This document shows, piece by piece, positions 1 to 39,882 of a stretch of 39,882 nt of DNA. Within the stretch, counting starts at the first letter, position 1. Every line of letters begins with the position of its first letter. The stretch covers positions 1 to 39,882 of the forward strand of contig CALPMC020000018.1 in the NCBI GenBank assembly GCA_943324565.2, given 5' to 3'. The translations under genes and the position numbers were made by a program. The notes below the pieces were generated by a model. The model saw nothing but the letters and a program-made list of their open reading frames with translations, was not told the origin of the DNA and did not search any database. Source of the DNA: Chitinophaga pinensis. GTDB taxonomy: Bacteria; Bacteroidota; Bacteroidia; Flavobacteriales_D; Crocinitomicaceae.

Positions 1-357
1 GAACAAATTTGCTCTAAAAAATCCCAATGCAATTCCTATGACATCACCAACGAAGGGCAACCAAGAAAGTAAGGCTAACCAAACGCCATACTGATTTATT
101 TTTTGTTTCCAATTTTCGATTTTTTCTTTTGTTGCACCCACTTTTATCAACCATTCCGGTTTTCCTAAATAGCCAATTCCATAATTAAGCCAACCACCCA
201 ATGTATTTCCTGTCGTTGCAATAATTAACGATAGAAAAGGATCGTATCCCATTGCTAGAATTGTACCTAAAAACAATTCCGATGCGACAGGAAGGACCGT
301 AGCTGCCAAAAAGCAGGTAATGAAGAGCCCTATAAAACCGTATTCAATGTCAAACAT
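1..357 (-). CDS. DedA/YqaA-like (SNARE-associated/VTT) membrane protein, 3' end truncated by window edge
   Basis: Reverse-strand translation from ATG at 357 reads MFDIEYGFIGLFITCFLAATVLPVASELFLGTILAMGYDPFLSIIVATTGNTLGGWLNYGIGYLGKPEW..., hydrophobic and matching YqaA-family small membrane proteins; open to window start. Confidence 0.8.
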   Translation of the reverse strand, partial: MFDIEYGFIGLFITCFLAATVLPVASELFLGTILAMGYDPFLSLIIATTGNTLGGWLNYGIGYLGKPEWLIKVGATKEKIENWKQKINQYGVWLALLSWLPFVGDVIGIALGFFRANLF

Positions 358-368
358 AATTTCAATAA

Positions 369-392
369 AAAAGCCGGCTTACACCGGCTTTT
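369..392. terminator. Hairpin terminator between the T9SS gene and the YqaA-like gene
   Basis: AAAAGCCGG-CTTACA-CCGGCTTTT, perfect 9-bp stem flanked by A/T runs, just after the stop of the 860-aa ORF. Confidence 0.8.
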
Positions 393-413
393 CAAAGTTA
401 ATTCAGAATTTGA

Positions 414-2996
414 TTAGTTCTTGATTAATTTTTTAGTAACTGAACTTCCATTAGAAGAAACAGTAACATAATAGATTCCTGCATTGAAAGAAGTTGTATT
501 GATTTCTGTTGCGTTTGCACCAGCGTTTAATTGACCTAAGTTTCTTTCAGAAACAATTTTACCAGATAAATCTGTAATTGAAATTGTTGCTTCAGATACA
601 TTCACCAAATTAAATTCAATAGTTGAAGTTGAAGAAGTTGGGTTCGGGTAAATTACTGCATCAATAACTTGAGTTGTGTTTTCGTTTACACTTAAAATTG
701 GGTCAAAGTTTAAACGAACAACAGGAGTTGATGTTGTATAGAATAAGTTTGCAGTAACACTAATATCATTTCCATCTAAGAAGAAAGAAGTTTGTTCATC
801 AGAAGTTCCAGCATTAGAAACCTGTAAACCACCAGCAAATGAACCAACAACTGCTAAATACGTTTGACCAGCAACTAAATTAGTAGGATTTAATAAAACC
901 ATATTTAAAATAGTATTCAAGTTGTTAGAAGCTACCGTTAATGGAGCAGTTTCTTCTAAGAAAGCAAATCCTCCTGCAGCATCAATAGAATAAATTTTTG
1001 CATAAACTTCAGTTCCGACAGTTGTTCCACCTGTTCCACCTGCTAAACGAACGCTAATTCCTTTTAACGTTTGGTCAGCCCATATATCAAATAAGTTACC
1101 AACTTCAAAACCTGTAGTTCCGTTAGATGTTGTACCAGCGAAAACATTGTTATCACGAGCATAGATGTAGTTTGTTACACCAAAAGTTAAATCAGCAATT
1201 GTGTTGTTAGTAGCAACTTCATCTACGATTTCAGTATTGTTTGTTACTGTAGCAACTGTGTAGGTAGCTCCAACTCCGCCATTGATAGTTAATACATCTC
1301 CTACATTATAACCAGTTCCAATAGCATTTAATACAGCTCCAGTTACCGTTGCTGCTGAAACAGTCGCAATAGTATAGGATGCGTCAGCATTTCCTGTGGA
1401 AATAGTTACTACATCACCAGCTGTATATCCTGTACCCGCTGATGCGATCGTTGCTGTTAATATATTACCTAAAGAAACTGAATCAATAATAAAAATTGCA
1501 GTGCTGTCGCCCGCTAAAATTTGAATAGTATCATTTATTTGGTAACCATTACCACCATTTACTATGTACAAAGAATCTATAGATCCATTTATTACCGTAT
1601 AACCAACAGTTAAACCAGTTCCTGTACCAACAATCGGTGAGGTTGGAGCACCAATTGAATCCGCGTAATTTAATCCAGTAGATAACGTGTCAATCATTAA
1701 TGCCTCCCCTATTGTTTCTGCTGTAAGATTTAAAGTTAAACCTGTCCCTGTTCCACCAGTTGTAGCAACTCCTGAAGAAGTTGTGTAACCTGTTCCTGCA
1801 GCAGAAAGATTTCCTGTACCAACTACACCACCAACTGATGCAGTAATATTAACAGTTGCACCTGTTCCTGTTCCACCATTTGTTGCAATATTGTTTCCAG
1901 TTACATATCCAACACCACCATTTGATAAAGCTCCAGTTAAAATTTGACCGTTTGGTAAAGTGCCTAAAACTAATTTTCTTTTTAAAGTATAACTCGCTAC
2001 TGTTGAAGGAGGAGTAAATGAAGTCGAAACTTCTAAAGTAGCTGTATCTAAAGAAGCGATAGCTGTTGGAGCACTTGTTCCTGCGAAAACATTATTTCCA
2101 CCAGTTAAAACATCAGCTTTTAAAATAGCACCAGATAAATTGTTTAAACCACCATTCAAAACATTTGTTGAAAATGAAATAGGAGCAACTTGAGTTGTAG
2201 GAATTTGGTAATAATTTAAACCAGCTGTACCCCAAGTGTTTGTGTTTATTGATAAATCATAGTTTGGATTTGTAACGATTTTCACATCGTCGATGTACCA
2301 ACCATAAGTGACCCAAACGTTTGGATTTGTTGCAGAACCTGGGAAATTTGTAGTCCAGCTAAAACGAATCCAAAGTTGAGTTGGAGCTGAAGACAAAACC
2401 GTTGCAAGGTTAATTAATTTTGTATCCGGATTTGGATAAGGAGCACCACCCGCTGCAGATAAAACTTCTTTGTCTAAGTTGTCTCCAACCGTTGTAAAAG
2501 TTGTACCATCAGTTGAAATTTGAATTTCTTGTAAATCGTTGAAACGTGCACCAAATTGTTTGAATTGTAAAGATACTTGGTTTGTTCCACCTAACGCTGA
2601 CACATTTATTGGTTGTGCAGTTGTCATTGTGTAAGTAACACCTAACGCTTGTGTTCCTGGAGATAAAGTTGGATTACCATTTACTAATTCAGCATTGTTT
2701 CCGCCAGAAGTACCATTAGCACTAATTCCTGTTGCTGACCACCAACCTTGTGATGCAGCGTTAATGTTCCAGCCGAAAGTTGCGCCTGTTTGACCACCAT
2801 TGTCAATTGTCCATGTTGCTGCATTAGAAAAATTATCTTCCCACAACGTGGTCATGATTTTACCTATTGGCTGAAGCGTCGTAGATGTTTTTGGGGCTGT
2901 TCTTACTAAATCTTGAGATTTAAGTATGCGAGCGTTTTTTTGTGCAAAAACACCTGTTACAGCCAATACAGATAAAGAAAGTATTAGTTTTTTCAT
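414..2996 (-). CDS. T9SS type A sorting-domain surface/secreted protein with choice-of-anchor-J-like N-terminal domain and internal GTGY repeats
   Basis: Signal peptide MKKLILSLSVLAVTGVFAQ; C-terminus VIYPNPTSSTSTIEFNLVN...GIYYVTVSSNGSSVTKKLIKN is a classic T9SS type A CTD; LWEDNFSNAATWTIDN...WYIDDVKIV resembles a jelly-roll choice-of-anchor domain. Confidence 0.9.
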   Translation of the reverse strand: MKKLILSLSVLAVTGVFAQKNARILKSQDLVRTAPKTSTTLQPIGKIMTTLWEDNFSNAATWTIDNGGQTGATFGWNINAASQGWWSATGISANGTSGGNNAELVNGNPTLSPGTQALGVTYTMTTAQPINVSALGGTNQVSLQFKQFGARFNDLQEIQISTDGTTFTTVGDNLDKEVLSAAGGAPYPNPDTKLINLATVLSSAPTQLWIRFSWTTNFPGSATNPNVWVTYGWYIDDVKIVTNPNYDLSINTNTWGTAGLNYYQIPTTQVAPISFSTNVLNGGLNNLSGAILKADVLTGGNNVFAGTSAPTAIASLDTATLEVSTSFTPPSTVASYTLKRKLVLGTLPNGQILTGALSNGGVGYVTGNNIATNGGTGTGATVNITASVGGVVGTGNLSAAGTGYTTSSGVATTGGTGTGLTLNLTAETIGEALMIDTLSTGLNYADSIGAPTSPIVGTGTGLTVGYTVINGSIDSLYIVNGGNGYQINDTIQILAGDSTAIFIIDSVSLGNILTATIASAGTGYTAGDVVTISTGNADASYTIATVSAATVTGAVLNAIGTGYNVGDVLTINGGVGATYTVATVTNNTEIVDEVATNNTIADLTFGVTNYIYARDNNVFAGTTSNGTTGFEVGNLFDIWADQTLKGISVRLAGGTGGTTVGTEVYAKIYSIDAAGGFAFLEETAPLTVASNNLNTILNMVLLNPTNLVAGQTYLAVVGSFAGGLQVSNAGTSDEQTSFFLDGNDISVTANLFYTTSTPVVRLNFDPILSVNENTTQVIDAVIYPNPTSSTSTIEFNLVNVSEATISITDLSGKIVSERNLGQLNAGANATEINTTSFNAGIYYVTVSSNGSSVTKKLIKN
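1236..1961 (-). repeat. Six imperfect coding repeats of G(T/N)GYxxGDxxxI.GG type
   Basis: Translated units GGVGYVTGNNIATNGGTGTGATVNIT, AGTGYTTSSGVATTGGTGTGLTLNLT, TGLNYADSIGAPTSPIVGTGTGLTVGYT, GGNGYQINDTIQILAGDSTAIFII, AGTGYTAGDVVTISTGNADASYTI, IGTGYNVGDVLTINGGVGATYTV. Confidence 0.8.
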
Positions 2997-3018
2997 TTTA
3001 TGATTTTTTAATGATGCC

Positions 3019-3026
3019 CAAATATA
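3019..3026 (-). promoter_or_regulatory. Putative Bacteroidota -7 box (TATATTTG) for the 860-aa T9SS gene
   Basis: Plus-strand CAAATATA = TATATTTG on the minus strand, matching TANNTTTG, 22 nt upstream of the ATG at 2996; no clear -33 element. Confidence 0.45.
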
Positions 3027-3046
3027 CGACTTAATGATTATTCTAA

Positions 3047-3814
3047 CTAATAATCTTTTAAGAAAGGCAGGCTTGTCCTTGAATTATTTAACGTTAATTT
3101 GGAGAGTGTGGTGGTGAAAACTGTTTCATTTTCTAATTGAACCATTATTTCCCCCAATGAGTCAACACAAGTTGAATCGCCTGAATAAATTAGTTCATTT
3201 TTGTCTACTCCTACTCTATTTACACCTATTACATATGATTGATTCTCAATTGCACGTGCTTTTAAAAGCGTTTTCCAATGTTCAGAACGTTTCGCAGGCC
3301 AATTTGCGACATATAACAATAAATCATACTTTGGTATACCATTTATTTCATGGTTCCTTGCAATTTCTGGAAATCGTAAATCATAACAAATTTGAAGGTT
3401 GATTTTCCAATCTTTATACTTGATAATTGTTTCTGTTTTCCCAGCTGTATAGAATTTATCTTCCCCTCCTAAACCAAAGGATTTTCGTTTGTCATAATAT
3501 GAAATTTCACCTGAAGGATAAACAAAAACGCCTCGATTGTAAAAATGATTGTTTTCTTTAACCATCAAAGAAGTGTATATTGCAACGTCTTTTTTAGCGG
3601 CCAAATCAATTAAAAAATTCACAGAGGGATTTGAATTCCAATCTTCTGCTAATTCAACATTCATTGAAAAACCTGTATCAAACATTTCTGGGAAAACAAC
3701 TAAATCTGTGGGTTCATTTATTGATTCAATTAAGCGTAAAAAATTGGTAAAATTCGCACCTTTATCTTCCCAAATTTGATACGCTTGAACTAATGTTACT
3801 TTTAAATCTTGCAT
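3047..3814 (-). CDS. Carbon-nitrogen hydrolase family amidohydrolase, likely omega-amidase (YafV/Nit2-like)
   Basis: 255-aa ORF; nitrilase-fold motifs VVFPEMFDTGF (Glu), YDKRKSFGLGGE (Lys), LQICYDLRFPE (Cys). Confidence 0.88.
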   Translation of the reverse strand: MQDLKVTLVQAYQIWEDKGANFTNFLRLIESINEPTDLVVFPEMFDTGFSMNVELAEDWNSNPSVNFLIDLAAKKDVAIYTSLMVKENNHFYNRGVFVYPSGEISYYDKRKSFGLGGEDKFYTAGKTETIIKYKDWKINLQICYDLRFPEIARNHEINGIPKYDLLLYVANWPAKRSEHWKTLLKARAIENQSYVIGVNRVGVDKNELIYSGDSTCVDSLGEIMVQLENETVFTTTLSKLTLNNSRTSLPFLKDY

Positions 3815-4938
3815 AATCTGTCTGTTGCTTGAATTAATGTTTCATTGTCTTTAGCAAAGCAAAAACGAATCATTTTTCTATCTTTTAAATCTGTATTGAA
3901 AACGGAAAGCGGAATAGTTGCAACACCAAATTCGGTCACTAATCTTTTTGTAAAATCAATATCTGACTCATGAGAAATTGCATGAAATGAAGCAAGTTGA
4001 AAATAGGTACCCTCACATGGCATTAATTCAAATCGACTTTGTTGCATTCTTTCTCTGAAAAAATCTCTTTTCTCTTGATAAAACCCACCTAAATTTTCTG
4101 TTTTTACCAAAGGTAAATAGTCAGCTAATACATTTTGAGCAACACTATTCACACAGAAAACTAAAAATTGATGCACTTTTTTAATTTCATTCATAATAAA
4201 TTCTGGAGCAACTAAATACCCTATTTTCCAACCAGTGATATGAAACGTTTTTCCAAATGAAGAAACGACTATCGAGCGACTTCTCAAAAATTCATTTGCA
4301 TGTACTGAAAGATGTTTATTTTCAAATGAGATATATTCGTAAACCTCATCCGACAGAACCATTAAATTAGGGTATTTATGCAACAAGTTTTCAAATTCTT
4401 TCATATCGCTTTCAGTCCAAATTCGCCCACTTGGGTTGTGTGGATTATTTGTAATAATCAATTTGGTTTTTTCATTTACTGTTGAATTAATTATTTCCCA
4501 ATCTGGTAAAAACTCATCGTTTAAAGAAATTCGTTTTGGAATTCCTCCAGCTAAAATAATTGGTGACTCATAGCAATCGTAACTTGGATCTAAAATAACT
4601 ACCTCCTCCCCTTTTCCAACGAGAGCTTGAATGGTTGTAAAAATAGCTTGCGTTGCTCCGGCCGTAACCAACAATTCACTTTCAACTTTTAGTTGTCGTT
4701 GATATGATTTTTCAATCAATACTACTATTTCATTCATTAACAGTGGATTTCCAGCCATTGGATTATACTGATGAATATTGTCGCTTGCTTTTTGTTTTAG
4801 CAAATCAACTAGAATAGGATCAACCGGGAAATTCGGAAATCCTTGGGACAAATTGATTGCATTATGATCTACTGCCATTTTGGACATTACTGTAAAAATG
4901 GTTGTTCCTACAGTTGGAAGTTTGGATATTAAATTCAT
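3802..4938 (-). CDS. Methionine/glutamine aminotransferase, PLP-dependent fold type I (YbdL/KAT-like)
   Basis: MNLISKLPTVGTTIFTVMSKMAVDHNAINLSQGFPNFPVDP..., NNPHNPSGRIW, SSFGKTFHITGWKIGY (PLP Lys). Start trimmed from the listed 4974 to the internal ATG at 4938. Confidence 0.88.
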   Translation of the reverse strand: MNLISKLPTVGTTIFTVMSKMAVDHNAINLSQGFPNFPVDPILVDLLKQKASDNIHQYNPMAGNPLLMNEIVVLIEKSYQRQLKVESELLVTAGATQAIFTTIQALVGKGEEVVILDPSYDCYESPIILAGGIPKRISLNDEFLPDWEIINSTVNEKTKLIITNNPHNPSGRIWTESDMKEFENLLHKYPNLMVLSDEVYEYISFENKHLSVHANEFLRSRSIVVSSFGKTFHITGWKIGYLVAPEFIMNEIKKVHQFLVFCVNSVAQNVLADYLPLVKTENLGGFYQEKRDFFRERMQQSRFELMPCEGTYFQLASFHAISHESDIDFTKRLVTEFGVATIPLSVFNTDLKDRKMIRFCFAKDNETLIQATDRLCKI

Positions 4939-4976
4939 TTGATAAAAATAGTGAATTGTAAAATGTGAAAACAAAA

Positions 4977-5005
4977 AAAGAGGCTAACAAATTGCTAGCC
5001 TCTTT
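4977..5005. terminator. Hairpin terminator downstream of the 2884-aa gene
   Basis: AAAGAGGCTA-ACAAATTGC-TAGCCTCTTT, perfect 10-bp stem, ending 18 nt beyond the stop of the giant ORF. Confidence 0.8.
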
Positions 5006-5022
5006 CTGTAAGTTAAGATTTA

Positions 5023-8000
5023 TTATTGTTTGATAATTCTAACTGTTCTTTCTTCTAACTCATTTCTAAGTTTGATGAAATAAACACCAGTTACCACATT
5101 TGATAAATCTAAAGAGTAAACGCCGTTTCCATTAATCAATGAACCGAAGTTAGCAACCGCTCTTCCATTCATATCTTCAACAGTTACATCATATTTTGCA
5201 GTTGTTTGATCAATCACAATATTGATTGCTCCTGTTGTTGGATTAGGATAAACATTGAAACTTAAAGTGTTTTCTTCTAAACCGATGTAATCAACGATTA
5301 CACAAGAAGAAGTTGCAGAACAGTTAGTTGAATTAGTTACAATTACAGCATACGAACCATTGATTGGTGCTGTATATGTTGCACTTGTCGCTCCAGTTAT
5401 TGGTGTGTTTGTAGCACAATCAATCCATTGGTATGAAGCACCTGTTGAAGCAACTAATGTTCCTGTACCATTTCCGTTATCCGTTGCAGTTGCAGTAGGA
5501 GTTGGGTTAATAGTCAAGTTCAATGTAACTAACGAATCACAACCTGCAGCATTTGTTAATGTTTGCGTGTATGTTCCAGAAGCCGTGTAAGTTGTTCCAT
5601 TTGTCCAAGTGAATGATCCACAAGTTGCAGCTGTAGTAATTGAACTATTGTTTCCAATTGTCAATACTAACGTTGCAGTTGAATCACATCCTGCAGCATT
5701 TTGAGCTGTGAATGTATAAGATCCACTTGTTGTGTATGTTGTTCCGTTCCATTGGTATGAAGCACATTCAGAAACAACCGTGTTAGATGAACTTGTGTTG
5801 TTGATTGTTAAATTCAATGTTACCACTGAATCACATCCGAACGCATTTGTTAATGTATCAACATATACTCCTGATGTTGTGTATGTTGTACCATTCCAAG
5901 AATATGAATCACAAGCTACTTCTGTAACAGAAACTGCATCTGGTTGACCAATTGTCAAGTTCAATGTTAAAGTTGAATCACATCCTGCAACGTTTGTTAA
6001 TGTTTGAACATACGTTCCAGAAGCAGTATATGTTTGGTTGTTTAACGTGAATGTTTGACAAGCTACCTCATTCAACGTTGAAGTTGTAGGTTGAGTAATT
6101 GTTAAATTCAACGTTGCAACTGAATCACATCCTGCAGCATTTACTAAAGTTTGTGTGTGTGTTCCGGATGCTGTGTACGTAACGTTATTAGTCCAAGTGT
6201 AAGAAGAACATTGAGTAACATTCGTAGTTGAAGTTGAACTATTGTTTACAGTAACTAAGAAACTTGCATTAGCTGAACAAGCACCAGCAACACCATAAAT
6301 ATGTACTGTTTGCGTTGTTGTAATGTTACTAGTTAAAACTGTTCCTCCACCATTCGTTGCCGTTCTGTAGCTTAATACCAAACCTGCATTATTTGATGGC
6401 GTTAACTCAGCTAAAGTTGGTAATGTGTAAGTATTACAAACTACTTGAGCTCCTGGATTTACTAAAGAAATAGGCGCACATTGTGTTGAAACCGTTACTG
6501 GTACAGACCAAGCGCTTACGTCTCCATTTCCACAATTCGCTCTATAATAAACTTGATAGGAACTGTTAGGAATTAAACCTGACAATGTTGTACTTGTTGT
6601 AGCTGAAACATTTGAAACCAAAGTTCCTGTTCCTTGTGTAAATCCAACTGGACCGTATTCGAAATCGAAAGCAGATGCAGTAGAACAACCCAAAGACCAG
6701 TTTACATCAGCACTTGTTGTTGTAGTTGTTCCTCCTACTAATAATCCTGGAGAAGGACAAGTTGGCGCTGGAGCTATTGTAATTAAGTAATCCTCTGTTT
6801 CACCAAATCCATAATTCGTACAAGGTTGAATTGATTGACCATCTTGGAAAAATGCTCCTCTAATTCTCATTCTGTGAACACCTACTGGAGGTGTACATGC
6901 TAAAGCAATTACGAATGAAGAAGAAGCATTCACTTGACCTGGAGTATTACCAGTTCCAATTGTACCATTAGTTGCACCTATTAATTCCGTAGCATCAAAA
7001 ATACCATCGTCATTGTAATCAATCCAAGCAGCATAACCTTGAGAGCCATATTCACCTGTTGATATATTCAATGTATATGAACTAGATGGTAATAGTGTTG
7101 CCGTATAATTTGGTTGACCATTAAAGAAAGTATAAGAAGGACCACCAGCTACAAAACCTGTATTGTTAGCTAAAGTAGTTCCAACTATTTCAACATTCGA
7201 AATTAAATCTCCGTCTGAAGTTCCAAATGTATAAGTCGGCACACAATAACAATCTGTTGGTGCAGACATATTGATTGTCAATAGAGATGAATAACTCGGT
7301 GTTCCGCCACAAGAAACGATAGACAATCTATAGATAGTTGTGTCATTTTGGCTTGTTGTTAAAGTCAAACCATTTTCACCTGCGATATCAATAAAGTTTT
7401 GACCGTTATCAATTGAAAACTGCCATTGATAGGTTAAACCTTGAGAACTTCCTGTGTAGTTTGCTGAGATTTGGAAGTTAACACCTTCACAAACGTTAGT
7501 TACAGATGAAACTGTACTTACACCTACTGGAGCAACATTTCCTAAAATTGTAATTGTTACATCTGCAGATCCTGGTGCGTTTGTACAACCTGTCGTTTGA
7601 TTTGTGTAAGATATTGAATAAACAGTTGTTTCTGTTGGAATAACAGCTTGTGTGAAGATGTTAGTTCCAGAAGCAATTGTTGTTGTTCCTTGTGTATTTG
7701 TTGAAGTCCAAACCGTTGTATAGTTAGCTGGCGGAGCAAAACGATACGCAAATGGGTTAGTGATAGGATTAGTTGGACTTGCAACCGTACCCGATGCAAA
7801 TGCTAAAACACCAATAGTACCATCACCATTGTTTACACCTACCAATTTGTTTCTATCAACATTCGTCGAAGAAGTTACGTGAACATCAATTTCACCAACA
7901 GTTTCATAGAAAATTGCTTGGGCTGTACTTGTTTCTAATGCATTATATTCTTGAACATTTTCGTAACTCACAATGAATTTTCTATTTGGTATTGTTCCCT

Positions 8001-11000
8001 CAGTCCAATATTTGATTGTTCCACCTGTTGCAACCCCTAAATCATTATCCATTGCTAAAACAGCAACCATATTAAACGGCTCAGTTGTACTAGGTAAAGT
8101 AGTAAATGTAAAGTCTCCTACGTTTGGCGTTGCACCAAAGAAAACAGTTCCATTTGTTCCAATTGAAATAGTGTTGTATGAAGTTCCGAAGAAGTTAAAG
8201 TTAAACCCTACAGGAATACCGCTCCATCCACCATCATCTAAACCAAAACCTAAATCAGTAGGAACAAGTTCAGCTCCACCAGTTGCTAAAGTAACCGCAT
8301 TAACTGGAGCAGTTAAAGGAGCATGAGGAATTGAAGTACTTGTAAAGTTTCCAGCAGATAAACCTGTACTGATGTTAGCCGCTGTTCCTGGACATACACC
8401 GTTTACGTCTGAAGTTACGTTTGCAGTAGGTAAAGGATAAACTGAAATACTAATTGTTGATATTGATACACAACCGGTTCCAACTTCTAAAGCAGTTAAA
8501 TTAACAGATGTAGATTGACTTACAGTTACATCAATTGATGTTGCAGTTTGATTAGAAATCGTTGCATTAGGATTAGAAAGTGACCAAGTAAATCCATAAT
8601 TTGCAGTAGTCGTTGCAGTAATTGTAGCTGTACCACCAGTTCCACAGAAAGGTGCTTGATTATTTGTCAAGGTAACAACTGGAGCATCTGTAACCGTTAC
8701 AGTTACAGGAACTCTAGCACTTGAACAAGTTCCAGCAAAAGTTTCTGCTGCAACAAAATAAGTTGTTGTTTGAGAAATTGTTGGTGTTGTAAACGGAGAA
8801 CCAGTTCCTAATGGAGTTGTTGCAGTTGCGGTAGCATACCAAGCAATAGTTGATCCTGCTGAACCAACTGCGCTTATTGTAGCTGTTCCTACTCCACATC
8901 TTGTTGCTGGTGTTGTACTTGTAATCTCATTTGAGTAATTGACAGCAACTTCACTTGAGTAAGCTGGTGTACCATTACAAGCAGTGATTTTACATCTGTA
9001 AAAAGCATTTTGAGTTGGAATTAATGAATAAACATCATTTGTTGCACTAGCAACATCATTCCAAACACCACTTACTGTTGAAACTTGCCATTGGTAAACA
9101 ATTCCGTTAGTAGTACCTGTGTAATCTAAGTTAAAATTTACAGATTGACCATCACAGAAAGATGTTGAACTAGCAATAGTATTAACTCCAGTTGGTGCAA
9201 CATCCGAATAGATTAACATATTCACTTGTGCAGAACCTGGTGCATTCGTACAACCAGTTGTTTGATTCGTATATGAGATAGCATAATCAGTTGTAATTGC
9301 TGGAGTAACTGATTGACTAAAAATATTTGTACCCGAAGCAATTGTTGTTGTTCCATTTAAATTAGTTGCTGCCCATGTAGTTGAGTAGTTTGCCGGTGGT
9401 GTAAAACGATAAGCAAAAGGACTAGCAATTGGATTGGTTACTGAGGATGCTGTTCCAGACGCATAAGCTAAAACCCCAATAGTTCCATCTCCATTATTTA
9501 CTCCAACCAATTTGTTTTGATCCTGGTTCGTTGAAGAAGCAACATGAACTTCAATTACTCCAATAGTTTCATAAAAAATTGCTTGTGCAGTACTAAATTT
9601 AGTATCACCATATTCTTTCACATTCTCATAACTTAAAACAAATTTTCTATTTGGTGCATACCCCGTTGTCCAATATTTAATTGTTCCTCCTGTTGCTCCG
9701 GTTAAATTGTTATCCATCGCAAGAACGGCAACCATGTTAAATGGTTCAGTTGTACTAGGAAGAGTTAAAAATTCATAGTCAGTTACATCTGGTGTTGTAC
9801 CAAAGAAAACAGTACCGTTAGTTCCAACACTAATTGTAGAATAATTTGTACCGAAAAAATTAAAATTAAACCCAACTGGAACACCACTCCAACCTCCATC
9901 ATCTAAACCTGTCCCTAAATTTCGAGTTACAAGAGCAGTGCCTGCGTCTACTAGTTTTATTGCGTTAGCTGGAGCTGTTAATGGTGAATGATTTATTGAA
10001 ACACTACTAAAATTTCCAGCGCTCAATCCAGAACCAATTGTTGCAGAAGTTCCAGGACAAACACCAGAAGCGGTAGTTGTTACAGTTGCAGCAGGTAAAG
10101 GATAAACCCCTAAAGAATAATATGCAATAGAAACACAACCATTTGCATTTGTTCCACTTAATTTAAAATCAGATGTAGCAGATACTGTTGCATTAACTGC
10201 AGTTCCTGAAGTAGATTCTAAAGATCCAGTTGCTGGGTTCAATGCTGACCAAGAATAAGCCATTGAAGCATCAGTTGATGAAGCAGTTAATACCGCTGTT
10301 CCACCAGTACCACAGAAATTATTTAATGACGATGTTATTACTACTGCTGGGCCTAAATTTGTTGAATCTAAATAAGGTGTTCCATTAATTGATTGAACTA
10401 ACGTATTGTTATCTGTTGCAGAAACTGACCATGTAACATTACCATTAATTGGCGTTACCGTCGGAATAATTCCTGTCCAAGTATCAGCAGACAATCCGCC
10501 AATATTTGTTGAATTCGACATTGTAACTGGAGTCTGAGCAGTTCCATTAACTGAATAATTTAAAACTACTGAGGTAATTGCAGCTCCACCAGGAATAACA
10601 ACAACTGAAATGTTTCTTGGAATATTAACACATACATTTCCTGTTGGAGAAATAGCCAAACCAGTAAGCGTTGCCGCTGATTTTGTTCCCATTACCATAA
10701 ATGCTGGAATTGTAGAAGTTGGTGATGATGTTGTTAAAGAAGTTGGTGTAGCAGTAGTTAAAACTCCTCCAACCAAACTATATGTTCCAGTCAAAGTTGA
10801 ACTTCCAGCAATACCGTCTGCAGTACCAGGAGCATCATTCAATCTAATTGCTGTTGTTGCATCTGATGCAAAATTAGTTTCACCAGAAGTAAAAGATGTT
10901 GCCCAATATCTATTTGTATTTAATGAAGCAAATAATGCACTTGGAGTACCTCCAGTTGCGGCATCAACAACTTCCGACTTAATAACTACAACACCTGTTG

Positions 11001-13677
11001 TTAAAGGATTTATTAAACTCATTGGGTTATATCCTGATTTTCCTACAGGGAAGAGATAAGTTGAACCAGTAGCTAAATTTAAAGGTAAGGTTCTTTCAAT
11101 AGCTCCTTTCAAAAAGCTTGTTGCACTTCCTCCTGTTACGGAATTCGCAGCAGTATTAGTAACAGTAATTGTATTTCCTGTGTTATCTAAAATACCAGCT
11201 GTTAATGCAAGTACACCTGTTGTTCCAGCTAACGTTCTACTAAAAGGCATAGTTACAACTCCTGATGCAAATGTATTGTTGATTGTTAAAGAAACTGGAG
11301 AATTTGTTGATGGATATTCAGTGTTCGTAATAGTTTGGTTAGCTGCAGTACTATTGTAAACTAAAGACGATGTTGTTGAATTATAGGTAATAATTCCTGA
11401 CCCACTTAAATTACCATTAGAAATAGTTAATCTGTTTAAATTAATATTTCCGTTTAATGTTACGCCAGTTGTATTATTGACTCTTACACCAATGCTTCCA
11501 GTGTTGGTTGCTGGTGTAAATGATTGAGCAGATGTGCCATTAAACTCTAAATTACCATTTGCATTTGTTTGAGTTAATGTTCCACCTGTTTGAATGAAAT
11601 TTCCAGCTGTTCTTAAATTAGCGGCACCGTTAAAAGCAACATCTATAGTTCCTCCATTTAATGTCACATTTCCAGCAACATTTACTGAACCTGTTGTACT
11701 GGAAACTTCAAAAGTTCCATTATTGACAATAAGGTCTCCGTTTATTGTAACTGTACCACCTGTCGTAGCCCTGAACTTTCCTGTGTTTATTGCTTGAATA
11801 GTTAAATTACCTTTTACAACTGCTGTTGTAGTTGCACCCCAGAAACTCATAGTTCCTGTTGCATTCGGACAATTGTAAGTAAAATTACCAAATGATTGAT
11901 TGTTATTAGTGGCCGTTGTTGTTGAACTTGTAATTCCTGAAATTGTTAAGTTAGAAGTAGCTGCCCAAGTTGCTAAAGGCACTGGTGGAGCTCCTGTTGT
12001 TGCTCCTGTTGAATTACAAGTAGAACCAGCTAAGAATGATAAAGTTGCAACTGAACCAACTAAAGAGTTTCCAGCAAATCCTAGATTAATAATCCCTGTT
12101 GCACTAACAGTTACAAGGGTGTTTGTACCACCTGTCGTAGTAATTGTATTACCAGCATTGCCAGAAAAAGAAACTGTACCATCGATTAGTCCAGTGTTTG
12201 ATGCTCCTGAAAAAGCGAACGCTACTGGTTGAGTTGCACTAGTTAAAAGCAATGTACTACCAGCATCAACAATAAAATCATTTCCAACACCACCACTAAC
12301 TGTAATAGTTCTTGTCGCAGTACTTGAAGATTGTAAAGTTAATGTTGTATTACTAGTAACTACAAATCTACCAACTGTATAATTTGCATCAATAGTATTT
12401 ATTGTTACTGCTCCGCCTGGAGTTGTTAATGCTCCGTCAACTATTAATACATCTGTAGTATTAGGTGTTGTTCTAGTTAAACCAGTTCCGTCAGCCAATG
12501 TATTCCAGTTTGCCGGAGTATTCCATGTGCTTGAAGCTGCACCAACCCAAAAATAAGTTGTCGCTGCTAAAGTTGATTCACTTCCGGTAACACCAGTACC
12601 TGGAATAACAGCCTCACTTGATGCTTGAATGTTATAATAAAATAAGGTACCTGGAGACAACCCTGTTTGTGGAAGGTTGTATGCAGTTCCAGTTCCAGCT
12701 GTTGAAGTTGATGGAACATTAACAACACTAACGTTTTGAGTAAAAGCAGCATCTGTTGCTCTTGTAACAATAAAAAAGGTTTCGTCTGTTGAATTGTCAA
12801 TCCAATTTGGAGTAATTGTTGATGATGTTATTGCAGAAAATGTTAAGCTCGTTGGAGCAGCAGGAATAGATGTAGAATTAGGTGTCCAAGAAAAAGTTCT
12901 TAAACTTCCGTTGGTTGTTCCCGCTAAATTTGCTATAGATACTAAAGGAGCAAAAGAATTAGTTACTGGTGCTGTTGCTAATGTGAACGAAGGTGTTGCT
13001 GAAACAGTAACATATCCTGCTGTTGTAGCAGTATTACTTGATGATATGAAGATTGATCTTGATACATTTGCTGATGAGGAATTTATAATGTTACCATAAA
13101 TATATTCCACAACACCAGTTGATTCATTTAGAATCATTTGCATATTTCCTGAGTTGGTTATATCGTTATAAAATGCATAAAACTGATTCCATTCAATAAC
13201 AAACTTTCTATTAGGAGCTGTACCAACAACTAATGATGTCATTCCATTGTTTAGTTCATTATCACCTGCCATTAGTGCAAATGTCGCATTCCCAGCTGAA
13301 AAAGCTGTTACAGCAGAACCGCCAATCGCTGTTGCTCCTGAAGAAGTATGCAATCTTGCTTGCCCATTTGAGTTGGCACTTATATGAGTATATTTTGTAC
13401 CCATAAAATAAAAATCAAACCCGATAGCAAATACTGGAACTCCAGTGTCATCATTGTTTCCGGTTATTAATGTTGTTGCACCTGTCATATCCTGAAGTGA
13501 ACCAGAAGTTGAAGTTGCAAACGTGTAATTAGCTAAACTCTGTGCATTAATCCTTGTAAAGGATAATACAAATAGTAGTAGTGTTGCAAGGTAAAAACCA
13601 ACCTTGCTTTGTTTGGTTGTAAAAAGCGGATTTGTCCATCTTTCATTAAACCTTAACTGTGGTTTTGTTTTTGACAT
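5023..13677 (-). CDS. Giant (2884 aa) T9SS type A sorting-domain surface protein with FN3/Ig-like, GEVED-like and tandem repeat modules
   Basis: Single uninterrupted ORF; C-terminus LSFNVYPNPTTGAINIVIDQTTAKYDVTVEDMNGRAVANFG...GVYFIKLRNELEERTVRIIKQ is a T9SS CTD; GEVED-like segment WIDYNDDGIFDATELIG...HRMRIRGAFF...GFGETEDYLITI; WVGAASSTWNTPANWN motif typical of Bacteroidota adhesins. Confidence 0.92.
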   Translation of the reverse strand: MSKTKPQLRFNERWTNPLFTTKQSKVGFYLATLLLFVLSFTRINAQSLANYTFATSTSGSLQDMTGATTLITGNNDDTGVPVFAIGFDFYFMGTKYTHISANSNGQARLHTSSGATAIGGSAVTAFSAGNATFALMAGDNELNNGMTSLVVGTAPNRKFVIEWNQFYAFYNDITNSGNMQMILNESTGVVEYIYGNIINSSSANVSRSIFISSSNTATTAGYVTVSATPSFTLATAPVTNSFAPLVSIANLAGTTNGSLRTFSWTPNSTSIPAAPTSLTFSAITSSTITPNWIDNSTDETFFIVTRATDAAFTQNVSVVNVPSTSTAGTGTAYNLPQTGLSPGTLFYYNIQASSEAVIPGTGVTGSESTLAATTYFWVGAASSTWNTPANWNTLADGTGLTRTTPNTTDVLIVDGALTTPGGAVTINTIDANYTVGRFVVTSNTTLTLQSSSTATRTITVSGGVGNDFIVDAGSTLLLTSATQPVAFAFSGASNTGLIDGTVSFSGNAGNTITTTGGTNTLVTVSATGIINLGFAGNSLVGSVATLSFLAGSTCNSTGATTGAPPVPLATWAATSNLTISGITSSTTTATNNNQSFGNFTYNCPNATGTMSFWGATTTAVVKGNLTIQAINTGKFRATTGGTVTINGDLIVNNGTFEVSSTTGSVNVAGNVTLNGGTIDVAFNGAANLRTAGNFIQTGGTLTQTNANGNLEFNGTSAQSFTPATNTGSIGVRVNNTTGVTLNGNINLNRLTISNGNLSGSGIITYNSTTSSLVYNSTAANQTITNTEYPSTNSPVSLTINNTFASGVVTMPFSRTLAGTTGVLALTAGILDNTGNTITVTNTAANSVTGGSATSFLKGAIERTLPLNLATGSTYLFPVGKSGYNPMSLINPLTTGVVVIKSEVVDAATGGTPSALFASLNTNRYWATSFTSGETNFASDATTAIRLNDAPGTADGIAGSSTLTGTYSLVGGVLTTATPTSLTTSSPTSTIPAFMVMGTKSAATLTGLAISPTGNVCVNIPRNISVVVIPGGAAITSVVLNYSVNGTAQTPVTMSNSTNIGGLSADTWTGIIPTVTPINGNVTWSVSATDNNTLVQSINGTPYLDSTNLGPAVVITSSLNNFCGTGGTAVLTASSTDASMAYSWSALNPATGSLESTSGTAVNATVSATSDFKLSGTNANGCVSIAYYSLGVYPLPAATVTTTASGVCPGTSATIGSGLSAGNFSSVSINHSPLTAPANAIKLVDAGTALVTRNLGTGLDDGGWSGVPVGFNFNFFGTNYSTISVGTNGTVFFGTTPDVTDYEFLTLPSTTEPFNMVAVLAMDNNLTGATGGTIKYWTTGYAPNRKFVLSYENVKEYGDTKFSTAQAIFYETIGVIEVHVASSTNQDQNKLVGVNNGDGTIGVLAYASGTASSVTNPIASPFAYRFTPPANYSTTWAATNLNGTTTIASGTNIFSQSVTPAITTDYAISYTNQTTGCTNAPGSAQVNMLIYSDVAPTGVNTIASSTSFCDGQSVNFNLDYTGTTNGIVYQWQVSTVSGVWNDVASATNDVYSLIPTQNAFYRCKITACNGTPAYSSEVAVNYSNEITSTTPATRCGVGTATISAVGSAGSTIAWYATATATTPLGTGSPFTTPTISQTTTYFVAAETFAGTCSSARVPVTVTVTDAPVVTLTNNQAPFCGTGGTATITATTTANYGFTWSLSNPNATISNQTATSIDVTVSQSTSVNLTALEVGTGCVSISTISISVYPLPTANVTSDVNGVCPGTAANISTGLSAGNFTSTSIPHAPLTAPVNAVTLATGGAELVPTDLGFGLDDGGWSGIPVGFNFNFFGTSYNTISIGTNGTVFFGATPNVGDFTFTTLPSTTEPFNMVAVLAMDNDLGVATGGTIKYWTEGTIPNRKFIVSYENVQEYNALETSTAQAIFYETVGEIDVHVTSSTNVDRNKLVGVNNGDGTIGVLAFASGTVASPTNPITNPFAYRFAPPANYTTVWTSTNTQGTTTIASGTNIFTQAVIPTETTVYSISYTNQTTGCTNAPGSADVTITILGNVAPVGVSTVSSVTNVCEGVNFQISANYTGSSQGLTYQWQFSIDNGQNFIDIAGENGLTLTTSQNDTTIYRLSIVSCGGTPSYSSLLTINMSAPTDCYCVPTYTFGTSDGDLISNVEIVGTTLANNTGFVAGGPSYTFFNGQPNYTATLLPSSSYTLNISTGEYGSQGYAAWIDYNDDGIFDATELIGATNGTIGTGNTPGQVNASSSFVIALACTPPVGVHRMRIRGAFFQDGQSIQPCTNYGFGETEDYLITIAPAPTCPSPGLLVGGTTTTTSADVNWSLGCSTASAFDFEYGPVGFTQGTGTLVSNVSATTSTTLSGLIPNSSYQVYYRANCGNGDVSAWSVPVTVSTQCAPISLVNPGAQVVCNTYTLPTLAELTPSNNAGLVLSYRTATNGGGTVLTSNITTTQTVHIYGVAGACSANASFLVTVNNSSTSTTNVTQCSSYTWTNNVTYTASGTHTQTLVNAAGCDSVATLNLTITQPTTSTLNEVACQTFTLNNQTYTASGTYVQTLTNVAGCDSTLTLNLTIGQPDAVSVTEVACDSYSWNGTTYTTSGVYVDTLTNAFGCDSVVTLNLTINNTSSSNTVVSECASYQWNGTTYTTSGSYTFTAQNAAGCDSTATLVLTIGNNSSITTAATCGSFTWTNGTTYTASGTYTQTLTNAAGCDSLVTLNLTINPTPTATATDNGNGTGTLVASTGASYQWIDCATNTPITGATSATYTAPINGSYAVIVTNSTNCSATSSCVIVDYIGLEENTLSFNVYPNPTTGAINIVIDQTTAKYDVTVEDMNGRAVANFGSLINGNGVYSLDLSNVVTGVYFIKLRNELEERTVRIIKQ
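5510..6213 (-). repeat. Five tandem ~147-bp (49-aa) coding repeats, consensus C.SYTWNGTTYTASGTYTQTLTNAAGCDSTVTLNLTI
   Basis: Unit starts (plus-strand att/agtcaagttcaatgt...) at about 5510, 5658, 5806, 5950 and 6098; each unit encodes two cysteines and a GCDS motif. Confidence 0.9.
6775..7255 (-). other. GEVED-like domain within the giant T9SS protein (approximate bounds)
   Basis: Translation CVPTYTFGTSDGDLISNVEIVGT...AAWIDYNDDGIFDATELIG...GVHRMRIRGAFFQDGQSIQPCTNYGFGETEDYLITI. Confidence 0.7.
7265..8652 (-). repeat. Copy 2 of a ~1.39-kb intragenic module duplication
   Basis: Encodes CGTGGTATITATT...GLDDGGWSGIPVGFNFNFFGTSYNTISIGTNGTVFFGATPNVGDFTFTTLPSTTEPFNMVAVLAMDNDL..., colinear with the copy at 8935-10325. 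Confidence 0.85.
8935..10325 (-). repeat. Copy 1 of the ~1.39-kb intragenic module duplication
   Basis: Encodes CGTGGTAVLTASS...GLDDGGWSGVPVGFNFNFFGTNYSTISVGTNGTVFFGTTPDVTDYEFLTLPSTTEPFNMVAVLAMDNNL..., colinear with the copy at 7265-8652. Confidence 0.85.
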
Positions 13678-13830
13678 AATTTTTGATTTAGGTATGTACT
13701 TGGTTATGTAGAACTGAAACTATTTTATTAGATTCAATGGTTAAAGCATTAGTATAAACAGTTGATTCACTGTATTTAGAGAGGGAATATTTATTTGTCA
13801 GAATCAACCTTAAAATTTTATAATCACGGA

Positions 13831-13838
13831 CAAAAGTA
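13831..13838 (-). promoter_or_regulatory. Putative -7 box (TACTTTTG) for the 2884-aa gene
   Basis: Plus-strand CAAAAGTA = TACTTTTG on the minus strand (TANNTTTG), about 150 nt upstream of the ATG at 13677; -33 spacing is not ideal. Confidence 0.4.
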
Positions 13839-13897
13839 CAATTTTTACTAACAAAACACTATTTTTACAATTAAACATTAAATAATTATAAATTATT

Positions 13898-14686
13898 ATG
13901 AATAAATCATTAAGTAATAAAACAGCTTTAGTTTGTGGAAGCACCCAAGGAATTGGAATGGCTACAGCTATTAAACTAGCAGACATGGGCGCCAACGTTA
14001 TTCTTGTTGCGCGCAATGAAAAAAAACTTCAGGAAGTAAAACAAAAGCTGTCAACAATTAATGGTCAAACTCATGGATATTTAATGGCTGATTTCACCCA
14101 ACCAAATGCGTTAAAAGAAATTATTACCACTTTCATCAACGCTGGTAATAAAATCAATATTCTAATCAATAACACTGGAGGTCCTAAAGGAGGTCCTATT
14201 ATTGAGGCCACAACAGATGAATTTTTAAATACCTTCAATCAACATTTAATTTGTAACCATATATTAATGCAGGCAATTTATCCGGGAATGATTGAATCAG
14301 GTTATGGTAGAATTATTAATGTAATTTCAACTTCTGTAAAACAACCATTGCCAAATTTAGGTGTTTCAAATACGATTCGTGGAGCAGTTGCAAGTTGGAG
14401 CAAGACCTTAGCTGGAGAATTGGGACAATATGGAATAACTGTAAACAATGTCCTTCCTGGCGCAACAAACACTATTAGACTTCAAGGAATTGCAGAAGCG
14501 AAATCAGAGAAAACGGGTGAAACGGTGAATGATATATTCGAAGAAATGGCTGGAGAATCTCCAATGAAACGTATTGCCGAACCAGAAGAAGTGGCAGCTG
14601 CTATTGCTTTTTTAGCAAGTCCAGAAGCTTCTTATATAAATGGTATCAATGTTCCTGTTGACGGCGGAAGAACAAAATCACTTTAA
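13898..14686 (+). CDS. SDR-family oxidoreductase (FabG-like, divergent catalytic motif)
   Basis: N-terminal Rossmann TALVCGSTQGIGMATA (TGxxxGxG-like), LINNTGGPKGG (NNAG-like), C-terminal YINGINVPVDGG. Confidence 0.9.
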   Translation: MNKSLSNKTALVCGSTQGIGMATAIKLADMGANVILVARNEKKLQEVKQKLSTINGQTHGYLMADFTQPNALKEIITTFINAGNKINILINNTGGPKGGPIIEATTDEFLNTFNQHLICNHILMQAIYPGMIESGYGRIINVISTSVKQPLPNLGVSNTIRGAVASWSKTLAGELGQYGITVNNVLPGATNTIRLQGIAEAKSEKTGETVNDIFEEMAGESPMKRIAEPEEVAAAIAFLASPEASYINGINVPVDGGRTKSL

Positions 14687-15000
14687 TCATTTTTAAACTT
14701 CTCTAAATCATTTTTTATTTTAAATCTATAAGCGATTAGAGTTGGTAAACCAATGATTATAAGAAATACAAAAACGTAACCTTCACGCGTCAAGTAAAAA
14801 TCCGTTACATTCTTCATTTCTTCTTGTTTATAACCTAATCCAATAAAATAAGACAAACTTAAAGGTGCCTCTTGAACAACTTTTTGAACACCAGACTCTG
14901 TGACAATTTCACCTTTAAAAAGATTAATAGGAAATAAAAACAAAGGCGTTGCGATTAGAATGACTCCAAGAAAAAAGATGACTATTGGTTTTTTAAACAT
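14683..15000 (-). CDS. Hypothetical membrane protein (105 aa, two predicted TM segments)
   Basis: MFKKPIVIFFLGVILIATPLFLFPI... and YVFVFLIIIGLPTLIAYRF hydrophobic segments; putative -7 box TAATTTTG 4 nt upstream. Confidence 0.7.
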   Translation of the reverse strand: MFKKPIVIFFLGVILIATPLFLFPINLFKGEIVTESGVQKVVQEAPLSLSYFIGLGYKQEEMKNVTDFYLTREGYVFVFLIIIGLPTLIAYRFKIKNDLEKFKND

Positions 15001-15004
15001 GATA

Positions 15005-15012
15005 CAAAATTA
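15005..15012 (-). promoter_or_regulatory. Putative -7 box TAATTTTG, 4 nt from ATG of the 105-aa gene
   Basis: Plus-strand CAAAATTA; start codon at 15000..14998. Confidence 0.45.
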
Positions 15013-15052
15013 CTAGAATTCAATAATTTAATTACTTTAAAATTTTCCGTTA

Positions 15053-16156
15053 GTGCGAATTGCTTATTTATGTGGAACAAATGGTTGGGGTGGTTTAGAA
15101 ATGAACCAGCTTAAAAATGCTATTTGGATGCAGGAAAGAGGACATTTCGTAAAGTTATATTGTTTGGAGAATGCACCTATTCATAAAGCTGCTAAAAATT
15201 CAGGTATTCCATTTAGCTTAATAAAAAAACACAAAAATCACTACGACTTTCTGAATGCTTTCAAGTTATTAAGCTATTTAAAAATAGAAGGAATAGAACA
15301 CTTAATCATACGAGCTACCTTCGATATGAGCATCGCGGCTTCGGTTTCTTTTCTTTCGCGTGGAAAAATCAACGTTCATTTTTTTATGGAAATGGAATTT
15401 GGTGCTCCCAAAAAACAGTTTTTCAGAACATTGCGTTATTCCTTCTTTTCTTCCTGGAATTGTCCTTTGGAATATTTGAAAAAACAAGTACTTGAAAATG
15501 CTAAAGTTCCAAGTCATAAAATAAATGTAATTCCATCAGGTTTAGACTTTGACTCTATAACTCAAAACAGTAAAACTGAATCCAGAAATTTACTCAAGCT
15601 CCCAGAAGATGATTTTCTATTCGGAATCGTTGGGAGAATTGATCCTAAAAAAGGACAGCTTTACGCTTTGAAGGCAACACAATTATTAAGTGATTATAAA
15701 TTCAAACTTGTTATAGTTGGTGAAGAAACACCTGATTCTCCAAGCAATTATCTAAAAGAAATCAAAGAGTTTATTGCAGTCAATCAATTAGAACAAAAAA
15801 TCATTTTTCTTCCCTTTCAAAAAAACCCAATGGAAGTTTTTAACGCTTTTGATTGGACGTTGATGACATCAGATTCGGAAACGTTTGGAATGGTTACAAT
15901 TGAATCAATGACACAAGGAACTCCTGTTATTGGAAGTAATGCTGGTGGGACTAGTGAGTTATTAGATTTTGGAAATGCTGGTCTTTTGTTTGAAACTAAA
16001 AATGAAATTGATTTAGCTGAAAAAATGAAACTAGCACTTGAGAAAAGAATACCATTTGAACTAACAGCTTTTCAAAATTCAATTTCAAAATTCAACAGTA
16101 ACGAAGTTTGTGAGAAGGTTGAAAAAATGCTAAAGAGCAGGAACAGTAACGTTTAA
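15053..16156 (+). CDS. Glycosyltransferase family 4-type protein (GTG start)
   Basis: MRIAYLCGTNGWGGLEMNQLKNA N-terminus, FGIVGRIDPKKGQ, SDSETFGMVTIESMTQGTPVIGSNAGGTSELL (GT-B nucleotide-sugar binding motif). Confidence 0.9.
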   Translation: MRIAYLCGTNGWGGLEMNQLKNAIWMQERGHFVKLYCLENAPIHKAAKNSGIPFSLIKKHKNHYDFLNAFKLLSYLKIEGIEHLIIRATFDMSIAASVSFLSRGKINVHFFMEMEFGAPKKQFFRTLRYSFFSSWNCPLEYLKKQVLENAKVPSHKINVIPSGLDFDSITQNSKTESRNLLKLPEDDFLFGIVGRIDPKKGQLYALKATQLLSDYKFKLVIVGEETPDSPSNYLKEIKEFIAVNQLEQKIIFLPFQKNPMEVFNAFDWTLMTSDSETFGMVTIESMTQGTPVIGSNAGGTSELLDFGNAGLLFETKNEIDLAEKMKLALEKRIPFELTAFQNSISKFNSNEVCEKVEKMLKSRNSNV

Positions 16157-16198
16157 TTTTTAAACATTATTTAAGAACTATAAAGTTTTAATAATGCG

Positions 16199-16206
16199 TA
16201 ATTTTG
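16199..16206 (+). promoter_or_regulatory. Putative -7 box TAATTTTG for the bacilliredoxin gene
   Basis: TAATTTTG followed by a 20-nt A-rich leader before ATG 16227. Confidence 0.45.
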
Positions 16207-16226
16207 CATTCTAAAAAAAAGAAAAT

Positions 16227-16640
16227 ATGTATCCAGCAGAATTAGTACAACCAATGAAAGACGATCTTACGAATGTAGGATTCACTCAACTAACAAACGC
16301 TTCAGAAGTTGACAATATGATTTCAAATACACAAGGAACTTTATTAATGGTCGTGAACTCTGTTTGTGGTTGCGCGGCAGGCAATATGCGTCCTGGAGTG
16401 AAATTATCTGTTCAACACGAAAAAGCACCTAATGGATTAGCTACTGTTTTTGCAGGAGTTGATACAGAAGCTGTTGCACAAGCGCGCAAGTATTTCTTGC
16501 CTTACCCTCCATCTTCGCCATCAATTGCTTTGTTCAAAGATGGTAAACTAGTTCATTTCTTAGAGCGTCACCACATTGAAGGTGGAACAGCTCAAATGAT
16601 TGCTGCGAATCTTGCTGCAGCTTACGACGAATTTTGTTAA
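16227..16640 (+). CDS. BrxA/BrxB (YphP/YqiW) family bacilliredoxin
   Basis: MYPAELVQPMKDDLTNVGF..., VNSVCGCAAGNMRPG (CGC active-site motif), FLERHHIEGG. Confidence 0.93.
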   Translation: MYPAELVQPMKDDLTNVGFTQLTNASEVDNMISNTQGTLLMVVNSVCGCAAGNMRPGVKLSVQHEKAPNGLATVFAGVDTEAVAQARKYFLPYPPSSPSIALFKDGKLVHFLERHHIEGGTAQMIAANLAAAYDEFC

Positions 16641-16641
16641 A

Positions 16642-16959
16642 ATGAAACGCATTTATCATTTAAGTACCTGCGACAATTGCAGAAAATTGATAAAAGCATT
16701 CAACCCAAGTGCTGATTTCGAGTTGGTAGATATTAAAACCAGCTCGATTGATGCGCCTACTTTGGATTTATTAAAAGCAAAAGTTGGTTCCTATGAAGCT
16801 TTGTTTTCTAAAAGAGCCATCAAATACAAAAGTCTTGGATTAAAAGACAAAAACCTCAGCGAAGATGACTTTCGCAAACTTATTTTAGAAGAATACACCT
16901 TTCTTAAACGTCCCGTTTTGATTGATGGGGATAAAATTGTAGTAGGAGGATTGGGATAG
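16642..16959 (+). CDS. ArsC/Spx-family reductase-like protein
   Basis: MKRIYHLSTCDNCRKLIKAF (CxxC), LFSKRAIKYKSLGLKDKNLSEDDFRKLILEEYTFLKRPVLIDGDKIVVGG. Start trimmed from the listed 16600 because the TAAaATG junction follows the bacilliredoxin stop. Confidence 0.85.
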   Translation: MKRIYHLSTCDNCRKLIKAFNPSADFELVDIKTSSIDAPTLDLLKAKVGSYEALFSKRAIKYKSLGLKDKNLSEDDFRKLILEEYTFLKRPVLIDGDKIVVGGLG

Positions 16960-17079
16960 AAAATAAACAGTTAATATTGAAGAATAAATTTGATTTATTT
17001 CTTAGTTTAACTTTTAGAAATTCAAGTTAAAATCGTTTAATAACAAATATTTCCTGCTACAATTTTTAGCGAAACTTTT

Positions 17080-17148
17080 TTGGCCTTGAATTTCTTGGTT
17101 TTAGCTACTGAACTGAAACTGTTTATTTTTAGAATTTCTGTAAGAACA
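17080..17148. repeat. Dispersed intergenic repeat, copy 1
   Basis: ttggccttgaatttcttggttttagctactgaactgaaactgtttatttttagaatttctgtaagaaca; recurs with 3 substitutions and 1 indel at 39813-39882. Confidence 0.9.
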
Positions 17149-17170
17149 TTCTTAAAAATTTCAGTTTCAG
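17113..17170. repeat. Long imperfect inverted repeat (23-nt arms)
   Basis: CTGAAACTGTTTATTTTTAGAAT ... ATTCTTAAAAATTTCAGTTTCAG, outer 9 bp perfect, 18/23 positions complementary. Confidence 0.75.
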
Positions 17171-17183
17171 AAAGGAGTTAAAA

Positions 17184-17232
17184 TTGTTCGCTACGAGTTG
17201 TAAACACTTATATAACAATGATTTGCGAACAA
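17184..17232. repeat. Inverted repeat TTGTTCGC...GCGAACAA
   Basis: Perfect 8-bp arms 17184-17191 and 17225-17232. Confidence 0.6.
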
Positions 17233-17281
17233 AAATAAATTCAGAGCCTTGATTTTTACCTTCGGTGCTGCTTGCGCGGTG

Positions 17282-17305
17282 ATTCTTTTGATCAAGCAAA
17301 AGAAT
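17282..17305. repeat. Stem-loop ATTCTTTTG-ATCAAG-CAAAAGAAT
   Basis: Perfect 9-bp stem with 6-nt loop upstream of the histidine kinase gene. Confidence 0.75.
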
Positions 17306-17375
17306 GGCAAAAAACTTTAATAAAACTTAGTTGTAAATAGGTAAAATTCAATTAATTATTTCAGAAAAAACTAAT

Positions 17376-17383
17376 TACCTTCG
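17376..17383 (+). promoter_or_regulatory. Putative -7 box TACCTTCG, 7 nt from ATG of the histidine kinase
   Basis: TANNTTYG match; ATG at 17391. Confidence 0.45.
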
Positions 17384-17390
17384 TACCTCT

Positions 17391-18911
17391 ATGGACATCT
17401 ATTCTTCCAAACAACGCTGGAAAATCGCACTGATTTTAATTTCATTGCTAATCATTGGTACATCGCTGTTTGTGTCTAATTCGATGGTTTCAAAAATTGC
17501 TGAACGCGAACGCGACAAAGCCAAACAATGGGCAGACGCTATCAAGAAAAAAGTGGAATTAGTGAAGTTAACGACACAGATTTTCACTGCACTTCGAGAA
17601 AAAGAGCGCGAAAAAATCCAAACAGTGGTTGATGCGCAATTAACGATTCTAAATCCCTCCGATTTATCGCTGAATCAAGACATTGACTTTGCACTAAAAA
17701 TCATTGAATCCAACAAAGATATTCCTGTTATTCTCTTGAATGACGACGGAACGCTTTCTCAACATCGGAATCTGCCAAAAAGTACAACAAATGACTCAAT
17801 TCCAAGCGATAATGAAATCGTTACATTAGCAAACGATTGGAAAAAAGAAGGACGATTTTTCACGATTACGGTTTTTGGTGATATGAAAATGGATTTTGTC
17901 TTTGGTGTTTCGAGTGAATTATTGCGATTAGAACACGAAAGCGACTCTTTGATAAAATCGTTTAACAAAGAATTGATTACCAATAAAACGCTGATTCCTG
18001 TTTTGTTGATGGACCAAAACAATAAAAAAGTGGAGGCAACAAATCTTCCTAAAAATCAAATTTCAAAGGAAAATCTTTCTAAAACAATTGCAAGCTTTAA
18101 AGAACAAAATGAACCTATTCTAATCAATTTCGGTACAGGAGAAAAAATCTTGTATTTCAGCGATAGTCCTGAGATTAAGCAATTAATTTGGTATCCATAC
18201 ATTCAATTTGGGGTGATGGGTTTAGTCGTTATCGTTGGATATCTGATGTTTTCTACTTTCCGAAAAGCGGAGCAAAATCAAGTTTGGGCAGGGATGGCAA
18301 AAGAAACAGCGCATCAATTGGGTACTCCCCTATCTTCATTAATGGCTTGGTTGGCCTATTTGGAGTCTTCGAATACCGATCCAATGATTGTCAACGAAAT
18401 GCAAAAAGATCTGGACCGATTAGAAAAAATCACCGACCGCTTCTCTAAAATTGGTTCAGGCGCAAAATTGGTTAATGAAGATTTGGTGGTGACAATAGGC
18501 AACAACCTAGAATATTTGCGCGCTCGTCTTTCTGATAAGGTAAAAATCGTGTTTAAAGTAGTAGACGAAGAACCGATAATTGTTCCTCATAATTCATCTT
18601 TAATTGAATGGGTTGTAGAGAACATCTGTAAAAACGCTGTTGATGCGATGGGAGGAAAAGGTAACCTCACCATTGAAATGCAAAAAGTTCCCGAATGGAT
18701 TCACATCGACATTAGCGACACTGGAAAAGGACTGACTCCTAAACAATTCAAAACGATTTTTCAACCCGGATTTTCAACTAAAAAACGTGGCTGGGGCTTG
18801 GGTTTAACACTTGTGAAACGCATCGTTGAAGAAAACCACAAAGGAAAAGTTTTTGTGATGAAATCCGAAATAGATAAAGGGACGACTTTTAGGATTAGTA
18901 TACCGCTTTAG
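17391..18911 (+). CDS. Membrane-bound sensor histidine kinase
   Basis: Two TM segments; DHp MAKETAHQLGTPLSSLMAWLAYL; HATPase boxes ENICKNAVDAMGGKG, ISDTGKGL, KKRGWGLGLTLVKRIVEENHKG. Confidence 0.93.
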   Translation: MDIYSSKQRWKIALILISLLIIGTSLFVSNSMVSKIAERERDKAKQWADAIKKKVELVKLTTQIFTALREKEREKIQTVVDAQLTILNPSDLSLNQDIDFALKIIESNKDIPVILLNDDGTLSQHRNLPKSTTNDSIPSDNEIVTLANDWKKEGRFFTITVFGDMKMDFVFGVSSELLRLEHESDSLIKSFNKELITNKTLIPVLLMDQNNKKVEATNLPKNQISKENLSKTIASFKEQNEPILINFGTGEKILYFSDSPEIKQLIWYPYIQFGVMGLVVIVGYLMFSTFRKAEQNQVWAGMAKETAHQLGTPLSSLMAWLAYLESSNTDPMIVNEMQKDLDRLEKITDRFSKIGSGAKLVNEDLVVTIGNNLEYLRARLSDKVKIVFKVVDEEPIIVPHNSSLIEWVVENICKNAVDAMGGKGNLTIEMQKVPEWIHIDISDTGKGLTPKQFKTIFQPGFSTKKRGWGLGLTLVKRIVEENHKGKVFVMKSEIDKGTTFRISIPL

Positions 18912-19148
18912 GATTGTTGATTTTTGATGCTTGATGTTTGATTAGGATTTTTAATCGAAGAAAATCTTTGTAAATCTTTACTCTAAGTAAAACTTTTTAA
19001 CTCTCATCAACTAGTAATGGTTTCAGGTAAATCTTAAAAGATAGAGTCAGTAAAATGTTTTGAATGAGCTTTTTTTGTTCTGAAAAAAATTAATTTTCCT
19101 TGAAAATCCTAACTTTTAAACAAATCAAGCTGAAATTCTCCTAACAGT

Positions 19149-19520
19149 TCAAATTTCAATCGATAAAAATCTATCCAATAACATCGCAAAAATTCGCTTA
19201 TCTATTTCTTTTTTCTTTGAATAGTAAAATTGATATTCTGAATTTGTTAAAAGACCGGTTATTTGTCCCAAAAGTTGATTTTTTACCTCTATTTTTGAAA
19301 CAATACCTTTGATTAAAAACCGTCTTCTTTCAGCTGTGAGTTCTTGTTTTAAAAGTTTATCAAGCAGAGGATTGTTACTAACTTCTATTTCAAATATCGC
19401 ATGCTGAAATTTTAAAATTGGACGTAAAACTTCATTTTGAAATCTCTCAATCTCAGTTGTTGTTTTGTTTTCTGTCTCAATTATCGGTCGTAGTTCTTTC
19501 AGTATAGTTTCATTCCTCAT
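19149..19520 (-). CDS. Hypothetical protein (123 aa, predicted mostly helical)
   Basis: ORF MRNETILKELRPIIETENKTTTEIERFQNEVLRPILKFQHAIFEIEV... with plausible composition; no confident family. Confidence 0.6.
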   Translation of the reverse strand: MRNETILKELRPIIETENKTTTEIERFQNEVLRPILKFQHAIFEIEVSNNPLLDKLLKQELTAERRRFLIKGIVSKIEVKNQLLGQITGLLTNSEYQFYYSKKKEIDKRIFAMLLDRFLSIEI

Positions 19521-19686
19521 AGAACATAAAACACTTTTAATTTAATTGTGTTCATATTTTAAAACTTTAAAATTTCAAAACGTGCGTCTGTGGAAGGTTC
19601 TTAATTATCTGATTCTATTGTCCTATTCGAAATAAATGGAATTGCCATTCAAAACCGCCCTTCGCAATTTTTCAGCAACTTTTCAC

Positions 19687-19694
19687 TAACTTCG
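19687..19694 (+). promoter_or_regulatory. Putative -7 box TAACTTCG, 6 nt from ATG of gldA
   Basis: TANNTTYG match; ATG at 19701. Confidence 0.45.
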
Positions 19695-19700
19695 CCCACG

Positions 19701-20600
19701 ATGTCAATAGAGGTAAAAAATTTATTCAAATACTACGGAGAACAAGCTGCGGTTCGCGACGTGAGTTTCTCTGTAAAGAAAGGTGAAATCGTTGGTTTCT
19801 TAGGGCCAAACGGTGCCGGAAAATCAACGACGATGAAAATCATAACGGGCTACATTCCAGCATCTTCGGGTGAAGTGTATGTTTCTGGAATGAAAGTCGA
19901 TGTGGAGAATCTGAAAACGCGACAAATCATTGGTTATTTGCCTGAAAACAATCCACTTTACACAGATATGTATGTGAAAGAATACTTGGAATTTGTGGGT
20001 GGAATTTACAGAATTAAAAATCTGAAATCGCGCGTTGCTGAAATGATTGATGCAGTTGGTTTGGAAGTAGAACAAAACAAGAAAATTGGCGCACTTTCAA
20101 AAGGTTACCGTCAGCGTGTAGGCTTGGCGCAAGCAATTATTCACGATCCAGAAGTATTGATTTTAGACGAACCTACAACAGGTTTGGACCCGAATCAATT
20201 GGTGGAAATTCGCGAGTTGATTAAAAACATTGGGAAAGAAAAAACGGTAATGCTTTCAACGCATATCATGCAAGAAGTTGAGGCGATTTGCGACCGAATT
20301 GTTATCATTTCGAAAGGACAAATTGTTGCCGATGATAAAGCAGCTTCTTTGCAAAAAGAGAATGATCATCAAACGGTTTATGTAGAATTTGACAAACAAG
20401 TTTCCAAAGCGCAATTGACTAAAATTCCTGCAGTTAGAAAAGTGCAATCGGTTCAAAACGGTTGGTTGTTAGAAACGGTGGAAGAAGTTGATTTACGTAA
20501 AGAAGTCGCACAATTTGCACAAAAAGAAAACTGGTTGATTTTGACTTTAAAAATCGAGCAAAAAACATTAGAAGAAGTATTCAAAGAATTAACAAAATAA
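19701..20600 (+). CDS. gldA: Gliding motility-associated ABC transporter ATP-binding subunit GldA
   Basis: Walker [10 protein letters not shown], signature [14 protein letters not shown], Walker [16 protein letters not shown]; overall sequence matches the GldA family ([23 protein letters not shown]...). Confidence 0.9.
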
Positions 20601-20601
20601 A

Positions 20602-21879
20602 ATGCCAACGAACTTTATCGAAGAATTAACATGGAGAGGGATGATTCACGACATCATGCCTGGAACGGAAGAAGAACTTTTAAAACAGCGTTCAAGCGGT
20701 TACATTGGCTTCGATCCAACAGCTGATTCCTTACACGTTGGACATTTGGTGCAAATCATGACGTTGGTTCATTTTCAGCGCGCGGGACACAAACCGTTTG
20801 CGTTAGTTGGTGGTGCAACAGGAATGGTGGGCGATCCTTCAGGGAAATCGCAAGAGCGTAATTTATTGGATGCTGAAACTTTGAATCACAATGTGGCGTG
20901 TGTGAAATCGCAATTGGAAAAATTCTTGGATTTTTCAGGTGAAAATGCAGCTGAAATGGTGAACAATTACGATTGGTTTCAGAACATGAGCTTTTTGGAT
21001 TTCATTCGCGACGTTGGAAAACACATCACTGTAAATTACATGTTATCAAAAGATTCAGTAAAAAAACGCTTGGAAACAGGAATGTCTTTTACTGAATTCT
21101 CCTACCAATTGGTGCAAGGTTACGACTTTTACCATTTGAATCTTCACCACAATTGTATCGTTCAAATGGGCGGTTCAGACCAGTGGGGAAATATCGTTAC
21201 AGGAACAGAATTGATTCGCAGAAAATCAGGAGGAGAAGCGTATGCCGTAACCACACCTTTGATTAAAAAAGCAGACGGAACGAAGTTCGGAAAAACAGAA
21301 GGTGGAAGCGTTTGGCTGGATCCTGAAAAAACGAGTCCGTACCAATTTTACCAATTTTGGTTGAATTCAAGCGATGCAGACTCCGTAAATTACATCCGTA
21401 TTTTTACGTTACGTTCGAAAGAAGAAATTGAAGCATTGGAAACTGAACACAACGAAGCACCGCATTTGCGTCTTCTACAAAAAGCGATTGCAGAAGACAT
21501 TACAACACGTGTTCACGGAGCAGAAGCATTGCATGCAGCGATTGCAGCAAGTAATATTTTGTTTGGAAAATCCACTTCTGACGATTTAAAATCCTTGAGC
21601 GAGAAAGACTTTTTCAGCGTGTTTGAAGGCGTTCCTCAAGCGACCATTTCACGTGAAGAATTCGGTGACGGAATCAGCATCGTGGAAGCAATGGCTGCAA
21701 AAACAAATTTCTTGGCATCTAATGGAGAAGCAAGACGCGAATTGAAAGCAAACGCTATTGCAGTCAACAAAGAAAAAGTTACTGAAAGCTTCGTTATAAC
21801 TGCGGAGCACTTAATCAATAACAAATACGTTTTGCTCGGAAAAGGCAAGAAGAACAATTATATTTTGGTGGTGGAGTAA
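20602..21879 (+). CDS. tyrS: Tyrosyl-tRNA synthetase
   Basis: [20 protein letters not shown] (HIGH region), [32 protein letters not shown] (KMSKS variant KFGKT), C-terminal S4-like segment. Confidence 0.97.
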
Positions 21880-21927
21880 GTTGCACAGGATTTGGAAAAA
21901 CTGAGTAAGTTGCGCAGGATTTGGAAA
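21874..21927. repeat. Two direct repeats GAGTAAGTTGC(A/G)CAGGATTTGGAAA
   Basis: 21874-21898 and 21903-21927 differ at one base; the first contains the tyrS stop codon. Confidence 0.85.
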
Positions 21928-21950
21928 TCCTGCGCAACTTACTCAGTTTT
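21897..21950. terminator. Perfect 26-bp palindrome, probable bidirectional terminator between convergent tyrS and coaE
   Basis: AAAACTGAGTAAGTTGCGCAGGATTT-GG-AAATCCTGCGCAACTTACTCAGTTTT. Confidence 0.85.
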
Positions 21951-22530
21951 AAACTATTTTCAAGCGCTCAATTACCTCTTCAAGCTGATTCAAAAGCGGA
22001 CTTTCACCATCATTTAAAATTTGTAAAGACGTCATTTTGCGTTTTTCATTATCATTCATTTGATTATTCATCCGCGCTAAAACTTCCTCTTTGGTGATAA
22101 TATCTCTTTTTAAAACACGTTTCAAACGTAATTCTTCAGGTGCATAAACTAAAATTGTAGCATCGAAATTGCGATAAGCACCCGTTTCAAAAAGAATGGC
22201 AGCTTCATTAAAAATTAAATCACTTGATTGCGCTTTTGCCCAATCTTCAAAATCTTGTCGTACAATTGGATGAATTAACTGATTGACTTTCAATCGGAGT
22301 TCGTCATTCGAGAAAATTGCAGTTGCAAGCACTTTTTTGTCTAATTCGCCACCGAAGTAAACATTTTCACCTACGAGGTCAATCAATCCCTGACGAATTC
22401 TAGAATGAGCGTTTGTCAATTCTTTTGAGCGAACATCTGAATAGTAAACAGGATAACCCATTCGCTCGATGATCGTCGCAATAAATGATTTCCCTGAGCC
22501 GATTCCTCCTGTGATTCCGATTCTCTTCAT
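21949..22530 (-). CDS. coaE: Dephospho-CoA kinase
   Basis: MKRIGITGGIGSGKSFIATIIERMGYPVYYSDVRSKEL (P-loop), LIFNEAAILFETG, LRLKRVLKRD. Confidence 0.95.
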   Translation of the reverse strand: MKRIGITGGIGSGKSFIATIIERMGYPVYYSDVRSKELTNAHSRIRQGLIDLVGENVYFGGELDKKVLATAIFSNDELRLKVNQLIHPIVRQDFEDWAKAQSSDLIFNEAAILFETGAYRNFDATILVYAPEELRLKRVLKRDIITKEEVLARMNNQMNDNEKRKMTSLQILNDGESPLLNQLEEVIERLKIV

Positions 22531-22535
22531 TGGAA

Positions 22536-22543
22536 CGAAGTTA
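22536..22543 (-). promoter_or_regulatory. Putative -7 box TAACTTCG, 5 nt from ATG of coaE
   Basis: Plus-strand CGAAGTTA; start codon 22530..22528. Confidence 0.4.
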
Positions 22544-22563
22544 ATTCAATTAAAAATACGCTT

Positions 22564-23838
22564 TCAAAATTTCTTCAAAAATGCTTCTAATTCCCAAGCA
22601 GGGACAAAATAAATTCCATCTTTTTCTTCATAAGGTAATTCATCCATTGTGACAATTAACTTAGGATTGTTGTTTTTAAGTGAAATTAAATTTCCAAACT
22701 CACGATTGTAAGTTTCTTCATTTTCTAGTGTGTAAGCAACTTGAACAAACAAGATTGAATTATTTCTTGTTACTACAAAGTCAATTTCTTTATTGCGCAT
22801 AGCACCCACTTGAACCTTAAAGTTTGATTTCAAGAAATCCAAATAGATACTATTTTCCAAAAGATTCCCAAAACTTGGAGGGGCTGTACCAAATAAATAA
22901 TTCCTAAAAGCTAAATCGTTCAAGTAATATTTAACAGTTCCGCTCAGTAATTCTTTGCCTTTAATGTCATAGCGTTCACACTTATGAATGACGAAAGTCT
23001 GGTTCAGATAATTCAAATAATTTGCAAGTGTTTCGTAATTCGTTTTTCTTTTTTTACTCTCAAAATAATTCATCAAGTTGTTAACCGAAAACAAATTTGA
23101 AACGTTATTTACAACATAGTTAAAGATGTCTAAAAGTAAAGCTGTGTCTTTGATTGAAAAACGCTGAACAATATCACGAAGAATTATCGTATCCTTTAAA
23201 GAAGAAACATAATGATTTTTACTTTCGTCAGTTGGTAAATGAAATAATTCTGGTAAAGCACCTTCCTTCATAAAACGGGAATAGTTTTTCCTTGATTTCT
23301 CTTTTTTCTGAAACGAACAATACTCCTCAAAACGAAACGGTAAGATTTCAAATTTTACGTATCTTCCAGACAATAAGCTTGCTAACTCACCTGAAAGCAA
23401 TTCTGAGTTCGAACCTGTTATAAATAAATCGATTGCTAATGTGAAATCTTGGGATAAAGAATTTACAATTCGTTCCCAGTCTTCGATTTGTTGAATTTCG
23501 TCGATAAAAACATACAATCGTCCTTCGATTTTAAAATGAATTAAGTAATCTTGAATAAGTGCGTTTAAATCCTGATAGTTTTCAAGAAAATCAAAATCCG
23601 TAAATTCCTTGTTAATATATAAGGTGTTTTGTGAAGACACCCCTGTATTTATCAAGTGTTGAATGTATTGTCGAAGCACATAACTTTTCCCAACACGCCT
23701 TTGCCCAACCAACACTTTAACAAGCCTAGAGTCTTTAAATTGAAGTAATTGATCTAAATAATTTTGACGTACAAATCCTGTTTTTATGGTTTGATTCCAA
23801 AAATTATACTTTGCTATTTTGTTGAAATTTTCAGTCAT
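22564..23838 (-). CDS. AAA_14/DUF4143-type ATPase
   Basis: VLVGQRRVGKSYVLRQYI (P-loop), LYVFIDEIQQIEDWERIVNSL (Walker B), LFITGSNSELLSGELASLLSGRYVKFEILPFRFEEYC, C-terminal nuclease-like EIDFVVTRNNSILFVQVAY. Start set to ATG 23838 rather than the listed TTG at 23856. Confidence 0.9.
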   Translation of the reverse strand: MTENFNKIAKYNFWNQTIKTGFVRQNYLDQLLQFKDSRLVKVLVGQRRVGKSYVLRQYIQHLINTGVSSQNTLYINKEFTDFDFLENYQDLNALIQDYLIHFKIEGRLYVFIDEIQQIEDWERIVNSLSQDFTLAIDLFITGSNSELLSGELASLLSGRYVKFEILPFRFEEYCSFQKKEKSRKNYSRFMKEGALPELFHLPTDESKNHYVSSLKDTIILRDIVQRFSIKDTALLLDIFNYVVNNVSNLFSVNNLMNYFESKKRKTNYETLANYLNYLNQTFVIHKCERYDIKGKELLSGTVKYYLNDLAFRNYLFGTAPPSFGNLLENSIYLDFLKSNFKVQVGAMRNKEIDFVVTRNNSILFVQVAYTLENEETYNREFGNLISLKNNNPKLIVTMDELPYEEKDGIYFVPAWELEAFLKKF

Positions 23839-23853
23839 AATATATTGATTCGA

Positions 23854-23861
23854 CAAATTTA
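23854..23861 (-). promoter_or_regulatory. Putative -7 box TAAATTTG for the AAA/DUF4143 gene
   Basis: Plus-strand CAAATTTA, 15 nt upstream of ATG 23838. Confidence 0.4.
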
Positions 23862-24062
23862 CTATATTTTCTGATAGAACATAATATTTTGTAATTTTTG
23901 CAATATTTTTAAGTACATCTGAAAATTTTGCACAAAAGACAATAAATTCAAGTGAGAAAAGCGGCTAGTATTTTAAAATTAATAGATCGTAGAATCCTAA
24001 AATTAGTAGGTTATTAATTTAAGTCGCCCTTTTTATTATACATTTTTAAGAATTTAAAATGC

Positions 24063-24070
24063 TAATTTCG
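24063..24070 (+). promoter_or_regulatory. Putative -7 box TAATTTCG, 4 nt from ATG of the methyltransferase
   Basis: TANNTTYG match; ATG 24075. Confidence 0.45.
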
Positions 24071-24074
24071 CACA

Positions 24075-24809
24075 ATGAATCAAAAAGAGTGGTTTGCGGA
24101 ATGGTTTGACACGAGTTATTATCACCAGTTGTATCAAAACCGCAATGAAGAAGAAGCTGCTTTGTTTATTTCGAACTTATTGCAATTTCTGAATTTACCA
24201 AAATCTTACAACTTATTGGATTTAGCTTGCGGAAAAGGTCGTCATTCAGTGACCTTAAATTCCTTTGGTTACGAAGTTTTAGGTGTTGACTTGGCAGCGA
24301 ATAGCATTCAAGAAGCTTCCAAATTTCAAAATGAATCGCTTTCATTTGCTACACACGACATGCGCGAAGTGATTGAAGACAAAACGTTTGATGCGATTTT
24401 TAATCTTTTTACAAGTTTTGGTTATTTCGACCATGAAAGTGAAAATGAAAAAGTGTGTGCCTCAATCGCAAAAATGCTTGCTCCAAAAGGAAAATTAATC
24501 ATTGATTTTATGAATGCGGAGAAAGTGATTCAACAATTAGTGGCGGAAGAAGTTAAACAAGTTGGAGACTTGGCATTTAATCTAGAGCGACGTTATGACG
24601 GAAAACACATCTACAAAGACATTCGTTTTCAAGATAATGGACAAGATTTTCATTTCACTGAACGTGTTCAAGCTTTGAAACTTGCCGATTTTACACGTTT
24701 ATTGCAAACTGATTTTAACATACTAGCAACTTTCGGGACTTTTGATTTACAAGCTTATTCTCCAACAACCTCCGATCGATTAATCATTATAGCAGAGCGA
24801 AAAATATGA
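24075..24809 (+). CDS. Class I SAM-dependent methyltransferase
   Basis: NLLDLACGKGRHSVTLNSFGYEVLGVDLAANSIQEA (motif I and post-I), FDAIFNLFTSFGYF. Confidence 0.92.
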   Translation: MNQKEWFAEWFDTSYYHQLYQNRNEEEAALFISNLLQFLNLPKSYNLLDLACGKGRHSVTLNSFGYEVLGVDLAANSIQEASKFQNESLSFATHDMREVIEDKTFDAIFNLFTSFGYFDHESENEKVCASIAKMLAPKGKLIIDFMNAEKVIQQLVAEEVKQVGDLAFNLERRYDGKHIYKDIRFQDNGQDFHFTERVQALKLADFTRLLQTDFNILATFGTFDLQAYSPTTSDRLIIIAERKI

Positions 24810-25531
24810 ATTTAAGTACGGTATTTATTGGATTATTCGTTTCTGTAATCATTGGTGGAGTTGTGGTTAATTACCTTCACGCTACGAATAAAAATCAGTT
24901 CATTAAACTTGCATTGGCGTTTAGTGGCGGTTTTTTGTTGGCCATTATTTTTCAGCATCTACTTCCTGATTTATACCACGAAGGCGCGGGAGCTATTGGG
25001 GTTTATATTCTAATTGGTTTTCTGGTTCAGTTAATTTTAGAATATTTTTCTGGCGGAATTGAACACGGTCACGTTCACGTGCATCAAGGTCAGCCTTTGC
25101 CTTGGGCCTTGTTTATTTCACTTTCTGTGCATTCTGTCATCGAAGGAATTCCGTTGGGAAATCAATATATGGGCATTGTTTCTGACCACGGTCATGCACA
25201 CGGTTCACTTTTTTGGGGAATCATTTTCCATCAAATTCCAGTTTCAATCGCACTTATGACTTTGTTAATGAGCACCAAACTTTCAACACTTCAATCGTGG
25301 TTGGTTTTAATCGCTTTTGGAATTATGACACCACTTGGAGTATTGCTTGGATTTGCCGTTTCTCCTGAGCAATTAGGAATTGATGTTCACGTAATTTTAG
25401 CAATTGTTGTCGGAATGTTCTTACATATTTCAACAACTATCATTTTTGAAACCACTGAAAACCATAAATTTAACTTGCTGAAATTGGTAAGTATTGTTTT
25501 CGGTTGTGGCTTGGCGATGGTGATGTATTGA
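24806..25531 (+). CDS. ZIP family metal transporter
   Basis: Multi-TM; His-rich loop EHGHVHVHQGQ; SLSVHSVIEGIPLG and FHQIPVSIALMTLL motifs; ATGA overlap with the upstream gene. Confidence 0.9.
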   Translation: MNLSTVFIGLFVSVIIGGVVVNYLHATNKNQFIKLALAFSGGFLLAIIFQHLLPDLYHEGAGAIGVYILIGFLVQLILEYFSGGIEHGHVHVHQGQPLPWALFISLSVHSVIEGIPLGNQYMGIVSDHGHAHGSLFWGIIFHQIPVSIALMTLLMSTKLSTLQSWLVLIAFGIMTPLGVLLGFAVSPEQLGIDVHVILAIVVGMFLHISTTIIFETTENHKFNLLKLVSIVFGCGLAMVMY

Positions 25532-25573
25532 GGAAGAACAGTAAAAAAACATCTTGATTTTCAGTGTTTTGTA

Positions 25574-25618
25574 ACAAAGTAAGGGCAATTTTTTCACTTT
25601 CTTGTCACAAAGTAAGGG
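25574..25618. repeat. Two direct repeats of ACAAAGTAAGGG, 33-nt period
   Basis: 25574-25585 and 25607-25618 identical. Confidence 0.7.
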
Positions 25619-25655
25619 TAAATTTATTTTTAGGGTTGAAAAAACAAGCTTTTTT

Positions 25656-25768
25656 AGATTCCTCACGTTGTTCGGAAGGATTCTTGCGGTGGGGTAAATA
25701 GTCGAAAATGCTACGCATTTTCGCAAACCTCCCATGACAGCAGTCTTTCCGAACGGAGTGAGGAATCT
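25656..25768. repeat. Nested palindromic intergenic repeat
   Basis: Outer arms AGATTCCTCACgttGTTCGGAAgGAtT / AgTCtTTCCGAACggaGTGAGGAATCT; inner perfect hairpin CGAAAATGC-TAC-GCATTTTCG at 25703-25723. Confidence 0.85.
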
Positions 25769-25993
25769 TTTGAAAATCAATAATCATTCTCCGCGACAGA
25801 CTCAACACTTAAATAGTGTCATTGTTTCTAAAAAGTAATCCTTTTAACTCCATTATCTCTGTGTCTCTGTGGTAAAAAAGCGCAGAATTCCTTTTTTTTT
25901 CAAGATGAGAAACAAACTAAACCCACTTGTTTTTTTGTCTCTCTTTTAACGCTAGGATTGAATTTTATACTATGATTCTACTTCTTTTTTTCT

Positions 25994-26001
25994 TATTTTT
26001 G
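25994..26001 (+). promoter_or_regulatory. Putative -7 box TATTTTTG for maeB
   Basis: TANNTTTG, followed by a 21-nt A-rich leader to ATG 26023. Confidence 0.45.
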
Positions 26002-26022
26002 CACCCCTAAAAAAATTAAAAA

Positions 26023-28290
26023 ATGGCCAAAATCAGAAAACAAGACGCACTGGATTATCACTCCTCGGGAAAACCAGGAAAGATTGAGGTTGTTCCAACA
26101 AAACCGTATGCCTCTCAGCGTGATTTGTCTTTGGCCTATTCACCGGGCGTTGCAGAACCTTGCTTAAAAATTGCTGAAAACAAAGACGACGTTTACAAAT
26201 ACACTGCTAAAGCAAATTTAGTAGCCGTAATTTCAAACGGAACAGCAGTTCTTGGGTTAGGAGACATTGGACCTGAGGCTTCAAAACCAGTGATGGAAGG
26301 AAAAGGTCTTTTGTTTAAGATTTTTGCCGACATAGATGTTTTTGATATTGAGTTAGATGCAAAAGACCCTGAATTGTTTATTCAAACGGTGAAAGCAATG
26401 GCGCCAACTTTCGGAGGAATAAATTTAGAAGATATTAAAGCTCCTGAGGCGTTTGAAATTGAACGTCGCTTGAAAGAAGAATTGGATATTCCGATTATGC
26501 ACGACGATCAGCATGGAACAGCAATTATTTCTTCTGCTGCACTTTTAAATGCTTTGGAATTAGCCAATAAAAAAATTGATGAGGTAAAAATCGTTGTTTC
26601 CGGTGCGGGACCATCGGCTTTAGCTTGTGCGAAATTATACAATGCTATTGGTGCCAAATTGGAAAATATATTTATGTATGATTCCAAAGGTTTGATTTGT
26701 CAAAGCAGAAAAGATTTGGATCCAATGAAGCAGCTTTTTGCCAATCATACGTGCGATCTTTCTTTTGAAGATGCGTTTAATAATGCAGATGTTTTCTTGG
26801 GACTTTCAAGAGCGGGATTGGTTTCGAAAGAGATGATAGCTGCTATGGCGAACGATCCAATTGTTTTTGCATTAGCGAATCCCGAACCTGAAATTTCTTA
26901 TAAAGATGCAACATCTGTTCGTAAAGATATTATTTTAGCAACAGGACGCTCTGATCATCCTAATCAAGTAAATAATGTATTGGGATTCCCTTACATTTTT
27001 AGAGGTGCTTTAGACGTTCGTGCTACCTCAATTAATGAAGAAATGAAACTCGCAGCTGTGAAAGCAATTGCTTCATTAGCTAAAGAAACGATTCCCGAAG
27101 AAGTTATCGCTGCCTATGGTGAAAAGAACATTTCTTTCGGTCGCGAACAACTGATACCAAAACCATTAGATCCACGCTTGATTTATTATGTTGCACCAGC
27201 AGTAGCAAAAGCAGCGATGGACTCGGGTGTGGCGAAAAATCCAATTTTAGATTGGGAAGAATATGAAAACCAACTGAAAAGTAGATTAGGATTAAATAAT
27301 AAATTGGTGCGAAATATCACTTCTAAAGCGCAACGCAATCCGAAAACGGTTGTATTCGCTGAAGCTGATAATGTAAAAATCCTAAAAGCAGCACAATTAG
27401 CTTACGATGAAGGGGTTGCGATTCCAATTTTATTGGGTAAGAAAACGAAAATTCTTAAATTGATTGAAGAATACGCTATTGAATTACCAGAAGAAGTGGC
27501 AATTATCGACCCTAAGTTGGAGGAAGAAGAAAGAAGAAGAATTTCATACGGTAAAGCATTTTTTGAGAAACGTAAACGCAAAGGAATCACGGAATTTGAA
27601 GCTATTCAATTGATGCGAGAGCGCAATTATTTTGGCTCGATGATGGTAGATTTAGGTGATGCTGATGCAATGATTACTGGTTTAACACGTAGTTATCGTT
27701 CATCGGTTCGCCCAATTATTCAAACTATTGGTTTGGAAAAAGAGGTAAATACCGTTTCTGGACTTTACATTTTGAATACGAAAAGAGGACCGATGTTCTT
27801 GGCAGATACAACGATAAACTTAAATCCAACAGCAGAACAAATTGCCGAAATCACAAATAACGTGGCAAAAATTATTCGCAAGTTACAAGTGATTCCAAAA
27901 ATTGCCTTATTGAGTTATTCAAATTTTGGTTCTTCGCCAGGCCCCGATTCAGAGAAAATGGGTAAAGCAGTTCGAATTTTACACGAAAAATATCCAACAC
28001 TGATTGTCGATGGTGAAGTCCAAGCAAATTTCGCATTAGATAGTGATTTAATGAATGAAAAATTTTCTTTCTCTCATTTGGCAAATAAACAAGTAAACAC
28101 ATTGATTTTTCCGAATTTATCTTCTGGAAATATTTCTTATAAATTACTACAACAAATGACTGACAGCGATGCAATAGGGCCAATTCTCGTAGGTTTGAAA
28201 AAATCTATTCACGTATTGCAACTAGGTTCAACGGTGCGAGAAATCACGAATATGGTAAAAATTGCAGTTATTGACGCTCAAAATAAATAA
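26023..28290 (+). CDS. maeB: NADP-dependent malic enzyme with C-terminal phosphotransacetylase-like domain
   Basis: N-terminal [54 protein letters not shown]-terminal PTA-like [30 protein letters not shown]. Confidence 0.95.
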
Positions 28291-28295
28291 AGCTT

Positions 28296-28871
28296 ATGAT
28301 TGGTTCACTGAACGGCAGATTAATTGAAAAATATCCTACTGAACTACTAATTGAATGTGGTGGAGTTGGGTATGAAGTAAAAATTTCACTATTCACATTT
28401 TCGCAATTATCTGAAAATGAGTCTATAAAAATTTACACGAAATTAATCGTTCGTGAAGATGCCCATTTACTGTATGGATTCTACACGAAAGATGAACGCG
28501 AAATGTTTAACTTTTTAATCAGCGTTTCAGGAATTGGACCAAATACTGCTTTGATAATGCTTTCCTCGCTTTCACCGGAAGAAATTGCCAATGCAATCCA
28601 AACAGAAGATGTGTCAACGATTCAAAAAGTGAAAGGAATTGGAGCAAAAACAGCTCAAAGAGTAATTATCGACTTGAAAGGGAAAGTGTTAAAATTCAGT
28701 GGAGATACTGAAATTAACAATTCTAAAAACAATACAAATAGATTTGATGCGTTAACTGCATTAGTTTCGCTCGGATTTGATAAAAAATCAGCTGAAAAAG
28801 TATTGGATAGAATCGATTCAGGAAGCGAAACTGTTGAACAACTCATAAAAGGCGCATTAAAGCTGTTGTAA
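28296..28871 (+). CDS. ruvA: Holliday junction branch migration protein RuvA
   Basis: MIGSLNGRLIEKYPTELLIECGGVGYEVKIS, REDAHLLYGF, SGIGPNTALIMLSSL, VKGIGAKTAQRVIIDLKGK. Confidence 0.97.
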   Translation: MIGSLNGRLIEKYPTELLIECGGVGYEVKISLFTFSQLSENESIKIYTKLIVREDAHLLYGFYTKDEREMFNFLISVSGIGPNTALIMLSSLSPEEIANAIQTEDVSTIQKVKGIGAKTAQRVIIDLKGKVLKFSGDTEINNSKNNTNRFDALTALVSLGFDKKSAEKVLDRIDSGSETVEQLIKGALKLL

Positions 28872-28878
28872 AAGTTGA

Positions 28879-31800
28879 ATGAAAACGAAAAGAATTGATA
28901 ATTTGAGATTTATAAGTGCTTTAGCATCAGCTTTTTTACTGGTCTTAATGTTCACAATGGAGGCTTATGGACAAACGGGTCCAGAACTTCCTTTTCCGAT
29001 TATTAACCCGATGAATCCCTATCAAAACTTACCTCAAAGTTTTGATTTAGGGGATCCAACATCTTTGCAACAAAAAATTACCTACGACCCAATTACAGGA
29101 AATTACATCTTTACGGAAACATTAGGTAATGGGATTTTATACCGACCACCGTCGATGATGACTTTGGATGAATATTTAAAATACGAAGAAAAAAAATCTC
29201 AAACCTTAGATTGGCAAGAAATAATTGAAGAAGAAACAGCTGAAAATAGGACATTTGAATTACCAATTAAAATTGGAAGTAAGGTTTTTGAAAACTTCTT
29301 CGGATCTGACGAAATCAAAATTATTCCAGGTGGAAATCTAGAACTTTCGCTTGGTGCAACTTCTTCCCGTTACGATAACCCAATGTTACCAATGCGTCAA
29401 CGTCGAGTTACACGTTTCGATTTCAACCAAAATATCAACTTGGATGTCACGGGTCAAATCGGGACAAAACTGAAGTTGAATATGAAGTATAATACTGGTG
29501 CGACCTTCGATTTTGAAAATATCTCGAAATTGGAACACACTGGAAATGAAGATCAAATCCTTCAGAAAATTGCGCTTGGTAACGTAGCTTTAGATTTACC
29601 GACCACTTTAATTCAAGGTTCACAAACCCTTTTTGGTGCGAAAACAACTTTGAAGTTTGGTCGTGCTACAGTTGACTTAATTGCTGCTTCATCGAAAGGG
29701 AAAAGAACAGAAATCAACATTACAGGAAAAGCACAAATTCAAAAATTTGAGTTAAGTGCTGATAATTACGAGGCGAATCGTCACTATTTCTTAAATATGT
29801 ATCACCAACAGCATTACGACACAGCGATGTCAACACTGCCTGTAGTGAGTTCAACAACATTTATTACACGAATTGAAGTTTGGGTTACGAATAGAACATC
29901 TGTTACTGAAAACACACGTAACGTTTTAGCTTTTGCCGATTTAGGTGAATCGAAACCTGAAAACTGGGAAGGAAATCCTGGAAATGCCTCAGCAAATGAA
30001 ATTCCTGATAACGATGCGAATGGTTTATATGAATGGGCAGCTAATCAACCTTTAGTGCGTGGGTTTTCGAACTCAGTAACTGTTTTAGCTTCTCAAGTAA
30101 ACGCACCAGGTCCTTTTAACCAAGCAGTTGAATACGAGAAAGTTGAAAATGCACGCAAACTTGCAGAAAGTGAGTTTTCTTACAACTCTTTACTTGGATA
30201 TATTTCATTAAACACTTCTTTGAATAATGATGAAGTTCTTGCTGTTGCCTATGAATATACTTACAGGGGTGAAACTTACCAAATTGGTGAATTTTCAACA
30301 GATGGAGCTAGTGGACAAGAAGCTTTAATCTTAAAGTTACTTAAACCAACAATTACAAGTCCTAAAAACAAAGTTTGGGATTTGATGATGAAAAACGTTT
30401 ATTCAATTGGTGCTTTCCAAGTAGATCAAACAGGATTTAAAATTGACATCCTTTACAACAACCCTGAAACGTCTGTTCCTGCGCCTTTCGTTCCTTTAGA
30501 TGGTGTTGATGGAAAACAGATTGTTACTTTGTTAGATATGGACAAAATCAATCAAAACAACCAACCTTTTGCAGATGGTGTTTTTGATTTTGCTCCTTTC
30601 AACCAAATTGCTAACAAAATAGACAACGGGGGAACAATCAACAAGAAAAACGGACGTATTTATTTCTCAACGGTTGAACCTTTCGGAAAAACGTTAGCAG
30701 ATAAATTACAAGATGCTGGTATATCTCCAGTTATCATTAACAAAGTTGCCTTCACCGAATTATACGATTCAACTAAAACAGCAGCACAACAAATTCCGAG
30801 TAAAAACAGATTTGTATTTAAAGGTGAATATCAATCTTCAATTAGCTCAAATATTCCATTAAATGTGATGAACGTTCCACAAGGTGCAGTAAGTGTTACA
30901 GCAGGAGGAATCAAATTAATTGAAGGTCAAGATTATACCATTGATTATGCTTCAAGTTCTGTGAGAATCTTAAACACAGGAATTCTAGAATCAAATACAC
31001 CTATTAAAATTTCGATAGAAAGTAATTCTGTTTTTGGATTCCAAGCGCGGTCAATGATTGGAGGTCACTACGCTTATCGTTTCAATGAAAACATTAAGCT
31101 TGGGGCAACTTGGGTGAGAATGATGGAACGTCCAGTTACTCAAAAAGTAGATTTTGGAAGCGAACCATTCAAAAACAACGTAATCGGTGCTGATTTTGCC
31201 ATTCGTACTGATGTTCCATTCTTGACGAAATTAGTAGATATGCTTCCAGTTATTTCTACGAATCAAATGTCAACATTCTCATTTACGGGGGAAGTGGCGC
31301 ATTTAATTCCAGGGCAACCAAGAGCAATAAATAAAGAAGGAACTTCGTACATCGACGATTTTGAAGCAAGTCAAAGTGCGATTGATTTAAAAAGTGTTAC
31401 CGCTTGGAGATTGGCGTCAATTCCACAAGGTCAACCAAACTTATTTCCTGAGGCAACAAAAAAAGATTTAAGCGCTGGTTTCAAACGTTCAAAATTAGCT
31501 TGGTACACGATTGATCCTTTATTCTATCAAAGCAATCAATTGACACCTCAGCACATTAAGCAAAATCCGCAAATGTTGTATGATAGTAGAATGCGTTTGG
31601 TAAATCAAATCGACATTTTCCCGAATCTTCAACAACAATATGGTTCCATTCCAAACGTTGCTGTTTTAGATTTAGCTTACTATCCAAAGGAAAGAGGTTA
31701 TTATAATTACGATACAACCAATACTGTTGATACTTCGGGGCTTTTCATCAATCCAGAAAATCGTTGGGGAGGAATTATGCGCGCTTTGACAACGAACGAT

Positions 31801-34800
31801 TTCGAGATGGCAAATATTGAATTCATTCAATTTTGGGTGCTTGATCCATTCAATACAGATGCAGAAGCGGTAAATCCAAACTCGCCTCATACAGGAGGAG
31901 ATTTATACTTCAACTTAGGTAATATTTCCGAAGATATTCTTCCAGATTCTCGTAAAAGCTTTGAAAATGGCTTACCACCAGATTCGAATTCAACGCTCTC
32001 AAATAACGTTGATACAACTTTTTGGTCTAGAATTTCAACTCAACAAATTGTTGTAAATGCATTTGATAACGATGAAGCCGCACGATTAAATCAAGATGTT
32101 GGTTTAGATGGTTGGAAAAGTGAAGATGAACGTATTGCTTATCAAAACTTTGTGAATTGGGTACAAGGAAACTCAGTTTTAAATCAAGCTACTAAAGATA
32201 AAATGGTTGCCGATCCTTCAAATGATGATTATACCTACTATTTGGATGACCGTTACGACCAAGCAACTTTAGATATTTTAAAACGATACAAAAAGTTCAA
32301 TGGTATGGAGGGGAATTCTCCAACAACTAATATTTCAAATAGCTTAAATGCCGATGGTTATCCAACGCAAGCAACAAATGCTCCAGATATTGAAGATATC
32401 AATGGTGACAATAACTTATCTGAAAGTGAAAGTTATTTCCAATACCGAGTAAGTTTACGACCAAACGATTTGCAAACTGTGGGTCAGAATTATATTACAA
32501 ATACACAGGTTTATCAAAACGGAACAAAAACAGAAACATGGTATCAATTCAAAATTCCAATTAAAGATTTTGAGAAACGTGTAAATGGAATTCAAGACTT
32601 TAGATCTATCCGATTTATGCGAATGTTTATGAAAAACTTCGATGAAGAAGTGGTTTTACGTTTTGCTAGATTAGAATTGATTCGTGGGGAATGGAGACGT
32701 TATTACGACGATTTAACACAACCAGGATTGAGTGTTCAAACTGATCCAAACTTAACATCATTTAATATTGCAGCGGTAAACATCGAGGAGAATGCACAAC
32801 GTTTACCTGTAAATTATGTGGTTCCACCTGGAATTGTTCGTGAGGTAGACCCTTCGCAAGTTTATCAACGACAGATGAATGAGCAATCTTTATCCTTAGA
32901 AGTATGTAATTTACAAGATGGTGATGCAAGAGCAGCCTACAGAAATGTTCAATTCGACGTTAGAACTTACAAGAAAATGAAAATGTTTGTTCACGCTGAA
33001 GGTGTCAATCAAAATCAATTAAAAGATAAAGATCTCACATTATTCGTTCGCTTAGGTACAGATTACGTTGAAAATTATTATGAATACGAATTACCTTTAG
33101 ACGCAACAGATTGGGGAACAACACTTCCTGAAGGTATTTGGCCAGAATCTAATAATGTCGAAATTATCTTTGATGATTTACTTGACTTGAAAAAGGAACG
33201 AAACAAAAAGATTGAAGATGGAATTACTGGTGTCTCTTACGTTGTTGAGTATGCTAAAACAGATCCGCAAAACAATCAACGCAAACTAAAGGTCAAAGGA
33301 AGTCCGAACTTACAAGGTATGCGGACGATTATGGTCGGAGTGCGTAATCCTTTGAAAAATGACCCAGATAATATTTGGCAACCCGACAATGGTGATGCGG
33401 AATGTGCAATTGTTTGGATTAATGAAATGCGCTTGACAGATTTCGTGAGTGAAGGAGGTTCGGCAGCTATTGGTCAAATGCAATTACAATTAGCTGATTT
33501 CGCAACGGTTTCCGCTTCTGGAAATTATTCAGGAATCAACTGGGGAAGTGTAGAAAGCCGCGTGCAAGACCGTCAACGTAATGAGCGAATTGGAGTAGAT
33601 ATGAATTCTACGGTTCAATTGGGACAATTTTTCGGAAAACAAGCGCGTGTTTCATTACCATTTTTCTATGGATATTCATTGGGGATTATCAATCCGGAAT
33701 ACGATCCATTTAATCCAGATGTTAAACTAGCAGATTACGATCCGGCAACTAGAAAAGAGCGTGCGAAATTAGGTCAAGATTTCACCTCAAGAAAATCGTT
33801 CAACTTCACTAATGTTAGAAAAGAAGCTAAAGCTGGAGCAAAACCACATTTCTATCGTATTTCAAACTGGTCGGCAACGTATGCGTATGCTGAAAATCTG
33901 AGACGCGATTTCAATATCACTGAAGATTTAACAAAAACGTGGACAGGCGCATTGAATTACAATTACACGTTCCCTGGAAAAGCAATTGAACCATTCAAAA
34001 AAATCAAAGCAATCGAAAAATCAAAATGGTTGCAATTGGTTCGTGAGTTTAATTTATTCCTGATGCCTAAAAACATCTCATTCACCAATGATTATTCACG
34101 TATCTACAATCAAAGACAGGTTAGAAATATCATCGTTCCAGATTATCAATTTGATGCTATTTTCTTAAAGCGTTTTGATTGGAATCGAAATTATCAAATT
34201 GGATATGACTTAACTAAGAATATCAAGACCACCTTTACAGCAACGAATAAATCCATTTTTGAGGAAGGAAATCACGGGGTTGATCGCATAAATAACCCTG
34301 AAGGATATCGCGAATTTTTGGATACCCTAAATTCTCAAATTAAATCTTTTGGAAAAACGATGGAATATAACCAAAGTTATAGCTTGAGTTATAACATTCC
34401 TTTCGATAAATTCCCTTTAACCAATTGGATTTCTGCTAATGCTAAATATTCTGGCACTTACAACTGGCAACGATCTCCGCTTGGTCAAACTGCTTTTGGA
34501 AACACAATTCAAAATAGTAGAACGATCAATATGACAGGTCAAGCGAATTTTGTTACGCTTTATAACAAAATCCCATACTTCAAAAAAGTTCTTGGTGATG
34601 GAAAAGGAAGAGCTGTAACTGCTAAGATCAATGGTGACGGTAAGCCAAGCCAACCTACTAAACCAGCACCTCCAAAACCAAAAGAGGAATTCAAGCCCTG
34701 GAAGCCAGTTGAAGAAATGACTCCAAAAGAATTAAAAAAATACGAACGCTTGAAAAAACGATTTGAAAAACGATTAGAGCGCGAAGAAAAACGCAAGGAA

Positions 34801-36219
34801 AAAGAAAAAGAAGAGGTTCAACCTGCAGCTGGATTAGGTGTTCGATTGTTAACGAGTGTTAGAAATGTATCCGCAACTTTTGCGCTTAATGATGGTACAA
34901 TGTTACCAGGGTTTGGAGAAGAAACAAGTGTTCTAGGAATGAACGGAAACACCCTTGGTTTATCTCCTTTTACATTTGGAAAACAAGCATATAATATATT
35001 GGGAAGAGAAAATGGTTACAACGTTGCAACCCAATCTCGCGACAATAACTGGCTAGTTCAAAACGAAAATTTAAACAGACAATTCACTACGACACATTCA
35101 GCCAACCTAACCGGAAAAGCGACTTTAGAACCTTTCAAAGATTTGAATATCAACCTAAGTTTAACTCGAAATTATGGACGTAATTCTGGAGAATTCTACC
35201 GTTGGAATAGCATTAGTGAAGCTTTCGAAAGTCAAAGTAAATTTGAAACTGCGCGCTTAACTTATTCAACAATAACTTGGAATTCTGCTTTTGTAAAACA
35301 AGGACGTGAGTATCAATCGGGTGTGTTCTCAAATATGTTAGCAAACAGACAAACAGTTTCACAATTGATTGGTGCACAAAATCAAAACTCTTCTTCTTTA
35401 CCAAGTGGTTATTACACTGGATATTCAGGGTCACAGCAGGATGTGGTAGTTGGAGCTTTCTTGACAGCTTACACAAACTCAAAAGTGAACGATAGAAATA
35501 TCAACCCAATTAAAAATATTCCCTTACCAAACTGGAATATCAATTACAGTGGATTGACACAATTTGCATTCACTAAAAACTTTTTGAAGTCCTTCAAATT
35601 GAATCACGCTTACACTTCATCTGTTTCAGTTGATGGAATGCAAACGAACTTAAATTCAACAACAGACGCTTTAGGTTTTGCAAATTCAGTGGATATCAAC
35701 AATAATTACATCTCGCCTTTGCAAGTTCAAAATGTTCGTATTTCTGAAAAATTTGCTCCGTTAATTGGAATTTTAGCAACTTGGAAAATCTTTGGTAAAA
35801 CATTGACAACAAATTTCGAATACAAGAAAAGTCGTGATGCAACCCTTTCATTGAACAATAATCAAGTAACTGAAAATTTGGGTGAAGAAATTACGTTTGG
35901 AACAGTATTAGTAGTACCAAAATTGAAATTACCAATTGATGGAATTAAACAAAATGATTTAATTATTAACCTGAACTTTAGTTACCGAGATAATTTAACC
36001 GTGATACGTAAAGTGGTTGAGAGCACAAATCAAGCAACTGCTGGTCAACAATCGATTTCATTTAAATTGGATGCGAATTATAAATTAACAGACCACTTAA
36101 CTGCAATTTTCTATTACGATCAATCGTTGAATATTCCTAAAGTTCAAACAAGTTATGTTACCGGTTCAATGAAAACAGGTATCACAATTCGCTTTGACTT
36201 GAACGCTTTGAAACAATAA
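28879..36219 (+). CDS. sprA: T9SS outer-membrane translocon / cell surface protein SprA
   Basis: 2446 aa, signal peptide, PFPIINPMNPYQNLPQSFDLGDP, LELSLGATSSRYDNPMLPMRQRR, ARSMIGGHYAYRFNENIKLGATW, YIDDFEASQSAIDL; immediately downstream of ruvA as is typical in Bacteroidota. Confidence 0.95.
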   Translation: MKTKRIDNLRFISALASAFLLVLMFTMEAYGQTGPELPFPIINPMNPYQNLPQSFDLGDPTSLQQKITYDPITGNYIFTETLGNGILYRPPSMMTLDEYLKYEEKKSQTLDWQEIIEEETAENRTFELPIKIGSKVFENFFGSDEIKIIPGGNLELSLGATSSRYDNPMLPMRQRRVTRFDFNQNINLDVTGQIGTKLKLNMKYNTGATFDFENISKLEHTGNEDQILQKIALGNVALDLPTTLIQGSQTLFGAKTTLKFGRATVDLIAASSKGKRTEINITGKAQIQKFELSADNYEANRHYFLNMYHQQHYDTAMSTLPVVSSTTFITRIEVWVTNRTSVTENTRNVLAFADLGESKPENWEGNPGNASANEIPDNDANGLYEWAANQPLVRGFSNSVTVLASQVNAPGPFNQAVEYEKVENARKLAESEFSYNSLLGYISLNTSLNNDEVLAVAYEYTYRGETYQIGEFSTDGASGQEALILKLLKPTITSPKNKVWDLMMKNVYSIGAFQVDQTGFKIDILYNNPETSVPAPFVPLDGVDGKQIVTLLDMDKINQNNQPFADGVFDFAPFNQIANKIDNGGTINKKNGRIYFSTVEPFGKTLADKLQDAGISPVIINKVAFTELYDSTKTAAQQIPSKNRFVFKGEYQSSISSNIPLNVMNVPQGAVSVTAGGIKLIEGQDYTIDYASSSVRILNTGILESNTPIKISIESNSVFGFQARSMIGGHYAYRFNENIKLGATWVRMMERPVTQKVDFGSEPFKNNVIGADFAIRTDVPFLTKLVDMLPVISTNQMSTFSFTGEVAHLIPGQPRAINKEGTSYIDDFEASQSAIDLKSVTAWRLASIPQGQPNLFPEATKKDLSAGFKRSKLAWYTIDPLFYQSNQLTPQHIKQNPQMLYDSRMRLVNQIDIFPNLQQQYGSIPNVAVLDLAYYPKERGYYNYDTTNTVDTSGLFINPENRWGGIMRALTTNDFEMANIEFIQFWVLDPFNTDAEAVNPNSPHTGGDLYFNLGNISEDILPDSRKSFENGLPPDSNSTLSNNVDTTFWSRISTQQIVVNAFDNDEAARLNQDVGLDGWKSEDERIAYQNFVNWVQGNSVLNQATKDKMVADPSNDDYTYYLDDRYDQATLDILKRYKKFNGMEGNSPTTNISNSLNADGYPTQATNAPDIEDINGDNNLSESESYFQYRVSLRPNDLQTVGQNYITNTQVYQNGTKTETWYQFKIPIKDFEKRVNGIQDFRSIRFMRMFMKNFDEEVVLRFARLELIRGEWRRYYDDLTQPGLSVQTDPNLTSFNIAAVNIEENAQRLPVNYVVPPGIVREVDPSQVYQRQMNEQSLSLEVCNLQDGDARAAYRNVQFDVRTYKKMKMFVHAEGVNQNQLKDKDLTLFVRLGTDYVENYYEYELPLDATDWGTTLPEGIWPESNNVEIIFDDLLDLKKERNKKIEDGITGVSYVVEYAKTDPQNNQRKLKVKGSPNLQGMRTIMVGVRNPLKNDPDNIWQPDNGDAECAIVWINEMRLTDFVSEGGSAAIGQMQLQLADFATVSASGNYSGINWGSVESRVQDRQRNERIGVDMNSTVQLGQFFGKQARVSLPFFYGYSLGIINPEYDPFNPDVKLADYDPATRKERAKLGQDFTSRKSFNFTNVRKEAKAGAKPHFYRISNWSATYAYAENLRRDFNITEDLTKTWTGALNYNYTFPGKAIEPFKKIKAIEKSKWLQLVREFNLFLMPKNISFTNDYSRIYNQRQVRNIIVPDYQFDAIFLKRFDWNRNYQIGYDLTKNIKTTFTATNKSIFEEGNHGVDRINNPEGYREFLDTLNSQIKSFGKTMEYNQSYSLSYNIPFDKFPLTNWISANAKYSGTYNWQRSPLGQTAFGNTIQNSRTINMTGQANFVTLYNKIPYFKKVLGDGKGRAVTAKINGDGKPSQPTKPAPPKPKEEFKPWKPVEEMTPKELKKYERLKKRFEKRLEREEKRKEKEKEEVQPAAGLGVRLLTSVRNVSATFALNDGTMLPGFGEETSVLGMNGNTLGLSPFTFGKQAYNILGRENGYNVATQSRDNNWLVQNENLNRQFTTTHSANLTGKATLEPFKDLNINLSLTRNYGRNSGEFYRWNSISEAFESQSKFETARLTYSTITWNSAFVKQGREYQSGVFSNMLANRQTVSQLIGAQNQNSSSLPSGYYTGYSGSQQDVVVGAFLTAYTNSKVNDRNINPIKNIPLPNWNINYSGLTQFAFTKNFLKSFKLNHAYTSSVSVDGMQTNLNSTTDALGFANSVDINNNYISPLQVQNVRISEKFAPLIGILATWKIFGKTLTTNFEYKKSRDATLSLNNNQVTENLGEEITFGTVLVVPKLKLPIDGIKQNDLIINLNFSYRDNLTVIRKVVESTNQATAGQQSISFKLDANYKLTDHLTAIFYYDQSLNIPKVQTSYVTGSMKTGITIRFDLNALKQ

Positions 36220-36668
36220 TGAAACCTGAAATTAGAGTTGCTAAACGAGGGGACGAACAAGCTATATTTGAGCTAATTTGTGAACTTGCTTTGTATGAAA
36301 AAGCTCCTGAACAAGTGACCAATACCTCCGTACAATTAGCAATCGATTTATTTGAGGAAAAAATTTGTGATGCAATCGTAGCAACGCTTGAAGGTGAAAT
36401 TATTGGCTTTGCCCTGTTTTATGTTTCTTATTCCACTTGGAAAGGTCGCTGTTTGTACTTAGAAGATTTTTATGTGAAGGAATCAAAGCGAAAATTAGGA
36501 ATTGGTCAAGTGCTTTTTGAAGAAGTTGTTTCTATTGCAAAAGCCCAAAAAGTTAAGCGAATGGATTGGCAAGTTTTGGAATGGAACGAACCTGCCTTAA
36601 AATTTTATAGTAAAAACGAAGCAATCCTCGATGGAGAATGGATAAATGGTCGATTATTTTTTAATTGA
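36219..36668 (+). CDS. GNAT family N-acetyltransferase
   Basis: IRVAKRGDEQAIFELICELALYEKAPEQV..., LYLEDFYVKESKRKLGIGQVLFEEVVSIAK, W-rich MDWQVLEWNEPALKFY; TAATG overlap with the sprA stop. Confidence 0.93.
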   Translation: MKPEIRVAKRGDEQAIFELICELALYEKAPEQVTNTSVQLAIDLFEEKICDAIVATLEGEIIGFALFYVSYSTWKGRCLYLEDFYVKESKRKLGIGQVLFEEVVSIAKAQKVKRMDWQVLEWNEPALKFYSKNEAILDGEWINGRLFFN

Positions 36669-36811
36669 GACTATTTTCTAAATGATTCAACATTCATCCG
36701 TTGAGTTTGCATTTGTTAATGTCCTAGTCAAGACCAAATATTGATATTCTCCTGACTTGTTTTTGTGCTTTTCGTTTAAAGGTGTATCTTTAGACATCCA
36801 AATATTATTCC

Positions 36812-39649
36812 ATGAAAATTGTTTTACTTTCTTTTTTGATATTATTAAATATGTTTTCTTCAATTGCTCAATTAAATTCCTGGCAATCATTTACAGACTC
36901 CATCCCTACTCTATCATCTCCAAGAGCATGTGATTTGAATAATGATGGAGTAAAAGACATTATTATTGGCGGCGGAACAGATGGCGTTGCAAGCAATAAT
37001 GGAATAATGGCTTTTAATGGGATTGATGGAACATTACTTTGGAAACGATCAAGTAGAAATGAAGTTTTTGGAAGTCCAATTTTTCAAGACATTACAAATG
37101 ATGGCATTAAAGATGTTTTTATTTCAGGAAGACAAGCACAATTATTAGCCATTAATGGATCAAATGGGCAATTAATTTGGGATTATTTTCCCTATTCTGT
37201 CAACCCAGCAGATAGTGGACTTTATAATTTTTATAATCCTCAATTTATTCCAGATGTTAACAATGATGGAAAGCCTGATTTATTGGTAACTAATGGTGGA
37301 AATCATGCAGCACCCGACTGGGAAACAAATAGACCACCAGGACATTTAATGATTATTAATTCTATGAATGGTCAACTTATAGCAAAGGGAGTTGTGCCAG
37401 ATAGTGCAGAAACGTATTGTTCTCCTTTGGTTGTTGATGTTCAAGGAAATGGAAATTTATGGATTTTATACGGTACTGGAGGTGAAACACTTGGAGGTTC
37501 ATTCTGGGCTTGTCCATTGAACAATTTACTTCAATCTAATTCGCTAATGAATTCTATTCAGTTAGATACAGATTCTCATAAAGGATACATTGCTCCTGCA
37601 GCTGTTTCAAAAAACATGAACAATTCACATGATATCGTAATTCAGAGCTTTGGCGGGAAAATCAAAAAAATAAGAGGTGCAGACTTTCAACAAATTTGGT
37701 CGTATCAATTACCAAATTCAGAATCTAGTGCTGAACCTGTTTTGGGTAATTTCGTTGGGGGAGATAATGTTCCTGATGTCTTATCAATCATCTTTAAAGG
37801 AACTGCTCCTTCTTATACTGAATTCTATCAGGTTTTGATTAATGGAGTAACAGGAGCCGTAGAGTTTAAGGATAGCCTTGGGACTTTTACTTATCTATCT
37901 GCAAATGCGATAGATTTTGACAATAATGGTCGAGATGAAGGATTAGTTTCTGTGACTTATTATGAAAATGGATATTATAAGCATCGCCTTCAAAAAATTA
38001 ATTTTATCAACGGAAATATCAGTCAAATTAGTTCAACAAAGTCGGGTGTTAACCTTGGATCAACACCTTTACTTACTGATTTAGATGGAGATAATTTAGT
38101 AGATTTAATCTATGTCGTAAAAAAAGACAGCTTAAATCCAGTTGGATGGAAAGGTATTTATGTTTACCGAGAGGAATTAAATATAAGCGTACCAAATTCA
38201 GGTATTGCGTGGGGTAGTTATTTAGGAACAGGCTCAGATGGAGTATATAATTTAGATCCTGTCAATTGTGGACAAGGGAGTGTAATTGCCTCGGCGAACG
38301 CAACTCCGCCATCGTGCAATGGACTTTCCAACGGTTCAGTTTCTCTCACTCCAATTGCTGGTTCTGGACCATACACCTATCTTTGGACAACTAATAGTAA
38401 CAATTCTTCTGTTACAAATCTTTCAGCCGGAACCTATTCTGTTATAGTTACTAATGCAAACGGTTGCTATGAAACTAGAACATTCAATTTAAATAATCCA
38501 TATACTATAAGTTTTGGTGGTATTGCTTCGCCTACTTGTTTAAACGGTGGAAATGGAACTGCAACAGTTGGATCATCTGGCTGCCAATGTCAATTTAGCA
38601 CCTGTACTTTTTTATGGGACAATGGAATCACTACAAAACCAAACAATACACTTACTAGTGGTTGGCATTCAGTGACAATTAATCATCCAGATGGTTGTAT
38701 AGTCACAGATTCCGTTTATGTTCCATCGGCTCTTGCAATTATTACAGACACGAACATTATTCAGAACAATTGTTTTGGAGCGAATCAAGGTTCTATTGAA
38801 CTTGTTCCTTCTAATTACCCTCCTACCGTTTACAATTGGTCTAATGGTTCAACAACAGCTTTAAATGATAGTTTATTAGCTTCAACTTATTCAGTTATTG
38901 TCTCTGACGCTCGTGGTTGTTTAGATACATTAGAATTTGTAATTACTGAACCTAGCCAAATACTGGTTTCCTCACAAGTACAAAATATTTTATGTAACGG
39001 AAATGCAACAGGTCAAATTCAACTCCAAGCGCAAGGAGGAAATGGCGGATATGAATTTTGGATAAATGACGCAATAGGAAGTTCCGTAAATTCTAATTTA
39101 GTTGCTGGAATTTATTATACACATGCATCAGATGCATTAGGTTGTTTATCTGCAACAGAAATAATATCGATTACACAACCAAGTTCATTAAGTCTAAATT
39201 TAAGCTCAACAAATGAAATAATTGGATTGGACGGGACAGCAACTGCATCGGTTAACGGGGGAACAGCTCCTTATACTTACTTGTGGAATGACCCAAATTC
39301 GCAACCTGAGAGTATCGCTGTTTACTTGAATAGCGGTTGGTATACAGTAGTTGTTACTGATGCAAATAATTGTCAGATTTCAGATTCTGTTTTTGTAGAT
39401 GTAACTACCGATTTAACAGAAAATCAAGCAAATACATTTTTGATTTACCCTAATCCTGCAAAAGAAAACATTCAAATAGTTGGTGATGGAAAATTGATTC
39501 GAATTAGAGATACTCACGGAAAATTAATTAAAGAAATGTCTTTTTCTAACCTTGTAAATATTCAAAATCTTTCTTCAGGAATTTACACGGTAGAGATTGA
39601 AACAGAAACTAACTTCGTTAAATTCTTGAAATTTTCTAAGGTTGAATAA
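36812..39649 (+). CDS. T9SS type A sorting-domain surface protein with FG-GAP/VCBS-like and SprB repeats
   Basis: DLNNDGVKDIIIGGGTDG, DITNDGIKDVFISG, DVNNDGKPDLLVTNGG, DLDGDNLVDLIYV repeats; SprB-type CNGLSNGSVSLTPIAGSGPYTYLWTTNSNNSSVTNLSAGTYSVIVTNANGC; C-terminus TFLIYPNPAKENIQIVG...GIYTVEIETETNFVKFLKFSKVE. Confidence 0.93.
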   Translation: MKIVLLSFLILLNMFSSIAQLNSWQSFTDSIPTLSSPRACDLNNDGVKDIIIGGGTDGVASNNGIMAFNGIDGTLLWKRSSRNEVFGSPIFQDITNDGIKDVFISGRQAQLLAINGSNGQLIWDYFPYSVNPADSGLYNFYNPQFIPDVNNDGKPDLLVTNGGNHAAPDWETNRPPGHLMIINSMNGQLIAKGVVPDSAETYCSPLVVDVQGNGNLWILYGTGGETLGGSFWACPLNNLLQSNSLMNSIQLDTDSHKGYIAPAAVSKNMNNSHDIVIQSFGGKIKKIRGADFQQIWSYQLPNSESSAEPVLGNFVGGDNVPDVLSIIFKGTAPSYTEFYQVLINGVTGAVEFKDSLGTFTYLSANAIDFDNNGRDEGLVSVTYYENGYYKHRLQKINFINGNISQISSTKSGVNLGSTPLLTDLDGDNLVDLIYVVKKDSLNPVGWKGIYVYREELNISVPNSGIAWGSYLGTGSDGVYNLDPVNCGQGSVIASANATPPSCNGLSNGSVSLTPIAGSGPYTYLWTTNSNNSSVTNLSAGTYSVIVTNANGCYETRTFNLNNPYTISFGGIASPTCLNGGNGTATVGSSGCQCQFSTCTFLWDNGITTKPNNTLTSGWHSVTINHPDGCIVTDSVYVPSALAIITDTNIIQNNCFGANQGSIELVPSNYPPTVYNWSNGSTTALNDSLLASTYSVIVSDARGCLDTLEFVITEPSQILVSSQVQNILCNGNATGQIQLQAQGGNGGYEFWINDAIGSSVNSNLVAGIYYTHASDALGCLSATEIISITQPSSLSLNLSSTNEIIGLDGTATASVNGGTAPYTYLWNDPNSQPESIAVYLNSGWYTVVVTDANNCQISDSVFVDVTTDLTENQANTFLIYPNPAKENIQIVGDGKLIRIRDTHGKLIKEMSFSNLVNIQNLSSGIYTVEIETETNFVKFLKFSKVE
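38294..39400 (+). repeat. SprB-type repeats (about four units) within the 945-aa protein
   Basis: Recurrent C.G...G...L...GG..PY.Y.W.....(S/T)...L..G.Y.V.VTDA.GC pattern. Confidence 0.8.
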
Positions 39650-39653
39650 CTTG

Positions 39654-39709
39654 TTTCATTTGAGTTTCTTTATTAAATAACAAAAGGTGCTTTTGTAATT
39701 CAAATGAAA
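39654..39709. terminator. Nested stem-loop downstream of the 945-aa T9SS gene
   Basis: Outer TTTCATTTGA/TCAAATGAAA (perfect 10 bp) enclosing inner ACAAAAG-GTG-CTTTTGT (perfect 7 bp); begins 5 nt after the stop codon. Confidence 0.55.
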
Positions 39710-39812
39710 AATAAATTGTGTATTCGCAATCGTACCAGTAAAATACTTGAATTTTGAAAACTAAAGATTTATTCGAAGTGAGAACTATTTTGTGATTGAT
39801 AGCGAACAATGA

Positions 39813-39882
39813 TTGGCCTTGAATTTCATGGTTTTAGCTACTGAACTGAAATTGGTTTATTTTTAGGATTTCTGTAAGAACA
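39813..39882. repeat. Dispersed intergenic repeat, copy 2 (truncated by window edge)
   Basis: ttggccttgaatttcatggttttagctactgaactgaaattggtttatttttaggatttctgtaagaaca; near-identical to 17080-17148. Confidence 0.9.

Follow-up and report, generated by a model that had tools for sequence, protein, structure and literature searches.

The two copies of a non-coding repeat in the window (the whole 39,882-nucleotide stretch analysed, which is contig C18 of the 179 contigs of its own genome, G000) are best read as members of a MITE family that an IS1595-type IS would move in trans. The helices P1-P4 of the interior are dispensable for this movement, and the core that they form would be a passenger; copy 1 is a decayed insertion, and copy 2 is cut by the contig end. 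We give this reading as a whole a probability of about 0.92. This MITE, with its probable mover from the IS1595 family, belongs to a kind that is already known; the family itself is new.

A sequence-only reading of the window had paired positions 17080-17148 with 39813-39882, and alignment of the two segments gave exactly the 3 substitutions and 1 indel that it had reported. The three stem-loops it had drawn were also recovered, at 17113-17135/17148-17170 (23-nt arms, 78% complementary), at 17184-17191/17225-17232, and at 17282-17290/17297-17305 with the loop ATCAAG. The family sequence of copy 1 runs from 17082 to 17309. Its structured core (17082-17248, + strand), supported by the fold and by 26 near-complete copies in the same genome, contains P1 (GGCCTTGAATTT/AAATTCAGAGCC, 17082-17093 / 17237-17248), P2 (GGTTTTAGCTACT/AGGAGTTAAAATTG, 17097-17109 / 17173-17186), P3 (CTGAAACTG...CAGTTTCAG, 17113-17170, with an apical stem at 17126-17158) and P4 (TTGTTCGC/GCGAACAA, 17184-17232). 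The 7-bp direct repeat GCCTTGA lies at both bounds of the core (17083-17089 and 17246-17252, together spanning 17083-17252, + strand). The 3' segment (17249-17309, + strand) consists of an optional 22-nt module (ACCTTCGGTGCTGCTTGCGCGG, 17258-17279), which is missing from L031, the orthologous copy of a relative, and of the P5 hairpin (ATTCTTTTG-ATCAAG-CAAAAGAAT, 17282-17305), whose stem covaries among copies.

Copy 1 lies directly after the stop of an ORF at 16600-16959 (+ strand, own ATG probably 16642) whose product looks ArsC/Spx-like by eye, and it is followed by an ORF at 17391-18911 (+ strand) that had been labelled a putative sensor histidine kinase. The place of its left arm and left terminal inverted repeat (TIR), 16960-17081 (+ strand), is no longer recognisable as family: this segment matched none of the other family copies, and the match to the family HMM starts only at model position 77. 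The place of the eroded right arm is 17310-17390 (+ strand). Because G003 (L031) and VEQH (L091) carry the element at the same site, the insertion of copy 1 must be old, its arms having since eroded; in these relatives the arms are still partly recognisable, and the decaying left arm is still present in L091. A naked core without arms was rejected as a separate form, since armless copies such as copy 1 itself (L001) are better read as decayed. Copy 2 has a left TIR (TTGTGTATTCGCAATCGTACCAGTAAAAT, 39716-39744, + strand), its end set by alignment of young copies, which starts 67 nt past the stop of an ORF at 36812-39649 (+ strand); inspection by eye suggests that this ORF encodes a secreted protein with a T9SS-type C-terminus. 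The left arm and the initial part of the core follow at 39745-39882 (+ strand), and copy 2 appears short because the contig ends inside it. Two further ORFs in the window, at 5023-13677 (- strand) and 28879-36219 (+ strand), are very large (2884 and 2446 aa) and possibly encode secreted repeat proteins.

The suggestion of a repeat family proved right, and a count of two copies proved too low: blastn against the own genome returned 47 matches at about 35 separate places, 26 of them with a nearly whole core, at E-values down to 1e-102. The true copy number is probably higher than this count, because contigs C115 and C1, like C18, end within copies. Among 86 genomes of the genus the element was matched in 17, the other genomes being without a match. 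The records that carry it are of uncultured Flavobacteriales, and several of these come from lakes or other freshwater sites, going by the record titles. Relative to their flanking genes, 23 copies were convergent, 19 same sense, 14 antisense and 11 divergent, which suggests that promoter regions are avoided; the 19 same-sense and 14 antisense copies show no sense bias relative to codirectional genes.

Intact copies are about 385-410 bp long and have imperfect TIRs of about 22-28 bp that start TTGAGTGTTCGCAATCGTACCA... / TTGAGTGTTCGCAATCGTACC; the element starts with TTGAGTGTTCGCAATCGTACCAGTAAAATAC and ends with ...TATTGGTGGTAAGAAAGCGCACACTCAA, which form imperfect inverted repeats. The best copies in G009 are 97-99% identical, and their similarity stops sharply at the ends. 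A perfect 8-bp target duplication (TSD) was found in 8 of 29 copies, compared with 0.86% when the left flank of one copy was paired with the right flank of another, and 16/29 had a duplication with at most one mismatch, compared with 4.2% for swapped flanks; the limits of the duplications may be off by one A/T base. One empty site was found. At the locus occupied by the young copy L004, whose target duplication is ATTTAAGAT (element orientation), genome G057 (L151) is uninterrupted and has a single copy of the corresponding target sequence. The family shows four features of a MITE, namely dispersed copies without a transposase gene, TIRs, TSDs and an empty site. No ORF was conserved among the copies; minus-strand ORFs of about 75-85 aa in some copies were dismissed as chance, their frame being broken by modules of 11-23 nt, and in many copies a micro-ORF that starts with TTG behind AAAGGAG reaches its stop after 7 codons, as judged by eye. 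One locus, L160 (G018:C130), has three TIR-like ends within 1.2 kb (positions 264, 1233 and 1464), two of them preceded by atttacattt, and is possibly a larger composite or duplicated element.

In the own genome, the TIR pattern also marks a second, high-copy element where it stands at contig ends. This candidate parent IS has the ends TTGAGTGTCCGCAATCGTACCAGTAAA / TTGAGTGTCCGCTTTCATACCAGTAAA (TTGAGTGT-ended), at which contigs break, and it is known from these ends alone, its interior being collapsed and missing from the assembly. When broken contigs were paired by their flanks, four perfect 8-bp TSDs were obtained (C9/C11, C80/C75, C98/C59 and C33/C63). Right ends of the IS encode the C-terminal end of a DDE_Tnp_IS1595 protein (PF12762 at 40.9 and 35.6 bits, against a cut-off of 27), and a left end encodes the putative start of a zinc ribbon (PF12760, 23.9 bits in a 51-aa fragment, slightly below the cut-off of 25.4). 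In the IS1595 family, 8-bp duplications are usual, and the transposase of most elements combines a zinc finger with a DDE domain (PMC8101967). The MITE and the IS1595-family element of the same genome have TIRs in common, and both have 8-bp TSDs. Moreover, the TIR pattern was found in 11 genomes of the genus, each of them one of the 17 that carry the element; control patterns gave zero. Trans-mobilisation is the best explanation because the ends, the duplication and the genome are the same, and the element is probably a MITE mobilised by an IS1595-family transposase. This transposase would bind the shared ends and move the MITE in trans, by cut-and-paste or copy-out, and staggered cuts would yield the 8-bp duplication. 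An IS1595 transposase was not seen in several MITE-bearing genomes, where identical IS copies have perhaps dropped out of the MAGs or the element is perhaps inactive now. Inspection of the IS1595 elements of G004, G029 and G057 for a full-length parent found none with these ends. At least nine contig ends in the own genome (C9, C33, C60, C80 and C98; C11, C59, C63 and C75) are broken by the IS1595-type element.

Derivatives that consist of a TIR-bounded element without P1-P4 were found three times, twice in G009 and once in G089 (L157, L158 and L159; 245, 245 and 168 bp). They are flanked by 8-bp duplications of their own (TAGTTCAA, TATTGTAA and TAAACTTT). Because these derivatives have transposed, P1-P4 are dispensable for movement. 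In both 245-bp forms, which are those in G009, the junction runs across GCCTTGA, the 7-bp direct repeat present at both bounds of the core. This leaves two possible histories, an insertion of the core at GCCTTGA or its loss via slippage between the repeats.

The fold of the interior is a branched structure of four helices followed by a 3' hairpin. The minimum free energy was -65.9 kcal/mol, whereas dinucleotide shuffles averaged -46.5 +/- 4.6 kcal/mol (z = -4.2). In an RNAalifold consensus of 68 copies, P1 forms the outer helix, P2 and P3 together form a long arm, and P4 is also present; compensatory changes fall in P3 and P4. In the P3 apical stem, which lies outside this consensus, AA/TT occurred in 40 copies, GA/TC in 9 and GG/CC in 9, with one exception, and the mini-hairpins of the modules covaried as well (A-T 13, G-C 3, T-A 2). 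Of the 9 pairs of the P5 stem, 8.3 formed within a copy, compared with 6.4 +/- 0.16 for arms taken from different copies. The P5 loop also varies in parallel with an upstream strand, CTTGAT occurring with ATCAAG in 45 copies and CTTGAC with GTCAAG in 12, so a pseudoknot between the two is possible, as judged from these variants; a further combination, CTAGAT with ATCATG (12 copies), pairs poorly. In some copies, loops and joints are swapped for short palindromes, for example TCCGTCAGCTGACGGA, TCCGCCTCGGCGGA and TTCGCCGCGGCGAA, or for the tandem mini-hairpin AGCTTCGCTGCTACTTCGTGG. The idea that these small modules form a genome-wide repeat of their own was rejected, nearly all of them lying inside the element in the DNA sampled. 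All these counts treat related copies as separate, and compensatory changes can also be created by quasi-palindrome repair. In Rfam, no family was matched at gathering score, and cmscan at E up to 10 gave chance matches only.

Conservation was uneven along the element. Column identity among copies was 0.94-0.97 over most of P2/P3, falling to 0.80-0.86 in the left arm and to about 0.7 far out in the right arm; the P4 loop, at 0.77, was as variable as the arms. We compared six orthologous sites whose arms are closely related (two old pairs and a converted pair set aside) and counted 45/1017 differences in the arms and 17/1014 in the core, a divergence about 2.7-fold lower (p = 0.0004, positions within a site not being fully independent). 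Both older pairs had near-random arms and a core that was 12-15% different. In the orthologues L020 and L066, the arms agreed (8/169 differences) and the core had been exchanged for another subtype (26/168), likely by a gene-conversion event.

The account of this retention that holds up best, which we rate a little short of even odds, is that the core is a passenger only. Gene conversion would keep it uniform, and after the arms have diverged only the core would still be similar enough to recombine. The L020/L066 pair, with its matching arms and exchanged core, speaks for this account, as does the 22-nt module, which differs between copy 1 and its orthologue L031 and matches other copies. Conversion alone, however, explains neither why the P4 loop varies although it sits mid-core nor the repeated compensatory changes. 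A second account is that the core is a structured RNA or a cis-regulatory element, such as a 3'-UTR structure, a terminator or an sRNA, that is selected by the host after the MITE has landed while the arms decay. The compensatory changes in the P3 apical stem, P5 and the module hairpins would fit such a role, as would the greater divergence of arms than core at the six orthologous sites, the site-specific conservation inside the core and the better folding of the + strand in 82 of 89 copies, although this strand preference is nearly one data point, the copies being related. We nevertheless regard this account as unlikely, with perhaps one chance in a few, given the lack of an orientation bias with codirectional genes, the lack of an Rfam match, the absence of the element from most genomes of the genus, and the fact that gene conversion and hairpin-templated repair also give uniform, covarying stems. 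Slightly more doubtful still is the fuller proposal that the whole P1-P5 interior may be a structured RNA or RNA-level regulator that hitch-hiked in an IS1595 MITE, was retained by the host after arm decay and had its loops rebuilt by exchange of palindromic modules. We ascribe the larger share of core retention to gene conversion and a minority to selection on an RNA or regulatory role; under the MITE reading, the folded core would be a passenger made uniform by recombination between copies, by selection on the fold, or by both. The family provides a natural experiment, with the same element present with and without its folded core and with old insertions whose arms erode faster, and this allows host selection on a MITE interior to be tested against homogenisation by gene conversion. 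The core, which is retained, covarying and dispensable, is the part that deserves follow-up.

It is very improbable that the family is a REP/BIME-type repeat mobilised by a RAYT (Y1) transposase. The repeat is short, palindromic, intergenic and multi-copy, as such repeats are, but it has proper TIRs and 8-bp duplications, which already contradict mobilisation of the RAYT type, and the genome also has a DDE IS that shares its ends. The sequence-only reading had proposed something mobile, REP/MITE-like, or a structured RNA. Its MITE part stood, on the ends, TIRs, TSDs, empty site and candidate parent IS, and so did the structured part, on compensatory changes in several stems; a strict REP did not, the ends being DDE-type TIRs with TSDs and not RAYT hairpins. 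That reading had named two copies only, random ends and a lack of covariation as evidence against itself, and the family showed none of the three. Chance similarity, or a conserved promoter or terminator common to two loci, has nothing in its favour beyond the first two copies and is next to impossible given about 35 places, such low E-values and a transposon anatomy.

BOX and ERIC elements are intergenic and folded, BOX being modular and ERIC having optional inserts. Compared with them by description, the present element differs in that its ends and likely transposase are identified. The ISHwa6-related MITE of Haloquadratum walsbyi is 165 bp long, with 7 copies, 25-bp inverted repeats and 8-bp direct repeats (PMC3852290). 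Both elements are short and gene-less and have inverted repeats of about 25 bp, 8-bp duplications and an IS1595-type relative, but the present one is two to three times longer, has a branched folded core and resides in another host phylum, the two being compared by description and not by TIR sequence. QMITE2 of Coxiella burnetii, with direct repeats of 7-9 bp, TIRs of 23-29 bp and a folded core of 113-145 nt (PMC10969869), is similar by description in all three respects; the core described here exceeds that size and contains palindromic modules that can be exchanged. MITECca01 of Cardinium is a Bacteroidota MITE with many, mostly intergenic copies and a parent IS in the genome (PMC9769881). 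The host phylum, the many and mostly intergenic copies and a parent IS in the same genome are common to both, but the parent of MITECca01 is of the IS982 family and not IS1595. With the present family, a poorly known group of uncultured bacteria from fresh water gains a MITE, probably IS1595-mobilised, which also accounts for some of the breaks in the assembly of its own genome.

At one locus of the own genome (L115, G000:C70, 6279-9225), about five full or partial copies lie within 3 kb, some directly adjacent, which suggests nested or repeated insertion. Records bearing the element carry conflicting labels (Chitinophaga pinensis, Lishizhenia tianjinensis and Flavobacteriales bacterium), and MAGs labelled with the first two names (CAMDGP, CAMAZP and CAMDLY) bear the same element family. 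G003 and G009, which have loci in common with two of the labelled records, are placed in one genus, so some of the labels look wrong.
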